A model generated the notes under the pieces. That model was not told where the DNA came from. It saw only the letters and a list, made by a program, of their open reading frames with translations, and ran no database searches. This document shows positions 1 to 64,000 of a stretch of 64,000 nt of DNA, one piece after another (positions within the stretch are counted from its first letter, which is position 1; every line of letters begins with the position of its first letter). Made by a program: the position numbers and the translations under genes. Origin of the DNA: a virus; IMG/VR virus record IMGVR_UViG_3300039308_000034, positions 16,752-80,751 of that record. The stretch is one strand, 5' to 3'.

Positions 1-14
1 CGGAGTCAAAACAA

Positions 15-2804
15 ATGTCTCAATTAAACAACCAAGAGTTAAACATCCTTGAAACGGGAACACCCGCATGGGTTAAGGCAGCATTAGAAACTAGATCTTC
101 GGATGATCTACCTCAAAACTCAGGTTCATCCTGTAGATCTTGTGAAGATCTAGATCAGACCCTCCAGCCCCAAAAAGCTCTATTCACAAACCTCACATCA
201 GCCTGGGTGAAGATTAACGCTAACCTGCTGAGAAAGCTTCAACAGGAATTGATTGATCACCCTGAACGGGCAGTCCGGCAGCATGATCCCGATCGCTGGC
301 ATCTTTACTGGCGTGGTGAGTACTTGGCGCTGCACAATTACGGCGAAACCGTTGAAATTATTGCTCATTACGATTGCTCGGTCACTTCGGTCGGCGGCAC
401 AATGACCCAATCGAAAGTTGAGCAGTTTATTCGAGACTGGCTAAAAGTTGACCCAACTGCCGAACCTGCTCATAACCTGATCGGGCAGTACGATATGACG
501 ACTCCCATTGGAGAGATTGCTATGCAGGTTGTCGCGGAGCGTAACGAGGAGGGACAACCGTTTCTGCTGTTTGAATTCTGCGGCATTCCCAAGCCCGTGA
601 ATTACCCTAACCCCAACACAGTGTTTATTCACCGAATGCCTGATGAGTTAGAAGGGATGGAGCCGACCTGCAACAGTCCATCAGGGTATGCCGAATTTTC
701 AGCACGGCAGATGCTGGCAGAGTTCATGGCAACGCTCGACCAAGAGGTTGAAGAGACTCTCCCCATTCTCCACAAAACACTGAAGCAGTCAGGAAAGCAG
801 AAGGAGCAACAGATCCAGGTTTGCCAGGAAATTCTTCGCCAAATCGAAGCCACAACTGTGGGTACATGGTGGGAGCCATTTGAAGCACTGCGACAGAAAC
901 CCTATTCAGCCGAGTTTATGCGATTGGTAGTTAAGGCAGCTACGCTGCGGAAACTAGAAAAGCTTGGAGTAGCAACTGCGATCGATCAACTCTTCAATGG
1001 GCAACGAGCATGGTATTCCGAGCAGAAAGACACCAGTGCACTGGCAACTAACCTTGAACTCAGCAATCCTCGTCCAGCGGTAATTAACGGAGCAGCAGGA
1101 ATTGCGTATGAAGTGGCGATCGTTCAGCCAGGACACCCTCAGCTTCGTGGCAGAGTAATTGAAGCTGGAGAAGCTGAAAGTATAGTTGAAGTTCCAGAGT
1201 TTGATCAGCCTGTTAAAGTATTCAACCAGTTTCTGGCACCGCTCCTGAGTGAAAAGAGACGCAAGCAAATTGAACGACTCCGCAAAGCTGCTGCATCCAA
1301 AAAATTGACCGATCGCTGTGATCATCGCTCGATTTCTGCCGCCTTAGTAGTAATTGCAAATGCCCTCGAAACCAATACCTGCCCAGAACTGCTGCAAAAA
1401 GTCTCAGCCCTCAGCCACGTCAAAGCCCTCCTGCTAGGAGAACCGGCTACTGCCGCCGCAAATAAGCCTGATCACACTGCAATTCAGTCAATGGGACTCG
1501 TCGATGTAAACGCTTTTGCCGCAGCCCGAAATGCCCTTGTTGAGTTAATGAAGCAGTCTGAAACTGCCAGCCAAAGAACGCCGACTGATCGCAGCACCCA
1601 AATCTACACGCTCGATGGAGATGTCTTGATCGGTACTGTTGAAACAGCGAATGAGCTTCGATCACTTCTTGTTGAAAATCAATTAACGCTGGATGAAGTT
1701 TGGGGTGTTCCTGAAGAGGCGTATGCAGTTTTAGAGCAAGCAGTAGGATCGATCGATTTTGGGAAACATCAGTCATCCTATGTTGTTAACGTCAAGTACA
1801 CCAAAGACTACGACACTTACATTGGTCGAGGGAACCCCATCTATCGGCTACCTCAGTCAAAATGGCACAATCCCTTCCAAATTGGCAAACATGGTAATCG
1901 TGTTGAGGTTCTTCAGAAATACGAAGCTCATTTATTAGGCAACGCTGAGTTAATGGCAGCCCTGCCGGAGTTATTTGGACAAACGATCGCCTGCTGGTGT
2001 GCTCAAAAAGGTGAACGGCTCACAGCAGACGACCCGCTCAAATGTCATGGACAAATCCTTCTCAAAGCTTTACGCGGTGACTATCAGCAACCCACACCAC
2101 CCTCAATCCAATATGCGGAAATCAAAACACTTCAGCCGATGCATGGGCTTTGCTTCCTGGCAGCTGGAGCCAATCAATACTGCGATCGTCCTGCACCCGG
2201 AATTACCCTTCAAGTTGATGATTGGGTTCTAGTTCATGACGTAGCAGAATCCGCCCGTCCGGGCATCGTCAGGGGCTTCATTCATGATGCAGATTATGAG
2301 GGACGCGACGGCAGTCCCAACAGCATCCTAGTGCAGCTAGAGGACGGCTCGCACATCATTCAACCTGCTGCCTGGATTGAACCCGCCGAACCAGGACGGG
2401 CGTATCTTGGCATTCGCAGTGGCGATCGGGTGCAAATTACTCAACGTCCTAGTCACATCGACCTAATTGAGTTTGAGCAATGGAGAGAGCGAATCGTTCA
2501 GCGAGTGAATTGGTTTAACGGCTTGTTTGCCGTACAGGTGCCTGGTCGCCCTGAACACAGCGTCCAGGACTACTCATTTAACCAAGTTCAACTTGTTTCA
2601 CCAATTACTCTAGAAGTCCGTGAAACGGACTATAGCACTGAAATCTCACCAGAAGCTGTCGTGCAAGTTACGGAATCCGATGAACCCTCATTAGCAGAAC
2701 TTCCTCCACCTAAAAAACGAGGACGTCCCCCAAGCCGCAGAACAACATTACTATTCAACTCGCTCTTTTCTAGGAGATTTTCTCATGCCTCAATTACCCC
2801 CTAA
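15..2804 (+). CDS. DUF4326-domain protein with C-terminal AT-hook
   Basis: A 929-residue protein. Residues about 588-690 match DUF4326: an IGRG...WHNPF segment, then CWC near residue 659 and CHG near 677. This cysteine/histidine-rich fold is common in phages and its activity is not established. A KKRGRPP AT-hook near residue 900 suggests binding to AT-rich DNA. The N-terminal 50 residues hold two copies of a 14-residue repeat (RSSDDL / RSCEDL) that is really a DNA iteron also found in the initiator gene at 44.8 kb. The middle (residues 60-580) is not recognised. The ATG at 15 has CGGAG nine bases upstream. The next gene overlaps its 3' end by 20 bases, so it heads a + operon. Role inferred only: DNA-associated accessory factor. 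Confidence 0.7.
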   Translation: MSQLNNQELNILETGTPAWVKAALETRSSDDLPQNSGSSCRSCEDLDQTLQPQKALFTNLTSAWVKINANLLRKLQQELIDHPERAVRQHDPDRWHLYWRGEYLALHNYGETVEIIAHYDCSVTSVGGTMTQSKVEQFIRDWLKVDPTAEPAHNLIGQYDMTTPIGEIAMQVVAERNEEGQPFLLFEFCGIPKPVNYPNPNTVFIHRMPDELEGMEPTCNSPSGYAEFSARQMLAEFMATLDQEVEETLPILHKTLKQSGKQKEQQIQVCQEILRQIEATTVGTWWEPFEALRQKPYSAEFMRLVVKAATLRKLEKLGVATAIDQLFNGQRAWYSEQKDTSALATNLELSNPRPAVINGAAGIAYEVAIVQPGHPQLRGRVIEAGEAESIVEVPEFDQPVKVFNQFLAPLLSEKRRKQIERLRKAAASKKLTDRCDHRSISAALVVIANALETNTCPELLQKVSALSHVKALLLGEPATAAANKPDHTAIQSMGLVDVNAFAAARNALVELMKQSETASQRTPTDRSTQIYTLDGDVLIGTVETANELRSLLVENQLTLDEVWGVPEEAYAVLEQAVGSIDFGKHQSSYVVNVKYTKDYDTYIGRGNPIYRLPQSKWHNPFQIGKHGNRVEVLQKYEAHLLGNAELMAALPELFGQTIACWCAQKGERLTADDPLKCHGQILLKALRGDYQQPTPPSIQYAEIKTLQPMHGLCFLAAGANQYCDRPAPGITLQVDDWVLVHDVAESARPGIVRGFIHDADYEGRDGSPNSILVQLEDGSHIIQPAAWIEPAEPGRAYLGIRSGDRVQITQRPSHIDLIEFEQWRERIVQRVNWFNGLFAVQVPGRPEHSVQDYSFNQVQLVSPITLEVRETDYSTEISPEAVVQVTESDEPSLAELPPPKKRGRPPSRRTTLLFNSLFSRRFSHASITP
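91..152. repeat. Two 19-bp iteron-like palindromes inside the first gene
   Basis: Two copies of TAGATC-N7-GATCTA begin at 92 and 134, exactly 42 bp apart. The first centre is TTCGGAT. The second is TTGTGAA and gives perfect arms TAGATCTT/AAGATCTA. The same unit with the same 42-bp phase recurs at 44803-44984. It may be an initiator-binding site. Confidence 0.7.
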
Positions 2805-3198
2805 CTGGACAGAATCCGATCGCATTCAGTGGAGCCAATTTGTTTTTCAGGTACTGAAAGACTGGCAGGAGCAGCACCCTGGAGATTCTAGCATTCGCCT
2901 TTATGTCGATTTCGATCGATTATGGGGCACAGAAAAGGCAACTCTAGTAAACCTGGCAGCCCAGATTATCAATCGGTGGCTTGCCGAAGCTCCAGCAACG
3001 CCCCAATCACCTCAAGACAAACTATGCAATACCCTTGCCTTTTACGTTGAGAGTCATACTTCTGCCGCTGCCTGGGATGATTCTTTTCAGCGCCAACTTG
3101 TTCGAGATCTTATCGAAAATATTGATAAAACACTGGAGCAAACATTACCCCGCATCACAGTTACCCCTTCATGCGCACTTGGAGGGACTGGAAATTGA
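2785..3198 (+). CDS. Hypothetical protein, 137 aa
   Basis: Not recognised. A soluble, helix-rich, Trp-rich protein (WTESDRIQW, then VLKDWQEQHPG) with no membrane segment or known motif. The ATG at 2785 lies 20 bases inside the upstream DUF4326 gene and has AGGAG 8-9 bases before it, so the two are translationally coupled. Its stop codon overlaps the TTG start proposed for the ASCH gene in a TTGA junction. Belongs to the early-type + operon that runs to 4.8 kb. Confidence 0.6.
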   Translation: MPQLPPNWTESDRIQWSQFVFQVLKDWQEQHPGDSSIRLYVDFDRLWGTEKATLVNLAAQIINRWLAEAPATPQSPQDKLCNTLAFYVESHTSAAAWDDSFQRQLVRDLIENIDKTLEQTLPRITVTPSCALGGTGN

Positions 3199-3724
3199 CA
3201 AAGTTTGAAGTTCGCGCCCTCACCCTTTGGGAACCTTGGGCAACTTTTATTGCCCTACTCCTCAAAGAATACGAAACCCGCCCCAAAAGACTTCTCTGGC
3301 GAGGACAGCTATACATTCATGCTGCACAGCGAAAAGTCCGTCACGATGATCTGCTGGCAATTAAAGAAATTGCGGCAGGCACTCCATTAGTTGAGAAAAT
3401 ATTTTAACCAAACTTTGGACAGGACAGATCCCGGTGCATTATGGCTGCATCATTGCCGTTTGTGACCTGACCCAATCACTCGAAATGGTAGCGAATTCTG
3501 GTAATTCTGCCTCACGCGAGGGTAATGACACAATCGCAATTTCCAGTGTTTCATCACTAGAACGTGCCGTTGGTAACTGGCAACCCAACCGGCATGCTCT
3601 CAAACTCGAAAATGTTAAACCGCTCATTCTCCCTGTTCCAGCACAGGGCAAGCAAGGGCTTTGGATTCCTGATGTACAAACCATTGAACAAGTTGAGGTA
3701 AACTTCCATGCAGCCACTTTTTAA
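3195..3724 (+). pseudogene. ASCH-domain protein split by a frameshift
   Basis: Two reading frames together make one ASCH-family protein, a small RNA/nucleotide-binding fold related to PUA. Frame one starts at TTG 3195 (ATG 3171 also possible) and reads ALTLWEPWATFIALL ... GQLYIHAAQRK, stopping at TAA 3405-3407. The rest, GCIIAVCDL ... WQPNRHALKLENV, is open from about 3395 in the -1 frame and ends at 3724. The frames overlap in the A/T-rich stretch GAGAAAATATTTTAACC. No canonical slippery heptamer is seen, so this may be a real mutation or a sequence error rather than programmed frameshifting. The next gene starts 17 bases before its end. Confidence 0.65.
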
Positions 3725-4154
3725 GCGCACCCAATACGCGATCAACATCCTGTGTAACGGAATTCCTGTACCCCTATCTCTTACACCAGCACCAATCGCT
3801 ATCGCCCAGCAAGATGTCATTTCCGAAGTTCAGGAAATTGCAAACACTGCTCGCACAATTGTCAAAGAGCGCAGCAAAACGAAATATGGGAACTTGCAAG
3901 TGTTTACTGATGGTGTTTTAACCATCACCACTGACTTAAAAACTCAATATGTCATTATCGTCATCTGGACAGACGGAGGAAGCGATCGCATTTTTGATGT
4001 TGCCGCTAATGGACGGCTAGATCTGTTTGTTCGAGACGTAGTGGTTGGGGAATCTTGCGTAAATTGGATCGATTGGCTGAAAGAAATTGCAGCACAGCCA
4101 AATGCTGCAGATTTCGGACTAGATGTTGAGCTGCAGATGGAGAGCGATCGATGA
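3708..4154 (+). CDS. Hypothetical protein, 148 aa
   Basis: Not recognised. The N-terminal third is moderately hydrophobic (AINILCNGIPVPLSLTPAPIAIA) but is not a clear signal peptide. The centre is strand-rich (LQVFTDGVLTITTDLKTQYVIIVIW). The C-terminus is acidic. The gene overlaps the ASCH gene by 17 bases and the next gene by four (ATGA), typical of a tight phage early operon. No function is proposed. Confidence 0.55.
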   Translation: MQPLFKRTQYAINILCNGIPVPLSLTPAPIAIAQQDVISEVQEIANTARTIVKERSKTKYGNLQVFTDGVLTITTDLKTQYVIIVIWTDGGSDRIFDVAANGRLDLFVRDVVVGESCVNWIDWLKEIAAQPNAADFGLDVELQMESDR

Positions 4155-4771
4155 CTAATCCAATTCCTTTAATGCCAGACATCGAACCGGATGTCATTTT
4201 TACAAATGCCTGGTTTAACCCTGAAAACCATCAGCCTGCCGTCTACTGGCAGTTGAATAGCAAAAATGGGATTATCTCGCTTATTGAAGCTAGAGCCAGG
4301 GCGCAATCTCTGTTTCAAGCGGTAGGTTATGCCGAGGGGGAAGCAGCGATCGTCAAAGGACTAATACATCTGCACAAATCCGCCGAGCGCCCTCAAAAAG
4401 GCTTTGAGAATAAGCGCAAGACAGAAGATAAAGCACTAATACTGTCTGCCAAGCTGCGAGAGTTTTTGAAAAAGGGACGATCGCCCTTGATGGAAGGTGT
4501 TGAGGTAATTTTTGGGCTAAAAACTCGCAAAGCTTTGGTTAATTGTCATTGGTACGGAGAGATGTCCCAATGGGAAACCACACAGGCAATTAACCATGCC
4601 ATCGGACTAATTGAAACGGCTGAAGCATCTGAGAGCGATGCCTATTTTCGGTGGTTCCTCATGGAGCGAATCGGAATTGAGGCATCTGAAACCTATCCAC
4701 TCATAGCAGAATTTCAAACGTTTCGGCATCGTAGGCAGCTAGAAGAAATATTTAGAGAAACAATCCTATAG
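4151..4771 (+). CDS. Hypothetical protein, 206 aa
   Basis: Not recognised. A soluble protein. Residues about 45-75 are helical and Ala-rich (EARARAQSLFQAVGYAEGEAAIVKGL), followed by a basic stretch (ERPQKGFENKRK). An N-terminal phrase, VYWQLNSKNG, might suit a nucleic-acid or ligand-binding domain, but this is not strong. It starts in an ATGA overlap with the previous gene and is the last gene of the early + operon. The 117 bp before the TnpB-like gene show nothing clear. Confidence 0.55.
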   Translation: MTNPIPLMPDIEPDVIFTNAWFNPENHQPAVYWQLNSKNGIISLIEARARAQSLFQAVGYAEGEAAIVKGLIHLHKSAERPQKGFENKRKTEDKALILSAKLREFLKKGRSPLMEGVEVIFGLKTRKALVNCHWYGEMSQWETTQAINHAIGLIETAEASESDAYFRWFLMERIGIEASETYPLIAEFQTFRHRRQLEEIFRETIL

Positions 4772-4888
4772 CTCAATAATGCGCTGACTCAAATTCATCA
4801 ACAGAGCTAGAAGTTTCTTCAACCGAATTAAACCGCCCTACCAAGTTGTGCCTAACCCTAAATCCTATGAGGGTTCTCGAAGATCCCT

Positions 4889-6265
4889 ATGAAAACATTA
4901 GAATTTAAAATCTATCCCAACAAAACTCAGCAGCAAACGATCGATCGGTGGATTGAAACCCTCCGCTTAGTTTGGAACTGGGGGTTAGAACTCTTGATTG
5001 AACTTGATGCTTACAGTGCTCCCTACGTCGTCATGGTTAAACAAGAGGGAGAACTCAAAAAAACTTATCATCGTGCTCCCTGTTGTCCAATCGGATGGGA
5101 ATACCGCTGGATGAAAGGAAAACGATGGGAGTTTACCTCAGGAAAGCTAGACATTATAGAAGGGGCTAGCGACACTGATTGGGCTGCCATTCCTTACTCG
5201 CGTCGTGCTTCAAGGCGACCTTACCGAATGTTCTGCCCACTCATTCCTACAGGGCTGGACGATCGCATTTGGGAAGAACCCTCACCCTTTGCCTATAAAG
5301 AACCGCGCCTCGACAACCCCTCCAACTTCTCACTCGCCAAGTTCTTCGCTCACAAACGCCATCCAGATTGGCAGGCACTCAATGAAATCCCTGCTTGGTT
5401 TATTCGAGGAACCTGCCACAGCCTTGCTAATGCTTGGGACCGATATAAGTCTAAGAAAGGAGGACTTCCCCGGTTTAAGCGCAAGGGGGATGCGGTTGAC
5501 ACTCTAATTCACGAAGACGCCTCAAAGCTGCGAATCCGACGGGTTGATGAAAAAGGTCGAGAGGTGGCATATCTCCAGATTCCCAAGCTGGGCGAATTCA
5601 AAGTGAAATATTTTGCACAGGACTGGAATCAAGATGTTCCGGTGAAAGTGTTAAAGCTGTGCCGCCAGCCTGACGCTTATTATCTCCAGATGACAGGCAA
5701 TTTACCTGTCAAGCCACCCAAAGTCAGCACTAGAACGGCAGGATTGGCTTTGCCACAGGCACAAGGCATTTTGTATGTAGACGATCGCGGCAAGATGGTG
5801 GAGGCAATCCCTGAAGATCTAAAGCTGCTATTGCGCCTGGAAAAATTACAGCAGCAACTGGCACGCCAGGAGTATTTGTCGAAGAATTGGCATAAGACAA
5901 AAAACAAGATTGCGCGGCTGTATCGTCGAGCGAAGCTTCGGGCTAGAAATCACAATCATAAACTCAGTACGTTTGTCGTGCGGAAGTTTAATGAGATTGC
6001 AATTCAGGATGTAAAGGCAGGAGCCATCCCTAGCCCAGAACCAATTGTGGAGCACGTTGAACCGCCTAAATATGCGCCAAATGGTGCAACGCAGGTTTCG
6101 CTAATTAACCAGCGTCGTACTGCTATGCGAACTGGACAATTTGTTGCCTTGATTCAGCAAAAAGCTAAATCAGCCGGTAAAACAGTTATTAAAATAAAAC
6201 CTAAAAAGAATGCGAAGCAAACAAACCCCGCTAAGATAGCAGCTAGTATCAAACCCAAAGACTGA
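4889..6265 (+). CDS. TnpB/OrfB-family protein with inactivated RuvC nuclease
   Basis: A 458-residue member of the IS605 OrfB/TnpB family of RNA-guided nucleases. Seen: the typical N-terminus (LEFKIYPNKTQQQTIDRWI), the NAWDRYK...GGLPRFKRK segment, and RNHNHKLSTFVV, equivalent to the usual DFLHKLST helix. The catalytic positions are lost. The GIDxG motif reads GLALP (Ala287). The expected IxIEDL reads IAIQDV (Gln373). The protein ends after KAKSAGKTVIKIKPKK, with no CxxC zinc ribbon and no final RuvC Asp. The downstream DNA does not encode the missing part in any frame. About 100 residues (45-150) are inserted near the N-terminus. Known of the family: dead homologues can be kept as RNA-guided repressors (TldR), and Cas12k is another dead offshoot, but the N-terminus and size do not fit Cas12k. 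A DNA-binding, non-cutting role is inferred. Confidence 0.8.
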   Translation: MKTLEFKIYPNKTQQQTIDRWIETLRLVWNWGLELLIELDAYSAPYVVMVKQEGELKKTYHRAPCCPIGWEYRWMKGKRWEFTSGKLDIIEGASDTDWAAIPYSRRASRRPYRMFCPLIPTGLDDRIWEEPSPFAYKEPRLDNPSNFSLAKFFAHKRHPDWQALNEIPAWFIRGTCHSLANAWDRYKSKKGGLPRFKRKGDAVDTLIHEDASKLRIRRVDEKGREVAYLQIPKLGEFKVKYFAQDWNQDVPVKVLKLCRQPDAYYLQMTGNLPVKPPKVSTRTAGLALPQAQGILYVDDRGKMVEAIPEDLKLLLRLEKLQQQLARQEYLSKNWHKTKNKIARLYRRAKLRARNHNHKLSTFVVRKFNEIAIQDVKAGAIPSPEPIVEHVEPPKYAPNGATQVSLINQRRTAMRTGQFVALIQQKAKSAGKTVIKIKPKKNAKQTNPAKIAASIKPKD

Positions 6266-6501
6266 TACTCGCTCAGGGGTGGGTCTGGGCGTAATGAATG
6301 GGTAAGTCGCTCGCGCACCATTGTACAACCGAGGTAGGTGCTACCTCCGATCGTCCTAAGGCAGCACGCTGACGGCAAATCTGGAAAATCTTGTTTACCT
6401 GTTAGTAAACGTTACTGCATCGATCACACACTTTTCCCAAAAGAAGATCGCACTTCCAATTGACCTGACCTTATTCCGATCGCACTGTAGCGAGGCATAC
6501 G
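6266..6501 (+). ncRNA. Structured non-coding region after the TnpB-like gene; possible guide RNA
   Basis: No plausible gene lies here. The region runs from the TnpB-like stop to the end of the convergent sigma gene. It contains a hairpin GAGGTAG-GTG-CTACCTC at 6331-6347 and a second, GTTTAC-N6-GTAAAC, at 6393-6410, preceded by a G-rich stretch (6275-6292). TnpB omega-RNAs are known to span the 3' end of the gene and the adjacent non-coding DNA, with the guide at the 3' end. By position this is a candidate scaffold. It has not been matched to a known RNA family. Confidence 0.4.
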
Positions 6502-7590
6502 CTAGACTGTCTTCCGGCTTCCAGGTAATAAATGGCGATATCGTCGCGCAATCATCATTGGGATCTTGGCTTCTCTGGCAACGGCTGCTAATGTCGCGCG
6601 TTTACGTTTCTGGGCAAGCCGTTGAATTGCTGCCCGGACGCGACTGGGAACATCCTCGCCAAATTGAATTTGATGTAGAGCTTTAGGATGATGCCACAGC
6701 TTTTGGCATTCAATTCCAGTTGTTTGAGCAATCGCACCTATATGAACCGTAGACCGTTGAGTTTGCAATTGAACGATCGCTGTTTGAACCTGCTCCAACA
6801 CAACCTGCATTTCGCTTTGGGTTGCCCGTTGCCATTCTGGAAGTTCAGTTGCGCTTCCAGGATCTTCAAACTGTTGGCGCAATAAAGATAGGGCTTGATC
6901 CAAATATTGCTCTACGTCCCAGGTTGACCGCTCCAAGAACCGGGCAATTTCATGGGGCGATCGATTATCGACATAAGCCCACTCCACAATCTGCTGAAGC
7001 TCCTGGGGCAGGAAGTCGAGGATCGAGCGTAACTTTGAGAATAGGGACAATCTTTCGGGTACCATAACGGCTTCAGTTCCCTCATTGTCTGGGCAGGGAA
7101 TTGTATGAAGCAGCGTAAATCCTTCCTCTCCCTGTTGAACTGGCGCGTCCAAACTTACTGCTGAACAATTTGCCTGCTGAAGCTCTAAAAACTTTTCAAC
7201 AGAGATACCCATCATTAACCGAACTTCCTCGTGAGTGGGCTGCCGTCCTAAGAGGCTGAACAATTCTGCTTCAGCAGCATACATTCGTCGCCTCAATTGC
7301 TTAATTTCCGAGGGAAGCTTCACCGCTCCGTTTTGACCCAAAAACTCACGCATCTTACCTTTAATGCAAACCCTGGCGTAAGGCAAGAATGCATGAGTCG
7401 GAATTAAACCCAGCCGCTCGATCGCATAGATTAACCCGTCATAGCCCACCATTTCAAGATCTTCTACATCCATCCACCCGTTGCGGCAAAGGGAACGAGC
7501 AATCGACTTAACCAGGCCACGATGTTGCTCAATGATGCGGTTACGAAGAACGGTTGAAGGATCTTGGATATAAGCTTCCAATAATTCCAT
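6502..7590 (-). CDS. Sigma-70 family RNA polymerase sigma factor with C-terminal HTH extension
   Basis: A 362-residue protein. Its N-terminal half matches sigma region 2 (NRIIEQHRGLVKSIARSL, DVEDLEMVGYDGLIYAIERL, AFLPYARVCIKGKMREFL) and a region-3-like helical part (LGRQPTHEEVRLMMGIS). A weaker region-4-like HTH follows (LPQELQQIVEWAYVDNRS). The last 110 residues add two further HTH-like units (VHIGAIAQTTGIECQKLW and LAAVAREAKIPMMIARRY), unusual for sigma factors. The ATG at 7590 is chosen over an upstream in-frame start because it overlaps the dnaN stop in a TAATG junction. It probably directs host RNA polymerase to the element's promoters (inference). It converges with the dead TnpB-like gene. 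Confidence 0.8.
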   Translation of the reverse strand: MELLEAYIQDPSTVLRNRIIEQHRGLVKSIARSLCRNGWMDVEDLEMVGYDGLIYAIERLGLIPTHAFLPYARVCIKGKMREFLGQNGAVKLPSEIKQLRRRMYAAEAELFSLLGRQPTHEEVRLMMGISVEKFLELQQANCSAVSLDAPVQQGEEGFTLLHTIPCPDNEGTEAVMVPERLSLFSKLRSILDFLPQELQQIVEWAYVDNRSPHEIARFLERSTWDVEQYLDQALSLLRQQFEDPGSATELPEWQRATQSEMQVVLEQVQTAIVQLQTQRSTVHIGAIAQTTGIECQKLWHHPKALHQIQFGEDVPSRVRAAIQRLAQKRKRATLAAVAREAKIPMMIARRYRHLLPGSRKTV

Positions 7591-8744
7591 TAGACAGACC
7601 TGATCTGGATCGGCATGGTCAGTCCTACATAATCCTCCCCGCCAATGGGACGAATTACCGCCGGACTTGTGGATGTATTGCACTGCAGCACAATCTCTTT
7701 TGTGCTGATCGCCTTCAGGGTTTCGAGCAGATATTTTACGTTAAACGCAATATCCAAGTCATCTCCTGTAATTGTCGCTGGAATCTCTTCCCTACCACTG
7801 CCCACATCTTGAGCTTCAACCGATAGCACAATCGTCTGAGAAGGAACATTAAGGCTGAATTTCACAATGCTGTTTTTTTGGTCTGCCAGCACAGCTACGC
7901 GTTCCATCGCCCCAATCAGTTGACGACGATCGATATAAGCCTCTCGTCCGAATTGACGCGGGATTAGCTGGTTATAGTTTGGATACTGCCCTTCAAGCAG
8001 ACGCGTCGTCATGACCATGTTTTCTTCACGAAACTCAGCTAAGCCTTTACCCAGCTTAAAATCAAAGGTTTCTTTCGCTCCATTGCACAAAATTGCTTCC
8101 AGCAGTTTGACTGCCTTGCCTGGAATGGTTAACGACCCAACCTCTCGATCCGCTGGCTCCTCCTCAACAACTTTGAAGCAAGATAGGCGATGCCCGTCTG
8201 TCGAAGCCCATTCCAGACGATCGGCTTCGAGAGTGAAATGGATTCCGGTCAACACTTGTTTTGTTTCGTCATCGCTACAGGAATAAAGTGTATGGCGCAA
8301 TCCCGCCAACATCTCAACTTTGTTGAGGGTCATTGCTGCTTCTTGAGGCAACTCAAGCTCAGGGTATTCATCAGCTGGCATACCACGCACTTGATAGCGC
8401 CCAACTGTTGCAGTAATTGTTGCAACATCTGACTCATCAACCGAAATGGTAAGTACTCCTTCCGGCAAACGGGAAACAATATCTCCCAAAAGTTTGGCAG
8501 GAAGAGTAATTGACCCAGAGGACTGAACAACTGCACCCATACTGACGCAAATTCCAATCGATAAATCAAATCCAGTCAAGGAAATCTGCTGCTTATCTTG
8601 ATTGACCACTAAAAGCACGTTTGCTAATACTGGTTGAGAAGGGCGATTCGGAATTGCACGAGATACCAATGTTAGTTTTTCATTGAGTTCTTTCTGCTGA
8701 CAATTAAACAAAATTGCAGCATCAGTTTTGAGTAGTGTTGCCAT
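7590..8744 (-). CDS. dnaN: DNA polymerase III sliding clamp (beta subunit)
   Basis: A 384-residue DnaN, the usual family length. Features seen: FNCQQKELNEKLTLVSRAIPNRPSQPVLANVLL near the N-terminus, SGSITLPAKLLGDIVSRLP, the central RMP-like VRGMPADEYPELELP, and the C-terminal VGLTMPIQIR, equivalent to the family MPMR tail. It would form the ring that tethers a polymerase to DNA. A clamp carried by a phage or plasmid suggests it recruits the host replicase to its own forks. Its start overlaps the upstream HTH gene by 23 bases and its stop overlaps the sigma gene (TAATG), so clamp and sigma factor are co-translated. Confidence 0.93.
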   Translation of the reverse strand: MATLLKTDAAILFNCQQKELNEKLTLVSRAIPNRPSQPVLANVLLVVNQDKQQISLTGFDLSIGICVSMGAVVQSSGSITLPAKLLGDIVSRLPEGVLTISVDESDVATITATVGRYQVRGMPADEYPELELPQEAAMTLNKVEMLAGLRHTLYSCSDDETKQVLTGIHFTLEADRLEWASTDGHRLSCFKVVEEEPADREVGSLTIPGKAVKLLEAILCNGAKETFDFKLGKGLAEFREENMVMTTRLLEGQYPNYNQLIPRQFGREAYIDRRQLIGAMERVAVLADQKNSIVKFSLNVPSQTIVLSVEAQDVGSGREEIPATITGDDLDIAFNVKYLLETLKAISTKEIVLQCNTSTSPAVIRPIGGEDYVGLTMPIQIRSV

Positions 8745-8907
8745 TTCCTAAAAATCCTTTTTGCTTAATTCGATGGACGTGAGCATAGATTGTTCCGAGC
8801 GCATTGAAACGAATTACGGCAATTTCTTTGCGGGTTTTACCCAACTGGATCAATGCTAGGACTTCTTTTTCAGCCTTCGTCAGCCCTGCTGTTTTCAATT
8901 TTGCCAT
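8722..8907 (-). CDS. Small LuxR/sigma-4-type HTH protein, 61 aa
   Basis: Nearly the whole protein is one helix-turn-helix of the LuxR/GerE kind: LTKAEKEVLALIQLGKTRKEIA ... GTIYAHVHRIKQK matches the family pattern LTxxExEVLxLIxxGKxxKEIA...TVxxHVxxI. It has no receiver domain and could act as a stand-alone DNA-binding regulator. It overlaps both neighbours by 13-23 bases in the dnaN-sigma operon, so it may regulate that operon (inference). Confidence 0.7.
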   Translation of the reverse strand: MAKLKTAGLTKAEKEVLALIQLGKTRKEIAVIRFNALGTIYAHVHRIKQKGFLGNGNTTQN

Positions 8908-9155
8908 TCTCTACGAACCTGGATAAAACCAATAGTTGGATTAGCATAAGTCTTAAGCCAAACCTGATACTTTAAATAATCTCGATCATCAAACAGCTTT
9001 TTTAAATCTCCATCCTGTTCAGTTAGCGTTAATATCCGCTCCATTGAATGTGCTTCATATACTTCAATCGAGTGCCGAAACAACATCGCTTTTAATATTC
9101 GGGTAGGGCAGTCGAATTCTCCAACAATTTGAATAATTGGAAGGGATTCAGGCAT
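8895..9155 (-). CDS. Hypothetical protein, 86 aa
   Basis: Not recognised. A compact protein with an N-terminal strand (LPIIQIVGEFDCPTRIL), a central acidic helix (LTEQDGDLKKLFDDRDYL) and a basic end. It overlaps the HTH gene at its 3' end by 13 bases and abuts the preceding gene at 9155. Position inside the clamp/nucleotide operon is the only clue to function. Confidence 0.55.
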   Translation of the reverse strand: MPESLPIIQIVGEFDCPTRILKAMLFRHSIEVYEAHSMERILTLTEQDGDLKKLFDDRDYLKYQVWLKTYANPTIGFIQVRREWQN

Positions 9156-9487
9156 TAATCTAGTAAGCGATAGGGAGCGATCGAAAGCGTTTCACCACCA
9201 TTGACACCAGCTGAAGCAAAGAGCGTTAGGAAGCTCATGCCATCATCGTCCTCACTTGGCAAGCAAAGATGGAGGATTTGACCTGGAGCAGGGATGAAGG
9301 GCAAAGTAATAGTGGCGGAAGATTCTGCAATTCGTTTCAGGTGCTCGCGCTCGAATCGTTCATCTTCTGACAGATTGCCAGATAGGTAAGTGTTGAAATC
9401 AAATTGAGCAGGTAGCCACAGATCAACGTAAAACGTATAAATAGCAAAGCATACTGTCCTGGCAGGGCTAAGAGCGGTCTTGGACAT
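9155..9487 (-). CDS. Hypothetical protein, 110 aa
   Basis: Not recognised. The longer open frame starts at 9658, but the ATG at 9487 is preferred: AAGGAA lies about 10 bases upstream and the shorter version overlaps the thymidylate synthase gene by only 20 bases. The protein reads MSKTALSPARTVCFAIYTFYV ... GQILHLCLPSEDDDGMSFLTLFASAG. No membrane segment or motif is recognised. Confidence 0.55.
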   Translation of the reverse strand: MSKTALSPARTVCFAIYTFYVDLWLPAQFDFNTYLSGNLSEDERFEREHLKRIAESSATITLPFIPAPGQILHLCLPSEDDDGMSFLTLFASAGVNGGETLSIAPYRLLD

Positions 9488-10958
9488 AGGGTTTTCCTTG
9501 TTGAACTGCTTGATAAGCACGTTGCAGCTCCATTCCCAAGTAAGCTGCGTGATCAGGTTGAAGTCCTGGGGCATCTTGGATGATCGCCCGCACAATCTCC
9601 TGGGGTTTACCTCGATAGGATGCAACCGTTGAACCTTTCGGATAACTCCGCTCGACAAGCAGTTCCTCCCCGGAGACCTGAATCAGATAATCCCCACAAG
9701 GATCAAAATATCGTTTTGTTTCTGCGCGGATGAGCTGCTGGTAGTGAGTTTTTACAATGGCGTCTGCTGCTTCAAAGCTCTCATCGTAAAGATGGGCTGA
9801 TTCACTCAAAATAATGAGTGCTCCTAGCTTGAAGGTTTGTCCCGATCGCCTCGTTACCTCATCCCAAACATGTCTCTGAAGGGCTCGCAGCCCCATCGCA
9901 TTAGCGACCCAAGCTGAGAACATATCATTTGAGCGAAACACAGCGGTTAAGCTAAAAACGCCATCTAGAACGCGTACCCAAATGTGATTAAGGCAAGGCG
10001 GGTTTTTGGCATCAGGATCATGTTGAACGTCCCAAAGGCTCATTACTGCTCTGGCAGAATTTGGATCATCACAAAGCTTCTGAATTACCTGCTCAATCTG
10101 ATCTACTCCGAACTCCGACCGCAAACGCTGCCCATAGGTATATTTCACTCCGTCTGAACCTGTAGCATCTGCTAGAATTTGTGCTAGATAATCTCGGATA
10201 AAAGCACGATCAACGGGTAAGTAATTTGGCTCTGGGAAATCAAATCCATCCGGCTCATCCGTTACCACTGCCATCACATCAATCAATTCCTGCCACTGTC
10301 CATCATGTTGGTTCGGACGAACAACACCTGTTGTCCGAATCCGATGGAGGATTTTTACCCAAGCTTGAGCGATTGTCTCTCCTTCAATTCGATGTCCGTA
10401 TAGCTGTCCTGGCAGAATGTTAGAGGCAAGTTGCCGGACTGGGAACTTCAAGCGGCTACGACCCGTTTCTGGCTTTTCTGGAAACATACAAGCTAGTGCA
10501 TGAACCCGCTCGATCGCTGCTCCACGCTCGTCATGATAAAAACAAAGAATTGATTGCCGCAGCGTTTCTAGTGCCTCAGCAGTAATCTCAAAATCAATAA
10601 AGCCCTTGATTTCCGATCGAATCAGCCAGGTTGGATGTCCGGCATCATCTATGCCTGCCTCAAATCCATGTACAAAAAAATCATGGAAGCAGCGGCAACT
10701 ACCTGCATTGCTATCTTCTGTTGTTGCAGCTATCAAAACAACGTATTGAACTTGTGGATTAAGCAGCAGGTTTCGCACCAAAAACGAAATTCCGCGTGCT
10801 GCGCTATAAAGCTGCCCAATTACCGCATACTCATGGGATTCAAGGCGTTTAGCGATCGTTTCTGAGATCGTCCAACCCGTAACGACAACTGTATGCCCAC
10901 TACCATACAGAAGTTGACCGGGCTTATATTCTGCGAAATAAATTCCTGTTGTTTCCAT
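9468..10958 (-). CDS. Thymidylate synthase with N-terminal MtrA-like domain
   Basis: A 496-residue protein. The C-terminal half is ThyA-type: NPPCLNHIWVRV carries the catalytic Cys322, and FRSNDMFSAWVANAMGL matches the R-S-N-D nucleotide-binding motif. It would make dTMP from dUMP with methylene-tetrahydrofolate. The N-terminal 180 residues (HTVVVTGWTISETIAKRL ... GSCRCFHDFFVHGFEAGIDD) resemble the MtrA-like domain fused to thymidylate synthases in some archaea and cyanobacteria. The start at 10958 is chosen because AGGAGG lies upstream and the previous gene's TAG ends two bases before it. With the reductase at 12.1 kb it supplies DNA precursors. Confidence 0.85.
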   Translation of the reverse strand: METTGIYFAEYKPGQLLYGSGHTVVVTGWTISETIAKRLESHEYAVIGQLYSAARGISFLVRNLLLNPQVQYVVLIAATTEDSNAGSCRCFHDFFVHGFEAGIDDAGHPTWLIRSEIKGFIDFEITAEALETLRQSILCFYHDERGAAIERVHALACMFPEKPETGRSRLKFPVRQLASNILPGQLYGHRIEGETIAQAWVKILHRIRTTGVVRPNQHDGQWQELIDVMAVVTDEPDGFDFPEPNYLPVDRAFIRDYLAQILADATGSDGVKYTYGQRLRSEFGVDQIEQVIQKLCDDPNSARAVMSLWDVQHDPDAKNPPCLNHIWVRVLDGVFSLTAVFRSNDMFSAWVANAMGLRALQRHVWDEVTRRSGQTFKLGALIILSESAHLYDESFEAADAIVKTHYQQLIRAETKRYFDPCGDYLIQVSGEELLVERSYPKGSTVASYRGKPQEIVRAIIQDAPGLQPDHAAYLGMELQRAYQAVQQGKPYVQDRS

Positions 10959-10959
10959 G

Positions 10960-11301
10960 CTACGCCGCCTCCTGATGTTCCCAATGCTGGAAGTGGGGTT
11001 TCGGCGTGTACCACCAATCTTGTTCCTCTGATGTAAGCGCCATCCAATGAAGCGTAGTGACTGTTTCTGGCTTCTGATATCCACCCAGCAGTATTACCGA
11101 ATAACTGGGCGATTTAATACAGGCACGATCGGGTACAAACCTTTTACCGATTCGGTTCCAGCTTGGCATCTTGCAGCGAAACTGAATTGAGCAGTGAGGG
11201 TAGGGTAATTCTTCTCGATCGTACAACCGACAAACAGGACCCACTATCCGATACACAAACGTTTTGCCTGGCGACAGGACAGTATCGCCCTCATTCAGCA
11301 C
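10960..11301 (-). CDS. Hypothetical protein, 113 aa
   Basis: Not recognised. GTG 11301 is taken as start: GGAGG lies 8-9 bases upstream and it overlaps the NrdR-like gene by 11 bases, whereas the longer frame from 11379 would overlap by 89. Residues [21 protein letters not shown] look like a small beta-barrel. [16 protein letters not shown] is basic and [13 protein letters not shown] lies near the end. Its place between thymidylate synthase and the NrdR-like gene suggests a link to nucleotide supply, without evidence from the protein itself. Confidence 0.5.
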
Positions 11302-11773
11302 CTTGAATTTCCTCCAGAAGAGTTGCCATTTTTGCCGCTTCTGTGGACAGTTCTCGATATTTTTCAGCCAATCGGACAATTATGGTTTGAGACGAGATTA
11401 ACTTCTCTAAAAAATCGCTTTTAACCTCATAAGTTGTGTATCGTTCCCCGCAAGCAAGACATTCGCGCCGTCGCCTCGTTGCTCCCCGCTGATCATGATT
11501 CCGCGATTCCAAAACTCGCGAGTCACGCCGTCCACATACCGGGCATTGAGTTCCGACTCGACTTTTCACAAGCTCTTGTGCCTGGCGACACAACTCCTGA
11601 ATTTCAGGATCAACCAGACTAGGGCGAATTGATCGCAGCATGTTAATTGCTGCCTCACGGCTCGAATTCCAGGTCTCCCAAAACTTCAGTTCTTCATCCG
11701 AATCCCCCAAAATGTCGGCGAGCCGAATCGACTGGTAATAGGGTTTTAGTTTTGTTTCTATTTGTGCGACCAT
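11291..11773 (-). CDS. NrdR-like zinc-ribbon protein lacking the ATP-cone
   Basis: A 160-residue protein. Residues 76-115 match the NrdR zinc ribbon: [15 protein letters not shown], then [17 protein letters not shown], with metal ligands Cys77, Cys80, Cys105 and Cys108. NrdR normally has this ribbon at its N-terminus followed by an ATP-cone that senses dATP/ATP. Here 75 unrelated residues come first and only about 45 helical residues follow, so the ATP-cone is missing. It sits just downstream of the element's own ribonucleotide reductase, the usual NrdR target. It probably still binds DNA but cannot sense nucleotides in the known way (inference). The ATG at 11773 follows CAGGAG. Confidence 0.75.
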
Positions 11774-11820
11774 ACAACTCCTGTGGACGGGCTAGAAAGA
11801 TTTGACGCTCGATCGAAACG

Positions 11821-11897
11821 AGTTCGGATGGTACTTAAAAAAGTGTTTAAGTCTTGGTGTGCAGAGGTTATACACTTTTTAATTTACTGTCCGAACC
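11821..11897. repeat. 28-bp repeat family, inverted pair A
   Basis: Two arms (11821-11850 and 11868-11897) are inverted copies, 23 of 30 positions matching, of the GGTTCGGAYGGT ... AAAAGTGTTT repeat also found near 37.97, 38.9, 48.1, 49.4 and 49.95 kb. The spacer is 17 bases. On the minus strand the pair follows the 52-aa ORF and precedes the NrdR-like gene. It can form a long hairpin without a proper U-tract. Confidence 0.75.
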
Positions 11898-12042
11898 AAT
11901 CGCCCAAGCTCCAGCGAGCTACTGTGCGACCCCTCTCTTTGAAAGTAAATCGCTGCACATTCGCAATAAATCTGCTTCTGAGCATAAATAACTTGTTCTT
12001 CAAGAAAATAGAATTCAACCAATCAGTTTGTGCTTGTGGCAT
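11884..12042 (-). CDS. Small basic protein, 52 aa
   Basis: A short open frame in the gap between the reductase and NrdR-like genes. It reads MPQAQTDWLNSIFLKNK ... RFTFKERGRTVARWSLGDWFGQ. It is basic, with a hydrophobic patch at residues 9-20. AAGGA lies four bases before the ATG at 12042. The last codons and stop (TGGTTCGGACAGTAA) are formed by the right arm of repeat pair A. Not recognised. Real-gene status is moderate, resting on the ribosome site and operon position. Confidence 0.4.
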   Translation of the reverse strand: MPQAQTDWLNSIFLKNKLFMLRSRFIANVQRFTFKERGRTVARWSLGDWFGQ

Positions 12043-12070
12043 GATGTCCTTGAAAGAAATTCAAGTAGGC

Positions 12071-12094
12071 AGGGCGGAAAGCCGCCCTATTTTT
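12071..12094 (+). terminator. Rho-independent terminator-like hairpin
   Basis: AGGGCGG-AAAG-CCGCCCT followed by ATTTTT on the + strand. It sits just past the 3' end of the minus-strand reductase gene, so it would stop opposing + transcription. On the minus strand it has no U-tract. Confidence 0.6.
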
Positions 12095-12100
12095 CTGAGC

Positions 12101-14545
12101 TTATCGCTCCGACAAAAGACATTTATCGCTGTCACATCCAGCAGGACCCGCTTCGCTAATTTCCCCTTGGTCGTATCGGCTTAAGGCTACATAAAAGTCA
12201 TCAATCTTTTGCCGCTGCAACACCTCTTTCAAGAGCTGATCGTACTTTGCTTGATCAATCGGCTCGAATGGCAGACGTGGAAACGATTGATGGTCGTCAA
12301 ACCGAGCCAGTAGGGTAGCAGAGATATAGCCCTCATCATTTTGAATTGCTTCGTAAATTCGCCGGGCAACTGCCTCAATTTCTGGTTCACGGAGTTCGAT
12401 CGTTGCGGAAGTATTGTGTGCTGTATAGTGCTGTTGCACTTGCATATAGAAATCCAGCTGTGCCAGAGCCGAGAACTTGGAGATATCAATCTGGTCAGCT
12501 CCTGGCAGGTTTGCCCAACTCACTTCTACCGGAATTTCAACTAGCCATTCAGTGCAACGTGGTGAGAACGGATCGTTCAGTAAATTTCCCTGCTCATCCG
12601 TATCTGATTGAGCTGGAACTACGTTGTACCCATAGTCCAGACAAGCCAGTGCTACTGGGTCATTTTTAGCAAAGGTGATTCGACGAATGCAGCGTTGCGC
12701 CTTGGGTGGGTGCCACCCTGGACTAGCACCTGTAAGAAGAGATTTTGTGCCGGAAGGTTGTACTGTTGTACAGCGATTAGGACATTTCAGCCCATGCTTG
12801 TCGCAATATTTCCAAACCTCACGGTGAACAATCGATTGCCAGAAATTGAGAAAACTGGACTCTAAGAACGAAAAAATAGATGCAGTATTGCTTAGATCAA
12901 CAGCATTCTCACCTGCAAACAGTGCAAGGAGTTCTGTAAGATTTGGATTTGCATCGCAGCTATGCCATTCGATGGGTCGTCCGGCTTCCCACCAGCGGAG
13001 CCAGTCAACACCAAAGGCGTTAACGAAGAAATCAAATAGCCCAGTAAACGAGACACCGACAATTGGATCAAGCGATCGGGCTTCCTGGTATCGATCTTCA
13101 GTAAATTGATGATGCAATAGCCCCGCGACGAAAAGAGCACCTGCTGTAAACGCATCATTCTGTTCCACAAGGTTCAGTGGATCAATTCGGTTGAGATGCA
13201 CCTCGGAAAGATTGCAGTGGAAATTCGATGAAATAATTTCACCACAGGGATTTAGGGCATAGCGGATGATTCGATGATGCAACTCAGCTGCATCCATTTC
13301 TCTTCCATATTTCTGGAAAAATAGCTCCTGTAGATGTTCCTGCGCTAAGGATTGATCCTCGTCATAATTTTCTAGAAACAGCTTTTTTTCGTAAGTTGTG
13401 CAGATCAGATCGCTGTTTGACCTGGCGACCGCCTCCCCTGCCCACTGAATTGCCCCTTCACCCGATTCATACTGAAGGTGTACTGCCTCCCAACATTCCT
13501 CTAAGGTTGGCTTACGGTGATAAACGCGAGTGTGATTTGCCATTCGCAGCGCGTCGCGTTTAGGGTCAATTTGCCAGTTTCCAGCTTCATCCTGACTCCA
13601 GAGGTTGAGCTTTAGCTGCGGATAGTCCGCGTCAAACTGACGAATTCCAGCACTTCTCCTGACGTTTCCTGCCACAACACATCGCGAGGCTTCATCAATC
13701 AACAGACAGCATTCTTCTGGGGTAAGCTGCCGCTCGATCGCCCCATTCAACAGGTGAGCCACTCTAGGAAATAGCTCTGGTAGCTTGCATGGATTTGCTA
13801 CCCCCCCAAATCCATGCAAGCGTTCTCCCTGAGGCCGCACATAATTGAGTTCCACTTGAACATGAAGCACTGACCCTATTGGGATATGCAATCCCTGCGG
13901 CATATCAAGCAGTCCAGGCTTTACAAACTCAGGCACAAAAATTGCAGAAGCTAGATGCAGCAGTGATTCATATGCCTGCACCCATCCTTGGCGGCTATCG
14001 CCCACCTTAATGACAAACGACCAATAGTTTTGCGCGGACCAATCCTCAATTGTCGAAACCTCCCGCTTTGCCGAAATTCCTCCTGGTTGACCCAAAATGG
14101 AAACTTGCAATCGGTTCCGAATTACAGGCAGTTGGGAAATGCAGCGACTTTCTAGCACTGCTCCTGTGCCACAGCCCATCATTGCCAATTCCATAAGTAA
14201 CCCAAAACTGCGCCAGTCTACTACCTCAGTCCCTGTGCAGTTATAAGCTCCTGAAAAATTTTCAGGCTTTTCTAGCCAGGGAGTTCCCCCAACCCAGAGC
14301 CAGCGACCTGATGGCAAGGCTTTGAGGGAGCGCTGCATCTGATTTAGTAAATGGAATTCTCCAGTTGAGAATTTTCCTAACTGGATGGCTCCAGCAAGCG
14401 TTCGATCGCATACTTCATTCCAGGATTCTCGCTGCTTTGCTGCTGTATTCCATCGGCTATAGGTTCGAGAAAACACAGGGTTGGCAGTTGGCGCAAAAAA
14501 ATCGGATTTGACTTGGGATAGCATGGCTAACTTACTAAAGGACAA
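12101..14545 (-). CDS. nrdJ: Adenosylcobalamin-dependent (class II) ribonucleotide reductase
   Basis: An 814-residue monomeric class II reductase like the Lactobacillus triphosphate enzyme. Seen: NCTGTEV (first redox Cys), the MMGCGTGAV loop, NPCGEI with the radical Cys and Glu, QPSGTKSLLTGASPGWHPP with RCIRRI, and the C-terminal Cys pair GCDSDKC. It reduces ribonucleotides with B12, so it needs no oxygen and no beta subunit. The start is uncertain: TTG 14545 lies two bases after the upstream stop, and ATG 14524 is also possible. Neither has a strong ribosome site. It is the largest gene of the nucleotide-metabolism operon and is complete. Confidence 0.93.
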   Translation of the reverse strand: MSFSKLAMLSQVKSDFFAPTANPVFSRTYSRWNTAAKQRESWNEVCDRTLAGAIQLGKFSTGEFHLLNQMQRSLKALPSGRWLWVGGTPWLEKPENFSGAYNCTGTEVVDWRSFGLLMELAMMGCGTGAVLESRCISQLPVIRNRLQVSILGQPGGISAKREVSTIEDWSAQNYWSFVIKVGDSRQGWVQAYESLLHLASAIFVPEFVKPGLLDMPQGLHIPIGSVLHVQVELNYVRPQGERLHGFGGVANPCKLPELFPRVAHLLNGAIERQLTPEECCLLIDEASRCVVAGNVRRSAGIRQFDADYPQLKLNLWSQDEAGNWQIDPKRDALRMANHTRVYHRKPTLEECWEAVHLQYESGEGAIQWAGEAVARSNSDLICTTYEKKLFLENYDEDQSLAQEHLQELFFQKYGREMDAAELHHRIIRYALNPCGEIISSNFHCNLSEVHLNRIDPLNLVEQNDAFTAGALFVAGLLHHQFTEDRYQEARSLDPIVGVSFTGLFDFFVNAFGVDWLRWWEAGRPIEWHSCDANPNLTELLALFAGENAVDLSNTASIFSFLESSFLNFWQSIVHREVWKYCDKHGLKCPNRCTTVQPSGTKSLLTGASPGWHPPKAQRCIRRITFAKNDPVALACLDYGYNVVPAQSDTDEQGNLLNDPFSPRCTEWLVEIPVEVSWANLPGADQIDISKFSALAQLDFYMQVQQHYTAHNTSATIELREPEIEAVARRIYEAIQNDEGYISATLLARFDDHQSFPRLPFEPIDQAKYDQLLKEVLQRQKIDDFYVALSRYDQGEISEAGPAGCDSDKCLLSER

Positions 14546-14547
14546 AC

Positions 14548-15069
14548 TTAATCACGCTCGCGCGGCATCTGTACTGGAGAAAACACATCACAGCCGTCCT
14601 TCCCGTGACTGACTACCTTTAAGATGCGTTCTGGCTCAATCACATAAATCCGCTCAACATGAGCAACTGAATAAAACCGTTCTGCAATCTGCTGAATATC
14701 TCTAGCTCCATTCGGTTCGTCAAAATCGGTTTCACTTTGGGCAAACAGAACTACCACAGGAACCCTATCCTTCTCTTGAAAAACCTGAATGGTGCAAAAC
14801 TCTTTAAGAAACGTTCGAGTTGAAGTGCTTAACTGGTCAATTGCATACCCAACCCAAAAATCAGATAGGTCAGCTGCATCTAGATAAGGGTCAGATTGCC
14901 ACTCGATCGCTGCTTCAAGGTCTTGGGCTTCAATCTTCTGCAAGTCAGCATCAGATGGCTCTTGCCAATCCGATTGCTTGACTGGTGACCAGGCATATTG
15001 AACAAACTGCACTGCCAACAACGCCGACAGCCACACTCCTTTCAGGCTGAAGGCAATTTTTATGAGCAT
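14548..15069 (-). CDS. Hypothetical protein with N-terminal membrane helix
   Basis: 173 residues. Residues about 3-26 (IKIAFSLKGVWLSALLAVQFVQYAW) form a single hydrophobic helix, a membrane anchor or uncleaved signal. The rest is acidic and soluble (DLSDFWVGYAIDQL, RVPVVVLFAQSETDFDEPNGARD). No family is recognised. It is the first gene of the minus operon, two bases before the reductase start, and is transcribed from the 15.1-kb divergent promoter region. Confidence 0.55.
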   Translation of the reverse strand: MLIKIAFSLKGVWLSALLAVQFVQYAWSPVKQSDWQEPSDADLQKIEAQDLEAAIEWQSDPYLDAADLSDFWVGYAIDQLSTSTRTFLKEFCTIQVFQEKDRVPVVVLFAQSETDFDEPNGARDIQQIAERFYSVAHVERIYVIEPERILKVVSHGKDGCDVFSPVQMPRERD

Positions 15070-15167
15070 TGATCAAGCCTCGTTGCGACTTAAGATAATA
15101 TACAGCGTTTTTTACCTTAAGGTGTTAATAGCTTAATATAAAATTAGCCGAGAAAAAGAGGAAGCGT
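15070..15167. promoter_or_regulatory. Divergent promoter region with shared operator-like word
   Basis: The + strand has TAAGATAA at 15091, 77 bases before the GTG at 15168. The minus strand has GGCTAATTT from 15149, 80 bases before the ATG at 15069. Between them, TTTTACCTTAAGG (15110-15122) recurs at 40685-40697 in another promoter region. CTTAAG also occurs at 15089. These look like two promoters sharing an operator (inference). Confidence 0.5.
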
Positions 15168-15749
15168 GTGACGAAACCAATCAAGTTGGAAAGCGACGAG
15201 GTGGCGAAGCTCAAGCTGAAGATCAGCCATCTAGAAGGGCAGATTGCGGAATTAAAGGTAAACGCTGGAATTACTGAGCCCAGAATTAAAAAACTTAAAT
15301 TACAGCGCGACGATAAAGGAAACGATCGGATTGCCATTACTTACCAGTCCCTAACGCCTGATGGTGACTGGGACAATAGCTCTATCTCTCGTAAAGCCGC
15401 TGCTCGCCCCCAGTTTTATCATGCCCTTGAAGACCTGGCTCCTTACGTCTGTCTCATTTGTGAGCTGGACCCGGACTACAAAGAGGAAATGAGCATTATT
15501 GGGGTCAGCTTCTCGTATTCCGACGAAGATGTACCAGTCATGGGCGCAACAATTACGGCTCAGAAGAAGTTGGAGACAGCAACCTCACCGCTCATCCTTA
15601 ACACACCCCACAAGTCAGCCCAGCCATACGGTGGGGGTGAGGATGACTCCAATTGCTTTGACGAGAAAACTGTTCAGGCACTCAATCGAGTGAGTGAAGA
15701 ATGTCAGCGATATTTGCGCGGCGAACGTGCCCAGCTGTCGTTTCTGTAA
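15168..15749 (+). CDS. Phage-type hypothetical protein with coiled-coil N-terminus
   Basis: 193 residues. The N-terminus (EVAKLKLKISHLEGQIAELKV) is a predicted coiled coil. The centre (IIGVSFSYSDEDVPVMGATITAQKKL) followed by SPLILNTPHK resembles conserved phage proteins of unknown role that sit among DNA-metabolism genes. GTG 15168 has GAGGAA 5-10 bases upstream. It is divergent from the nucleotide operon and transcribed towards the tail hub genes. Confidence 0.6.
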   Translation: MTKPIKLESDEVAKLKLKISHLEGQIAELKVNAGITEPRIKKLKLQRDDKGNDRIAITYQSLTPDGDWDNSSISRKAAARPQFYHALEDLAPYVCLICELDPDYKEEMSIIGVSFSYSDEDVPVMGATITAQKKLETATSPLILNTPHKSAQPYGGGEDDSNCFDEKTVQALNRVSEECQRYLRGERAQLSFL

Positions 15750-15897
15750 GGAAATCCTCAAGCATCAATGGGGGATTGATACAGAAAGCTGTTTGACATA
15801 AATCTGTTAGGGTCTAACTCGCTTGTCTCTCAAGCTGAAGGAAAAATGATAGACAAAGTTGATTGTTATCTCTAGCGCACTCAATCCCCTAATTCGT

Positions 15898-17409
15898 ATG
15901 ACCCAAGCCTCTGATACACCAATCAAACCCACGAATGCAGCCAGCACTCCTGCCCAAACTGCTCCTCCATCTACAACAATCCAGGCTTCCAATTCTCAGT
16001 CTGCAACGGCTACAGCACCAATAGCCACAACCGCCAGAGTCGCAACTGTTTCTCAAACAGCCTTTCAGCCATCCCCGCTGAAAGAACAATATCGTGCACC
16101 CTATCAACCCGAATGTACTCCGGTCGAACTGATCTTTTTGTCTGGGCCGTACAAAGGCAAATCCCTTGATCTGGGGTTGGCAGTCAATGAGATTAGCCAC
16201 AGCCAGAGTGCAAATTGGGAATCCCAAACTGTCAATGGCATTCGGGTTGGAGTTAACTTTACAAATATTGGTGGCAGGGAAATTTCCATGTCCCTAGAAT
16301 ACGCCGATGTCACTTACGACATCATTCACTTAGCAGAAGGAGTTGCGCTTCTCCAGCAAATTGGGGATGGTGAAGTGCAGCCACCGCTCATGCTGCTGAC
16401 CCAGGGTGACGCAAAAAATATTGGTCCCATGGTCTGCAACAGTTTTCAGCAGAATTACAGCGAACCTTTTGCAGGTAGAACCAGAGGGTTCCGTCATGCA
16501 AAAATTGACCTTAAATTTACAGTTATTGGTGGCAAAGCCAGCAACAACGCCTTAGCTCCCCCGATCGCCTCAACTCCACTCGGGGACGAAACCAAACGGC
16601 AAACACAATTGGAGCGGCAGCGGCAAGGAACGATCGCTGCTCAAAAGACGCTGTTGCTTCCCTGTTTAGGAGAAGAAGGCAGCAATCAGCTGACTGAAAT
16701 GATTGATCAAGGGAAGTTGACTAATGTTGAGGCAATTTTGCAGCTTCCAGCTGATGTATTTGTCAATGGGACACTTGGCGGGTTGTTCAACAAGCAGGTC
16801 TTGGCAGACCAACGCTTGCAAGATAAGTTGCGGGCTGACCTTGCCAGCACAATAGCAGCTAATGAAGATGGAGTTGGCAACACTACGTTTGCTCGTCAAT
16901 TTGCCGAGGCACTGATTACCGGAGATTTTTCTCACGTTTCTCGTCCAGCAATCCAGGCACAAGCACAGGCAAGCAAACCAGATTACGACCAGATCTATCA
17001 AGCCATCCTGAACCAGGAGCTGGGCGATGACGCTTCTGTTTTTGCAGATGGTAATACTGCCGGGGAGCGATTGCGATCGGGTTTTGGAACCTGTGGCATG
17101 AAGCTTCGCAGCAGTAACACTGGAATTACTGGAGCAAAAGCTCTGTTAGATGCAGAGGTGTTAAATGCGTTCAACACTTTGCTTGCAGATGAAAGTAATA
17201 CTCAAACTTTAAAGGATGACTATGGCTTAACAGAATCCCAAATCCGTCATCTACGTAAAGGGCAACCTTTTCAATCTAAAGAAGAGTTTATGAGCTACGT
17301 AAACCAGGATGGGAGCGGGATTAGTGGATACGCGATCTGGTCAAAAATTGGGAATCCTGCAACTGGAGGTAATGACTCTAACCCATCCCCAACGGAGCCA
17401 ACATCATGA
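15898..17409 (+). CDS. Baseplate/tail-hub protein, CIS-tube-like
   Basis: A 503-residue protein. After a Thr/Ala/Pro-rich N-terminus of about 65 residues comes a strand-rich domain (VELIFLSGPYKGKSL, ISHSQSANWESQTVNGIRVG, REISMSLEYADVTYDI) that resembles the tube/baseplate adaptor fold of contractile injection systems and phage hubs. The C-terminal half is helical (QLTEMIDQGKLTNVEAILQLP, then GLTESQIRHLRKGQPFQSKEEF, a helix-hairpin-helix-like end). ATG 15898 is preferred to TTG 15859, though neither has a good ribosome site. The lipoprotein gene begins in an ATGA overlap and the hub lysins follow. Confidence 0.6.
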   Translation: MTQASDTPIKPTNAASTPAQTAPPSTTIQASNSQSATATAPIATTARVATVSQTAFQPSPLKEQYRAPYQPECTPVELIFLSGPYKGKSLDLGLAVNEISHSQSANWESQTVNGIRVGVNFTNIGGREISMSLEYADVTYDIIHLAEGVALLQQIGDGEVQPPLMLLTQGDAKNIGPMVCNSFQQNYSEPFAGRTRGFRHAKIDLKFTVIGGKASNNALAPPIASTPLGDETKRQTQLERQRQGTIAAQKTLLLPCLGEEGSNQLTEMIDQGKLTNVEAILQLPADVFVNGTLGGLFNKQVLADQRLQDKLRADLASTIAANEDGVGNTTFARQFAEALITGDFSHVSRPAIQAQAQASKPDYDQIYQAILNQELGDDASVFADGNTAGERLRSGFGTCGMKLRSSNTGITGAKALLDAEVLNAFNTLLADESNTQTLKDDYGLTESQIRHLRKGQPFQSKEEFMSYVNQDGSGISGYAIWSKIGNPATGGNDSNPSPTEPTS

Positions 17410-17807
17410 TTTACCGTTTAGTTGTCGCAGCATCGATCGCCTTATTGACCGCTTGTTCTGGGAATGTTGCCCAATCCCAGGTTCGCTACACGCTACAACC
17501 TTTGAGTGAGAATTGTCAGCTTCCATCTCATTTCCAAAATCAAGCCCTTATTGATCGAGCTGCAAGTGTTTCCCTGGGGAGTACTGTAGATACAGCAATC
17601 CAGCAAATGGGACAACCGACTCAACCAATCAGTCATTACCGCAACATTCAGGCGGTTTCAGCAACCTGGCAAGCTCAAGAAAGTGGAACTCAGTTTGAGG
17701 TTGGATTTGATTTTATGGATGGTAAAACACTGTCCGATCGAACTGTTACGCTGGCTTACAATCTAGGAACCCCCTCAGAAAAGCTTTGTACCTGGAAGAT
17801 TCAGTAA
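17406..17807 (+). CDS. Phage-borne lipoprotein, BamE/SmpA-like
   Basis: 133 residues. A signal peptide MIYRLVVAASIALLTACS ends in a lipobox with Cys17, so the mature protein would be lipid-anchored. The mature part (SVSLGSTVDTAIQQMGQP ... WQAQESGTQFEVGFDFMDGKTL) has the two-helix plus sheet pattern of BamE/SmpA-like proteins. It overlaps the hub gene (ATGA). A lipoprotein among tail genes could block superinfection or change the host envelope, as other phage lipoproteins do (inference). Confidence 0.75.
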   Translation: MIYRLVVAASIALLTACSGNVAQSQVRYTLQPLSENCQLPSHFQNQALIDRAASVSLGSTVDTAIQQMGQPTQPISHYRNIQAVSATWQAQESGTQFEVGFDFMDGKTLSDRTVTLAYNLGTPSEKLCTWKIQ

Positions 17808-17813
17808 CCATCT

Positions 17814-17848
17814 AGCCGAGCCCACACTCAACAGCGCGATCGGCTTTT
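17814..17848 (+). terminator. Hairpin plus T-run just before a start codon
   Basis: AGCCGA-N20-TCGGCT followed by TTT, ending five bases before the GTG at 17853. This is one of several terminator-like hairpins placed directly before structural gene starts, so it may act as an attenuator. Confidence 0.45.
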
Positions 17849-17852
17849 CACA

Positions 17853-19481
17853 GTGATAACCAATCTCAATCAAAATCAACCACTTGCCCCAGTATCTCAA
17901 CCCCAATCAAGCAGTCCACAGAACCAGAGTTTACAAGGGGGAACCAATTCAGCGTCAACTAAACCGCAATCGGAAACTGGAAAAGGGCGCACGAAGGCTT
18001 ATTTGCGGATCAAACTTGGGCAACTAGAATTCAGCAGTCTCAATGGCGATATCTTAGGAAACCCTTGTATTCGCCTTAGCAGCTATCAATTCAGCTCTGC
18101 CAAAATTATTCTGAATGATCCAGACGACAAGATTCGACCAACCTTGGAAAAGCAACAAGATGTTGAGATTGAGATTGGGTTCGCTGACGCCGAAAAGCAA
18201 AATGTTTTAGTCGGCAAACTCTTTGCGATCGGACGCATTCCCCCAGACGGAACTGAGATCGAGATTATTGATCCATCAGCAGCCATGCAAAACACAGGGT
18301 CTTCTGTGCAGTTTGCCAACGAAAAGCCTGTTGCCGTTGCTACCACAACCGCTCAAGATATCCTAACCGCCGATACTGCAATTCAGCAGGCACTCATTAA
18401 CGCCGGACAGACCGCTGAGTCTGAGCAGGTTAATGATCTCGATCGCCTTACCCATCAAGTTCCTGAACAGGAGCAAAACAATCCGTTTCTCTCTGCCGAC
18501 GCTGCTTCTTTTACTTTTGGAGCAGGTGAATTCAACGCGATCGAGGCTACAGCCAACCCTCAATCAACTGTTGACACAGTTGACACGCAGACTAGCCAGC
18601 AGCAACAAACTCAAACTGACTTAGCTCAATCTGCCACTCAGTCTGCCACTCAAAATCAATCAACCAATTCACCAACAGCCCAATTCGTTGCTGGACATCC
18701 AGGCTTGCAATATGCCAATAGCAGCACCAGTGGCACAGGTAACGCAGGTTCAGTTCGAGTTTCTCAGAGCGAAATGCGATCGGCACAGAACCAAGCAACC
18801 CTGACCGGAGATGTGGTGGTAACCCGCGGGAATACAGTACGTCAGGTTAGTCCGGGACAAGCTGACAAAACTGGGGTAGTGCTGGACTATAAAGGCAATC
18901 CTTCTGCCTTTATCGGTCGTCCAATCATCACGAAAAAAACAGGACTTCAGCTTCAGTCTGGATACGGCGCATTAACCGTAACTGGCTGGAGCCCCAATGA
19001 TAAGCGCACTGTTGGCGCAACCGTCGTGACACCTGGTGGTGCGAGAGCTTATAGCCCAGATGAAACAATCAATGCACCCGAGTGGGGTCAGGTGAAGCTG
19101 GGTGATCCAGTCGTGGCAGGCAATATGTTTACTTGGGCAGACGTAACCCGCAATGGCGAACGCATTCCAGAGACGAAGAGTGTAATGGAGGCGGCAATTC
19201 GCATCGCCAAAATCCTCGACCAAGTTATGCGGGACATGAACGGTGGCAAGAAGCCAGAGATTACCAGCTGGTATCGTCCGCTTTGGTACAACCGTCAGAT
19301 TGGTAGTTCTGACAATTCACGGCACGTTCATGGTGATGCAATTGACTGGTTTCTACCGAATATGATGAGTATTCACGATGCGATCGAGCCAAGCTATTCA
19401 GGCGGACTCGCCATCAAGAGCGGAGCATTTATCCACATTGATGCCTGTACAGATCCAGCTAAACGGCGCTGGACTTATTAA
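17853..19481 (+). CDS. Tail hub protein with C-terminal M15 peptidase domain
   Basis: 542 residues. Residues about 45-150 (AYLRIKLGQLEFSSLNG ... LRPTLEKQQDVEIEIGF-like, VLVGKLFAIGRIPPDGTEIEI) fit a tail hub domain. A Gln/Ser/Thr-rich linker of about 150 residues follows. The last 110 residues are an M15 (D-Ala-D-Ala carboxypeptidase type) domain: ITSWYRPLWYNRQIGSS, then SRHVHGDAIDWF with the zinc His and Asp, and FIHIDA with the last His. It would cut peptidoglycan cross-links during DNA entry. GTG 17853 has no clear ribosome site and lies just after a hairpin. The GH19/C39 lysin follows after two bases. Confidence 0.75.
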   Translation: MITNLNQNQPLAPVSQPQSSSPQNQSLQGGTNSASTKPQSETGKGRTKAYLRIKLGQLEFSSLNGDILGNPCIRLSSYQFSSAKIILNDPDDKIRPTLEKQQDVEIEIGFADAEKQNVLVGKLFAIGRIPPDGTEIEIIDPSAAMQNTGSSVQFANEKPVAVATTTAQDILTADTAIQQALINAGQTAESEQVNDLDRLTHQVPEQEQNNPFLSADAASFTFGAGEFNAIEATANPQSTVDTVDTQTSQQQQTQTDLAQSATQSATQNQSTNSPTAQFVAGHPGLQYANSSTSGTGNAGSVRVSQSEMRSAQNQATLTGDVVVTRGNTVRQVSPGQADKTGVVLDYKGNPSAFIGRPIITKKTGLQLQSGYGALTVTGWSPNDKRTVGATVVTPGGARAYSPDETINAPEWGQVKLGDPVVAGNMFTWADVTRNGERIPETKSVMEAAIRIAKILDQVMRDMNGGKKPEITSWYRPLWYNRQIGSSDNSRHVHGDAIDWFLPNMMSIHDAIEPSYSGGLAIKSGAFIHIDACTDPAKRRWTY

Positions 19482-19483
19482 CA

Positions 19484-21079
19484 ATGGCTGACACTCAATC
19501 ACTTACCCCAATTCAACCGATCAACCAACCAGGAACCGCAGATCCGGCTTCAGCGGTTTCTGTTGCGGCTACACCTGCTCAGCCCAAAGTAGATCCCTAT
19601 CCGACTGCGAGCGAGATTATGCAGGTCTGTGTGGACAGCAACTCGTCAAACGTTAAAAAGTATGCGCCTTTTGTTTTGAAGGCAATGTGTAGTGCGGGCT
19701 TAACTAGCCGCAATCAGTTAATTGCGATCATCTGCACGATTTACACCGAAACGACCCCCTTTGCTCCGATCCCAGAAGATGGGCGGGGTGCAGGCAGCGA
19801 CTACGGAACCACCTATTACGGACGTGGATTTATTCAACTGACCTGGGAGGACAACTACATTGCTGCCGAAAAGGAGCTTGGTTTAACCGGGCTTCACGCT
19901 AACCCAGATCTGGCACTAGAGCCGGAAAATGCGGCAAAGATATTAACCTGGTTTTGGAAGCGGAATGGAGTTGCTGCTTATGCTGAGAAAGGCGATTGGC
20001 AGAACGTTCGCTCAATGGTCAATGCCGGACACGCAGGCTCTTACAGCTATTGTTGGGGACGGGAAACTTATGAGCCTGCATTGGAACGTGCTCAAAAAGT
20101 TTTCACAAAGGATCTAAACCCTGCTGAAATTGGCGCGATGCCTGTAGACGGCAGTTACGGACTCGGCTGCATCGATCCTGGTTCAGGTTTAACCCGGACG
20201 ATCGCCGGAGTGCAAAACCCAACGACTCAGGAGGATGCGCTTAGCTATGCCCTGGGGCTACACTTCCTCGATCGCCAGAAATCCCATGAATGTGTGCTCA
20301 ACACCAACGTCTCCAGTGAGCCAGAGATTCTGAAGTTAGATGCTCAAAAGACTTTTGAACTCAAAGGAATTAGCACTGATTTAGACGGCGAGTACACAAT
20401 TGATGAGATCTTCTTCTACCCGTTAGCGCCTGGCGGAATCCAGGCAAAGATCTATGGCTATAAGCCAGACCCTAACGCACCTGCTCCACAGGTTTTCCTG
20501 CACGACACCACTCAGGCTAATGCACCTGCCACAGCAGCCACACCGCAATCTTCACCGAGTGGTAGTACAGTTTTGCCAGTCCCCTGTTGGTTGCAGACCG
20601 ACAATGCTGTGCAGCCCGACCGAACTTGTAACACCAGCTCAAATGCAATGGCAGCTAAGTTCTTGGGCGCTACCATCCAGAGTGATGACCAGTACTTCCA
20701 AATCGTGAGCAAGTACGGTGACAGTACCAGCATGGAGGCACAGACTGCCGCTCTTTCAGAGATTGGCATCAAGTCTCAGCAAAAAACAAACCTTGATTTC
20801 GCCGATCTCGATCGGCAGCTTGCCAATGGGAAACCCATCACCATCTCGATCGCCCATCGTGGTTCAGAGAGCAGCCCTAACTTAAACAAGTGGCATGTCA
20901 TCTGCGTCATTGGCAAAACGCCGAATGGGGACTATATCGTTAATGATCCCTATGGCAGTGTCAACGATGCCTATACAAGTGACCCACACAACGGATGTGG
21001 TGCAATCTATACTCGACAAACCTTGACCCGCCGTTGGCTCGCAAGCGGTTCTGGAACTGGATGGGGGAGGCTCTTCTAA
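19484..21079 (+). CDS. Two-domain lysin: GH19 glycosidase plus C39-like peptidase
   Basis: 531 residues. Residues about 40-205 match GH19 chitinase/lysozyme: IICTIYTETTPFAPIPEDG carries the likely catalytic Glu, and YYGRGFIQLTWEDNY matches the family GRGxIQLTxxxNY. Residues about 365-531 match the C39-like cysteine peptidase fold: CWLQTDNAVQPDRTCNTSS (Cys), KWHVICVIG (His), VNDPYGS (Asp). It would cut both the sugar and the peptide part of peptidoglycan. It starts two bases after the M15 hub gene and lies in the tail block, so it may be tail-associated or the endolysin. There is no signal peptide. Confidence 0.8.
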   Translation: MADTQSLTPIQPINQPGTADPASAVSVAATPAQPKVDPYPTASEIMQVCVDSNSSNVKKYAPFVLKAMCSAGLTSRNQLIAIICTIYTETTPFAPIPEDGRGAGSDYGTTYYGRGFIQLTWEDNYIAAEKELGLTGLHANPDLALEPENAAKILTWFWKRNGVAAYAEKGDWQNVRSMVNAGHAGSYSYCWGRETYEPALERAQKVFTKDLNPAEIGAMPVDGSYGLGCIDPGSGLTRTIAGVQNPTTQEDALSYALGLHFLDRQKSHECVLNTNVSSEPEILKLDAQKTFELKGISTDLDGEYTIDEIFFYPLAPGGIQAKIYGYKPDPNAPAPQVFLHDTTQANAPATAATPQSSPSGSTVLPVPCWLQTDNAVQPDRTCNTSSNAMAAKFLGATIQSDDQYFQIVSKYGDSTSMEAQTAALSEIGIKSQQKTNLDFADLDRQLANGKPITISIAHRGSESSPNLNKWHVICVIGKTPNGDYIVNDPYGSVNDAYTSDPHNGCGAIYTRQTLTRRWLASGSGTGWGRLF

Positions 21080-21448
21080 ATGCTCAATCCTCGCTTTTTC
21101 GCCATCCCTTCTGATATCAAGCTTGAGCCATGGCAGAAGTTTCGTGTCATGGGATATGCTCAGACTGGAGATTGGGTATTGGTCAAGTGGCAGATTACGA
21201 TCGGCAGCAGAGAAGCCTACCGTTGGCAGAGTGGCGAAACCCTGTACCACGGTGAAACCGCAATCGAGGGGGGGAGGTTGGAGGGCAGCTTTAACCTTTA
21301 CCAGACACCTGCTATTGAGCAAACCGGCACCCCACTCAACCAATCTGTTTGGGATCGGATCGATCGGCGCATTGGGCAGCACGGCATTCCCCCAGCGATC
21401 GCGGCTGGCTTGAGAAATCCCAGAAATTATCGCTGTTTTCAGGTTTAA
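21080..21448 (+). CDS. Hypothetical protein, 122 aa
   Basis: Not recognised. It starts at the base after the lysin stop codon. The protein is strand-rich (LEPWQKFRVMGYAQTGDWVLVKWQITIG) with a C-terminal VWDRIDRRIGQHGIPPAIA segment. It ends convergent with parB, overlapping it by four bases. Its coupling to the lysin suggests a lysis or tail accessory role (inference). Confidence 0.55.
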   Translation: MLNPRFFAIPSDIKLEPWQKFRVMGYAQTGDWVLVKWQITIGSREAYRWQSGETLYHGETAIEGGRLEGSFNLYQTPAIEQTGTPLNQSVWDRIDRRIGQHGIPPAIAAGLRNPRNYRCFQV

Positions 21449-22479
21449 TCTTTCTCTATTTTCTCAATTTCCTTTCGCTTCTGACGCAGCAGCTTCTCTA
21501 AGCTATCGATCTCCTGCTTCAACTGTCCCCTTTCCTCGTCAGATAGTTTTCGTACTGACTTCTCGCTAATCCCCTCAATTTGGGAGCGAACCTTACCAAT
21601 TCGACCTAGTACCGATCGAGGTACAGTGCTGCCAGCGGGTTTAATCAGAGACTTAATTTCAGAAACCGTTAATTCCTCCTCAATTGCTTTTTGGAGAATG
21701 GATTGCCTCAGCTCTAGATCGGCAATTCTCGATAGTTCGATCGCCTTTGTATAGGTCAAGCTGCCAGCGTTATAGGCTGCCAGGATCTCTTCTGGCAGGT
21801 TGAGGAGCCGGAGACGAGTCGTCACAAAGGAGAGAACAGTTAGCTCTGGGGCAGCTTCCTGGAAAAGTGCCTCAATTCGATCTCGCAGTGTTGGATCAAT
21901 CGATGCTTTCTTCTCTGCTGCATTTTTCAGCTGATACAAAATTGAAATTGTCTCCTCTCGCGTCTTCTCCAAAGCCAGGGAGAGGAGATACAAGATCTCT
22001 TCTGTATCGTCTAATTCGTTTAAATCCTGACGACGCTTATTTTCAATCCGAGACAGTTTTACAGCTGTCAGATCATCAACCTCAATAATATCTACAGGAA
22101 TCTCCGTCAGGTTTGCCACGATCGCCGCATCCAGTCGAGTTTCTCCTGCAATTAAGCGTAGCCTACCATCAGATAGGCGTTGAACCCAGATAGAGCCGCG
22201 AAACCCGTAGGTTTGAATGCTCTCTACTAATAGCTGAAACTTTTCTGAGTCACGTTCTCGCCGCGAGCGATAAGGACGACGCTCAATTTGGGAAATCGGC
22301 ACAACGGCTTGAGCGATGCGATCGGATGGTACTTCTGACAACAGGTTTTGCCGCCTTGAGGCTAACTCCTGCTCTAATTCAACAATCCGGGCTTGAGCTG
22401 CATCGAGTTCCTCTTTTGCTTGAACCGATTTCGTATGGTTGGAGAAGAAGGAAGCGGGGTTCGGACGGGTCTTAGGCAT
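21445..22479 (-). CDS. parB: ParB-family partition protein
   Basis: 344 residues. The N-terminal 60 residues are a coiled coil (KEELDAAQARIVELEQELASR). The ParB/Srx domain follows: VVPISQIERRPYRSRRERD, then GSIWVQRLSDGRLRLIAGETRLDAA (the GERR-like box reads GETR) and EIPVDIIEVDDL. A helical DNA-binding part (EEILAAYNAGSLTYTKAIELSRI) and a second coiled coil (LKQEIDSLEKLLRQKRKEIEK) complete it. It would bind a parS site and load onto DNA for segregation. The start overlaps the parA stop by eight bases. Confidence 0.9.
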   Translation of the reverse strand: MPKTRPNPASFFSNHTKSVQAKEELDAAQARIVELEQELASRRQNLLSEVPSDRIAQAVVPISQIERRPYRSRRERDSEKFQLLVESIQTYGFRGSIWVQRLSDGRLRLIAGETRLDAAIVANLTEIPVDIIEVDDLTAVKLSRIENKRRQDLNELDDTEEILYLLSLALEKTREETISILYQLKNAAEKKASIDPTLRDRIEALFQEAAPELTVLSFVTTRLRLLNLPEEILAAYNAGSLTYTKAIELSRIADLELRQSILQKAIEEELTVSEIKSLIKPAGSTVPRSVLGRIGKVRSQIEGISEKSVRKLSDEERGQLKQEIDSLEKLLRQKRKEIEKIEKD

Positions 22480-23302
22480 ACTGAACTTCCTGGGAAATTT
22501 CCTGAACTAACAGATCGGCGATCGGCTCAAAATCTTTGCAAGCTTCATGCCCTGGGCGATAGCAATAAAGCGGAGCCTGTCCTCGATTAGCAGCATTTTC
22601 AAACTCAGCGCTGTAACGAACGCCAGGGAAACAAGGAACGCCTTGACTCTCTAGTACCTCTGCGATTGATGCAGCAAAAGCTTTTTGATCTGCATTACTC
22701 GCAATCTTCATTGGCACACAGCCCAAAAGCTTTGGTACTGGCACAAGATTCAGATCCTCCTCAACATTTCCAATCCACTGCAAGAGGGAATCAACTCCGG
22801 TCATTTTGACGCTCATTGGCAGTGGAATCAGGATATGTGTTGCGGTTGCCAAAGCCGTACAGCTCAACACATCTAGCGAAGCAGGTGAATCCAGGATGAT
22901 CAGGTCATATTCTGGTGGATATTTCTTAAATGCCCTTTTCAAAACGGTTTCACGTCCTGTACGTGTTGGCAAATCCAGTGCGACTGAAACCATTACATCG
23001 CCACCTAAGCACACATTAAATTGTCCTTTCGGCGTTCCCCACTCTGGCGTTAAAGTGGGATACTTCCCATCAAAATCTCGATCGAACAGTGCAGCAGCCG
23101 TCTGACTCGGATCAATCTGAGGCTCTAGTCCACAGAACCGAGCTACAGAACCGTTAGTATCTAAGTCGATAAACAGCACTCTCAACCCTAGCTGAGCGAT
23201 GCGATAACCTAGATGCACTCCCAATGTTGTTTTTCCAACGCCGCCAGCATTGGCAGTAATCCACAGAACTATCTGTTGTCGTGGCGTAATCAGCTTCTTC
23301 AT
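22472..23302 (-). CDS. parA: ParA-family partition ATPase
   Basis: 276 residues, short ParA type without an N-terminal HTH. The deviant Walker A box NAGGVGKTT (Lys24) lies near the N-terminus. LRVLFIDLDTNGSVARF and YDLIILDSPASLDV are the Walker A' and B regions. It would form the ATP-driven gradient that moves ParB-bound DNA, so the element is likely to be kept as a low-copy plasmid in at least one life stage. ATG 23302 has a strong AGGAGGGG. The promoter overlaps the two palindromes at 23315-23371, which suggests autorepression. Confidence 0.92.
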   Translation of the reverse strand: MKKLITPRQQIVLWITANAGGVGKTTLGVHLGYRIAQLGLRVLFIDLDTNGSVARFCGLEPQIDPSQTAAALFDRDFDGKYPTLTPEWGTPKGQFNVCLGGDVMVSVALDLPTRTGRETVLKRAFKKYPPEYDLIILDSPASLDVLSCTALATATHILIPLPMSVKMTGVDSLLQWIGNVEEDLNLVPVPKLLGCVPMKIASNADQKAFAASIAEVLESQGVPCFPGVRYSAEFENAANRGQAPLYCYRPGHEACKDFEPIADLLVQEISQEVQYA

Positions 23303-23314
23303 AACCCCTCCTAG

Positions 23315-23371
23315 TTTAGGAAAGTCGTTTTTCCTAAAATTCTATAAAATTAGGAAAAACGATTTTCCTAA
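23315..23371. promoter_or_regulatory. Twin palindromic operator / candidate parS upstream of parA
   Basis: Two related palindromes centred on CG: TTTAGGAAA ... TTTCCTAAA at 23315-23338 and TTAGGAAAA ... TTTTCCTAA at 23350-23371. They flank TATAAAA, which on the minus strand gives TATAGAAT as a plausible -10 for parA. Likely a ParA/ParB operator or centromere. Confidence 0.7.
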
Positions 23372-23432
23372 ATGAGATATCGCTTAGAATAACGGCAAGA
23401 TCGATCGCTTGCAACATTTTCTTCAAACTGAG

Positions 23433-24425
23433 ATGCTTCCAAGTTTTCAATCCCATGTCGTTAGCAAAACAGAGGATTGCTTCAAATGCTCTGTCTGTAG
23501 TCGGTCGTGGAAAAGTCGCCCCAGAACTGCCAATTGTCCAGGAGTTACAGCTTATGACTGGATACCCAGGCACCTCAAGACGATCGATTGGTTTAAGTCT
23601 CAAAATTTGAAGCCTGCAACAGCCCCAGCTGGGTACTGGAACAAGCAATATTTGTATGAGATGGACAAGGTTGAAGTTGACGACCCTAACCTGCCACCGA
23701 TCTACAAAGGCTACGATTTTGTTCGTGTAAAAGAAGGCTTAAAGACCGCAGGCGAATGGAAGAAAGATGATCGCTGTCCTCGGTCTGATGCGTCACCCAG
23801 GGCTGTTATATGGTGGTGCAATCGGTGGGAACCGTTATTCAAACAGGAAGACTGCGAATGGCATCCCCGCGATCGATTTATTTGCAGATCGACGTTGAAA
23901 CGGAAACAGGGAGGTTTTTCACTGTCGAATGGATGGATCAGGCGACTCGAAGCCTGGATGAAGGAGCGAGGACATCATGTTTTGGAGGTAGAAAATCCTT
24001 ACTCAAAACATGCACCAGATATGAAGCTATACAAGTCGTCTTGGGTGAAAATGTTCCTTGCGGAAAACGCTGAAGACTACTGCAAGTGGCTCGATCGCCA
24101 ACAAACTTATATCGAACTGTTTGAGCGTAACCGGGAAGCGATCGCACAAGGGCGTATCCGGGCACGCCAACAGCAGCAGCAAAGACGCCAAGAGGCTGTA
24201 CTTCAATTTGAGCAAGAAGCCAGAGAAAGAGAAAAAGCAGCTCAACAGCAAACCGTAGCGCAAAGCTTCTCACTTGACCTTTTACAAGACCAGATTCGAG
24301 AGCAAACGCTCCGATGTCTTCAGTGCGCGTCCAGCATCATGACTGAACAGGGGTTTCTTTGCGTGATTCACCAGTATGAGTTGCCCAGTATTCCCTGCCC
24401 TGATTGGAGCAGCCCAACCCCATAA
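23433..24425 (+). CDS. Zinc-finger, coiled-coil protein of unknown function
   Basis: 330 residues from ATG 23433 (TTG 23409 also in frame). The N-terminus carries CFKCSVC ... NCPG and the C-terminus CLQCASSIM ... FLCVIH, each able to bind zinc. Residues about 215-290 form a long Gln/Arg/Glu coiled coil (RARQQQQQRRQEAVLQFEQEA). The centre (WWCNRWEPLFKQEDCEWHPRDRF) is rich in Trp and Cys. It diverges from parA and lies 19 bases before the helicase gene, suggesting a shared DNA role. No family is recognised. Confidence 0.6.
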   Translation: MLPSFQSHVVSKTEDCFKCSVCSRSWKSRPRTANCPGVTAYDWIPRHLKTIDWFKSQNLKPATAPAGYWNKQYLYEMDKVEVDDPNLPPIYKGYDFVRVKEGLKTAGEWKKDDRCPRSDASPRAVIWWCNRWEPLFKQEDCEWHPRDRFICRSTLKRKQGGFSLSNGWIRRLEAWMKERGHHVLEVENPYSKHAPDMKLYKSSWVKMFLAENAEDYCKWLDRQQTYIELFERNREAIAQGRIRARQQQQQRRQEAVLQFEQEAREREKAAQQQTVAQSFSLDLLQDQIREQTLRCLQCASSIMTEQGFLCVIHQYELPSIPCPDWSSPTP

Positions 24426-24444
24426 GAGAAATCATCGGAAAATC

Positions 24445-25869
24445 ATGACAGCTATTTCCAAGCTTCGCTTCTGGCAGGAACAAGCACTCAACCACTATCT
24501 CAGCCTCAATCCCAAAACCTATTTGGCTGAGGTTACCCCTGCAGGTGGGAAAACCCGCTTTGCGCTGGCGCTGGGGAAAACCCTACTCGATCGCCGCGAG
24601 ATTCGTCAGATTGTGATTGTCGTCCATACTGATCATCTGCGGTATCAATGGATTCAGGAATCCAGGAAACTGGGATGGAATCTTACAACTTATAGTGAGT
24701 ATCTGAAGAAGGTTGAACATCGTCGCAGTAGTTTTACACTGCCTATTGGAGAACTGACCGGGTTCGTACTCACTTACCAGCAACTAGAATCTCTAGCGGG
24801 ATCTCACCAATTCCAGGCAATCGTTGGAGGGAAAAACTGGTGGATGTGTATCTTGGATGAAATTCACCACGCCAGCGAACATAAATCCTGGGGGACCTCC
24901 TTGCGATCGGCATTTTTGAATGTGCATCGGCGACTCTTGCTATCTGGCACACCGTTCCGGCATGACGATGGCAAGATTCCATTCGTCAAATACAAACATA
25001 AGGTTGGGCAACCCGATTTTTATTATGGTTATGACGAAGCCTTAAAAGACGGTATCGTTGCACCCATCTTCTTCCCAACCTTTGGCGGCTCAGCGCATTG
25101 GAAGTTTGGGGATAATGAATTTAAAACTGATTTTGGCAGTCAGTTGAGCCAGATCAACGCAGCTCGCCAACTGAATACAGCACTCAACAGTCGCGATTGG
25201 GTTAAATCAATTCTCGCGGCTGCTCACGATCGCCTCAGTGAGATTCGCCAATACCAGCCGAATGCAGGGGGTCTGATCGTCACCCGTGATCAAGCTCACG
25301 CTCGATTTGTCGCCCGGATTTTGAGTCAGATTACTGGGGAAAAGCCAATTACTGTCATGTCTGACATTGACGAATCGCAGGAGCTAATCAGTCAGTTCCA
25401 ATCGAGCAATGCTCCTTGGCTGGTGTCGGTCAAGATGGTTAGCGAAGGAGTTGATATTCCCCGGCTACGGGTCGGCGTTTATGCCACCAATACACGAACT
25501 GAGTTATTTTTTCGTCAGGTTGTCGGCCGCTTGATTCGCTTGGCTGCGAATGTTGAGGACCAGAGTGTTTATCTCTATCTGCCACGACATCCACAACTGG
25601 TGAAATACGCTCAAGAAATTGCAGAACAGCGACAACACACTCTACGAGTTGTTGAACAGCGCAAGCCTGTGCAAAGTGCAGACGATCACCAATTTCTTCT
25701 TCCTGTTTCAGCTTTAGCTGCGATCGAGTCTACTTTGATGCCGGGAGGAGAATTCACTTCAGAAGAGCTGGCAAATGCTCAACGAGTCAGAGAAGCATCT
25801 GGAATGTGGGGAATTGCAATCGAAGCCGTTGCCAAAATTCTGAGAGCACAAGCCTCACTTGTGGTTTAA
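24445..25869 (+). CDS. Superfamily 2 DNA/RNA helicase
   Basis: 474 residues from ATG 24445. SF2 motifs are present in order: I TPAGGKT (Lys36), Ia VIVVHTDHLRYQW, II LDEIHHA (DExH type), III LLSGTPFR, V VKMVSEGVDIPRLRVG, and VI RQVVGRLIRL. It would unwind or remodel nucleic acids using ATP. Its compact size and motif spacing recall phage UvsW/DEAD-like helicases involved in recombination or replication. A longer in-frame start (24376) would overlap the zinc-finger gene. Confidence 0.85.
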   Translation: MTAISKLRFWQEQALNHYLSLNPKTYLAEVTPAGGKTRFALALGKTLLDRREIRQIVIVVHTDHLRYQWIQESRKLGWNLTTYSEYLKKVEHRRSSFTLPIGELTGFVLTYQQLESLAGSHQFQAIVGGKNWWMCILDEIHHASEHKSWGTSLRSAFLNVHRRLLLSGTPFRHDDGKIPFVKYKHKVGQPDFYYGYDEALKDGIVAPIFFPTFGGSAHWKFGDNEFKTDFGSQLSQINAARQLNTALNSRDWVKSILAAAHDRLSEIRQYQPNAGGLIVTRDQAHARFVARILSQITGEKPITVMSDIDESQELISQFQSSNAPWLVSVKMVSEGVDIPRLRVGVYATNTRTELFFRQVVGRLIRLAANVEDQSVYLYLPRHPQLVKYAQEIAEQRQHTLRVVEQRKPVQSADDHQFLLPVSALAAIESTLMPGGEFTSEELANAQRVREASGMWGIAIEAVAKILRAQASLVV

Positions 25870-25957
25870 GAGTAAATTACTCAAAATCCCTCTTTCCCAG
25901 CCTTTCAGCCGATCGCCGCCGACAATAGAGAAAGCTGAAAATAACCTGGATACCGCC

Positions 25958-25995
25958 AACGCACCTCTCGAACTTCGGGGGGTGCGTTGCTTTTT
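25958..25995 (+). terminator. Terminator-like hairpin immediately before the tape measure start
   Basis: AACGCACC-N15-GGTGCGTT followed by GC and five T, ending five bases before ATG 26001. It can end helicase-operon transcripts. Because it occupies the place of the ribosome site, it may also control tape measure expression. Confidence 0.7.
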
Positions 25996-26000
25996 GAGCC

Positions 26001-29000
26001 ATGACTGAAGAAAACAAGATTGAACGATACGGCATAAGCGCTGAATACTCCTTTGATGCGTCCGAAAATACGTTTGCAACGATGAAACAAGTCGTTGCGG
26101 GATTGCAGACGATCGAGGATGCGGTCAAGCAAACGAGCAGCGCAATTAAGCAGTCAGGGTTGGCGCAAAACCTGCGTCAGATGGCAAACCAGGCGGGGGG
26201 AGCAATCGGACAAGCTACCCAACAGATGCAGCAAATGGGGCAGGGCTCCAAGCAAACCGGAAATCAGCTTCAGCAGCTTGCTCAAGAATTTCGGGCACTT
26301 CGAGCTGAGAGTAAAGCGATCGATCTCAGCGAGATTGCTGACCCACAACAGTTTAAGAAAGCGGAGACCGGGCTAAATGAATACATCCGGCAGCTAGAGC
26401 AGCTCAAAAAACAGATTGACACGACCACTCCTCAAGGTCGGCAAATGGCAGCGCAGATCCAGCGCGAACAGATGGTTGCCAGTCGCCAGATCGGCAAAAT
26501 TAACCAGCAGGCACAGTCTTCTTCTCAGGATGCGGCACGCCAACTCGGTAACTTAGGCAAGGAGTTTCGAGCCCTGCGGGCAGAAGCACAAAATATTGAT
26601 TTCGGTGATCTTGATGATCCCAATCAGTTTAAGCAAGCGACTCAGCAGATTGAGAAATATATTACCGAGCTGAAGAAGCTAGAGGCACAGGTTGATAAAA
26701 CCTCACCGGAGGGTCGAACCCTGGCAGCTCAAATGCAACGATCCCAGACGATTGCCGGTAACCGACTCGACCGCGCCAACCTGGAACGACAATCAGCGAA
26801 AGCACAAGAGCGGCAAGGAATGGCAGCCGGAGTTGCCGGAGCCGGAGCTGCTGTCATGTTGCCAATGATTGGACTGGGGAAAGAAGCCATTTCCACAGTT
26901 AGCGAATTCAGCGACCAAATGATGGAGGTAAAAGCCGTCCTCGATCCGAAGGATTGGGGAATGTTGGATGCAATTCGCCAAAAGGCAAAAGATTTAGGAG
27001 CCAGCACTCGTTACTCTGCTTCAGAAGCCGCATCTGGTTTTGTACTGCTTGCTCAAGCAGGTTACGACGTTGACAAGCAGATGAAGGCGATCGACGGCAC
27101 TCTGAGTCTTGCTGCGGCTGGCAATCTACAACTGGCTCGTGCCACTGAAATTACGGTTAGCACCCTTGGTCAATTTCAGATAGATGCTACCAAGGCGACC
27201 CATGTTGCCAACGTATTAGCGAAAGCAGCGGCAATGGGTCAACTCGATGTCAATGACATGGGTGAATCCTTGAAATATGCCGGAGGTTCAGCAAAACGAG
27301 CAAACGTTAGCTTTGAGCAAACCTCCGCAATGTTAGCGCTGCTATCTGAAGGCGGACTAAAGGGTGAAATGGCAGGCAGTAACTTGGCATCCATGATGGA
27401 CTCCATTACTGCTCCCAGTAGCACTGCTTCTAAAGCCCTGAGACAACTTGGCATTATCACCAAGGATGCACGAGGAAACTTACTGCCATTCGATCGGATA
27501 TTAGGACAACTAAACAACAGGCTCAGCAAAATGGGTTCGGGTCGTCGAGCCAGTTTTGAGAGTGCCATCTTTGGGACTACTGGTGGGCGCGCAGCCTCAA
27601 TTCTGTTGCCGCGACTCAGTAAACTCGGGTCTGCAACCAGTGAGATTATGAATACTGCCGACCAGGGGATCGGGTCAGCAGCCGAGCAAGCTCAAATCAT
27701 GGAATCTGATATTGGTGGGGCTTTCCGAAGCTTGCAGTCTGCCATGCAGGGCGCGTTTATCGAAATTGGAGAACGGATTGCTCCTGCCGTTAAGGCAGCG
27801 ACGCAAGCCATTACAGGATTACTCAAAACCTTTATCAAACTTCCGGAGCCAATCAAGACTGCCATTATCTTGACGGGAGCTATTGTTACAGGACTGGCAA
27901 CGCTGGCAGTTGTACTAGGGACCGTTGGCATTGCCTTCTTTGGTTTTCAAGCGGCAATGGCTCAGGCGGCGATCGGGATGAGTGCAATGGCAGGGGCAGG
28001 AGTGCCGCTGACTGGGTTCTTTGCAACCGTAATGCAAGCTTTCTCAACGGGTGGCATCATTACTGGATTTGCTGGGTTAGGAACAAGCATTAGTACAGCT
28101 GCAGCAGCGCTGGGCGCATTCATTACAGGACCCGTTGGACTGTTGCTCGTTGCTGGAGCCGCGATCGTCGGCTTATTGGAAATCCTCACTCCTGGTTTTA
28201 ATGTCCTGGGCACTGTTGTCGGGGTGGCACTCAGTCCGATCGCTTTTACATTTGGGTTGGTCAGAGGAGCACTCCAGGGATTATGGGTTGCTCTTAAGCC
28301 TGTCGTCACTGAGTTCTCCGGCATGAGCGGAGACGGGAAATATCTCTCTGATGTGATGCAGACGATCGCCAAGGTTCTGAGCAATGTTGCCGGAGTTGGA
28401 AAAGTTGCTGGAAAGGTTCTGGGTTTTCTAGTTGGGGCTGGCATTGCCACTCCATTGAAATGGCTAATCAAAGGGTTTAAGTTTCTTATTGGGATGTTGC
28501 GCGGTGTGGGCATGGTTGCCGGGACGATCGCCGCTCCCTTTGTGTGGGCAATTCAGCAAATTGGTAGAGCATGGCAGGGCTTCGTGGACTGGTTCCAGAA
28601 AATGCCACTGGTTAAGTTTGCGCTCGATATTGCCCAGAAGTTAATTAATGCCCTAAATCATAATCCCACCGAGCGCATCCCTGAAGCTTGGGATAAAGCA
28701 GTGCAGCGAATTCAGGGGCTATTTGAATGGCTCGGACGTGCCGGACAAGCAACAGCAGAGGTTTTGTCCTACCTGCTCGACCCTTCCCGCATCTTCAAAG
28801 GCATTTTGCGTGGACTGATTACCCTGGTTCAAAATACGATTTCCACCATTCAGGACAGTGGCATCGGGCAGGTGCTCGACAAGATTGGATTTGATGCACC
28901 GATCGATGGTTTACAGGCAGGCTTAGAAAAGCTTAAAGCGATGACTGAGGACAAGCCATTACAGGTTGAAGTCATCCCCAAACTGGACAGCACGATTCAG

Positions 29001-32000
29001 TCTGTTGCAGAAACCAAACCTGTTTCTCTAGCAGTTCAGCCAGTCGTAGATAAGCCTGATCTCACCTCAGTTCAGTCCATCAAACCGAGCGCGGTTCCGA
29101 TTCAACCCACTCTGAGCAAAACTCCGGCACTGGGAATGCTGCCAACCCCAACAGCGGCTCCCACGCTCCAAACTCCTAACTTGAGCAATTTCCTGTCTGC
29201 ACTCACTACCCAACTTGAGACTGCCAAAACGATCGCCGCTCAGACCTTTGGTGAAATCAAGCAATCTTGGCTAGATAACTGGAGTTTCTTGCAACGGTCT
29301 GGCACAACCGATCTCAGCCAACTATTTGCACCAGGAATTGATACCCTCAAAGCTCAACTCTCAACTGTACGGCAAGACTTTCAGTCCTTTGCTCAAGAAA
29401 CGATCGCCGCCATTGGCAGTATGGACTGGGAAAAAGCCAAGCAATCAGCACAGAACTTTGGCACAACACTTAGTGGAGCTGCTCAAAGTGCAGGCAAGGC
29501 AATCGGTGGATTAACCCTAAGCACCATAGCCCTTGGTGTGTTTTCGCTAACTTCCCTCAGCCCGCTAGTGCTAATTCTGGGCGGCATTGGCTTGACAGCA
29601 CTCGCTATTGCAACTGATTTTTTGGGCATCCGCACCGCCATCATGGGTGTGATGAAAATGATTGGCGGACTGATCAATGTGGTCAGGGGTGCGATCGAAG
29701 TGTTTGTTGCACTACTTACCACTGCCACTAATACAGTGCAGGGCATCCTGAAAGTTTTGGATGGGATTCTGCCTGCCCTTCGGGGCGATTTCTCCCAAAT
29801 GCAAGCTGGATGGAATCAAATTACGCAAGGATTCCAGGCAGGTGCAATCGAAATCTCACAGGCATTTGGGCGAATGGGTCGCGGCATTGGGCAAGTTTTT
29901 GAAGGCGCGTTTCAAGTTGTACATGGCATTGGGGAAGGCATTTTTAGAGCAATTACTGGAACAGCACAGGCTATCAAGCTAATCTTCCAGGGCATTGGCG
30001 CAACCATTAACGGTACTGCCAAACTGATCAGTTTAATTGGAGAAGGATTTCGGGCAATTCCTAGCGTCGTTGGAGAAGTTGGGCAGAAGATTCAGGCAAA
30101 GTGGCAGGCACTCAACAGTTGGATCAGTAATCTCAATTTGGTTCCCGATCTCAGCAGCTTCAGCAAGGTGGGCGACCGAATCAGCGGAGTGCTTAGCAGT
30201 GCGAAGACCCTGATTCAGACGGGAGTTGAGCAGATTCATTCTATTTGGAACGGTCTCAAGCTGAATCTACCTCATCTTGATCTCAGTCCAATACTGGGAC
30301 TGCCCGATCGCATTCAGGGCATTGTGCAGCAAGCAGCTGGTGTTGTTCAAAGTGCAATTGCCCGGATTCAGCAAATCTGGCAAACTCTAACCTTCCATTT
30401 CCCTACGCTCGATCTCAGCCACCTAACCGCGCTGCCCAACCGCATTCAAGGCGTTGTGCAGCAAGCAACAGATGTTGTTCAAAGTGCGATTGCCCGGATT
30501 CAGCAGATCTGGCAAACTCTAACCTTCCATCTCCCTACGCTCGATCTCAGCCACCTAACCGCACTGCCCGATCGCATTCAAGGCATTATTACCACCATTC
30601 GCAGCACTTTCGATGCTGGCACAACTCAAATTCGATCGACCTGGGACACGATCAGTCACCTTGCTCTGCCAGGGCTAAAGACCGTAATCGATACAGTCAA
30701 AGGTTTGCCGCCAATCTTCGAAGGAGCGATCGAGCGGATCAAGTCGCTCTGGTCTGGGGTGGGCGACAAAATTAGTAGCGTGTTGGGGTTTGTGCGAGGC
30801 AAATCAAAACAGGTTGGAGAAGAAATTACGCATAACCTGTCTGAAAACTCTCCGGGCCCGACCTTTCAGATTCGGATGAAATGGGCAATGACCGCCGAAT
30901 CGGTGCAAGAACGAATGGTCAGCATTGCTCAACAAGCCAAACTGAGCGGACAGCAAATTGCTGATCGGGTTGTGGGTGGCTTTGAACAGATTCAGGTTGG
31001 CGCTAAGGCGAAGCTATCAGGTGTCAAGCAGCAGATTAGTTCAGCATTGAACGGTAAAGGCGTTGGAGCAGTTGGGCGCAGCTTTAGTTCAGTGGGAATG
31101 GCACTCAGCAATATTTCGCCACAGCTCGCAGCACCGCTGTTTGTGATGTCGGACTTGATCGACACTTCCCAAACGCTTTCTGAAACCTTACCTGAAGCCC
31201 AAAAATTCTTTACCGGGCTTCTCCCAAAAGTGAAAGGATTGGGTGGAGCTGTTGGCGGACTGGTGCCCAAACTGGCAGGGATGTTGAGTGGGCTAATTCC
31301 AATTTTGACCAGCCTCAGCACAACTGCAATAACTGCACTTGGGGCAGTCGTCACACCACTGCTACCGATTATTGGCACGATCGCTGCGATTGGCATCGGC
31401 GTGATTCTGCTTCGCAAAGCATGGCAGAAAAACTTTTTGGGCATTCGATCGCTTGTTGAAACCATCGGTTCTGCAATTCAATCCCTATTTGCAGGCATCC
31501 TCAAATTTGCTGATCGCTTCCTCAATCCCCTTCGGCTCATTCAAGGTCTGTTCTCTCTGATTCGCCAGGGACTGAGCGGGCTGGGTAAGTTGTTCATTCC
31601 CCTTATGGGAATTACTACGGCAATTCAGGGAGGTTGGCAAGGCTTCAAGGATTGGTTTAACAGCCTGTTCAATGGATTGCCGATTAAAGCAGCTGATGCC
31701 AGCAAGAAGGTACAGCAAGCACTCTACACACCAACCAAAAAAGTACCCCCTCCATGGGAAGCTGCGGTCCAGAAAGTTAAAGAGCAGATTGGCTCTCTCA
31801 CTGCAATGGGGCAATCGATCGACCTCCCCCAAATGACTAGCCCCACAATTCAACCCACCATTGCTCCAATTCCCACCATTACTAGCCCTACGATTCAGCC
31901 CACAATTGCCCCTGTTTCTCAGATTACAGCACCCCCTATCCTCGCTTCGACTGCTCCTGGACTTGCCACCATTCCACCTCAAATTGCCCAGATTAAAACC

Positions 32001-35000
32001 GGAATGGAAGAGCTAGGGCAGACATGGCAAGCCGAAACTGACCAGATGCAACAGCAGGGTATCGCTGCCTTTACCTCTGTCTTCAGTCCACTTGCCGATC
32101 GTGCCAAGACTGCCTTTGGGCAGCTACATCAGCGAGTCGCAGAATTCGTGGCACAGGTGCAAGCATTGATGTCCAACGTAACGCTTGATAACTTGAACGA
32201 GGGAATTCAGGGCATTGGCAAGCAGTTGAAGGCATCCGTTCAACAGGCAGGCAATAGTTTAAACGCTGCAACCCTCTCTGCAATTGCTTTCGGTGTAACC
32301 TCACTGCTTTCTCTGAGCCCAATCATTCTGATTCTGGGAGCGATCGGTTTAGGAGCACTGGCGATTGCCACAAACTTCCTGGGAGTCAGGACTGCCATTT
32401 TAGGCGTGTTCAAAATTGTTACAGGCTTGTTTAATACGGTGCGAGGTGGGTTGGAAACCATGACCGCCCTGATTACGACTGTCATTAATGCAGCCCGCAG
32501 CATGGCTCAAATCCTGGGAGGCATTCCCGCTGCTTTCCGAGGTGACCCCTCGCAGATGCAAGCCGGATTTGGTTCGCTAGTTGAGTCATTCCAAACCGGA
32601 GCCAGCCAGATCAAGCAAGCTTTCAATCGCATTGGACGCGGAGTCGGGCAAATCTTTGAAGGAGCCTACCAGGTTGTCAGCGGCATTGTTGATGGACTCA
32701 TTCGACTATTCCAGGGGTTAGGTCAAGCGATCGAGTTGGTATTTAAGGGAGCCAGTGCAATCGTTACGGGGTTGGGTAGAACATTTCAGTTAGTGGGAGA
32801 TGGGATTCAATCACTGCCGGGAATCGTGACCACTGCTGGGGATAAGCTGAAAGCAACCTGGCAGAACGTCACAGCCGCAGTTCACAACTTACCCTTCTTA
32901 CCCAATCTGCAAGATCTACAGCAGCTCCCCGATCGCGTGGCTGGCATCTTCAACATTATTAAAGAGCAAGTACAAAAAGGGATTACTCAAATCCAGTCGG
33001 CTTGGCAAAGCTGGAACCTGCATTTGCCAGAAATCAATCTAAGCAGTTTGCAGCCGGTGGTAGAACGAACCAAAGCCACTGCTCAACAAATTCTAGGATT
33101 TTTCCAGAACCTCACCTTAAGACTGCCTGAACTGAACTTGAGCAACCTGCTTAACGTACCAGAGCGCATTAGCAGCACGATCGCTCAAATTCAGGCAACC
33201 TGGACAAAGCTCAATCTCCCTTTCCCTGAAATTAAGCTGAGTGCTCTGCAAACAATCCCCGATCGCGTTCACTCGCTGATATCGCAGGTACAGAACTACT
33301 GGAATAGTCTGGCTCTCAAATTTCCTTTACCTGACCTGAGCAGTCTGGAAGGAGTCAGCGATCGAGTACGTGGGGTCATCAGCGCAACTCAAGAGGTAAT
33401 CGCAGCCGGAATTGCTCAGATCCGATCGATCTGGCAAACCCTTACCACGCTCGATGATGTGCCAATCCTGCAAGGATTCGTTGATTTTGCCAAAACCCTT
33501 CCCGACATTTTTCAGGCAGCGATCGAGCAAATTAAGTCGCTGTGGGGTGGTTTGGGTGACAAGGTAAAAAACGTATTCGGCTTCATGCGCGGCAAGTCGA
33601 AAGAAACCGGGCAGGAGATGATTAGCAACCTTGCTGAAAACTCTCCGGGTCCGACATTTCAGATTCGCCAAAAGTGGCAGATGACCGCCGAACGGATTCA
33701 GGCGTATTTGTCAGGTGTTGCCGAACATGCCCAAGTCACAGGTCAGCAGATTGCAACTCAAATTACTGCCGGAACCCAGCAAGCCGCGACCGCTGCCAAA
33801 ACAAAATTAGGCGCGATCGGGCAAAGCCTGAATCAGGCATTGGGCGGCAAGGGTGTTTACGCAATGGGACGCAGCTTCAGTTCAGTCGGCATGGTATTGA
33901 GCAACTTTGCACCTCAAGCTGCCGCTCCGCTGTTCATGCTGTCTGATCTAGTCGATACATCGCAGACTCTCTCCGAAACACTGCCTGAAACTCAAAAGTT
34001 CTTTACTGGGCTATTGCCCAAGGTGAAGGGACTGGGGGGAGCTGTTGGCGGACTGTTACCCAAATTAGGGGGACTGGTCAGTGGCATAATTCCGCTCTTT
34101 GGTAGCTTGGGCACTGCTGCGACAACCGCGCTGGCTGCAATTGCGGGTCCACTGTTGCCGATTATTGCCGGGATTGCTGCGGTGATTGCAGTGGGCTATT
34201 TGCTATACCAGGCATTCAAACAAAACTTCCTTGGCATTCGATCGCTCGTGCAGGGTGTTGGTAAAGCCTTGACAGGCACATTCAAGCTCATTGGGGCGGT
34301 CGTTCAGGGAATTGCTGATTTGATTGGCAATACGTTTGGTGCAGCGATTCAAACGGTAGTGCGAGTTGCCAGTTCAATCGGCTCTTTCCTAATTGCTCCC
34401 TTTGTTGCTGCTAAAAACCAGATTCAGAGTGCATGGCAAGGATTTCAGCAATGGTTTAGCGGACTGATGGGCGGCTTGCCTAATCTGGCTGCCGAAGCAG
34501 GCAAGCGGATTATTGGCTTCTTGAATCACAATCCAACCATCGTGATTCCTGACTCCTGGGAAGGCGCGGTTCAACGCATCAGTGGTGATCTCTCAACGTT
34601 ACCTGGAGTAGCGCAGGATGTGGGTCAGCAAATGGTAGGAGCAATTCAGCCCGATACCATTCCGAATCAACTCAGTGACTCGATCGGTGCATTTGGCGAA
34701 ACTGCCTCAACTGTAGCTGGGCAAGTCAGCAATGGCTTTAAAGGCATGACCCTGGCATCAGTCGCTTTTGGTGTTTCCTCGCTCACCTCCCTTGCCCCGA
34801 TCGCGCTGATCATGGCTGGCATTGCTTTAGCAGCTCTGGCAGTTGCAACGAATTTCCTCGGCATTCGCACCATTCTCGGCGGACTATGGCGCGTCATTCA
34901 GGGAGTGGTAGAGATTGCAGTCTCTGGGTTTAAGGCAGTTTTACAGGTCCTCAAAGGACTGTTCCAGATTCTGGGCAGCGTTCCGGCAGCCCTGATGGGT

Positions 35001-37973
35001 GACTTCTCCGGCATTCTGGCAGGCTGGCAAGTTGTGGCCGCAGGGATGAAGCAAGCGGCTGATTCATTGATGAGTGGAATGCAAACCATTTTTGGAGGTG
35101 GAGCACAAGTTATTCGTGGCATTTTTGAAGGGCTGGGGCAAATCGTCAAAGTTGATGTCTTTGACAAGATGCTTAATGCTGCTAGAGAGTTTGTTTCTCA
35201 GGTGCAAGCCTGGTTTGAGAAGCTATCTAGCACAATGACCACTACCCTCAGCAAACCAGCCGAGATGATGAGTGGTCTGTTTCGCCGGAAACAAAAAGGG
35301 GTTGCACCTGCGGCATCACCCATTCTGGAATCGCAGGCGATCGTTCCTGATATTCAAGCAGCTCCAATCATCAATGCAGTTCCCCTTATCCCCGAATCCC
35401 GTGCAGTTCAGCAATCCCCTTCAGTCTCTATTGCCCAACCCCAAATCTCCTCTTCAGCCTCCAGTTCCAATTTGGATAGCCTCACTCAACAACTCAGTAC
35501 CGCTGAATCTGGAATTGAGACGATACAATCTCGAACCCAAACTGCACTCAATGCCACCACTTCCGGCATCAGTTCTTTAGGGGTTGCCCTCTCCAACTTT
35601 GCCCCCCAACTAGCAGCCCCACTGTTTATCCTTACCGATATGATTGATGGCTTTCTTGGGGTAACGCAGGCAATTCCAGTCTTCAAAGCAGCGATCGTAG
35701 GGAGTGCCGCAGTGACAGCCACCACGAATGTTGAAATGACTGCCAGTAACCTTGCCCTTGCCGGAAGCAACGAGATGGTTGCAGCGACAAGCCTGAGAAC
35801 TCGACTAGCGATGATGCTCACGGCGGTTCAACAAAAGGCGATCGCTGCTTCAAACTGGGTTGTTTCTGCCTCCAACTGGGTTGCGGTTCAGAGTCAGCAA
35901 GCCCTGTCCAGCGCCACAGTGCAGTCGGGTTTAGCAATGCTCTGGAATCAGATACAACAAAAAGCTGCGACCACCTATAACGGGATGGTTGCTGCCTCCA
36001 ACTGGCTTGTAGCAACCAGCCAGCAAGCGATTACTTGGGCAACTTCTGAGACCGGACTCGCAATGATTGGGGCAACCCTTCAGAAACAGGTGTCTACAGC
36101 CTGGAACTGGTTATTGGCAGCCAGCAATCAAGCTGTTGCCGGAACAACGACCGAAGCAGGATTGACAATGCTTTGGTACAGCATTCAATCGAAAGCAGCG
36201 GTGGTCTGGAATGGCATTTTGATGGGTTGGAACTGGTTGCTGTCTCTCAGCTTTGAAGGGATTGCAGTAGCGGCAACGGCGGCATGGTCAGCCGTTCTCG
36301 CACCCATCATGCCGGTCGTTCTGGCAATCGGGGCAGTTGTTGGAGCTGTTGTTTTGCTCTGGCAGGCATTCAAAAATAATTGGGGTGGCATGGGGGATGC
36401 CATGTCTGGGGTCATGCAGGGCATTCAGGACTTTTTTGCCCAAATTTGGAATGGAATCAAAGCAGTGGTGGCATTAGGGGTGCAGTTTGCTCAATTCTCC
36501 TTCTCGATCTCCCCAATCGTCATTGCCTTCAAAATGTTGTGGGGTGTAATTCAAGGGGTGTTAGTGGGAGTTGTCGCCGCTTGGAACTCGAGCTTCGCCA
36601 TCATTGCTGAAAATATCAGCACAACCTTCGGCACAATCAAACAGGTTATTGTCTCTGCCTTTCAGCCTTTTTCTGAAATGTTTGCTCAACTCAGTAGCAG
36701 CCTCAATCAAAGCCAAAGGCAGGTCGGTGGACTGGGTACAGCAATTAGTGCGCTCGTCAATATCTTGCTGATTCCGACTAAACTCATCACCGCAGTACTT
36801 GGCGTATTGCTGCGAGCGATCGGACTGATTATGCAGGCGCTGGTCGTGGTCGGTGGAGTAATCTTTAAAGCCCTGCTTGTGCCCTTCCGCATTGTGGCAG
36901 GAGTCGTGATGGGCATCATCCAGATTGGGCTAGGCGTCAAAGATGTTTTCATGGATGTGCTCGGTAGTGTCTGGGGTGCGTTGCAGTCGATCGCGCAAGC
37001 ATTTCAACCGATGTTTGATGCGATTACCCAAATTGGCACAACTTTACGAGATGCCCTAAGCCCACTACTAGGAAAAGCTGCGGGCGGCGATAGCTTTGGA
37101 GCTGGAATTAAAGCAGTCATTAAAGCAGTCCTCATCCCAATTCGGGTTATTGCGGGAATTATTCAGGTCATCTTTAAGGCAATCTCGCTCATCATTAAGC
37201 TTGTTGCAGCTGTTCTTAGCCCTGTGATTCGGGGACTGGCTGTACCCATTCAAATCGTGGCGACTACCTTAAAGATTGTCGTTGCTGTAATTAGTACAAT
37301 CTTCAACGTGATTGGCAGCATCGTTTCCTTCATCGGCAGCGCGCTCCAGTCCATTTACAATCTGATTCCGGCTCCCATCCGCTGGTTTTTGGAAACGATC
37401 GGCAAGGGAATTGGCTCAGTTGTGAGTTTCCTGTTCGGTAGTGGACAGCAAGAACAGGCACAGCCCACTCAGAAGCCGCAGAAATTTGCCTCTGGAGGTT
37501 TGGTCACAAATCCGGGCTTAGTTTCTGGTGCAGGCGGTGGCACAAGCGATCGAATTCCGGCAATGCTCAGTAATGGCGAGTTTGTGATGCGAGCAGCGGC
37601 AACGAGAATGTTTATGCCCTGGCTCAACGCGATGAATCAGGGTCAAAACCCGATCGCCTCGCTGATGGGCGGCATGCAGCAACAGCAATCTAGCTTTGTG
37701 CAGGCTTTACTGTCAGGTACTCCGGCTAAATCAGCGCTGCAACTCTTACCGATCGCACCTCCGGCAATTCCTCAGACCCCGATTGCTCCAGCACAGCAGG
37801 CAAAGTTACCGGAAGGCGTGAGTGTAACGGTGCAACTGACGATTCAAAATATTACTGTTGTCAGCGATAGCGATACCTCTAGCGCCGCTCGTCGATTAGC
37901 AGAGGAAGTGCAGCCCGAATTTGAACGTATGGTGCGCGATGCCCTCAGAGATATTGTCGAGAAGATGCGATAA
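26001..37973 (+). CDS. Phage tail tape measure protein, 3990 aa
   Basis: Sets tail length and is threaded through the tail tube. The N-terminus is coiled coil (residues 25-250, Gln-rich). Residues about 290-560 are the TP901-type core (SEFSDQMMEVKAVLDPKDW, ASTRYSASEAASGFVLLAQAGYD, LAKAAAMGQLDVNDMGESLKY, GSNLASMMDSITAPSS). Many hydrophobic helices follow, such as TAIILTGAIVTGLATLAVVLG. A unit of about 2.75 kb is duplicated: SLSPLVLILGGIGL near 29.56 kb recurs as SLSPIILILGAIGL near 32.31 kb and, degenerate, near 34.79 kb. At the usual 1.5 angstrom per residue it predicts a tail near 0.6 micrometre. ATG 26001 lacks a ribosome site. Confidence 0.92.
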   Translation: MTEENKIERYGISAEYSFDASENTFATMKQVVAGLQTIEDAVKQTSSAIKQSGLAQNLRQMANQAGGAIGQATQQMQQMGQGSKQTGNQLQQLAQEFRALRAESKAIDLSEIADPQQFKKAETGLNEYIRQLEQLKKQIDTTTPQGRQMAAQIQREQMVASRQIGKINQQAQSSSQDAARQLGNLGKEFRALRAEAQNIDFGDLDDPNQFKQATQQIEKYITELKKLEAQVDKTSPEGRTLAAQMQRSQTIAGNRLDRANLERQSAKAQERQGMAAGVAGAGAAVMLPMIGLGKEAISTVSEFSDQMMEVKAVLDPKDWGMLDAIRQKAKDLGASTRYSASEAASGFVLLAQAGYDVDKQMKAIDGTLSLAAAGNLQLARATEITVSTLGQFQIDATKATHVANVLAKAAAMGQLDVNDMGESLKYAGGSAKRANVSFEQTSAMLALLSEGGLKGEMAGSNLASMMDSITAPSSTASKALRQLGIITKDARGNLLPFDRILGQLNNRLSKMGSGRRASFESAIFGTTGGRAASILLPRLSKLGSATSEIMNTADQGIGSAAEQAQIMESDIGGAFRSLQSAMQGAFIEIGERIAPAVKAATQAITGLLKTFIKLPEPIKTAIILTGAIVTGLATLAVVLGTVGIAFFGFQAAMAQAAIGMSAMAGAGVPLTGFFATVMQAFSTGGIITGFAGLGTSISTAAAALGAFITGPVGLLLVAGAAIVGLLEILTPGFNVLGTVVGVALSPIAFTFGLVRGALQGLWVALKPVVTEFSGMSGDGKYLSDVMQTIAKVLSNVAGVGKVAGKVLGFLVGAGIATPLKWLIKGFKFLIGMLRGVGMVAGTIAAPFVWAIQQIGRAWQGFVDWFQKMPLVKFALDIAQKLINALNHNPTERIPEAWDKAVQRIQGLFEWLGRAGQATAEVLSYLLDPSRIFKGILRGLITLVQNTISTIQDSGIGQVLDKIGFDAPIDGLQAGLEKLKAMTEDKPLQVEVIPKLDSTIQSVAETKPVSLAVQPVVDKPDLTSVQSIKPSAVPIQPTLSKTPALGMLPTPTAAPTLQTPNLSNFLSALTTQLETAKTIAAQTFGEIKQSWLDNWSFLQRSGTTDLSQLFAPGIDTLKAQLSTVRQDFQSFAQETIAAIGSMDWEKAKQSAQNFGTTLSGAAQSAGKAIGGLTLSTIALGVFSLTSLSPLVLILGGIGLTALAIATDFLGIRTAIMGVMKMIGGLINVVRGAIEVFVALLTTATNTVQGILKVLDGILPALRGDFSQMQAGWNQITQGFQAGAIEISQAFGRMGRGIGQVFEGAFQVVHGIGEGIFRAITGTAQAIKLIFQGIGATINGTAKLISLIGEGFRAIPSVVGEVGQKIQAKWQALNSWISNLNLVPDLSSFSKVGDRISGVLSSAKTLIQTGVEQIHSIWNGLKLNLPHLDLSPILGLPDRIQGIVQQAAGVVQSAIARIQQIWQTLTFHFPTLDLSHLTALPNRIQGVVQQATDVVQSAIARIQQIWQTLTFHLPTLDLSHLTALPDRIQGIITTIRSTFDAGTTQIRSTWDTISHLALPGLKTVIDTVKGLPPIFEGAIERIKSLWSGVGDKISSVLGFVRGKSKQVGEEITHNLSENSPGPTFQIRMKWAMTAESVQERMVSIAQQAKLSGQQIADRVVGGFEQIQVGAKAKLSGVKQQISSALNGKGVGAVGRSFSSVGMALSNISPQLAAPLFVMSDLIDTSQTLSETLPEAQKFFTGLLPKVKGLGGAVGGLVPKLAGMLSGLIPILTSLSTTAITALGAVVTPLLPIIGTIAAIGIGVILLRKAWQKNFLGIRSLVETIGSAIQSLFAGILKFADRFLNPLRLIQGLFSLIRQGLSGLGKLFIPLMGITTAIQGGWQGFKDWFNSLFNGLPIKAADASKKVQQALYTPTKKVPPPWEAAVQKVKEQIGSLTAMGQSIDLPQMTSPTIQPTIAPIPTITSPTIQPTIAPVSQITAPPILASTAPGLATIPPQIAQIKTGMEELGQTWQAETDQMQQQGIAAFTSVFSPLADRAKTAFGQLHQRVAEFVAQVQALMSNVTLDNLNEGIQGIGKQLKASVQQAGNSLNAATLSAIAFGVTSLLSLSPIILILGAIGLGALAIATNFLGVRTAILGVFKIVTGLFNTVRGGLETMTALITTVINAARSMAQILGGIPAAFRGDPSQMQAGFGSLVESFQTGASQIKQAFNRIGRGVGQIFEGAYQVVSGIVDGLIRLFQGLGQAIELVFKGASAIVTGLGRTFQLVGDGIQSLPGIVTTAGDKLKATWQNVTAAVHNLPFLPNLQDLQQLPDRVAGIFNIIKEQVQKGITQIQSAWQSWNLHLPEINLSSLQPVVERTKATAQQILGFFQNLTLRLPELNLSNLLNVPERISSTIAQIQATWTKLNLPFPEIKLSALQTIPDRVHSLISQVQNYWNSLALKFPLPDLSSLEGVSDRVRGVISATQEVIAAGIAQIRSIWQTLTTLDDVPILQGFVDFAKTLPDIFQAAIEQIKSLWGGLGDKVKNVFGFMRGKSKETGQEMISNLAENSPGPTFQIRQKWQMTAERIQAYLSGVAEHAQVTGQQIATQITAGTQQAATAAKTKLGAIGQSLNQALGGKGVYAMGRSFSSVGMVLSNFAPQAAAPLFMLSDLVDTSQTLSETLPETQKFFTGLLPKVKGLGGAVGGLLPKLGGLVSGIIPLFGSLGTAATTALAAIAGPLLPIIAGIAAVIAVGYLLYQAFKQNFLGIRSLVQGVGKALTGTFKLIGAVVQGIADLIGNTFGAAIQTVVRVASSIGSFLIAPFVAAKNQIQSAWQGFQQWFSGLMGGLPNLAAEAGKRIIGFLNHNPTIVIPDSWEGAVQRISGDLSTLPGVAQDVGQQMVGAIQPDTIPNQLSDSIGAFGETASTVAGQVSNGFKGMTLASVAFGVSSLTSLAPIALIMAGIALAALAVATNFLGIRTILGGLWRVIQGVVEIAVSGFKAVLQVLKGLFQILGSVPAALMGDFSGILAGWQVVAAGMKQAADSLMSGMQTIFGGGAQVIRGIFEGLGQIVKVDVFDKMLNAAREFVSQVQAWFEKLSSTMTTTLSKPAEMMSGLFRRKQKGVAPAASPILESQAIVPDIQAAPIINAVPLIPESRAVQQSPSVSIAQPQISSSASSSNLDSLTQQLSTAESGIETIQSRTQTALNATTSGISSLGVALSNFAPQLAAPLFILTDMIDGFLGVTQAIPVFKAAIVGSAAVTATTNVEMTASNLALAGSNEMVAATSLRTRLAMMLTAVQQKAIAASNWVVSASNWVAVQSQQALSSATVQSGLAMLWNQIQQKAATTYNGMVAASNWLVATSQQAITWATSETGLAMIGATLQKQVSTAWNWLLAASNQAVAGTTTEAGLTMLWYSIQSKAAVVWNGILMGWNWLLSLSFEGIAVAATAAWSAVLAPIMPVVLAIGAVVGAVVLLWQAFKNNWGGMGDAMSGVMQGIQDFFAQIWNGIKAVVALGVQFAQFSFSISPIVIAFKMLWGVIQGVLVGVVAAWNSSFAIIAENISTTFGTIKQVIVSAFQPFSEMFAQLSSSLNQSQRQVGGLGTAISALVNILLIPTKLITAVLGVLLRAIGLIMQALVVVGGVIFKALLVPFRIVAGVVMGIIQIGLGVKDVFMDVLGSVWGALQSIAQAFQPMFDAITQIGTTLRDALSPLLGKAAGGDSFGAGIKAVIKAVLIPIRVIAGIIQVIFKAISLIIKLVAAVLSPVIRGLAVPIQIVATTLKIVVAVISTIFNVIGSIVSFIGSALQSIYNLIPAPIRWFLETIGKGIGSVVSFLFGSGQQEQAQPTQKPQKFASGGLVTNPGLVSGAGGGTSDRIPAMLSNGEFVMRAAATRMFMPWLNAMNQGQNPIASLMGGMQQQQSSFVQALLSGTPAKSALQLLPIAPPAIPQTPIAPAQQAKLPEGVSVTVQLTIQNITVVSDSDTSSAARRLAEEVQPEFERMVRDALRDIVEKMR
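29190..35150 (+). repeat. Large internal duplications in the tape measure gene
   Basis: Two diverged copies of about 2.75 kb (roughly 29.2-31.5 and 32.0-34.25 kb) and a third partial copy (34.67-35.15 kb). Landmarks: NSPGPTFQIR near 30.85 and 33.64 kb, and FLGIRSLV near 31.44 and 34.23 kb. Residue identity remains high. Confidence 0.8.
30302..30600 (+). repeat. 132-bp tandem repeats within the tape measure gene
   Basis: Near-identical 132-bp (44-residue) units. CAAACTCTAACCTTCCAT starts at 30381 and again at 30513. The protein repeat reads LDLSHLTALP ... VVQSAIARIQQIWQ. This is a recent expansion compared with the larger duplications. Confidence 0.75.
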
Positions 37974-37997
37974 CACTTTTTGCAGCACCGTCCGAAC
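37972..37997 (-). repeat. 28-bp repeat family, single copy E
   Basis: Minus-strand copy of GGTTCGGAYGGT ... AAAAGTGTT. It overlaps the tape measure stop codon and lies in the 27-bp gap before the convergent small terminase gene. Confidence 0.65.
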
Positions 37998-38000
37998 TAC

Positions 38001-38777
38001 TTATTCGATCGGCTCTGAATCAACATCGATCGCCTCATTAAACAGTTCGCGCTTTGACTGGTGAATCAAGACCCAGCCATAGTCTGTCTGCCGCATTTCA
38101 TAACCGTATTTATCTGCCACACGGAGCCAGTTGTTCCAGTCACTATCAACCCCAGTGAATTTCGCCAGCAGTCGCAACTCGCTATCCCCAGATTTCATTT
38201 TAAGTTTTATCTGTGGTCGTCCCTGTTCATCTAAGGTGTTAGAAATTTCCTGAATTGCCCCTAGCACATGGCGCGGTAACTTCTTGAGGTCTTTGATTGA
38301 AATCTCGCCAGAAGGGGAAATGTCTGCAACATCAACAATGGTTGTTTCGACCCTTGATTTCAGGTGTTTGAGCACCCAGGTCTGAGTTAGCTCTGCTTCA
38401 AGAGCGATCGAACCTGTCAGTTCACGTAAATAAGTTTGAATGTCGGGTCGTTTCAGCAGGCGGGAAGCATTTGTTCTGGCAACGGCTGAACTGACCTCGT
38501 AACCAGCTCTGATATAAGCAGCTCCACCATTAAAATCCTGAATATACTGCCGACAAAACTCTTTGTGCTGCGGATCGATCTCACTTGTGCTTGTTGAAAG
38601 CTCTCTTAATCGTTTTTGCACGTTAGCATTTGTGAGCAGCTTTCCCCCCACGATCGCCGCCTCAGAGCGATTAGCGACGGGAATCCCAGCACGAATACAA
38701 GCCTCGCCTGGATCGAAACAGTCGAGGTATTCGAGGCAAAACTTATCTTCTTGATCAGCAGGACTCAAACTGGGCAC
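38001..38777 (-). CDS. Terminase small subunit with duplicated HTH region
   Basis: 258 residues. Residues about 65-120 match Terminase_2 (KEFCRQYIQDFNGGAAYIRAGY, then RTNASRLLKRPDIQTYL), the DNA-binding part that selects phage DNA for packaging. Residues 8-60 are a diverged second copy (EDKFCLEYLDCFDPGEACIRAG, then GGKLLTNANVQKRL). The C-terminus is acidic. GTG 38777 is the start, with only a weak AAGG upstream. No large terminase is seen nearby. Convergent with the tape measure gene. Confidence 0.8.
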   Translation of the reverse strand: MPSLSPADQEDKFCLEYLDCFDPGEACIRAGIPVANRSEAAIVGGKLLTNANVQKRLRELSTSTSEIDPQHKEFCRQYIQDFNGGAAYIRAGYEVSSAVARTNASRLLKRPDIQTYLRELTGSIALEAELTQTWVLKHLKSRVETTIVDVADISPSGEISIKDLKKLPRHVLGAIQEISNTLDEQGRPQIKLKMKSGDSELRLLAKFTGVDSDWNNWLRVADKYGYEMRQTDYGWVLIHQSKRELFNEAIDVDSEPIE

Positions 38778-38832
38778 AAACGTCTAAACCTTAGCAACGA
38801 TCGTCCTTACAGACTTTCTTAAGAAAACTAAA

Positions 38833-38864
38833 CGGCTTGATTCAAGTATGCCCAAATCAAGCCG
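38833..38864 (-). terminator. Terminator-like hairpin upstream of the small terminase
   Basis: Arms CGGCTTGAT / ATCAAGCCG with a 14-base loop. On the minus strand they are followed by TTTAGTTTTCTT. It would stop transcripts from the 38.98-39.44 kb gene or attenuate those entering the terminase gene. Confidence 0.65.
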
Positions 38865-38894
38865 CTGCGTCAGTGTTTAAGCTAGTTTTCAGTT

Positions 38895-38971
38895 GGTTCG
38901 GATGACATTTCAAAAAGTGTTTATGTGGATCTATCTGAACAAGAAACACTTTTTGATTTACCATCCAAACC
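38895..38971. repeat. 28-bp repeat family, inverted pair B
   Basis: Arms 38895-38922 and 38944-38971 are inverted copies of GGTTCGGAYGGT ... AAAAGTGTTT with 22 of 28 positions matching and a 21-base spacer. The right half, CAAAAAGTGTTT, is identical. It lies just after the stop of the minus gene at 38976. Confidence 0.8.
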
Positions 38972-38975
38972 ACCT

Positions 38976-39437
38976 TTAAAGTTCCTCATCAGGTGACCAA
39001 ATCTTCCGATTTACAACCCACTCAACGCCAACCATGCGGCAAGATTTGAATTTAAGAACCAAATTCAGGCAGTCTCGATTAGAGTTTTGCAAAAATGTCC
39101 AGGCTTGCTCAATCTCTTTACGTGTCACACAGATTGCCTGATCAACCCTCTCTCTCAAAATGGCATCCGTTATCCCTGTAAGTCGAGCAGGCTTCTTCAC
39201 ATCCCCCCGGCTGTAGGAATAAACCTGTTTATGAGATGGACAGTCCCAAATCTGGACTTCATCCGCACTGCGCTTACCGTTGGCAGAGCTACGGCGATGA
39301 TAAAACAGCAGTTTGAGACTCGTTTCCTGGTTGGGAGAGTTAGTCTCAAGCAGCATCTGCTTGATCAACGGCGCGATCGCTCTTAGAAGTTCACTGTGAC
39401 GATCGGTAGGAAGAAGAGAAGTGGTGGCGGCGACCAT
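38976..39437 (-). CDS. Hypothetical protein, 153 aa
   Basis: Not recognised. N-terminal helices (RHSELLRAIAPLIKQMLLE), a basic centre (FYHRRSSANGKRSADEVQIWDCP) and a mixed C-terminus (LNLVLKFKSCRMVGVEWVV). It lies between the tail chaperone pair and the small terminase in a minus-strand virion-assembly block, so a structural or packaging accessory role is possible. Confidence 0.55.
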   Translation of the reverse strand: MVAATTSLLPTDRHSELLRAIAPLIKQMLLETNSPNQETSLKLLFYHRRSSANGKRSADEVQIWDCPSHKQVYSYSRGDVKKPARLTGITDAILRERVDQAICVTRKEIEQAWTFLQNSNRDCLNLVLKFKSCRMVGVEWVVNRKIWSPDEEL

Positions 39438-39473
39438 TTAAGTTAGGGATTGGATAGGGATTAGATTTCTAAA

Positions 39474-39752
39474 CTAGCGATGGGAAGAACGTTGTTTGGT
39501 TTGAGCACGTTCCATTTCTTCGCGTTGCTGGCGGTAGAGATCACTGAGTTTTTTAACCCAGAAATCCCGTTGGCTTGGAGTCAGCTCATCGATCGCGGTG
39601 GCATCTTTGAACGGAGCTTGTTCTCCAACCGACAGCAGAAACGCTACTTCATTGAGGTATTCCTCATTCGGCGGATTCAGGAGGGACAAACAAAAATTGC
39701 CGAAGGTTCCCCCAGGCAACTGCCGCTTTCCATTCATGCCCACAACGAACAC
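39474..39752 (-). CDS. Second frame of a tail/baseplate assembly chaperone pair
   Basis: An open frame of 92 codons overlapping the preceding gene by 89 bases in the +1 frame. The protein (EEYLNEVAFLLSVGEQ ... ELTPSQRDFWVKKLSDLYRQQREEM) resembles the short C-terminal part of phage tail assembly chaperones made by ribosomal frameshifting. The internal ATG at 39737 has no ribosome site, which supports frameshift expression from the longer gene. Candidate slip sites in the overlap are TGGGGGAAC and CAATTTTTGTTT. Both are unproven. Confidence 0.5.
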   Translation of the reverse strand: MFVVGMNGKRQLPGGTFGNFCLSLLNPPNEEYLNEVAFLLSVGEQAPFKDATAIDELTPSQRDFWVKKLSDLYRQQREEMERAQTKQRSSHR

Positions 39753-40593
39753 AGTTCATCTCAAGGCTCATGTCAGGAACGATTTGCAGCTTTTCCATTG
39801 CTTTCCGCAAAATTCCGAGGTCGGTTAGAGTCAGCTCATCATACAATTCGTCGCTGAAGACTTGCCCCCGAATATTCCCGTAGGTTGCTGAATCTGGAAG
39901 GGCAACAACCATCGCGTAGAGCATTTCAATATCTGTTACCGACTGCGGTTCAGAGAGCTTTGCCATGTGATGAAGTTTCATCGGCTGCATCAGAACACGC
40001 TTGATCGTTTCACCAGGAATATCAATTCCGTCCTGGAGAATCACTTCAAAGAGAGGCTTTGACTTCAAGTCGTGAACCAGGGGTACATCCAAACCGTCCA
40101 GCGTATGGTATCCACCTTTAGCAGGATTATCTTTATTCTTGGTACCACAAGCCTCACAGTCTGCTTCCATTGCAATCATTGTCCCCTGTGCAGCCTTACG
40201 AATGTGGAGCAACAGTGTCAGGACATCACCAAAACACATCCGCTCAAAGAAGAGGGATAGATTCAAGGACAGCTTTGAGGCAAGGTCTGTTACAGGGTAG
40301 CCGCCAATGGTCGCGACAATCTGAGGGAGAAACTGCCCGAGGATTTTGACCGCCTTGCTCTTGTGCGTATTGATTAAAGTTGCCAGCAAGCGATCGTACT
40401 TAGTCTTATAGGGATGAAGCGTAAAGCTTTGCAGCCGCTCTCCTTCAAAGAAAATGCCAACTGGAAGAATTTGCTCCATCTCGGAGAATGCGATCGTATC
40501 AATGCGAAGCTCCCCAAGCGGCACTGCGTCGATCGTTGCCGTTGGGAGTTCGTCTGTTGCCTGGGGAGCAAAGCCACTATTTGATTTAGCCAT
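39664..40593 (-). CDS. T4-baseplate-chaperone-like protein with zinc ribbon
   Basis: 309 residues. The C-terminal half (YAMVVALPDSATYGNIRG ... DELYDELTLTDLGILRKAMEKL) with zinc ribbon CVRCGHEWKAAVAW, plus an internal CEACGTKN, resembles the T4 gp26/gp28-type baseplate and tail chaperone families. It would help assemble the baseplate or tail. The N-terminal 100 residues are not recognised. It is the first gene of the minus operon at 38.0-40.6 kb. A hairpin lies about 27 bases before its ATG. The next frame overlaps its end. Confidence 0.6.
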   Translation of the reverse strand: MAKSNSGFAPQATDELPTATIDAVPLGELRIDTIAFSEMEQILPVGIFFEGERLQSFTLHPYKTKYDRLLATLINTHKSKAVKILGQFLPQIVATIGGYPVTDLASKLSLNLSLFFERMCFGDVLTLLLHIRKAAQGTMIAMEADCEACGTKNKDNPAKGGYHTLDGLDVPLVHDLKSKPLFEVILQDGIDIPGETIKRVLMQPMKLHHMAKLSEPQSVTDIEMLYAMVVALPDSATYGNIRGQVFSDELYDELTLTDLGILRKAMEKLQIVPDMSLEMNCVRCGHEWKAAVAWGNLRQFLFVPPESAE

Positions 40594-40619
40594 CGTTGAT
40601 TCCTGGATACAAACAATAA

Positions 40620-40648
40620 GAGACTTCTCCCGCTAGGGGAAAAGCCTC
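40620..40648 (-). terminator. Hairpin in the leader of the baseplate-chaperone gene
   Basis: Minus-strand GAGGCTTTTCCC-CTAG-CGGGAGAAGTCTC followed by TTATTGTTTG, ending about 27 bases before the ATG at 40593. It is an attenuator-like hairpin. The minus AGCTAA word lies upstream at 40675-40670. Confidence 0.5.
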
Positions 40649-40684
40649 GTTGAAGGGTGATTACACTATTTAGCTGTTGATTAA

Positions 40685-40756
40685 TTTTACCTTAAGGGGT
40701 AAGCCTTAAGAAGTAAATCCTATCCTTTAAAAGATATTTTTTCCTTTTAAAGGATA
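40685..40756. promoter_or_regulatory. Operator-like palindromes in the 40.6-40.8 kb gap
   Basis: The gap 40594-40828 holds no gene. TTTTACCTTAAGG at 40685 repeats the 15110 word, and CTTAAG recurs at 40705. A 13-bp perfect inverted repeat, TATCCTTTAAAAG / CTTTTAAAGGATA, spans 40721-40756 with a 10-base loop. These flank the minus-strand promoter-like AGCTAAATAG. Confidence 0.5.
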
Positions 40757-40822
40757 GATGGATTTGAAATAATTCTTAAAGCTTGGCTTACAACAAACCC
40801 TTTGAAAGAGAGCGTTCAGCAG

Positions 40823-40870
40823 AAAACTTTACAGCAGATTAAAGAATTCTTTAATCTGCTGTAAAGTTTT
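40823..40870. repeat. Perfect 48-bp palindrome
   Basis: Arms of 24 bases with no mismatch and no loop, centred on GAATTC at 40846/40847 and ending AAAACTTT / AAAGTTTT. It overlaps the last codons and stop of a 57-aa minus-strand ORF, so it could act as a terminator in both directions or as a binding site. Confidence 0.9.
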
Positions 40871-41002
40871 TCCCTTCGTAAAACCCGCAATTAAGAGAAC
40901 TACAAAGTCAGTAGGGCTTGATTTTCCGTATTTTTTCGCAATCATCAAATAGTTAATTTGCTTATTGTTTTTCTTAGTAAGTGCATCTGCGGAGTTTTTC
41001 AT
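40829..41002 (-). CDS. Small protein, 57 aa, ending in a perfect palindrome
   Basis: Reads MKNSADALTKKNNKQINYLM ... SSPTDFVVLLIAGFTKGKTL ... IKEFFNLL. It is Lys/Asn-rich at the N-terminus, then amphipathic, with a segment (QQIKEFF) that would suit an HTH-like or short helical protein. No clear ribosome site precedes ATG 41002. Its last 14 codons and stop are encoded by the 48-bp palindrome, which would also end the transcript. Not recognised. It may be a real small gene or chance. Confidence 0.4.
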   Translation of the reverse strand: MKNSADALTKKNNKQINYLMIAKKYGKSSPTDFVVLLIAGFTKGKTLQQIKEFFNLL

Positions 41003-41049
41003 CTAGATAGCGTAATTTCACTCATATCTTTTGTCTGCTGAATATCAAT

Positions 41050-41514
41050 ATGCAAGCCAGAACCATCGACACAGCTTTTAACCTCGATCGCCCCGAACTG
41101 TATCACGAAAAAGCAATATTGCTTGATGCAATCACCGGAGACGACCCTTTTATCATTGTTCGGCAAGATAATAATCATGTCATTCAAGCAGGGCAGATTG
41201 AAGAAGTGTTTGGGATTCCGGCAACTTATTGGGTCGGTCAAGATCTAACTAGGTTTCACAGCAGCGACAATGGTAAGCCCTTTCCTAGTTTTGGCAGGAT
41301 GAGCTACTTGAACAGTGCAGGCAGACATCATTTATCTGATTTTGAGTTAATTACCAGAGGTGTGCAATTCAACACCCAAACTCAAGCGATCACGCCAAGT
41401 GAAAGGTCTTGGCAGATCGTGTGCGATATTTGGTTTTTAAATTTCTACTTCGGATTTCCTTGTCGATTGGTTGTGATTAAAAATGCTGTTCCAATGCCTT
41501 ACACACGCAAATAA
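41050..41514 (+). CDS. PAS-like domain protein, 154 aa
   Basis: Its central region (DDPFIIVRQDNNHVIQAGQIEEVFGIPATYWVGQDL) has the layout of a PAS-like sensor (strand, D-x-x-N turn, helix, WxG). It is paralogous to the next gene, sharing VRxDxN, AGxxxxxF, IPxxxW.G, VxDIxFLxxYFGxPxRL and a basic end. No output domain is present. Function unknown. The pair is expressed from the + strand, away from the terminase/chaperone operon. Confidence 0.5.
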   Translation: MQARTIDTAFNLDRPELYHEKAILLDAITGDDPFIIVRQDNNHVIQAGQIEEVFGIPATYWVGQDLTRFHSSDNGKPFPSFGRMSYLNSAGRHHLSDFELITRGVQFNTQTQAITPSERSWQIVCDIWFLNFYFGFPCRLVVIKNAVPMPYTRK

Positions 41515-41595
41515 AAATTTTTGGCTAATTTGCTTCTCTAGCTTGATGTAAGCGATTTACAATAATTTTGGTATTATCTTTTTAAGCCTGAGCCT

Positions 41596-42291
41596 ATGTT
41601 GCCCGAGATACCAAAATTTATTGCCGGGGTAGGATTACCAGAACTCTTACTTCCCTGCCAATTTTCTCGTAAGGGAAGCACTCTACAAATTAAAACCTCG
41701 CCTCAGTCAGCAGAGCAGTTATGGAGCTATTATTTGCTCCTGGCGCACAATGCAGTGTGCTATTTGGATTGGTGCAATGTGATTCAAATAGACGGGCATC
41801 CTGTTGTTTATAATTTCAATGTAAAAGAAACTATTCAACATGCAATGAACTTTGATTTGGTTGAAAGCGAATCGCCAGTTCGGGAAAAAGACATCCTGAT
41901 CATGGCAACCGCATCCAACAACAGCTTTGCAGTTGTTCGAGATGAAGACAATTGTGTTGTATGGGCAGGGGCAGGCGTTGTTCGATTTTCTCCAATTCCT
42001 TCTGGGCTTTGGAGCGGCTACAACATTACTCCTTTATGGCAGCAGGAAGACGATACCCCTGGAGAGATGCCAAAAGAACTGAAGCGAATGTATGGCTACA
42101 GAGATAAAGGGGATGTTTATATCCCTAATTTTGAATATGTTGCTTATACAGGGCAAATCGATCCTGATTCCAGGCAAATTGTTCCTAACCAAAAGTGCAA
42201 CTTTGTTGCCGATATTTTCTTTTTGAAGGAATACTTTGGCATCCCAAGCCGGTTGTCAATTACCAAGAAATGTGAGCCAGTCGCACTTTAA
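41596..42291 (+). CDS. PAS-like domain protein, 231 aa
   Basis: Paralogue of the preceding gene with an extra 75-residue N-terminus (LPELLLPCQFSRKGSTL ... LLLAHNAVCYLDWCNV). The core NSFAVVRDEDNCVVWAGAGVV followed by LWSGYNITPLW resembles a PAS fold, and it ends FVADIFFLKEYFGIPSRL. No catalytic motif is seen. GGCTAA lies 73 bases before the ATG. It overlaps the convergent gene at 42288 by four bases. Confidence 0.5.
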   Translation: MLPEIPKFIAGVGLPELLLPCQFSRKGSTLQIKTSPQSAEQLWSYYLLLAHNAVCYLDWCNVIQIDGHPVVYNFNVKETIQHAMNFDLVESESPVREKDILIMATASNNSFAVVRDEDNCVVWAGAGVVRFSPIPSGLWSGYNITPLWQQEDDTPGEMPKELKRMYGYRDKGDVYIPNFEYVAYTGQIDPDSRQIVPNQKCNFVADIFFLKEYFGIPSRLSITKKCEPVAL

Positions 42292-42590
42292 TTTAGCTGC
42301 TCAGGGTTCCTTAATAAGGAATCTTCGCACTCCTGTTGCTGAATTTCATACAGTTCATCTACGGTATAGCGATCGATCCGATCGGGTCTGTAGATTAGCT
42401 GGGAAAATTGCCCGAGCCATAGCATGTTGATCATCTCTCCACGCAAAACTGATTGGAGAATTTCAATTGGAATCCCATTGACCATCCCCAGTTCTAACGC
42501 CATATCGCAAAATCTTTGCTGATCATCCTGACTAGTGGAATCCAGCCCACGCGCCTTCATCTCTTGAACGACCAGACAGCGTAAAGACAT
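42288..42590 (-). CDS. Single-repeat XRE-like HTH protein, 100 aa
   Basis: One copy of a repeat of about 75 residues that appears three times in the next gene: QEMKARGLD ... QRFCDMALELGMVNGIPIEILQSVLRGEMINMLWLGQFSQLI. The helix pattern (short helix, GIPI turn, LxGxx, WLxQLAxxL) is like a degenerate XRE/Cro HTH. Six bases separate it from the larger gene, so it is probably a duplicated, co-expressed regulator. Confidence 0.55.
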   Translation of the reverse strand: MSLRCLVVQEMKARGLDSTSQDDQQRFCDMALELGMVNGIPIEILQSVLRGEMINMLWLGQFSQLIYRPDRIDRYTVDELYEIQQQECEDSLLRNPEQLN

Positions 42591-42596
42591 ATATTT

Positions 42597-43766
42597 TTAG
42601 ACGTTAGCAAGAGTCGTATCCAAACTCACACTCATAGAGATTAGCTGGTTGACATCAAAAGGCAAAATCTGTGAAAGTTGACCAAGCCATAACGTTTTAA
42701 TTGGCTTTCCTGCTAGGGCTGCCTCAAGATCTTTGACAGGGACGGCACGGCTCAGATTTAGTTCTTCTTTGAAAAGCCGTGAAAACTTTTTCACATCAGC
42801 CGAATCGGTTGGGTCAAGACCTCGCTTCTTAAATTCTTCCCACAAAGCTTTTGCTAGGGGAGTTTTGAATTCTGGCGTCTTAGGTTGGGGCTTAAACTGC
42901 AATTGATAGAGTTCTTTGCCTGTCTGCTTGAACAAAAGAGCTAGATCCTGAAGCTGCTCAACCTCAAGAACATCTCCCCGGAGGATTGCCTCGAAGACTT
43001 TGATTGGGATACCTTTCCCTTCCGGCGATTTTGTTAAATCTCGGAATTTCTTGATATCCATTCGGTTCTCTGGGCTAAGGCGGCGCAAAGCAAATTCACG
43101 CCTGAGCAGGGTAGCCACAGGAGTTACCCCCTCCGTTACTTGATATTCCTGGAGCTTTGCAAGCTCTAAAGGAGAATACAAACCGCCATCTTCATCTTTT
43201 AGAAACATGGCAAACTGCTCCAACCAATGAGCATCCACTGGGGAACCGTTTAAGGCTTGCTTCAGCACTTTCAAAGGGATTGCAGCTCCTTCCTCTTGAA
43301 GGATTTGCATTGTGAACTGGCGCTGTTGAGTTTCTTCCATGGGATCAAACCCTCGCTCCTCAATCTCTCGGTAGAGAACAGCTTGCAAATTCAATTCTGG
43401 CTCTGCCGTCCGCTCAGCTGATTTAGTTTTCCGCTGTGTTGCATAAAGCGATGCCATCGCCTCTCGTGACAAGTCTCCAGATTTAATCTGAGCCGATCGC
43501 TCCACCAAAAGAGCAGCAACTCGTTCCCAGAAAAAACTAACTGCTTCAGGGCAGATGAAGTGGGTCGATAGCAAAATTGCTTCTAAATTCGCCAGTCGGG
43601 AATCTGAGGTCCCAAGCTTGATATCTGAAAGTTTTCCGTTTGTGAGACCCGAAGCCAAATAACTGCGGCAGCCTGCCACAATATCCAAGCCGATCAAAGA
43701 AAACTCTTCTAGAGTTTCCTCTAATGCAAGGGAAAAGATTGTTCGTTGGCGGGTAGTTGTGCTCAT
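42597..43766 (-). CDS. Protein with three XRE-like repeats; candidate repressor
   Basis: 389 residues from ATG 43766. The N-terminal 120 residues are helical (FSLALEETLEEFSLIGLDIVAG). Three repeats follow at about 125-205, 210-290 and 295-385, each with REFxxRGLDP ... GIPIKVLEAxLxGxPV ... WLxQLAxxL, e.g. GKGIPIKVFEAILRGDVLE. The repeats resemble XRE HTH units, so the protein could bind extended DNA sites. It diverges from the XRE gene at 43928 across a palindromic operator, the layout of a lysogeny switch (inference). Confidence 0.55.
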   Translation of the reverse strand: MSTTTRQRTIFSLALEETLEEFSLIGLDIVAGCRSYLASGLTNGKLSDIKLGTSDSRLANLEAILLSTHFICPEAVSFFWERVAALLVERSAQIKSGDLSREAMASLYATQRKTKSAERTAEPELNLQAVLYREIEERGFDPMEETQQRQFTMQILQEEGAAIPLKVLKQALNGSPVDAHWLEQFAMFLKDEDGGLYSPLELAKLQEYQVTEGVTPVATLLRREFALRRLSPENRMDIKKFRDLTKSPEGKGIPIKVFEAILRGDVLEVEQLQDLALLFKQTGKELYQLQFKPQPKTPEFKTPLAKALWEEFKKRGLDPTDSADVKKFSRLFKEELNLSRAVPVKDLEAALAGKPIKTLWLGQLSQILPFDVNQLISMSVSLDTTLANV

Positions 43767-43871
43767 CAAACGCAAAATAAATCCTATCTTATGCCGATTT
43801 TACCGAATCTAGAGCCTTCAGGATTATTTTTTAGATAAACGTCGAAAAATTTAATCCCCACTGTAGCGCGG

Positions 43872-43898
43872 AGTAACATTTTACAGGCTAATGTTACT
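43872..43898. promoter_or_regulatory. Palindromic operator between divergent regulators
   Basis: Perfect AGTAACATT-N9-AATGTTACT (43872-43880 and 43890-43898). The word ATTTTACAGGCTAA inside it recurs inverted at 47628-47641, just before the gene at 47645. It is a probable binding site for one of the two HTH regulators. Confidence 0.6.
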
Positions 43899-43927
43899 AT
43901 TTTAAGGAAAAGAAGAAGCATAAACTT

Positions 43928-44200
43928 GTGTTGCGCTATCAAGATCTCCGCTGGGGAAGCATTTCACTGTTGGCAGAGTTAACTGGCTATTATCCTAGCC
44001 AATTTTCCGCATGGATTAACCAACCAGATGCCCAAATGTCGATCGCAACGTTAGACCACATTAGCGAGATGACAGGGGTGCCATTTGACGAGGTGAGACG
44101 TGCTTTTCGAGAGCGCAGACAACAGGCTCAGCTTGAACAAAAGGTAAACCGGAGGCTGCGTAACGCTTTAAAAAAAACAACTCGAAAGGTAGCTGTATAG
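43928..44200 (+). CDS. XRE/Cro-type HTH regulator, 90 aa
   Basis: Residues about 8-60 form a Cro/cI-like HTH: WGSISLLAELTGYYPSQFSAWIN ... MSIATLDHISEMTGVPFDEVRRAF. The basic tail (RRLRNALKKTTRKV) would help DNA binding. GTG 43928 is the start, with the purine-rich GGAAAAGAAGAAG upstream. It is divergent from the multi-HTH gene and lies just before the replication genes, the position of a Cro-like control protein (inference). Confidence 0.7.
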   Translation: MLRYQDLRWGSISLLAELTGYYPSQFSAWINQPDAQMSIATLDHISEMTGVPFDEVRRAFRERRQQAQLEQKVNRRLRNALKKTTRKVAV

Positions 44201-44217
44201 CATCTCTATAAAAACTT

Positions 44218-44242
44218 GGTTCGGAAGTGCCTCCTCCGAACC
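44218..44242. promoter_or_regulatory. Hairpin upstream of the replication genes
   Basis: GGTTCGGA-N9-TCCGAACC, perfect eight-base arms, 18 bases after the XRE stop. The arm equals the first half of the 28-bp repeat family. It could be a terminator core or a half-site pair. There is no U-tract. Confidence 0.5.
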
Positions 44243-44273
44243 TACAAATAATTATCCAAATCTGAGGGAAATT

Positions 44274-44363
44274 ATGAACGAAGTTAAAAGATTTAGCAAG
44301 CTTTTCCCGCAGCAAGCTTGCTCCTTCCTAAGCTCTACACAACAGGGAGGCGGAGTATGGTAG
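44274..44363 (+). CDS. Leader peptide overlapping the initiator start, 29 aa
   Basis: A short frame reading MNEVKRFSKLFPQQACSFLS ... GGGVW, with GAGGGA five bases before its ATG. Its stop (44361-44363) lies over the initiator ATG (44357), giving tight coupling. An inverted repeat, AGCAAGCTT-N10-AAGCTTGCT (44295-44322), lies inside it. Leader peptides of this layout control initiator synthesis in several plasmids. Here it is an inference from position. Confidence 0.45.
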   Translation: MNEVKRFSKLFPQQACSFLSSTQQGGGVW

Positions 44364-46060
44364 CGGCTAGTCATCTAAACATTGTGCCACTCCAAAGAAA
44401 ACGTACTCCCGACATTCCAACTGCTTTTGAGATGGGATTGCTAGGCATAGGTACTGTTGCCTTTCGGATTTTCTACGATTTGAGAGAACTCGCCAAGCCT
44501 ATGGTCGATCGCCAGGGGCAAGAACGGCTAGGGATAAAAATTGGCTTGGCTGCAATTGCTAAACGCTGTATTCTGCCCGATCGCCCGAATGCCTCTGCTG
44601 CTGTTCTCCGGCGCGCAGTTTTTCATGGCATTGCTGAGATTGAAGCCTGTGGTTTAATCCACATCGAAAAATCAACTACTGCCTCTAAAGAAGCAAATTG
44701 CTATTTTTTCTCAGAACGAACTGAGTGGTGCAAACGTCCAGAGAACTTTGCTTCCAGCAATATCCGCCAGGGGCGACCCAAGGGGATAACCAAGAAGAAA
44801 ACTAGATCTTCAGATGATCTACTGCAAAATTCGAGCTTGCCCCCTAGATCACCCGAAGATCTAGTGCAAATTAACGATTTAGAAGCTAGATCTTCGGATG
44901 ATCTAGTCGTGCAAAATGGACGAAACCCGCATTCTTCCGTTGAGAGTCTACAAAAAATCTCTGAAGCTAGATCTTCGGATGATCACTTTAAATATGTATA
45001 TGTAGATCAGGATGTAGAAGTAACTAAAGATCTTGATTTAAACCAGAGTATTGAAGAAAGAAATACTTTATTGCGTAGACTCAGCGCGATCGACGCCTCT
45101 ACTGGCTCTATACCAGTTGAACTACCTTCAAACGTTGAGTTGCATTTCAACCCTGAATTAATTTCACCTGTTCAGCCCAATACTGTAGAGCCACAAAGCC
45201 GATCGGCTCAGACTCTTTCTGGCGGGACGAATTCTACGAAGGTGAAAAAAACAAAACGACAGATAGACAAGGAGAAATATCTCCTACCGGATACAGGGGT
45301 CAATAAGGTCGCCGCACTGCCCAATGTTTCGCCGGAAGGGGTTGCTATTTTTGAAGCCTGGTTTCCCCAGTGGAAGGAGCGCTATCGATCGGTGCGAAAC
45401 CGCTATGCGGATCAGACAATGGCAGCGATTCACTTCGCTCGGATGGTTCAGATCCAATTGGAGGAGGGGGAGTTTGATTCCGAAGCGGAACTCTATCAAG
45501 CGTTCTGGGAGCGGTGTTTGGTCTGGAACAAGCAGACGGATGACAAAATTCTACGGGGCGATCGGTGTATCGAGATGCCTGACGTAGATGGGTTTTTATT
45601 GGGCAGGCATGGCGGTGAACCCTACTGGAAGCCCTGTATCCCCGAATCAGAGCCGCCAATCCCGCATGCTGAGCGATTTACTGCCGTTTGGCAGCAAGCT
45701 TACGCCGAGTACCTTTCCTTGCAGCAGGGAGGCTGTGATGTGTCGCCCGGTTCCCATGATGAGGCAAAACGAGTTTGGGCAATGCTCTACGTCGATGAAC
45801 CACCTTGTGACATTGAAGCATTGATCAAGTTTTATTTTCAGCACAAACGTGAGCGGCTGGGCCGGAGCGGCAATATTGCAATTAGCAAATTCAGTAATTT
45901 GATTCGCCCTGAAAGTCTGAAGTATGTGCGGGATGTTATGCATCAAAAGCAACCAAGTGAGTCCAACGAGGCAAGACCCAAAACAGAATCTGAGCTGATG
46001 TTAGAAGCCGCATTGGAGGAACTGCGAAAACAGCCGATCGGAGGTGTAACTTATGGTTAA
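44357..46060 (+). CDS. Candidate replication initiator / replisome organizer
   Basis: 567 residues from ATG 44357 (GGAGG upstream). The N-terminal 120 residues look like a winged-helix initiator domain (FEMGLLGIGTVAFRIFYDLRELA, IGLAAIAKRC, AVLRRAVFHGIAEIEACGLIHI). Residues about 145-210 are the 14-residue repeats encoded by the iterons at 44803-44984. The C-terminal 270 residues (VAIFEAWFPQWKERYRS ... DIEALIKFYFQHKRERL) would bind the helicase. dnaB starts in an eight-base overlap. The arrangement matches lambda O with origin repeats inside the gene. Function is inferred from context and layout. Confidence 0.65.
   Translation: MVAASHLNIVPLQRKRTPDIPTAFEMGLLGIGTVAFRIFYDLRELAKPMVDRQGQERLGIKIGLAAIAKRCILPDRPNASAAVLRRAVFHGIAEIEACGLIHIEKSTTASKEANCYFFSERTEWCKRPENFASSNIRQGRPKGITKKKTRSSDDLLQNSSLPPRSPEDLVQINDLEARSSDDLVVQNGRNPHSSVESLQKISEARSSDDHFKYVYVDQDVEVTKDLDLNQSIEERNTLLRRLSAIDASTGSIPVELPSNVELHFNPELISPVQPNTVEPQSRSAQTLSGGTNSTKVKKTKRQIDKEKYLLPDTGVNKVAALPNVSPEGVAIFEAWFPQWKERYRSVRNRYADQTMAAIHFARMVQIQLEEGEFDSEAELYQAFWERCLVWNKQTDDKILRGDRCIEMPDVDGFLLGRHGGEPYWKPCIPESEPPIPHAERFTAVWQQAYAEYLSLQQGGCDVSPGSHDEAKRVWAMLYVDEPPCDIEALIKFYFQHKRERLGRSGNIAISKFSNLIRPESLKYVRDVMHQKQPSESNEARPKTESELMLEAALEELRKQPIGGVTYG
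44803..44984. repeat. Iteron array, 42-bp phase, inside the initiator gene (candidate origin)
   Basis: TAGATC-N7-GATCTA units begin at 44803, 44845 (inverted), 44887 and 44968 (last bases changed), with a degenerate unit near 44929. The spacing is 42 bp, four helical turns, with one step of 39. Two further units lie at 92 and 134. Replication origins of the lambda type have such arrays inside the initiator gene. Confidence 0.75.
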
Positions 46061-47411
46061 TTCTGCCAAGGTCGTTTCTTTCTCAGGCGATCGAGATTTA
46101 CTGCCACCCCACAACATCGACGTTGAAGAAGTCATTTTAGGGGGAATTCTTCTTGATCCTGTAGCGATCGAACGAGTGCAAGACATTCTGCTTCCTGAAG
46201 CCTTTTATATCTCTGCTCATCAGGAGATTTTTAGAGCCGCGTTAAGCCTGAACAATCAGGGAAAAAACCCGGACATTATGCAGGTTGCAACCTGGTTACA
46301 TGATCACGGGTTGCTCGAAAAAATCGGCGGGCAAGCTCGCCTGGCAGATTTGATGGGAAGCGTGGTATCTGCGGTCAACATTGACCAATATGCTGCGCTC
46401 TTGATGGACAAATACACTCGCAGGCGGCTGATCGAGGTTAGCCATGAAATTCAGTCCATTGCCTATGATGGAACACAACCAGTCGAGCAAATACTCGATC
46501 TATCTGAGCAAAAGCTTTATGCCGTAAATCAATCTCTTAACACGGCTCAACTCTCGGCAACACCGGTTGGAGAGATTTGCGATGAACTCTATATCGATTT
46601 AGAAGCAGGATTTTACCCAGGGCTAACAACGGGACATCTAGATTTCGATGCGCTAACTGGTGGATATTTCCCTGGAGAGTTAACGGTTGCAGCTGGTGCA
46701 ACCAGTATGGGGAAATCGCATTACGGTACTGCTCTCAGTTATGCCATTGCTGCAAGACATCGACTGCCAACAGTTATTTTTACTTGTGAAATGCCGAAAA
46801 AGCAATACACTGAAAGGCTTTTGGCACATGTCACGCTTGTGAACTCGATGAAAATCCGATTTCGGCAAATTCCCCAAGACGACAGAGCGACTTGGGAAAA
46901 GATTTTGCAAGGCAGCAATCATTTGGCTGAGCAGCCCATTTACATCTATGACTGCTCCAACCCCAGCTACACCCAGATGCGATCAATTCTGCGCCGGGTT
47001 CCGGCTCCCAACGGAATTGGGTTAGTGGTGCTGGACTATTTACAACTCCTGCAAGGTCAGGAGGACAAAGAAAATCGCGCCCGCGAACTCAACCGGATTA
47101 CCTGGGGCTGTAAGCAGATTGCGATGGAATTTAATACCTCCTTTCTGGCACTCTCCCAAATCCGTCGAGATGTTTCAACCCGTGCCAACAAACGCCCCAC
47201 TCTCGACGACTTGTATGAGTCCGGAGCGATCGCCAACCACAGCGATCGAGTCATGTTTTTCTACCGGGACGACTACTACAATCCCGATTCTTCTGACAGG
47301 GGAATCATTGAATTGATTGTGGCAAAGGTTCGCGCAGGTGCAACCGGAACCTGCAAAATGCTGTTCGATCCCACAACCAGTAGATTTTTGAACGTCAAAA
47401 CCTATGGCTAA
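46053..47411 (+). CDS. dnaB: Replicative DNA helicase DnaB
   Basis: 452 residues, standard DnaB length. The N-terminal domain is clear (PPHNIDVEEVILGGILLDP, FYISAHQEIFRAALSL). The ATPase core has Walker A GATSMGKS, Walker B GIGLVVLDYLQLL, the SQIRRDVSTRANKRPTLDDLYESGAIANHSDRVMFFYRDDYY segment, and the C-terminal IVAKVRAGATGTC. It would form the hexameric fork helicase. It is co-translated with the initiator (eight-base overlap), the classic organizer-helicase pair of phage replication modules. Confidence 0.95.
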   Translation: MVNSAKVVSFSGDRDLLPPHNIDVEEVILGGILLDPVAIERVQDILLPEAFYISAHQEIFRAALSLNNQGKNPDIMQVATWLHDHGLLEKIGGQARLADLMGSVVSAVNIDQYAALLMDKYTRRRLIEVSHEIQSIAYDGTQPVEQILDLSEQKLYAVNQSLNTAQLSATPVGEICDELYIDLEAGFYPGLTTGHLDFDALTGGYFPGELTVAAGATSMGKSHYGTALSYAIAARHRLPTVIFTCEMPKKQYTERLLAHVTLVNSMKIRFRQIPQDDRATWEKILQGSNHLAEQPIYIYDCSNPSYTQMRSILRRVPAPNGIGLVVLDYLQLLQGQEDKENRARELNRITWGCKQIAMEFNTSFLALSQIRRDVSTRANKRPTLDDLYESGAIANHSDRVMFFYRDDYYNPDSSDRGIIELIVAKVRAGATGTCKMLFDPTTSRFLNVKTYG

Positions 47412-47571
47412 CACTTCCTGTGCCTGGTGTACCAATCCCGTTTCATTGTCAGATTCAATTTCACTGAATGGTAAGCGGATGCCGTTTTTCTATCACAAGA
47501 ATTGCTTCAACGAGTATGAGGTATGGTTTCGTCGCACTGCCAATCGTCGCTGCAATCCGCTTTCTCGTTAG
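47404..47571 (+). CDS. Small zinc-finger protein, 55 aa
   Basis: Reads MANTSCAWCTNPVSLS ... NGKRMPFFYHKNCFNEYEVW, with Cys6, Cys9, His31 and Cys34 placed as in TRASH/MYM-like small zinc fingers, and a basic tail (WFRRTANRR). ATG 47404 overlaps the dnaB stop by eight bases, so it is a third member of the replication operon. A role in DNA or protein binding at the fork is inferred. Confidence 0.65.
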   Translation: MANTSCAWCTNPVSLSDSISLNGKRMPFFYHKNCFNEYEVWFRRTANRRCNPLSR

Positions 47572-47644
47572 TTGCGTTTTATTGCAAAGAAGCAATTAAA
47601 GCAGTCAAAAAGGTTAAAAGTTTTATGTTAGCCTGTAAAATTTA

Positions 47645-47923
47645 ATGCAATTGGAAGCTCTCATTCAGGTAGAATCCCGCTGTCTTCAGTCTGCTCTCAA
47701 TACCGCCGGATTTGCACTGCAACCTTTTCAAAGTGGTTGCTATGGACTTCGCATCGTTTCGGGGAGACATAGCCTCTATGCGGTCGTCTTCCTGCCCAAT
47801 CCGGTCTTTGATTGGGTTGTTCTACCTCGGATGGCAGCTCGATCGCCACAGTATCAGGCGATCGAACAAATCGTTAATTCTACTTTGAGGAAAAGCAATG
47901 CAGGTTTTTGCAAGTCAGCTTAA
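47645..47923 (+). CDS. Hypothetical protein, 92 aa
   Basis: Not recognised. Strand-rich protein (CYGLRIVSGRHSLYAVVFLP, then FDWVVLP) with an N-terminal helix. The ATG at 47645 has no ribosome site and follows a 14-base word, ATTTTACAGGCTAA in reverse, shared with the switch operator at 43.88 kb. The next small gene overlaps its end by 26 bases. Confidence 0.5.
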   Translation: MQLEALIQVESRCLQSALNTAGFALQPFQSGCYGLRIVSGRHSLYAVVFLPNPVFDWVVLPRMAARSPQYQAIEQIVNSTLRKSNAGFCKSA

Positions 47924-48107
47924 AGAGCATGACGTGATTCGCTATGGTTCTGGTAGCACGATACAAAGTTTTGAGGTTGTTAATGTTCGTCCCGGGCAGA
48001 TGGGGGTAAACCTGTGGCTGCGACCTGTCAATCAAAAGCTAACCCAGGAAGTTTTTCTACTCAATACGCGCAAGGTGGAGCAGCTGCGATCGGCGACAAT
48101 TGTTTAG
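47898..48107 (+). CDS. Hypothetical protein, 69 aa
   Basis: Not recognised. A small beta-rich protein (HDVIRYGSGSTIQSFEVVNVRP, then GVNLWLRPV) that could be an SH3-like barrel. GAGGAAAAGC precedes the ATG. The 28-bp repeat C starts two bases after its stop codon. Overlaps the previous gene by 26 bases, so they are co-translated. Confidence 0.5.
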   Translation: MQVFASQLKEHDVIRYGSGSTIQSFEVVNVRPGQMGVNLWLRPVNQKLTQEVFLLNTRKVEQLRSATIV

Positions 48108-48108
48108 C

Positions 48109-48137
48109 GGTTCGGACGGTAAAACAAAAAGCGTTTT
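48109..48137 (+). repeat. 28-bp repeat family, single copy C
   Basis: GGTTCGGACGGT ... AAAAGCGTTTT in the leader before the gene at 48233, directly after a stop codon. Single copy with no inverted partner close by. Confidence 0.65.
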
Positions 48138-48153
48138 ATCTTTTAAGGGAATC

Positions 48154-48209
48154 GGCTAAGATAAAAGCAGGCAAAAAATTAGGGAGAAGCGTTGCAACCG
48201 CGACTCCCT
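48154..48209 (+). promoter_or_regulatory. Promoter-like word and hairpin in a leader
   Basis: GGCTAAGATAAAAGC at 48154-48168 is nearly identical to 50768-50782. A weak AGGGAG-N17-CTCCCT hairpin follows at 48181-48209, before the ATG at 48233. The same order (promoter word, hairpin, ATG) recurs at other structural genes. Confidence 0.45.
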
Positions 48210-48232
48210 CTTGCAAAAAATACAATTCAACC

Positions 48233-49330
48233 ATGATCTTAGCACCTTTCACGGCTCCTGCGGCGCAGGATATTAGCCGTTACTCTGAGTTATCAGATTT
48301 TGCTGCCCTTGCTGAGGCTCCCCTTGAAGAACAATTAGCCTGGGCTTGTTTCCGACTCAACGTGCTGGAGTCGCAAGCTTATGACTTGAAGAAGGATTTA
48401 ACCAATCCTCGGCGAGCCCACCTGGCACAGCCCAAGCTTGAGCACACATTGGCAGAGCAAAGACAACTGCGGGAAGCAATCCAAGCAAGTTGCCCCAGAA
48501 TCGCGGTCTACCAAACGCATCAACACAGTTGGCAGTGGCGCGAAATTCCAGAATTTAGGATTGGTGATCGAGTGAAAGTCCTCTGGGCAGAACCAGGGAT
48601 GGAAGCTGATATTGGACGGGTTGGTACGGTAGGAGAAGGAGGAGTTGATCGACGGCTGCGAGTTTGGCTAGACATTGATGCCTTGGGACGGCTCCTTCTC
48701 CCAGAACAGCTCCAGGCTTTTAGAACCAATCGCCATACTCAGAAGCTCGATAATCTACAAGCCAAATTAGAGGACCTGCAAGCCCAGCGTGACGCAATAC
48801 TGGCGCAAGGAGAAGTCCAGCCTGGCTGCTGGCTCACGATGTATCCAACAACCAAGGGCTCTGGCAAAAAGTGCGGCAACACTGATGGAGGATACGCCTT
48901 CTGGTGCTGGCAACAAAATGGCAAAACCAAAAAGAAAGCCATTCAGCCAAATGAACTAGGGCACTATGAAAACATCCATAATCGCACTAAGAAACTGAAA
49001 GCGGTTAATCAGGCGATCGCCCGCATTGAGAAACAGATTGATGCTTGTGTATCTGTTTGTGCAGGCAGCAAAATTTCTTATAAGCCAGATACAACAGGCA
49101 AATCGATCGGGCAATATGACTGGTACGATTCCCGAGACCAATATCCTTTTGGGAACTATCCCCACCGCACATTTAATATCACCGTGTTTCAGTGGCAGGC
49201 AGCTGCAAAGGGAGGCTTAAAGCGTGGCAAGACGATCGCTAAGCATCGACTTAGCATTGATGCCAGCCCTGCAGAAATTGAGCAGGCGCGCCAGTGGGCG
49301 ATTGAGGAAGTGAGAAAGCTAGATGGTTGA
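48233..49330 (+). CDS. Hypothetical protein with coiled coils, 365 aa
   Basis: Not recognised. ATG 48233 is chosen over the 48014 frame because the latter would run through the previous gene. Two coiled-coil stretches (QKLDNLQAKLEDLQAQRDAIL and KLKAVNQAIARIEKQIDA) flank a Trp/Gly-rich part (CGNTDGGYAFWCWQQNGKTKKK). FRIGDRVKVLWAEPGMEADIG looks like a KOW/SH3-type barrel near residue 105. A nucleic-acid-binding role is possible. It overlaps the next gene by eight bases. Confidence 0.55.
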   Translation: MILAPFTAPAAQDISRYSELSDFAALAEAPLEEQLAWACFRLNVLESQAYDLKKDLTNPRRAHLAQPKLEHTLAEQRQLREAIQASCPRIAVYQTHQHSWQWREIPEFRIGDRVKVLWAEPGMEADIGRVGTVGEGGVDRRLRVWLDIDALGRLLLPEQLQAFRTNRHTQKLDNLQAKLEDLQAQRDAILAQGEVQPGCWLTMYPTTKGSGKKCGNTDGGYAFWCWQQNGKTKKKAIQPNELGHYENIHNRTKKLKAVNQAIARIEKQIDACVSVCAGSKISYKPDTTGKSIGQYDWYDSRDQYPFGNYPHRTFNITVFQWQAAAKGGLKRGKTIAKHRLSIDASPAEIEQARQWAIEEVRKLDG

Positions 49331-49859
49331 AACGTTTCAATCTAAACGGGGGACTCTAGTAAGGGATCCGCCCGTTTTTGTCAGCAAAATTGCGATCGGT
49401 TCGGATGGTGTAACCAAAAGTGTTTCTCTCTTTCTTGATCCTATGCGTGACTTTAAGCCTGAAGAAATCCTTGATCTATTAGACGAGGTAAGACAGGACA
49501 TTCAAATTTGTGTTCGCCAAGCCACTTCAACTGATGATGTGAACTATGGCATTCCAGCACAGGCACAATTGGTTTGCCGAGCGGTACGCGGACTGATTGT
49601 TCCAGAGAAATCGTTCTCAATCGCCGCTGGACAAAATGTGTCGGTCGGTGGTTACCTTGGCTATATCTCTGCAGAAGACCTACAGCGATCGGATATTAAG
49701 CCAAATCTCCAACTGCTCTGGGAAGGCAAAACATACCAGATTGAATATCGTCGGGGCATTCAAGCGAATCAGGGTGAGGTATTGCTACATGAATTAGGCT
49801 TGCGGCAAACACAGTCTCAAACATTTGCAACCCAGCCCGATCCCGTGATCAATTTTTAA
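49323..49859 (+). CDS. Hypothetical virion-associated protein, 178 aa
   Basis: Not recognised. Strand-rich C-terminus (GQNVSVGGYLGYISAEDLQ, LLWEGKTYQIEYRRGI) with an acidic helical middle. It lies upstream of the convergent head-tail adaptor, so it may be a connector or tail-completion protein. The start at 49323 has GAGAAAG five bases upstream. In this version the 28-bp repeat D encodes residues IGSDGVTKSVSLF. A later ATG at 49444 would leave the repeat in the leader. Confidence 0.5.
   Translation: MVETFQSKRGTLVRDPPVFVSKIAIGSDGVTKSVSLFLDPMRDFKPEEILDLLDEVRQDIQICVRQATSTDDVNYGIPAQAQLVCRAVRGLIVPEKSFSIAAGQNVSVGGYLGYISAEDLQRSDIKPNLQLLWEGKTYQIEYRRGIQANQGEVLLHELGLRQTQSQTFATQPDPVINF
49398..49425 (+). 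repeat. 28-bp repeat family, copy D
   Basis: GGTTCGGATGGT ... AAAAGTGTTT. Matches the inverted copy at 49945-49972 with one difference, 519 bases apart, so the two flank most of the 49323 gene. The only copy that may be coding. Confidence 0.75.
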
Positions 49860-49944
49860 ATTTGGGGAATTCTGAATTGAGTAGAAAACACCTTGATCCG
49901 GCTCGATCGACATGCCATAGCCAATCGAGCCATTTTTGTTTTTG

Positions 49945-49972
49945 AAACACTTTTGGTTACACCGTCCGAACC
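49945..49972 (-). repeat. 28-bp repeat family, copy D'
   Basis: Minus-strand GGTTCGGACGGT ... AAAAGTGTTT, 27 of 28 identical to copy D. It lies in the 120-bp gap between two convergent genes, as copy E does. Confidence 0.75.
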
Positions 49973-49979
49973 GATCAAG

Positions 49980-50633
49980 CTAGTTTGTCGTAATTGTCCG
50001 TCGTCGATATTTGTCTATCCCCATCAAAATTTTATCCAAAACGGTTTGTGGCTGTTGCCTATTACTGTTGCCAGACGAGCTACTGGTGGGATAGCGAAAT
50101 GATTTGCTCAGTCCACCAGGGATGCTGATTGATGCTACTTCTCGATCGGCTGTATTCAGGAAATTTAGATCTCCCCCCAATGCCCTCTCTTCAATTACTT
50201 TAAGCAGTAAGGACCAAACCGCCTGCGTCACTTCCCTGGGCAGCGGGTCAATGCCTGCCACATAAGTCACTTCAAAAGGTACGTTTCTAACATTAAAAAA
50301 TAGCCTCCGATTTTGCCGCCAAATTGATGCAATCTGGACTTTGGGAATCGGTAGTGGCGAGATCCCAACCGCATGGTCCTGGAATGACATCAGATTTTCA
50401 ACGGAGAGAACTGGATAGTAAGTCATGATGGCTTCACCCTTGGCATTGGTTGTCAGTCGCTCTGTATATTGCGTCGGGGCAATACGATAGCCTGCCCACC
50501 CATCAACAACAATTTCCAAATCACTTAACCCCAGTTCCAGCAATTCTAATGAAGGAGCTGTTTCGGCAGTGTACTTGCCCATCAGAATTAGTCGATCGCG
50601 AGCAGCTTCAGCGGTAAGGTAGGCGAGAGACAT
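49980..50633 (-). CDS. Head-tail adaptor (connector) protein
   Basis: 217 residues. Pattern of phage gp6/gp15-type adaptors: N-terminal helix bundle (LTAEAARDRLILMG, LELLELGLSDLEIVVDGWAG), the strand YYPVLSVENL, IPFEVTYVAGIDPLP-like NVPFEVTYVAGIDPLP, then EVTQAVWSLLLKVIEERALG. It would join the portal to the tail. It is on the opposite strand to its structural neighbours. An AGGCACTC-ATTC-GGGTGTCT hairpin plus T-run lies nine bases before its ATG. Confidence 0.75.
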   Translation of the reverse strand: MSLAYLTAEAARDRLILMGKYTAETAPSLELLELGLSDLEIVVDGWAGYRIAPTQYTERLTTNAKGEAIMTYYPVLSVENLMSFQDHAVGISPLPIPKVQIASIWRQNRRLFFNVRNVPFEVTYVAGIDPLPREVTQAVWSLLLKVIEERALGGDLNFLNTADREVASISIPGGLSKSFRYPTSSSSGNSNRQQPQTVLDKILMGIDKYRRRTITTN

Positions 50634-50641
50634 ATAAAAAA

Positions 50642-50661
50642 AGACACCCGAATGAGTGCCT
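50642..50661 (-). terminator. Hairpin plus T-run just before the adaptor start
   Basis: Minus strand AGGCACTC-ATTC-GGGTGTCT followed by seven T and ATATG. The T-run ends two bases before the start codon. A good terminator shape in a leader position. Confidence 0.65.
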
Positions 50662-50767
50662 GTAATGGTCTTTTAGGAAAGATCGTGTCATTGAGGAGAA
50701 AAAATGGACTTAGTTCAATTTTAGCTGCTCACAAGTCTAAGTTAATCTAAAACACATAAAATTCTTA

Positions 50768-50838
50768 GGCTAAGATAAGAGCAAATTCATCTTTTACTAA
50801 AGCCCAACGGACAGGATCAGCACTGATTCTCTGTCCGT
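50768..50838 (+). promoter_or_regulatory. Promoter-like word plus hairpin before the gpI-like gene
   Basis: GGCTAAGATAAGAGC (50768-50782), then ACGGACAG-N16-CTGTCCGT (50807-50838) with a pyrimidine-rich tail, then ATG 50854. The order matches the leader at 48154-48233. Confidence 0.5.
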
Positions 50839-50853
50839 CTTCTGCTTTCTGGA

Positions 50854-51879
50854 ATGCCTTATTCAAAAGTTCTCTACGAAAATTTGCCGCTCTATGCGCG
50901 ATTTGCCGATGAAAAAGGCGTTTTGCAGCAGGTTTGTGATGCAATTCAACCTCAATATAACGACATTCATCGTCGTCTCAACCGACTAGAGTTTTTCTTT
51001 GATGTAGAGCATACACCCGCAGAATTTCTCGATTGGTTTGGGCAAATTGTTGGGCTTTCTCCAATTAACGATCAGTGGCTGGGGCTGGGCTTAAACCCAA
51101 ATTGGACGAGTGCCTACAAGCGACGGGTTATCCAGCGTGCCTGGACTTATTGGCAGCTTAAAGGAACAGAATGGGCGGTTCGGGAGGCAATCGATTTATG
51201 GTTGCAATGGCAGCCAGCGCACTCAAATCGACTGTACTTTACTCAACCCTTTGGCAAAACTCCGGTGGCAACTCCACCGCTTTGGTTTGGCTGGGGCACC
51301 CCCTATGATACAAGCTGGGCATTGCCGTGGGATGCAGTGCAGCGCCTAGGCAGTGGTGATGAGCTGCAAGCTTATCAACCAGAGTGGAAGCGGATTGATT
51401 TAACCCAAATTGACCAACCTTGGAGTGATCGCTCCATAATTCAGTCTGCTGCACCAGAGCAGCAATCGATCGGTTCAGCAATGGGTCCTTACGATTCCTG
51501 GATGCACTTTTCACTTCATGCGAGTGAGTGGAACAAGGTCGCACCTAACATCGTTGAACTCAACCCTGAAATATGGGATGCCCATATCACTCCTACCGTT
51601 TGTTTGTGGCTAGAAGTTGACCCAGGCGATGTTTCAGGGTTACAGCCGCTGGAACTGCAACCAAACACGCTACTTCCTCAGCAAGAAACTGTTTGGGATG
51701 TTGTTCAGGACGGGATGAGATGGGGTGACATCTATCCCATCCTCGGCTCACCCGCTCCGATCGTGATTCCACCGGGTGGCTTCGTCATGGAGGATGGTGA
51801 AACGCCCTGGCTAGTGGAGGATGGGTCGGGAATTTGGTACACCAGCGAAGACGAAGAAGCAGAATCAACAGGAGATTGA
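50854..51879 (+). CDS. Baseplate protein, P2 gpI-like tail protein
   Basis: 341 residues. Residues about 5-125 match the tail protein I family (LPLYARFADEKGVLQQVCDAI, FDVEHTPAEFLDWFGQIVGL, RVIQRAWTYWQLKGTEWAVREAIDLWL), which links the baseplate wedge to the fibres. The remainder is Trp/Pro-rich and ends acidic (EDEEAESTGD). The fibre-like gene follows after one base. Supports a complex baseplate although no sheath gene is seen. Confidence 0.8.
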   Translation: MPYSKVLYENLPLYARFADEKGVLQQVCDAIQPQYNDIHRRLNRLEFFFDVEHTPAEFLDWFGQIVGLSPINDQWLGLGLNPNWTSAYKRRVIQRAWTYWQLKGTEWAVREAIDLWLQWQPAHSNRLYFTQPFGKTPVATPPLWFGWGTPYDTSWALPWDAVQRLGSGDELQAYQPEWKRIDLTQIDQPWSDRSIIQSAAPEQQSIGSAMGPYDSWMHFSLHASEWNKVAPNIVELNPEIWDAHITPTVCLWLEVDPGDVSGLQPLELQPNTLLPQQETVWDVVQDGMRWGDIYPILGSPAPIVIPPGGFVMEDGETPWLVEDGSGIWYTSEDEEAESTGD

Positions 51880-51880
51880 G

Positions 51881-52462
51881 ATGAGCGATCCAGGAACCGT
51901 TTCGAGCTGGACCAAATTGAGCAAAGAGGACTTTGACGGTGCTGATCTACTGCCAGTTATCGACGTCTCAGAAACGGGTCGTAACCGCAATAAAACCATT
52001 CGCAAAGACAATTTGCCGTATGCTCCAGAAGACCATACCCATAACATTGTTGAGATCTACGGGTTGGATTACCTGCTGGACCTGAAATCGCCAGTCAACC
52101 ATACTCATCCAGCAACCGCCATTCAATTTGGTTCCATTCGGGCATATCGTCCCAGGGCGGTCGCGGCTGAAAGTCGTAATCTGGATTCCTCGGATCAAGG
52201 GCGAAAAATTTGGTGCAATTCGTCTGCTCCAATCACCCTAACAGTCCCAGTCGATACAGGAAACTCGGCAATTGACTTAGTAATTGATAGCGAAATTGAT
52301 TTAATTCAGATCGGAACTGGGGAGGTTTGGATTGCTCCAGAAGATCTGACTGTACTGATTAACGATCAGACGAATCCGATCAAGCTGTCAGGCAAATTTT
52401 CAGGTGCTCAACTCGTTAAATACGCGCCCAATACCTATTACTTGTTAGGGGGCACCGCATAA
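51881..52462 (+). CDS. Tail fibre-like protein, 193 aa
   Basis: ATG 51881 is preferred, one base after the gpI-like stop (a longer frame from 51821 overlaps it). The protein has the DHTHNIVEIYGL and NHTHPATAI repeats common in phage fibre shafts, then a beta-rich C-terminal half (LTVPVDTGNSAIDLVIDSEIDLIQIGTGEVWIAP) like capping domains of fibres or pectate-lyase-type modules. It stops in a TAATG overlap with the next gene. Probably part of the baseplate fibre. Confidence 0.65.
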   Translation: MSDPGTVSSWTKLSKEDFDGADLLPVIDVSETGRNRNKTIRKDNLPYAPEDHTHNIVEIYGLDYLLDLKSPVNHTHPATAIQFGSIRAYRPRAVAAESRNLDSSDQGRKIWCNSSAPITLTVPVDTGNSAIDLVIDSEIDLIQIGTGEVWIAPEDLTVLINDQTNPIKLSGKFSGAQLVKYAPNTYYLLGGTA

Positions 52463-54879
52463 TGGCGATCGGGCTGCTCTATGCCATTTTTAAGTCAGCA
52501 AGTTCAGGCAGCAGTGACCTCCTACCTGAAACGATCGATTATCGCAATCGGTTACTTGCCGACAATGAAACGATCTCTGACGAAGATCTCCAGTTGGTCA
52601 ACGGATTCCTCGCAGGCTTGTGCGAAGATGGGTTGCGTGACCCAAACAACCCTCAAAGCTCAATCTTGAGAGAGTTCAGTTTTTACGGTGGCAATAGCCT
52701 GAACTCTGCTTTACATAAGCTTTTCTACATTGCTGGCACTCCCGCAAAGTGTACCAACGTCAATTTTGTTGAGGCAGACTTTTCACGCACAACAGGGCTT
52801 GCCCCTGATATTTCTCTCTCGAAATCTCTTTCTACTGGGTTACCCTCAAACCTTCTTTCTTACGAAAACACCCACCTTTCTTCTTGGACAAACTCTGAGC
52901 GACTCAGCAACAACTACGAACACCTGATTGGTGCCTTTGCCTTCAACCTTGAGTTGGGTTGGTCATTCGATCGAACGACCTATTATTCAGGCAAGGATTT
53001 CTATGCCCTGTCTGAACCAATCAACAGAATTGGGCTATTTACGTTTACCAGAACCCCATCTGCGGTTACCTTCTATCACAATGGGGTTCCATTCTCCTCG
53101 CTCCCTTCGATTGGTGAGTTCTCCTTTTCTGATTCAGCAATCAATGTCTTCCGAGGGCACTCCCTCAACTCAAGCCAGGCTGGAATCCAATACTCGATCG
53201 GCACTGGAATGACGGATGCTCAGTCTCTTGCCTTCTACAATCGCTGCCTGACGTTGCAACAAGGATTAGGAAGGCTGCCCATTAATCCTGAAGTACTCGA
53301 ATACAGAGCCAGGATATTAGCGCAGGGAGGTACTATTTCAGCGTCCACTCTGGCAAGTGTTGACAAACTGACAACCGACCTTCAGTCAGTCAAGAGTAAA
53401 ATTATCGCGCTCTACCCGGTTGCAGGCGATCGCTTGCAGGATGCGCTCGTGCCTCTCTATACAACCGTTGCTGCCACTGGCTACAACTACGTTGCAGGAG
53501 ATTATGTTGAGCGAGGAATGAGTGGAGGGTTAAAAGGTGGCAATGGCAAATACGTCAATACGGGTATTACGGGTGCCGGACTCTCTCCTGCTGACTTTGG
53601 ATTAGGTTTTTACTTCTCCGAGTGGGAGTACCCAGGCTCTAACTACGAAATGCTCGGCGGGTGGCTCGATACTTCCTCTGGGGTTGTCCAGGTTTCACTG
53701 AGCCGCAACGGTGGGTTGATTTATCCCTTGGGGGGCAACTCCTATCTCTACAATACTTTTTCTGATGCGACCAAACGGGGGTTTATTTTTGAAACCGCAC
53801 TGACAGCAAGCTCTCTAAATGTCTATATCAACGGCAATTTCGTTTCAGGCTCAGCCTACGATCGGGGCACTGACTGGAATACCACCCGACCGCTTTATCT
53901 GGGAGCTAGAAATCTAATTGGCAATCCTGATAGCTTTTCTGCTGCACGGATCAAAACCGCTGTTTTGACCAAGGGGCTGAGCGAGGCTGAGGCGCTTATC
54001 CTCTACAACGCAGTCTATGCTTTCAATTCGGCACTTGGTCGAGCTGAAGCTTCGCTTCATGCCGATACGATCGACTTTCAAAATCGGATGACAGCCGCAA
54101 GTGTGGCACTGAGCGAAGATGATTTAGCGTTAGGTGCTGACCCGCTAATTCGGGCATTGCAACCGTTTAAGGCGAATGTAGTAGGGGCTTTTCCAATTAT
54201 TGGAGTGGGATTAAATGCTGCAAAATTATCGCTGTTTGCTCAGAGCGATCGATTAGATTCGTCTGGCGGGTTGACGGGAGCAAACAAGGATTTGTTGCTC
54301 ACAAATGTTGTTGCCGGAGACTATGCCCAGTCCAAGGGATTGAAGCAATCCGCTTCATCAATTCTGGAAATGAACTGGTCACTTCAATCAATTGATCAGG
54401 CGAACTTTACAGCATTAATCTACTGCGCGCCAATTAGATACAACGTGGGAGACCAGTGCCTTTTTGGAGGCTATCGAAATTTTATTTATGAAATGAGCTT
54501 TGGCGCAGCGGCAATTTCGAGTGGGCTGATTGTGTCAGGAGGTAAAACGAGCTCACCAAATTCATTTGCGACAGGTTCAACCAATTTCAGTCAAGGAATG
54601 GTTGCGTTGACCGCTTCCAGTAGTAACGACCTGCGACTTTACACAAACACATCGTTGGCAGGTTCTACCAGCGTTACCAGAGATGTTTCAGGTTCAATCA
54701 ACCTCAATTTCCCGCTTTTGTCTTATGCAATTTACGATGGCGATAATTATGGCAGGATGGTCGGCAGCGAATTGAGGTTTGCCCTACTTTTAAATCGTGG
54801 GGTTTCTGAGGCAGAGATCGCCACGATGTACACCGCGATCCAATCATTCAACGAATACTTTGAACGGGCAATTGTATGA
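52462..54879 (+). CDS. Fibre/adhesin with three LamG-like modules
   Basis: 805 residues made of three repeats of about 265 residues. Each has an N-terminal helix unit (LEYRARILAQGGTISASTLASVDKL; IDFQNRMTAASVALSEDDLAL) and a concanavalin/LamG-like beta sandwich (LNVYINGNFVSGSAYDRG, LYLGARNLIGNPDSFSAARI) ending SEAEALILYNAVYAFN. Such modules bind sugars, so this is a likely host-receptor adhesin. The three copies have diverged strongly. It overlaps both neighbours (TAATG and ATGA), inside the baseplate/fibre operon. Confidence 0.7.
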   Translation: MAIGLLYAIFKSASSGSSDLLPETIDYRNRLLADNETISDEDLQLVNGFLAGLCEDGLRDPNNPQSSILREFSFYGGNSLNSALHKLFYIAGTPAKCTNVNFVEADFSRTTGLAPDISLSKSLSTGLPSNLLSYENTHLSSWTNSERLSNNYEHLIGAFAFNLELGWSFDRTTYYSGKDFYALSEPINRIGLFTFTRTPSAVTFYHNGVPFSSLPSIGEFSFSDSAINVFRGHSLNSSQAGIQYSIGTGMTDAQSLAFYNRCLTLQQGLGRLPINPEVLEYRARILAQGGTISASTLASVDKLTTDLQSVKSKIIALYPVAGDRLQDALVPLYTTVAATGYNYVAGDYVERGMSGGLKGGNGKYVNTGITGAGLSPADFGLGFYFSEWEYPGSNYEMLGGWLDTSSGVVQVSLSRNGGLIYPLGGNSYLYNTFSDATKRGFIFETALTASSLNVYINGNFVSGSAYDRGTDWNTTRPLYLGARNLIGNPDSFSAARIKTAVLTKGLSEAEALILYNAVYAFNSALGRAEASLHADTIDFQNRMTAASVALSEDDLALGADPLIRALQPFKANVVGAFPIIGVGLNAAKLSLFAQSDRLDSSGGLTGANKDLLLTNVVAGDYAQSKGLKQSASSILEMNWSLQSIDQANFTALIYCAPIRYNVGDQCLFGGYRNFIYEMSFGAAAISSGLIVSGGKTSSPNSFATGSTNFSQGMVALTASSSNDLRLYTNTSLAGSTSVTRDVSGSINLNFPLLSYAIYDGDNYGRMVGSELRFALLLNRGVSEAEIATMYTAIQSFNEYFERAIV

Positions 54880-55259
54880 CACCTGAAGAACTGCAATTCA
54901 ATCTAGCAAGCAATCCTCGCAATATGCTTCAGCTAACAAATGAAGAGCGATCGTCACTGCTTCTTCTGTTATCCCCATACTCTAGCGAGGGGTTTTCTCA
55001 ACAGCAATTTGAATGGCTTTCAAATTGGTTCCTGGTTGTTCCAGAGAATGAGATTACTTCAATTGAGGTCTTTAACCAGAAACCCAGATCTATCAAAGTG
55101 GGTTACCAAACGACACTCGACGATCGTAAGGTTGTTCGAGCTGCAATTCTGCTCGATCAAGGAAATTATCCTAGGCATGAATTACCGTGTGAAAGCTGGA
55201 CGATCGTTAAACTTTCCGACTCAGATTTTCCCCACATCACATCAATAAACCCCAACTAA
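54876..55259 (+). CDS. Hypothetical protein of the fibre operon, 127 aa
   Basis: Not recognised. N-terminal helices (PEELQFNLASNPRNMLQL) and a strand-rich middle (VVPENEITSIEVFNQKPRSIKVGY). Starts in an ATGA overlap with the adhesin and ends one base before the next gene. May be a fibre chaperone or adhesin partner by position only. Confidence 0.55.
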   Translation: MTPEELQFNLASNPRNMLQLTNEERSSLLLLLSPYSSEGFSQQQFEWLSNWFLVVPENEITSIEVFNQKPRSIKVGYQTTLDDRKVVRAAILLDQGNYPRHELPCESWTIVKLSDSDFPHITSINPN

Positions 55260-55260
55260 A

Positions 55261-55764
55261 ATGACAATTCGAGGACTTGACCCCCAAACAGGCGAATTTA
55301 TCTATCTTGCCGCCGACGGCGCTGGGAGCGAAGTTGACCCCAAGATTTTGATTCGCAAAGATCCAATTGCTCATGCAAAACTTGATGCATTGGCGAATGC
55401 GATCAGCAGTTTGTTCCCCTCACCGCAAGTCTATAATTCCAACCCCAGCAACAATTCTGCTGCTGCTATGGTTAAGACCTCAAGTGGATACTTGTGCGGA
55501 TTCTCAATCTCAAACTACACCAGCACCACCTGCTATCTTCAATTTTTCAATCTAGCCAATCCGCCAGAGGCTGGCAATTCCAGCCCGCAGCTACGTCCTT
55601 TCGTTGTTTATGCAGGCAGTGTATTTGGAATCGGATCAGAACTTCTTAGCCAACGCGGCGTTCTATTTGGCTCAGGTATTAGCTACGGGATATCTTCTAC
55701 CCGCAATACTTTCACCCCAGTTACTCAGCCAGGAAATTTAGACGTAATTGTTCTCTTCAATTAA
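55261..55764 (+). CDS. Virion-type hypothetical protein, 167 aa
   Basis: Not recognised. The C-terminal 100 residues are beta-rich (TSSGYLCGFSISNYTSTTCYLQFFNL ... QLRPFVVYAGSVFGIGSE) like small virion surface modules. A spacer of one base separates it from the previous gene. The N-terminus (GLDPQTGEFIYLAADGAG) resembles fibre-attachment segments. Probably a fibre or decoration protein. Confidence 0.55.
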   Translation: MTIRGLDPQTGEFIYLAADGAGSEVDPKILIRKDPIAHAKLDALANAISSLFPSPQVYNSNPSNNSAAAMVKTSSGYLCGFSISNYTSTTCYLQFFNLANPPEAGNSSPQLRPFVVYAGSVFGIGSELLSQRGVLFGSGISYGISSTRNTFTPVTQPGNLDVIVLFN

Positions 55765-55770
55765 AAAGAA

Positions 55771-56286
55771 ATGTTTATTTATCAACCTCTTCCAACCTAC
55801 ACGAATAGCCCAACAAATGAGTCTGGGGTTCCTACAATTCAATGGATTAAATCGAGGTTTGGCGGCATTATCTCAATGCCTGCAAAGACGGTTGACCCCA
55901 ACAGTCCAGAAACAGCTTTGAACCTATCAGGGTCAGATTTTACGATCGCTACCATTTCAAACGGTAGTGAGCTTAATCCTAAAGCGATTACTCCGTTATC
56001 TAATAACGGAAAGCATTTCTACCGAATTAGCTATCAAGTTCAGTATTCCTTCACCGGGTTTGCTACAACCCTACGGCTTGCAATCGTGGTGCTCGAAAAT
56101 GGCGTAAGAACAGACTATATTCTTGAAGAGCTTAAGGCAGACAAAATCTATGGTAGAACCCTAAGCGGCTCTACAGTTATTCCACTTACCAGCAACAACA
56201 ATTTTTACTCAAGAATGTTCGTTGTAGCTTTTTCTGATGTTACATCCGAAGTCACGGGAAGTCTTGGGATTGAAATTGTATCCTAA
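55771..56286 (+). CDS. Virion-type hypothetical protein, 171 aa
   Basis: Not recognised. The protein is almost all beta strands (FTIATISNGSELNPKAITPL, HFYRISYQVQYSFTGFATTLRLAIVVLENG), a jelly-roll-like look common in phage fibre tips. Last gene of the + baseplate/fibre operon and convergent with the 56292 gene. Confidence 0.55.
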   Translation: MFIYQPLPTYTNSPTNESGVPTIQWIKSRFGGIISMPAKTVDPNSPETALNLSGSDFTIATISNGSELNPKAITPLSNNGKHFYRISYQVQYSFTGFATTLRLAIVVLENGVRTDYILEELKADKIYGRTLSGSTVIPLTSNNNFYSRMFVVAFSDVTSEVTGSLGIEIVS

Positions 56287-56291
56287 GCTAA

Positions 56292-56960
56292 TCATTGCAG
56301 CTTAGTTGGTTCGCCTTCATCTATTTCAATCGAATCAATTTTCTGTAATCGGCGCAGATAAAATCTGTAGAAAACCGATGCTTCTGTTACCCAATAGTCA
56401 TCAAGCTCGTGGTTTTCTAGACACCAATCAAACTCACGAGAGGTGCGACAACGAATCAAAAACGATCGCTCCCGATTTTCAATCAATCGATCTCGAAGAG
56501 AGAGCGTTACTTTAAGTGAAAGCCAATCCTGAATATCTACGCTTTTAATTTCATCAAGAGCGAGATATATGCAGAACAAGCAGCGAGGCGAAATTTTGTC
56601 ACGAGCCAAACGCACAGTACAAAAAATAACGTGTGTTGGTTGTCGTGTTCCAAGACCTCTAAATCCCTCTGCCAGCATAGCTTTTGCGGTCTTTTGCGTA
56701 AGCCTTTGACAAAAGAGGTGGTGGACGATATTTGAGGTACGGGGCAGCGCGCCACGAAACTCGGCAATCCGGGATGACGGAACCACTGCCCGGAACGGTG
56801 GAACTGTTTCACGATATTTTTTCCTCCCATGAAATTGGGGAAGCCAGGATTGGAGCCAACCATAGAAAGAACCCCACCAAAGTTTATCAAGGAATCGATT
56901 GTGCCGATCTGCTGTTTGATACATTGAGCTTTGTCCGATCGCTAAAAAAGAGTGGCACAA
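56292..56960 (-). CDS. Hypothetical basic protein, 222 aa
   Basis: Not recognised. Rich in Arg, Trp, Cys and His, with a C-terminal part (RDRLIENRERSFLIRCRTSREFDWCLENHELDDYWVTEASVFYRFYL) that looks like real protein. The start is uncertain: ATG 56960 or 56924. A competing frame on the same strand covers 56537-56890, but it lacks the conserved-looking end. A single gene on the opposite strand to the fibre operon. Confidence 0.45.
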   Translation of the reverse strand: MCHSFLAIGQSSMYQTADRHNRFLDKLWWGSFYGWLQSWLPQFHGRKKYRETVPPFRAVVPSSRIAEFRGALPRTSNIVHHLFCQRLTQKTAKAMLAEGFRGLGTRQPTHVIFCTVRLARDKISPRCLFCIYLALDEIKSVDIQDWLSLKVTLSLRDRLIENRERSFLIRCRTSREFDWCLENHELDDYWVTEASVFYRFYLRRLQKIDSIEIDEGEPTKLQ

Positions 56961-57052
56961 ATTAACGAAAATTCACACTTTTTGTCCGGATCGAGGCTGC
57001 TTGCAGCGATACCTCGATTTAAGTTGCTGTGCCACCTTTGCAATCAGCACAT

Positions 57053-57445
57053 TCAGCGCAGTGGCTTCTCTCCCGATTTCCAGATCAGCAAATGCTGTAA
57101 AAAGTCCAAAATTGCTTGCCTCTGGGGAAGAGGCAACATTGAAAACATTGCTGCTGCTGCAAAGACAAGGGGAATAAAATCCAACAGATCAAGCTGACCT
57201 GTCCTAGTTCTCAGATAGCTTTCCGCACCAAGATTGAATTCCAAAACAGTGGAAAAGATCGTAGAAGCTAACATCCCTAGAACAAATAGAATTAGGAAAA
57301 TGTAGTGGAGAACCTGATGATGCAACCTTTTTCGCTCTTTTGAGCCTTCCTGAAGCTGTGCGGAAATGAAGGCTTCCAAACCATCAATTCGGTCACAGAG
57401 AACAATAAACTCATCCCGTGTGATCCACTGGGGATCTTCCATCAT
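57053..57445 (-). CDS. Two-helix membrane protein; candidate holin
   Basis: 130 residues. An N-terminal soluble segment (TRDEFIVLCDRIDGLEAF, then a basic SKERKRLHHQ) is followed by two membrane helices: VLHYIFLILFVLGMLASTIFS (about 48-72) and LDFIPLVFAAAAMFSMLPL (about 88-106), with a basic tail. The size and topology suit a class II holin, which would open the membrane for the lysin at 19.5 kb. The evidence is topology only, and it could be another small membrane protein. Confidence 0.5.
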   Translation of the reverse strand: MMEDPQWITRDEFIVLCDRIDGLEAFISAQLQEGSKERKRLHHQVLHYIFLILFVLGMLASTIFSTVLEFNLGAESYLRTRTGQLDLLDFIPLVFAAAAMFSMLPLPQRQAILDFLQHLLIWKSGEKPLR

Positions 57446-57508
57446 AAAATTTATGCCAACTTAATTGGGTCTATCCTGGTCTATTTTTAGCATTTAAGGT
57501 TACGATTA

Positions 57509-57604
57509 GGCTATAAAATTAATAGCTGGCATTTTTTGCTGGCAAAGTAATTCATAACCATCACAACTCCTAACGGCAGTCCCTTTGCGGGGCTGTCTTT
57601 TTTT
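57509..57604 (+). promoter_or_regulatory. Leader of the capsid operon with promoter word and attenuator
   Basis: GGCTATAAAATTAA (57509-57522) is a plausible -10 region. GGCAGTCCC-TTTGC-GGGGCTGTC (57575-57597) and seven T then end six bases before ATG 57611. This is a terminator-like hairpin in the leader of the capsid operon. Confidence 0.65.
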
Positions 57605-57610
57605 GTGCCC

Positions 57611-59278
57611 ATGAATACCTCACTCCAGGCAGCTGGAAAAGTCCTTTCTACGAACAATGCAGTCCGCCTCAAGCAGGTTTTTAGCCTCATCGCTGAAATA
57701 TTACTGTCAGCCGACATTATTGATGCTGAAAAGCTAGAGGCTTTAATCCCAGAGGATGAAACCCCGGGAGAAGCCGAAGGAGTTGCAGCATCAACCGAAT
57801 CTCAGCCGATCGAAGCTGAAGCTGAGGACTTTAAAACTCAGGTACAGCGAGTCACCTGGCACGATCGGTTCAAAAGCGTAATTAAGATTTTCGTCAATCG
57901 GTTTCAATGCCTGCACGATGATAGCGAGCAAAGTTTAACGATTGAGATGGGTGTAGACGTGGCTAAAAATCGCGTCAAAGCGATTGCTGCACTAATTGAT
58001 GATCTCAAAGCCGTTTTGACTGAACTTAGCGCCGATCATCCTGGTGCAACTGAGGACTCTACAGCACGTTGGCAAGGAATGGAAGCGCCCTACCTTTACC
58101 TAAGTGCTGGCCAGGAGCAGCAAGAGGTGAATCATCTAAGTCTTACTTTCGATTGTCCTGTTCAGGCAAGCAGTAAGACCAAGCGTAAAAACAATCGGCA
58201 TCCGGTTTCTGGCGTTTTATTTCGGATTGATGAGCCATCTGAAGCAGTTCCTTCTAAAGGACCTGGATTGCCTCTCTACATTCCTCAAGACGTTGCAGCC
58301 AGCATTCTCAACAATGTTTCTGGCTTGCCTCTTGATGCTGCTGACAACTTAAGTGAACATGCCGACGAAAACATCACAGGTGTAATGCTATCGGCTGAAA
58401 TTCAAGAGAAAGACTTTGTTGTTCACGGCTTTCTTTTTGAAGCATCACGACCAGACAAAGTAGAAGCGATCGCCGCAAACCGCGACACCCTTGGCATGAG
58501 CATGACTGCTGATGCTTGGGGTCATGAGGCTGAAGTTAGTGGACGCAAGGTGTTTTGGGTTGACTCGATCGATCTCAAGGGAGCAAACATCCTCTATTCC
58601 GATCGCGCAACCTACCAGCAAACTCGCCTCATTGCTGCCGAAAAGTTTGACCCCGCTAACCGCGACCCAACCCCCACTGATTCAACTGCTCAACCCCCAG
58701 TGGCAACGCAGGCGAATCAAAAACCTGTTTCCGTTGCGGCGGCAACTACCCCCCAAGACCAACCCTCTATTCCTACAGGACAAGAACCTATGACTCTCGA
58801 TCCCGCTTTGCAGCAACAACTGACCGATATCAGCGGCACCCTTGGAACGCTCCGCTCCGATGTCACTAAAGACATTACCTCTTTAGCAGACAGCGTTAAA
58901 TTGCTGGCTGAAACGGTACAAACCGTTCAGGCTTCTGTGCAAACAATTGAGTCTGAACGGCAACAGAATATCCAGCAAGTTGCAGCAGCACAACGCCAAC
59001 AACAAGAAACGGAACAGCGCAACGCGCTTGTTACCGATGTTGCAGCAGCAGTTGCCAAAATGCTGAACCCCAGTGGTCAGCCGGCTCGTCGCACCGTACC
59101 GCTGGCAACTCAAACTGAAACTGAAGTGAATGCAGCCTCCATGAACGGATTGCAGCTGGAATTGGTAAAAGCGCAGTCTGCTCTGGATGCACTCCGCACG
59201 GGTGGGGGTGATCGGACAAAGCGTATGGAACTTGTTCAAAAAATCTCCAACCTCAAAGTTCAACTAGGCATTGCATAA
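57611..59278 (+). CDS. Prohead protease-scaffold fusion protein
   Basis: 555 residues from ATG 57611 (GTG 57605 in frame). The middle (about 190-345: HPVSGVLFRIDEPSEAVPS, ITGVMLSAEIQEKDFVVHGFLFEAS, NRDTLGMSMTADAWG, WVDSIDLKGANILYSDRATY) matches the T4/HK97-type prohead protease region that ends with GAxIL...ATY. The C-terminal 200 residues are Gln/Ala-rich coiled coil (QQQLTDISGTLGTLRSD, SLADSVKLLAETVQTVQ), as in internal scaffolds. The N-terminal 100 residues are acidic. It lies directly before the major capsid gene, the usual place. Confidence 0.75.
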   Translation: MNTSLQAAGKVLSTNNAVRLKQVFSLIAEILLSADIIDAEKLEALIPEDETPGEAEGVAASTESQPIEAEAEDFKTQVQRVTWHDRFKSVIKIFVNRFQCLHDDSEQSLTIEMGVDVAKNRVKAIAALIDDLKAVLTELSADHPGATEDSTARWQGMEAPYLYLSAGQEQQEVNHLSLTFDCPVQASSKTKRKNNRHPVSGVLFRIDEPSEAVPSKGPGLPLYIPQDVAASILNNVSGLPLDAADNLSEHADENITGVMLSAEIQEKDFVVHGFLFEASRPDKVEAIAANRDTLGMSMTADAWGHEAEVSGRKVFWVDSIDLKGANILYSDRATYQQTRLIAAEKFDPANRDPTPTDSTAQPPVATQANQKPVSVAAATTPQDQPSIPTGQEPMTLDPALQQQLTDISGTLGTLRSDVTKDITSLADSVKLLAETVQTVQASVQTIESERQQNIQQVAAAQRQQQETEQRNALVTDVAAAVAKMLNPSGQPARRTVPLATQTETEVNAASMNGLQLELVKAQSALDALRTGGGDRTKRMELVQKISNLKVQLGIA

Positions 59279-59329
59279 TTTGCCTCTATCCTTCACCCTT
59301 CACCCCTCATCCTTCATTCCTAACTAACT

Positions 59330-60424
59330 ATGGCTGTCGCCTCACCTCCTGGATTTACTAACATTGAAAACGCAGAAAATTTGCTTCAATCGGTTCAGAT
59401 TGGAGCATCTGCCACCAACCTGGGTGGCTTTACAATTAATCAGGAATTTGATCCTGAAGTGGAAGACAACCTACGGGACAATACAGTTCTGTGGCAGTTG
59501 ATCACCACAAAGAAGAAAGCAATTGCACCGGTTATTAAGAAGATTCGTCGTACCTCAAGACCAACGGCTGATTTTGTCGATCGCAACAACCTACAGGCGG
59601 CTTATAACAATAGCCACGGTGATACTGCTCTGAATCTCCAAGACCCTGGGCAGGAAGTCAAAGCAGTTGCTGGGAAACTCAGTTTTGCTCACTTCAACCG
59701 ATCGATGTATGAGCAGCAGGGTCGTCCGTACGGCGACGAGATTGCGTCCGAAACAGACGAACTTCTCACCAACACTGCTCGATTCCTGGAGATGCAGCTT
59801 GTTCAAGGCGATGCAAATTCCAATTCATTGGCATTTAATGGCATCGAAAAGCTGATCCCTTCCTCAGGACACATTTTTACCGTTGACCTGACTGATGCCC
59901 AACCTGAATCAATCATCAGCAAAATCGATGAGGTTGTGCTTCGCGCCAGTACTCAGCGGAATTACATGCAGAAGTTGACGCATATCGTTGGAACGGGCTC
60001 AGCTCACAAAGCAATCCGGGAAGAGGTTGGTCAGGCACTTTTCTACACGAACTCGAAAGAGGTTGTGCCTGGTCTGAACGTTCCGTCGGTCATGACTAAT
60101 AATGGCGAGTTACCGATCATCACATCGCCCTATCTGAATGACCTGGATGGCGGCGCGGGGGATGATACGATTCGCCTTTATCTGCTCGATATGACTTCGC
60201 TCGAGTGGCATGGAGTTGTGCCATTTGGAGGTACACCTGACAACCTGGAACCCCAGATTTTTGACATTACTCAGTATGTCAATGGTCAACCACTGGTTGA
60301 GCAACGGATGGTTCTGCTCTATGGCGCACTTTACGCCAAAAATCAGGGCGCTGGGATCTATCGGATCGATATCAAAGTTCCTTCGGGAACGGTCTGGAAC
60401 AGCGTAGAAGAAGCCTTAGTTTAG
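59330..60424 (+). CDS. Major capsid protein (HK97-like)
   Basis: 364 residues. The pattern of HK97-fold major capsid proteins: an N-terminal GGFTINQEFDPEVEDNLRDNTVLWQLITTKKK, the central KLSFAHFNRSMYEQQGRPYGDEI, ARFLEMQLVQGDANSNSLAFNGIEKLIPSS, and a C-terminal LPIITSPYLNDLDG ... MTSLEWHGVVPFGG. It follows the protease-scaffold gene after 51 bases, which contain a CCTTCACCCTTCACCCCTCA direct repeat but no clear ribosome site. Confidence 0.85.
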   Translation: MAVASPPGFTNIENAENLLQSVQIGASATNLGGFTINQEFDPEVEDNLRDNTVLWQLITTKKKAIAPVIKKIRRTSRPTADFVDRNNLQAAYNNSHGDTALNLQDPGQEVKAVAGKLSFAHFNRSMYEQQGRPYGDEIASETDELLTNTARFLEMQLVQGDANSNSLAFNGIEKLIPSSGHIFTVDLTDAQPESIISKIDEVVLRASTQRNYMQKLTHIVGTGSAHKAIREEVGQALFYTNSKEVVPGLNVPSVMTNNGELPIITSPYLNDLDGGAGDDTIRLYLLDMTSLEWHGVVPFGGTPDNLEPQIFDITQYVNGQPLVEQRMVLLYGALYAKNQGAGIYRIDIKVPSGTVWNSVEEALV

Positions 60425-60438
60425 TGTGAGGTAAACGG

Positions 60439-60861
60439 ATGGCAACCCTAAGTGCAACGCCAAAATGGAGGCTTCCAATTCTGGTCGTTCCCGGACTGGG
60501 AACCGTCCGCCACCCTCGTAATGGGATTCTTCAGGTGGATGAATCAACCGCTGCATGGCTGATTGAACAAGGCTATGCAGTGGCAGCGTCCCAACCGGAG
60601 GCTCCACCAATCCCGCTTGGCGATCCCATCACTCTTTCAACTGAAACATTGCCTGAATCTTGGGAAACGATCGCCCTCCGCTTTGTTCAAACTGAAGATG
60701 AGACAAGGCTCGCAGCGGTTAAAGGCATCAGTCCTCAAAAAGCCAAAGAACTAACTGAGCATCGCCCAGAAAATTGGGAGGCGCTCAAAGATAGCCTAAC
60801 AAACTCTCAACTTAAGGCAATCCAAGCTCACGTTGCTCAACCCAAAACCCCTGACCTCTAA
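60439..60861 (+). CDS. Hypothetical capsid-module protein, 140 aa
   Basis: Not recognised. The N-terminus (RLPILVVPGLGTVRHPRNGILQVDESTAAWLIEQGYAV) resembles small head-completion or spike proteins. The C-terminal part (ETRLAAVKGISPQKAKELTEH) is a helix-hairpin-helix-like motif. 14 bases after the capsid gene. Probably a capsid accessory protein. Confidence 0.55.
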   Translation: MATLSATPKWRLPILVVPGLGTVRHPRNGILQVDESTAAWLIEQGYAVAASQPEAPPIPLGDPITLSTETLPESWETIALRFVQTEDETRLAAVKGISPQKAKELTEHRPENWEALKDSLTNSQLKAIQAHVAQPKTPDL

Positions 60862-60873
60862 TCCCTAACAGCC

Positions 60874-61446
60874 ATGACCCTTCACGCTCCATTTGGTTCT
60901 CTTAAATCGCTCTCTCAAACTTCCGCAAACCGCAAACCAGAAAGAGCAAAATATACCTTTACCCGTCCAGCTGATACTACTGCTTATGCCGCAGGCGATT
61001 TTCTCTATCCTGCTGTTCCAGGAGCTGGCTCACAAATTAAAGCAATTCCCTTTCTAGGAGCCGTTGCCAACGCTGGACAGGAAACGCTTCTGCTCAGTGC
61101 CACTCTGATTGATCATGCGAGTGGAGCTTCTGCCGCTAACATCGATCTGCTCCTGTTTAGTGCACCCCTGACAACGGCACCCGTCGATAATGCTGCCAGC
61201 ACGCCTGGAATTGTTGCAGCTGATCTGGAAAATCTGATCGATGTCATTTCATTCCCAGATTCGATCGCCATTGCTGCAGGCCCAGCCCGCATCTACTCAG
61301 TCTCACCCAATAAGATTATTGCAACAGCTGGTAGCTCTAAGGATTTGTATGCTGTGCCGATCGTGCGGAATGCCTATACGCCAACCAGTGGTGGCAAGTT
61401 TACCTTCATTTTGGGACTGCTACCGCGCGATTTGGGACTGTTTTAG
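60874..61446 (+). CDS. Capsid decoration-like protein, 190 aa
   Basis: Beta-rich protein (KYTFTRPADTTAYAAGDFLYPAV, ETLLLSATLIDHASGASAANIDLLLFSAPL, GGKFTFILGLLPRDLGLF). Its size, position and fold pattern suit a head decoration or head-closure protein, but no specific family is certain. The terminator-like GGGG ... CCCC plus T-run at 61481-61507 ends the capsid operon. Confidence 0.55.
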   Translation: MTLHAPFGSLKSLSQTSANRKPERAKYTFTRPADTTAYAAGDFLYPAVPGAGSQIKAIPFLGAVANAGQETLLLSATLIDHASGASAANIDLLLFSAPLTTAPVDNAASTPGIVAADLENLIDVISFPDSIAIAAGPARIYSVSPNKIIATAGSSKDLYAVPIVRNAYTPTSGGKFTFILGLLPRDLGLF

Positions 61447-61480
61447 CTTGTCTTAGTTTTGTCTACTGAGGAGAGTTACA

Positions 61481-61507
61481 GGGGACTGCCTTTGCACCCC
61501 CTTTTTT
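61481..61507 (+). terminator. Terminator of the capsid operon
   Basis: GGGG-AC-TGC-CTTT-GCA-CCCC followed by C and six T, 35 bases after the last capsid-module gene and overlapping the stop of the convergent gene. Confidence 0.6.
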
Positions 61508-62624
61508 ATTGGGGAATTCCAATTGATGGCAACCCAACAGCAATTGTTTTAACGACTGCTACATCCTCTACCTGCTCGCCATCCCATAAATCCTTAATTG
61601 TTAGCCGGAAGCGGACGCTGAACAGCGTGCCAGTTTTTTGTAGTTGGTCTCCGATCTGCAGGCCCGATCGCCCCACCAAAAATACAGAGAGTCCATAGGC
61701 GGGAGCATCCATTTTGCCTTTTCCAATCTGGTTTACCAATGCCTTGTGGATTGCCTTGACATCCCCTAGTGTCGCACCAATGATTTCAACCTCAACAGGC
61801 TGATCATAAACCTGGGTCAACTCCAACAATCGCGCCTGATCTCCAGCAATTCGGACGAAATCCTGAGCGATTGGTTTACGATAATTTTCACCTTCAAGCA
61901 GTCGTAGCAAAACACAGGGAATTTCTTCAACTTGATAAACCCCAACTTCGTGATCTACTTTGGGTTTGTAACTCAAATGCATTTCTACTGCCCGATCGCC
62001 CGGAACCAATTCGCTTAATAAAATCCGATCTGATCCGAGCGTACCACTTACCATCTTGAGTTCAGGCACAAGCACTCGAATATCGCTAATGCGATCCTGC
62101 TTAAGGTCTTTAGGCAACGGGAGCGCATTACCCTCCGGGTTCGGCATTGCAGCACGAGTTAGCGTGACAGGCACAGTTAGAAACTGCCTTAAAGCAAACT
62201 CCATCAGGTAGTCGAGAAATTCACGACCGACCTCATAGCCTGCAACCACCTGGCGTATCTGGGGCGATCGACCATCTTCAAACCGATCAAGCCGAAGCAG
62301 AAACTGGATTGGTCCTGCCCACAGAGGTAATACCTGTCGCAACTGGGCCCCCGTGTAAAACAAGGGAGCTGCTGTGTCCTGCCATCGTCCATCAAGAAAT
62401 ACTTGAGCCACACCCGATGCCCTGAGAGGAGCGATCGTCACCCCCAATTCGCGGCGCACTTCAAACCCGAAATATCCAGCTGCCATCCGTGCTGGAAACA
62501 GTGGAGTTGTAATATGCCCTTGATCAACTCCAGGCAACAACTCAAATGCAGTATTAACCAATCGCACCCCTGAACAATCCAGTCCAGAAGACAGGGCAAG
62601 ATCCTCAGTCAGGATAATGATCAT
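61506..62624 (-). CDS. Virion-type hypothetical protein, 372 aa
   Basis: Not recognised. Strand-rich protein with a Leu/Val core (FGFEVRRELGVTIAPLRASGVAQVFLDG, HLSYKPKVDHEVGVYQVEEI, GTLFSVRFRLTIKDLWDG). Its size and position next to the capsid operon suggest a structural protein such as a neck or tail-end component, but no family is recognised. It overlaps the small gene upstream by 20 bases and converges with the capsid operon. Confidence 0.55.
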   Translation of the reverse strand: MIIILTEDLALSSGLDCSGVRLVNTAFELLPGVDQGHITTPLFPARMAAGYFGFEVRRELGVTIAPLRASGVAQVFLDGRWQDTAAPLFYTGAQLRQVLPLWAGPIQFLLRLDRFEDGRSPQIRQVVAGYEVGREFLDYLMEFALRQFLTVPVTLTRAAMPNPEGNALPLPKDLKQDRISDIRVLVPELKMVSGTLGSDRILLSELVPGDRAVEMHLSYKPKVDHEVGVYQVEEIPCVLLRLLEGENYRKPIAQDFVRIAGDQARLLELTQVYDQPVEVEIIGATLGDVKAIHKALVNQIGKGKMDAPAYGLSVFLVGRSGLQIGDQLQKTGTLFSVRFRLTIKDLWDGEQVEDVAVVKTIAVGLPSIGIPQ

Positions 62625-62940
62625 CGTTTAGCCAGGATGTATCGAATGGTGGGCGGGCGTAGAGAGATTTCTTAAGTCGATCGTACTCCACTTGCCGCAA
62701 CTTGCTACCAGCGAGCCATTCTTGAAATAGGAATTCCAATTGCTGAACAGCATGGCTCACTTTTAAGCAAGAAATAATGACGCACATTGCTAGCTTCGGA
62801 TCAGGCTTCTCACTTAGTTCGACAAACCCATCCTGTCCATGAAGCCGGTATCCAGGCTTCCAACCCAATTCAGTTTTACGAATTCTAATTTGATAGCCAA
62901 GCAGATTAAGTTCAATACAGTTTATTGATGATGGAATCAC
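62605..62940 (-). CDS. Hypothetical protein, 111 aa
   Basis: Not recognised. A mixed protein (IELNLLGYQIRIRKTELGWKPG, AVQQLEFLFQEWLAGSKLRQVEYDRL) with an acidic C-terminus (NDDHYPD). Its stop overlaps the start of the 372-aa gene by 20 bases, so they form a two-gene minus operon. The promoter would lie in the 190-bp divergent gap before 63132. Confidence 0.5.
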   Translation of the reverse strand: MIPSSINCIELNLLGYQIRIRKTELGWKPGYRLHGQDGFVELSEKPDPKLAMCVIISCLKVSHAVQQLEFLFQEWLAGSKLRQVEYDRLKKSLYARPPFDTSWLNDDHYPD

Positions 62941-63032
62941 GATCTAACCTGCACCCTTGTATTCAAATCGACCAATCTTGATTTTTCCTGTTTGCCATAA
63001 ATCTAACTCAAGAATTTTTTTCTCGTTGGTTT

Positions 63033-63050
63033 TTGCCCGTTTTTGGGCAA
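63033..63050. promoter_or_regulatory. Operator-like inverted repeat
   Basis: TTGCCC-N6-GGGCAA, 82 bases before ATG 63132. It matches the copy at 63470-63485. AAGATAAGCAAAG lies between it and the gene. Confidence 0.55.
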
Positions 63051-63131
63051 CCTTTCAACCTCTTTCCAAGATAAGCAAAGCGTAAATTCACCTTATCCCA
63101 AACAATCTGAGTAGTTATTACGGCTCAGTCT

Positions 63132-63449
63132 ATGGAAGCAACTGAATTTTGCGAGCGATGGTTTGGCATTCACGATTTACCCGATGACCAAAAACGTGAG
63201 GTTGTCAGCCAAGCTCGTTATCGTGCCCAATGTGTTCATCTGTTGTGCACAGTGCTGCAAAAGCCTCACAAAACCGTACGAAACTGGGGTCAGCAGTTTG
63301 AAAGAATGCCCGAAGCCGACCAAACGGCACTCCTGTACGCAGATGCACTACGACAACAGATTGAGATTGCAGATGATCTGGGCTTGCTAGAACTCTACCT
63401 AGAAACTCGCTCTAATCTAGACAAGGGAAGCGAAGAGAGCACAGCGTAA
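63132..63449 (+). CDS. Small paralogous protein A, 105 aa
   Basis: Paralogue of the last gene in the window: FCERWFGI, RxQCVH, WGQQFERMP, LLYADALRxQxE and LGLLELYLETR are shared. Function unknown. The repeated YADALR helix could suit a small DNA-binding or regulatory fold. Preceded by the first GCCC-N6-GGGC site. The RHH-like gene sits between the two paralogues. Confidence 0.55.
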   Translation: MEATEFCERWFGIHDLPDDQKREVVSQARYRAQCVHLLCTVLQKPHKTVRNWGQQFERMPEADQTALLYADALRQQIEIADDLGLLELYLETRSNLDKGSEESTA

Positions 63450-63469
63450 ATAAAATTTACAAAATTTTG

Positions 63470-63485
63470 TGCCCGATTTTGGGCA
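63470..63485. promoter_or_regulatory. Second copy of the TGCCC-N6-GGGCA inverted repeat
   Basis: TGCCC-GATTTT-GGGCA, 37 bases before ATG 63522, with TAAGATTAG six bases after it. Probably an operator for the small RHH-like protein that follows. Confidence 0.6.
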
Positions 63486-63521
63486 GAGGTTAAGATTAGA
63501 AAAATAGCTTTTTGCTCTAAA

Positions 63522-63716
63522 ATGTCCGCTAAAAAAGTTGAGATTTATTCGCCACTCGTGCCAGCTTTAGAACAGTTGATGGAGCGATTTCCAGGGCAAG
63601 CATCGAACTTAACAGCTGTTGTAAACTCAATCATAGAACTCTATACTCCCGCATATGAGCAGCTTCTAGGATCGAGAACGATTAATGCAGTTCACTCATC
63701 AGATAACCCTGATTGA
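63522..63716 (+). CDS. Small ribbon-helix-helix-like protein, 64 aa
   Basis: The N-terminal strand (KVEIYSPLV) followed by two helices (ALEQLMERFPGQ, SNLTAVVNSIIELYTPAYEQLL) matches the ribbon-helix-helix layout of small repressors. It likely represses its own operon through the GCCC-N6-GGGC sites upstream of this gene and of 63132 (inference). Its stop TGA overlaps the TTG of the next gene (TTGA). Confidence 0.6.
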   Translation: MSAKKVEIYSPLVPALEQLMERFPGQASNLTAVVNSIIELYTPAYEQLLGSRTINAVHSSDNPD

Positions 63717-64000
63717 AAGCAAAAACATTCTGCGAGCGATGGTTGGGAATCGATCGTTCTGGAGAACGGTCGGTTACAACATGGGAAGATTATCGCCCAC
63801 AGTGTATCCATATCATCTCTAAGGTTTTAAAGTTGCCAGAAGGCGACATTGAGGGGTGGGGGCGCGAATTTGAAGCGATGCCTCCTCATATGAGAATGAA
63901 CTTAATTTATGCTGATGCTTTACGGGTTCAGCTGGAGGCGGCAGCGGAGTCCGGGATATTAGAATTGTTTTTAGAATTTAGGCAAATCAATGTCTCTTAA
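63713..64000 (+). CDS. Small paralogous protein B, 95 aa
   Basis: Paralogue of the 63132 gene: FCERWLGI, YRPQCIHIIS, GWGREFEAMP, LIYADALRVQLE and SGILELFLEFR align along the whole length. The TTG start at 63713 overlaps the RHH-like gene's stop. It ends with TAA exactly at the window edge. Function unknown. Confidence 0.55.
   Translation: MKAKTFCERWLGIDRSGERSVTTWEDYRPQCIHIISKVLKLPEGDIEGWGREFEAMPPHMRMNLIYADALRVQLEAAAESGILELFLEFRQINVS

What the first reader, a model, noticed from the sequence alone, without database searches (positions are those of the whole stretch)
4889..6265. A nuclease-dead TnpB-family protein in a phage-like element
All RuvC active-site positions are lost: GLALP replaces GIDxG (Ala287), IAIQDV replaces IxIEDL (Gln373), and the zinc ribbon with the last Asp is absent. 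The rest of the fold is well kept over 458 residues. This is what known exapted TnpB proteins (TldR-type RNA-guided repressors) look like, not what a decaying transposase does. A dead, intact TnpB in a cyanobacterial phage-plasmid could be an RNA-guided regulator.
Basis: partly seen in the sequence, partly recalled or inferred. Interest (0 to 1): 0.75.

Follow-up and report, generated by a model that had tools for sequence, protein, structure and literature searches.

The report
Nuclease-dead CRISPR effector in a cyanophage
A phage-like genome that probably infects cyanobacteria carries a relative of a small CRISPR enzyme that has lost its DNA-cutting centre but kept its fold and the structured RNA beside its gene, so it probably uses a guide RNA to sit on DNA and block genes rather than cut them.

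Summary
The gene is real (4889-6265, 458 aa, no stops) and lacks the RuvC triad: Asp→Ala287, Glu→Gln373, and the zinc ribbon with the third Asp is gone. It is not a TnpB/TldR from a transposon. Its closest family is C2c8, the type V-U2 CRISPR effector of cyanobacteria and cyanophages (NCBIfam 262 bits; guided TnpB 86). Among about 40 relatives the dead proteins group together (support 78-86%) beside active, array-bearing C2c8s: this record, other phage contigs, a Gloeobacter plasmid, and Chroococcidiopsis, Chlorogloea and Gloeocapsa. Dead pairs evolve under strong purifying selection (dN/dS 0.06-0.09, like active ones). C2c8 loci carry a scaffold RNA at the gene's 3' end, whose anti-repeat pairs with the locus's own CRISPR repeat (permutation p 6e-5). 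A covariance model built only from two other dead loci has its best hit in the whole window at 6267-6354, just past this gene's stop codon (23.7 bits, E 0.002; next 13 bits). The window has no CRISPR array; a single degenerate repeat and guide is possible but unproven. Best reading: an RNA-guided DNA-binding protein that does not cut, working like TldR or Cas12m, in a new dead branch of C2c8. RNA binding and targets are untested.

The parts
4889..6265 (+). Nuclease-dead C2c8-like protein, 458 aa (HTH N-terminus, RuvC core without catalytic D and E, no zinc ribbon; basic C-terminal tail ending IAASIKPKD)
   Evidence: C-terminal tail shared with L055 and L064
6267..6354 (+). Scaffold RNA (tracrRNA/omegaRNA-like) starting just after the stop codon
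   Evidence: best covariance-model hit in 64 kb, both strands, 23.7 bits, E 0.002; model built without the window
6270..6291 (+). Stem S1 CGCTCAGG/TCTGGGCG of the scaffold
6297..6322 (+). Stem S2 AATGG..CCATT (AACTC..GAGTT in L055, AACCC..GGGTT in L064)
6331..6347 (+). Stem S4, perfect 7-bp hairpin with 3-nt loop, GAGGTAG-GTG-CTACCTC
   Evidence: only 13 such hairpins in the 80.7-kb record
6351..6375 (+). Candidate anti-repeat (TCGTC, 6351-6355) and degenerate repeat (GACGG, 6371-6375): weak, inferred
   Evidence: position fits the family pattern but the helix has only 5 pairs
6380..6399 (+). Candidate guide TCTGGAAAATCTTGTTTACC after GGCAAA: speculative
   Evidence: inferred from repeat ends GGCAAG/TTGCAAG in relatives; the longest self-match of the intergenic stretch (13 nt, 6379-6391 = 61223-61235) begins one base before it

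Best explanation
The gene encodes a nuclease-dead offshoot of the small type V effector C2c8 (V-U2). Its 3' flank is transcribed as a structured scaffold RNA (stems S1, S2, S4). The protein binds this RNA together with a guide, finds a matching DNA site, and occupies it without cutting, most likely blocking transcription. Shown here: loss of the catalytic residues, the fold by sequence and model, membership in a clade of dead relatives under purifying selection, and the conserved scaffold sequence and structure. Inferred: its transcription, RNA binding, DNA binding, where the guide comes from, repression, and the target.
For: C2c8 is the best profile, over 446 of 457 positions. All three catalytic elements are lost in register with active relatives. 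Dead members group together next to an active, array-bearing sister. dN/dS is 0.06-0.09 in two dead pairs and 0.08-0.13 in active pairs; further dead comparisons have saturated synonymous sites with few amino-acid changes. The scaffold has 8 compensatory pairs between L055 and L064, against 0-1 in slid controls, and the model's best hit is directly behind the window gene. The family's anti-repeat pairs with its own repeats. Dead relatives keep RNA modules: Gloeobacter pGMOR1 has scaffold plus 8 repeats; L064 has scaffold plus 2 exact repeats.
Against: The window has no CRISPR array and no certain guide. The scaffold hit rests on a two-sequence model with rough E-values, and stem S3 is missing in the window. 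Folding of the window RNA alone is no better than shuffled sequence. The closest relative is only about 43% identical, so selection on this very gene could not be measured. Two of the nearest relatives are damaged: L054 lacks its N-terminus and any scaffold hit at the right place, and L064 is frameshifted. No target was found with confidence.
Confidence: 0.68

Rival explanations
1. Cas12m-like silencing of competing phages or plasmids: the dead effector uses spacers (its own former array, an array elsewhere, or host arrays) to block genes of rival elements rather than to regulate its own host or phage. This is a rival about purpose; the binding mechanism is the same as in the best explanation.
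For: Dead relatives on the Gloeobacter plasmid and in L064 carry short arrays. The L064 spacer matches a dead C2c8 gene (its own) at 24 of 32 positions, shuffled maximum 21, which would fit targeting of a related phage's copy. Cas12m does this on plasmids (PMC11656645).
Against: No array in the 80.7-kb record. No convincing protospacer for the Gloeobacter spacers in phage or plasmid collections.
Confidence: 0.35
2. Anti-CRISPR decoy: the dead effector competes with active host or rival C2c8 systems for their guide RNAs or target sites.
For: Active C2c8 systems occur in cyanobacteria and their phages. A phage-encoded RuvC-dead Cas9 has been proposed to act this way (PMC12669027).
Against: The scaffold and anti-repeat differ between loci, and the dead loci keep their own RNA parts rather than relying on foreign ones.
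Confidence: 0.12
3. Decaying relic: nuclease lost, array lost, gene drifting.
For: No array; S3 stem missing; one nearby relative is truncated and one frameshifted.
Against: 458-codon ORF intact; conserved C-terminal tail up to the stop; purifying selection in dead relatives; scaffold stems kept through sequence change.
Confidence: 0.13
4. TldR proper: a transposon TnpB that died independently and was exapted by the phage.
For: Same logic: dead RuvC, adjacent RNA, phage context; TldRs include phage-borne regulators (PMC13418256).
Against: Profile and tree place it inside C2c8, not with TnpB; relatives have CRISPR arrays; no transposase.
Confidence: 0.05

Closest known systems
C2c8, type V-U2 (NCBIfam NF038192), e.g. 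Aphanizomenon phage CL131 (PMC6293099) and Microcystis NIES-2481
   Same: Full-length sequence homology; cyanobacterial, phage or plasmid setting; scaffold RNA at the 3' end of the gene
   Different: Catalytic triad and zinc ribbon lost; score 262 below the curated 350; no array beside the gene
Cas12m (type V-M, formerly V-U1)
   Same: RuvC-inactive small Cas12 on mobile elements; known to silence by binding (PMC10442227, PMC11656645)
   Different: Different lineage; Cas12m has arrays, a single crRNA, and an altered (HDD) site instead of a partly deleted one
TldR (TnpB-like nuclease-dead repressors)
   Same: Dead TnpB fold, adjacent guide RNA, some carried by phages, probable regulation
   Different: Derived from transposon TnpB, not from a CRISPR effector; guide and promoter target are known for TldR, not here
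Cas12k (type V-K CAST effector)
   Same: Naturally dead Cas12, described from the cyanobacterium Scytonema
   Different: Cas12k works with tnsB, tnsC and tniQ; none was seen among the window proteins scanned

Membership tests
C2c8 / type V-U2 CRISPR-Cas | Profile score at or above the curated cut-off (350 bits) | tested here: not met
   262 bits over 446/457 positions; still the best family by far
C2c8 / type V-U2 CRISPR-Cas | Phylogenetic place within C2c8 | tested here: met
   Nested beside active array-bearing C2c8 (97-99% support with L015 and the dead group), apart from the TnpB rows
C2c8 / type V-U2 CRISPR-Cas | CRISPR array next to the effector gene | tested here: not met
   No array in the window or the rest of the record
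C2c8 / type V-U2 CRISPR-Cas | Intact RuvC D-E-D | tested here: not met
   Ala287, Gln373, third Asp deleted
TldR | Dead RuvC in a TnpB-fold protein | tested here: met
TldR | Descent from a transposon TnpB rather than a CRISPR effector | tested here: not met
   Nested in C2c8; TldR sequences themselves were not in the tree
TldR | Guide RNA encoded next to the gene | tested here: inconclusive
   Scaffold found; guide only a candidate
TldR | Guide matches a promoter and represses it | not testable with these tools
   Only a 13-nt match inside a coding region of the same record; no host genome known
Cas12m-like interference by binding | Guide-directed DNA binding without cleavage | not testable with these tools
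   Needs biochemistry
Type V-K CAST (Cas12k) | Tn7-like genes tnsB, tnsC, tniQ beside it | tested here: not met
   None among the window proteins scanned; not every ORF of the record was scanned

The most novel reading that the evidence does not exclude
A CRISPR effector lineage (C2c8) lost its nuclease and its array and became, in cyanophages, a single-guide RNA-directed regulator that acts on phage genes, its own or a relative's: a TldR-like function reached from a CRISPR-Cas system instead of from a transposon.
Probability: 0.3. Interest if true: 0.8.

Novelty: new variant of a known kind. Interest (0 to 1): 0.58.

Why it matters
RuvC loss in Cas12 has been described for V-C, V-K, V-M, V-O, V-P and Cas12b3 (PMC12669027), but I found no report for V-U2/C2c8 in the open-access library searched, and its function was called unknown in 2021 (PMC7889808). 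A maintained dead branch on cyanophages and plasmids would be another independent turn from cutting to binding, and would show the path from CRISPR effector to single-guide regulator in stages: active with array, dead with array, dead with mini-array or solo repeat, dead with scaffold only. The scaffold with anti-repeat found here also gives V-U2 systems a candidate guide-RNA design that can be tested directly.

Tried and rejected
CRISPR array in the window or the rest of the record: none. Close relatives in viral contigs with window-only, L055-only, Gloeobacter-only or dead-clade queries: none. Targets of solo guides in Chlorogloea and Gloeocapsa genomes and of the Chroococcidiopsis guide in plasmids: nothing convincing. 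Protospacers for the Gloeobacter array: none convincing. The candidate window guide as an 18-mer in viral contigs gave 9 scattered hits, uninformative. A blind helix search over whole 3' regions gave only p 0.016; limiting it to the 16 nt after stem S4 gave p 6e-5, a choice made after seeing several of the pairs. Thermodynamic folding of the window RNA alone is not significant. IS200/IS605 Y1 transposase in the record: absent. Rfam: no hit.

Full report
What is there. The window lies in an 80,751-bp virus record. ORF 4889-6265 is intact, 458 aa. Pfam sees HTH_OrfB_IS605 and OrfB_IS605. NCBIfam ranks C2c8, the type V-U2 CRISPR effector, first with 262 bits over almost the whole profile, below its 350-bit cut-off; the guided-TnpB family scores 86. 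The AF2 model, of moderate confidence, matches TnpB, Cas12p, Cas12f, Cas12k and Cas12m structures.

Loss of the active site. Aligned with relatives from a cyanophage (CL131), Microcystis, Gloeobacter and Chroococcidiopsis and then with about 40 family members, the window has Ala287 for Asp, Gln373 for Glu, and a deleted zinc ribbon with the third Asp. Active relatives keep all of these. Other proteins are similarly damaged: Gloeobacter morelensis pGMOR1 (L004), two Chroococcidiopsis plasmids (L005, L007), Chlorogloea (L008), Gloeocapsa (L009), and contigs L054, L055 and L064. All lack the zinc ribbon and third Asp; the other substitutions differ (Asp to Ala, Ser or Cys; L004 keeps the first Asp, L054 the Glu). 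This suggests that the C-terminal deletion came first, which is inference.

Phylogeny. In a 42-row tree the dead proteins form one side of a branch (86/67), beside L015, an active C2c8 with a 5-repeat array on a viral contig. With a reduced set and one more relative the support is 78/47. Two dead subclades are firm: window with L055 and Gloeobacter (97/95), and the Chroococcidiopsis-type group (100/100). One loss is likelier than two but not proven.

Selection. dN/dS is 0.06 for L005-L007 and 0.086 for L008-L009; active pairs give 0.08-0.13. For L055-L064 synonymous sites are saturated while amino acids are 72-76% identical. The window gene itself has no relative close enough. L064 is frameshifted and L054 lacks its N-terminus, so decay also occurs in this group.

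The RNA. In C2c8 loci the stretch over or just past the 3' end of the gene folds into hairpins ending in a 6-7-bp hairpin with a 3-nt loop (S4), clear in L015 and L008. Right after S4 comes an anti-repeat that pairs with the 3' part of the locus's own CRISPR repeat: CCAATCACAT with ATGTGATTGG in L016, CAATTAACC with GGTTAATTG in L011, CAACAAC with GTTGTTG in L064, CAACAAT with ATTGTTG in L055. Over 8 loci the own-partner scores exceed permuted partners with p 6e-5; the 16-nt limit was set after seeing several pairs. The CL131 paper reported no tracrRNA around its locus (PMC6293099), and a 2024 review table appears to list C2c8 without one (PMC11641405). I read these segments as the missing tracrRNA-like part.

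The same RNA at the window gene. L055 and L064 share a 108-column scaffold with 8 compensatory pairs; slid controls give 0-1. A covariance model from these two sequences alone, searched over the whole window on both strands without filters, has its best hit at 6267-6354 on the + strand, one base past the stop codon (23.7 bits, E 0.002; the next hit has 13 bits). Its best hits in the Gloeobacter locus (15.4 bits) and in L078 (10.9 bits) also fall at the expected place; in L015 and L054's contig they do not. In the window S1, S2 and S4 are present and S3 is missing. The protein's last residues (KIAASIKPKD) match those of L055 (SIAKAIKPVL) and L064 (SIAKSIKPKL), so gene end and RNA start are in register.

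Guide. Active relatives with arrays have 5-71 repeats (a few have no array in the DNA held). Dead ones have 8 (Gloeobacter), 2 (L064), a few diverged copies (L055), solo or paired degenerate repeats (Chroococcidiopsis group) or none (window). A possible degenerate repeat ends GGCAAA at 6379, and the longest match of the 236-nt intergenic stretch to the rest of the record (13 nt, ATCTGGAAAATCT, also at 61223 inside ORF 60874-61446) begins at that repeat's last base, one base before the predicted guide start. A 13-nt match somewhere in the stretch is expected by chance; its falling there is only suggestive. In L064 the spacer resembles its own C2c8 gene (24 of 32 nt, shuffled maximum 21).

Setting. 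The window carries ParA/ParB, DnaB, DnaN, a sigma factor, a thymidylate-synthase-like protein, a ribonucleotide reductase, terminase small subunit and tail genes. L054 lies beside phage head genes and L055 beside a weakly tape-measure-like gene. So this dead subclade is mostly phage-borne. No Y1 transposase is in the record. That the host is a cyanobacterium is inferred from the relatives.

Mechanism. The most likely reading is RNA-guided DNA binding without cleavage, as shown for Cas12m (PMC10442227) and TldR (PMC13418256), with repression as the effect. Whether it regulates phage or host genes or silences competitors cannot be told from these data.

Noticed in passing
L003:9330-9650 and other C2c8 loci (L011, L015, L016, L020): Active V-U2 loci, including published phage CL131, carry a structured RNA with an anti-repeat matching their own CRISPR repeat, although the CL131 paper reported no tracrRNA.
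   Followed up: partly
L064 (bases about 2247-2286 versus 1341-1380 of the reverse complement): The spacer between two exact repeats beside a frameshifted dead C2c8 gene resembles that same gene (18 nt exact, 24 of 32 in all).
   Followed up: partly
window 91-153 and 44802-44984: A palindromic element (CTAGATCTTCGGATGATCTAG-like) recurs at two distant places, 7 matches against 0.13 expected; function unknown.
   Followed up: no
window 26001-37973: A 3,990-aa ORF with a 132-bp tandem repeat inside (30299-30587), next to the terminase small subunit gene.
   Followed up: no
window 9468-11084: Thymidylate-synthase-like protein with a C-terminal DUF4346 pterin-binding domain, near a ribonucleotide reductase gene, with an ORF bearing an NrdR-like zinc ribbon between them.
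   Followed up: no
window 15-2804 and L006:4069-4410: A DUF4326 domain lies within a few genes of C2c8 both here and on the Microcystis NIES-2481 plasmid.
   Followed up: no
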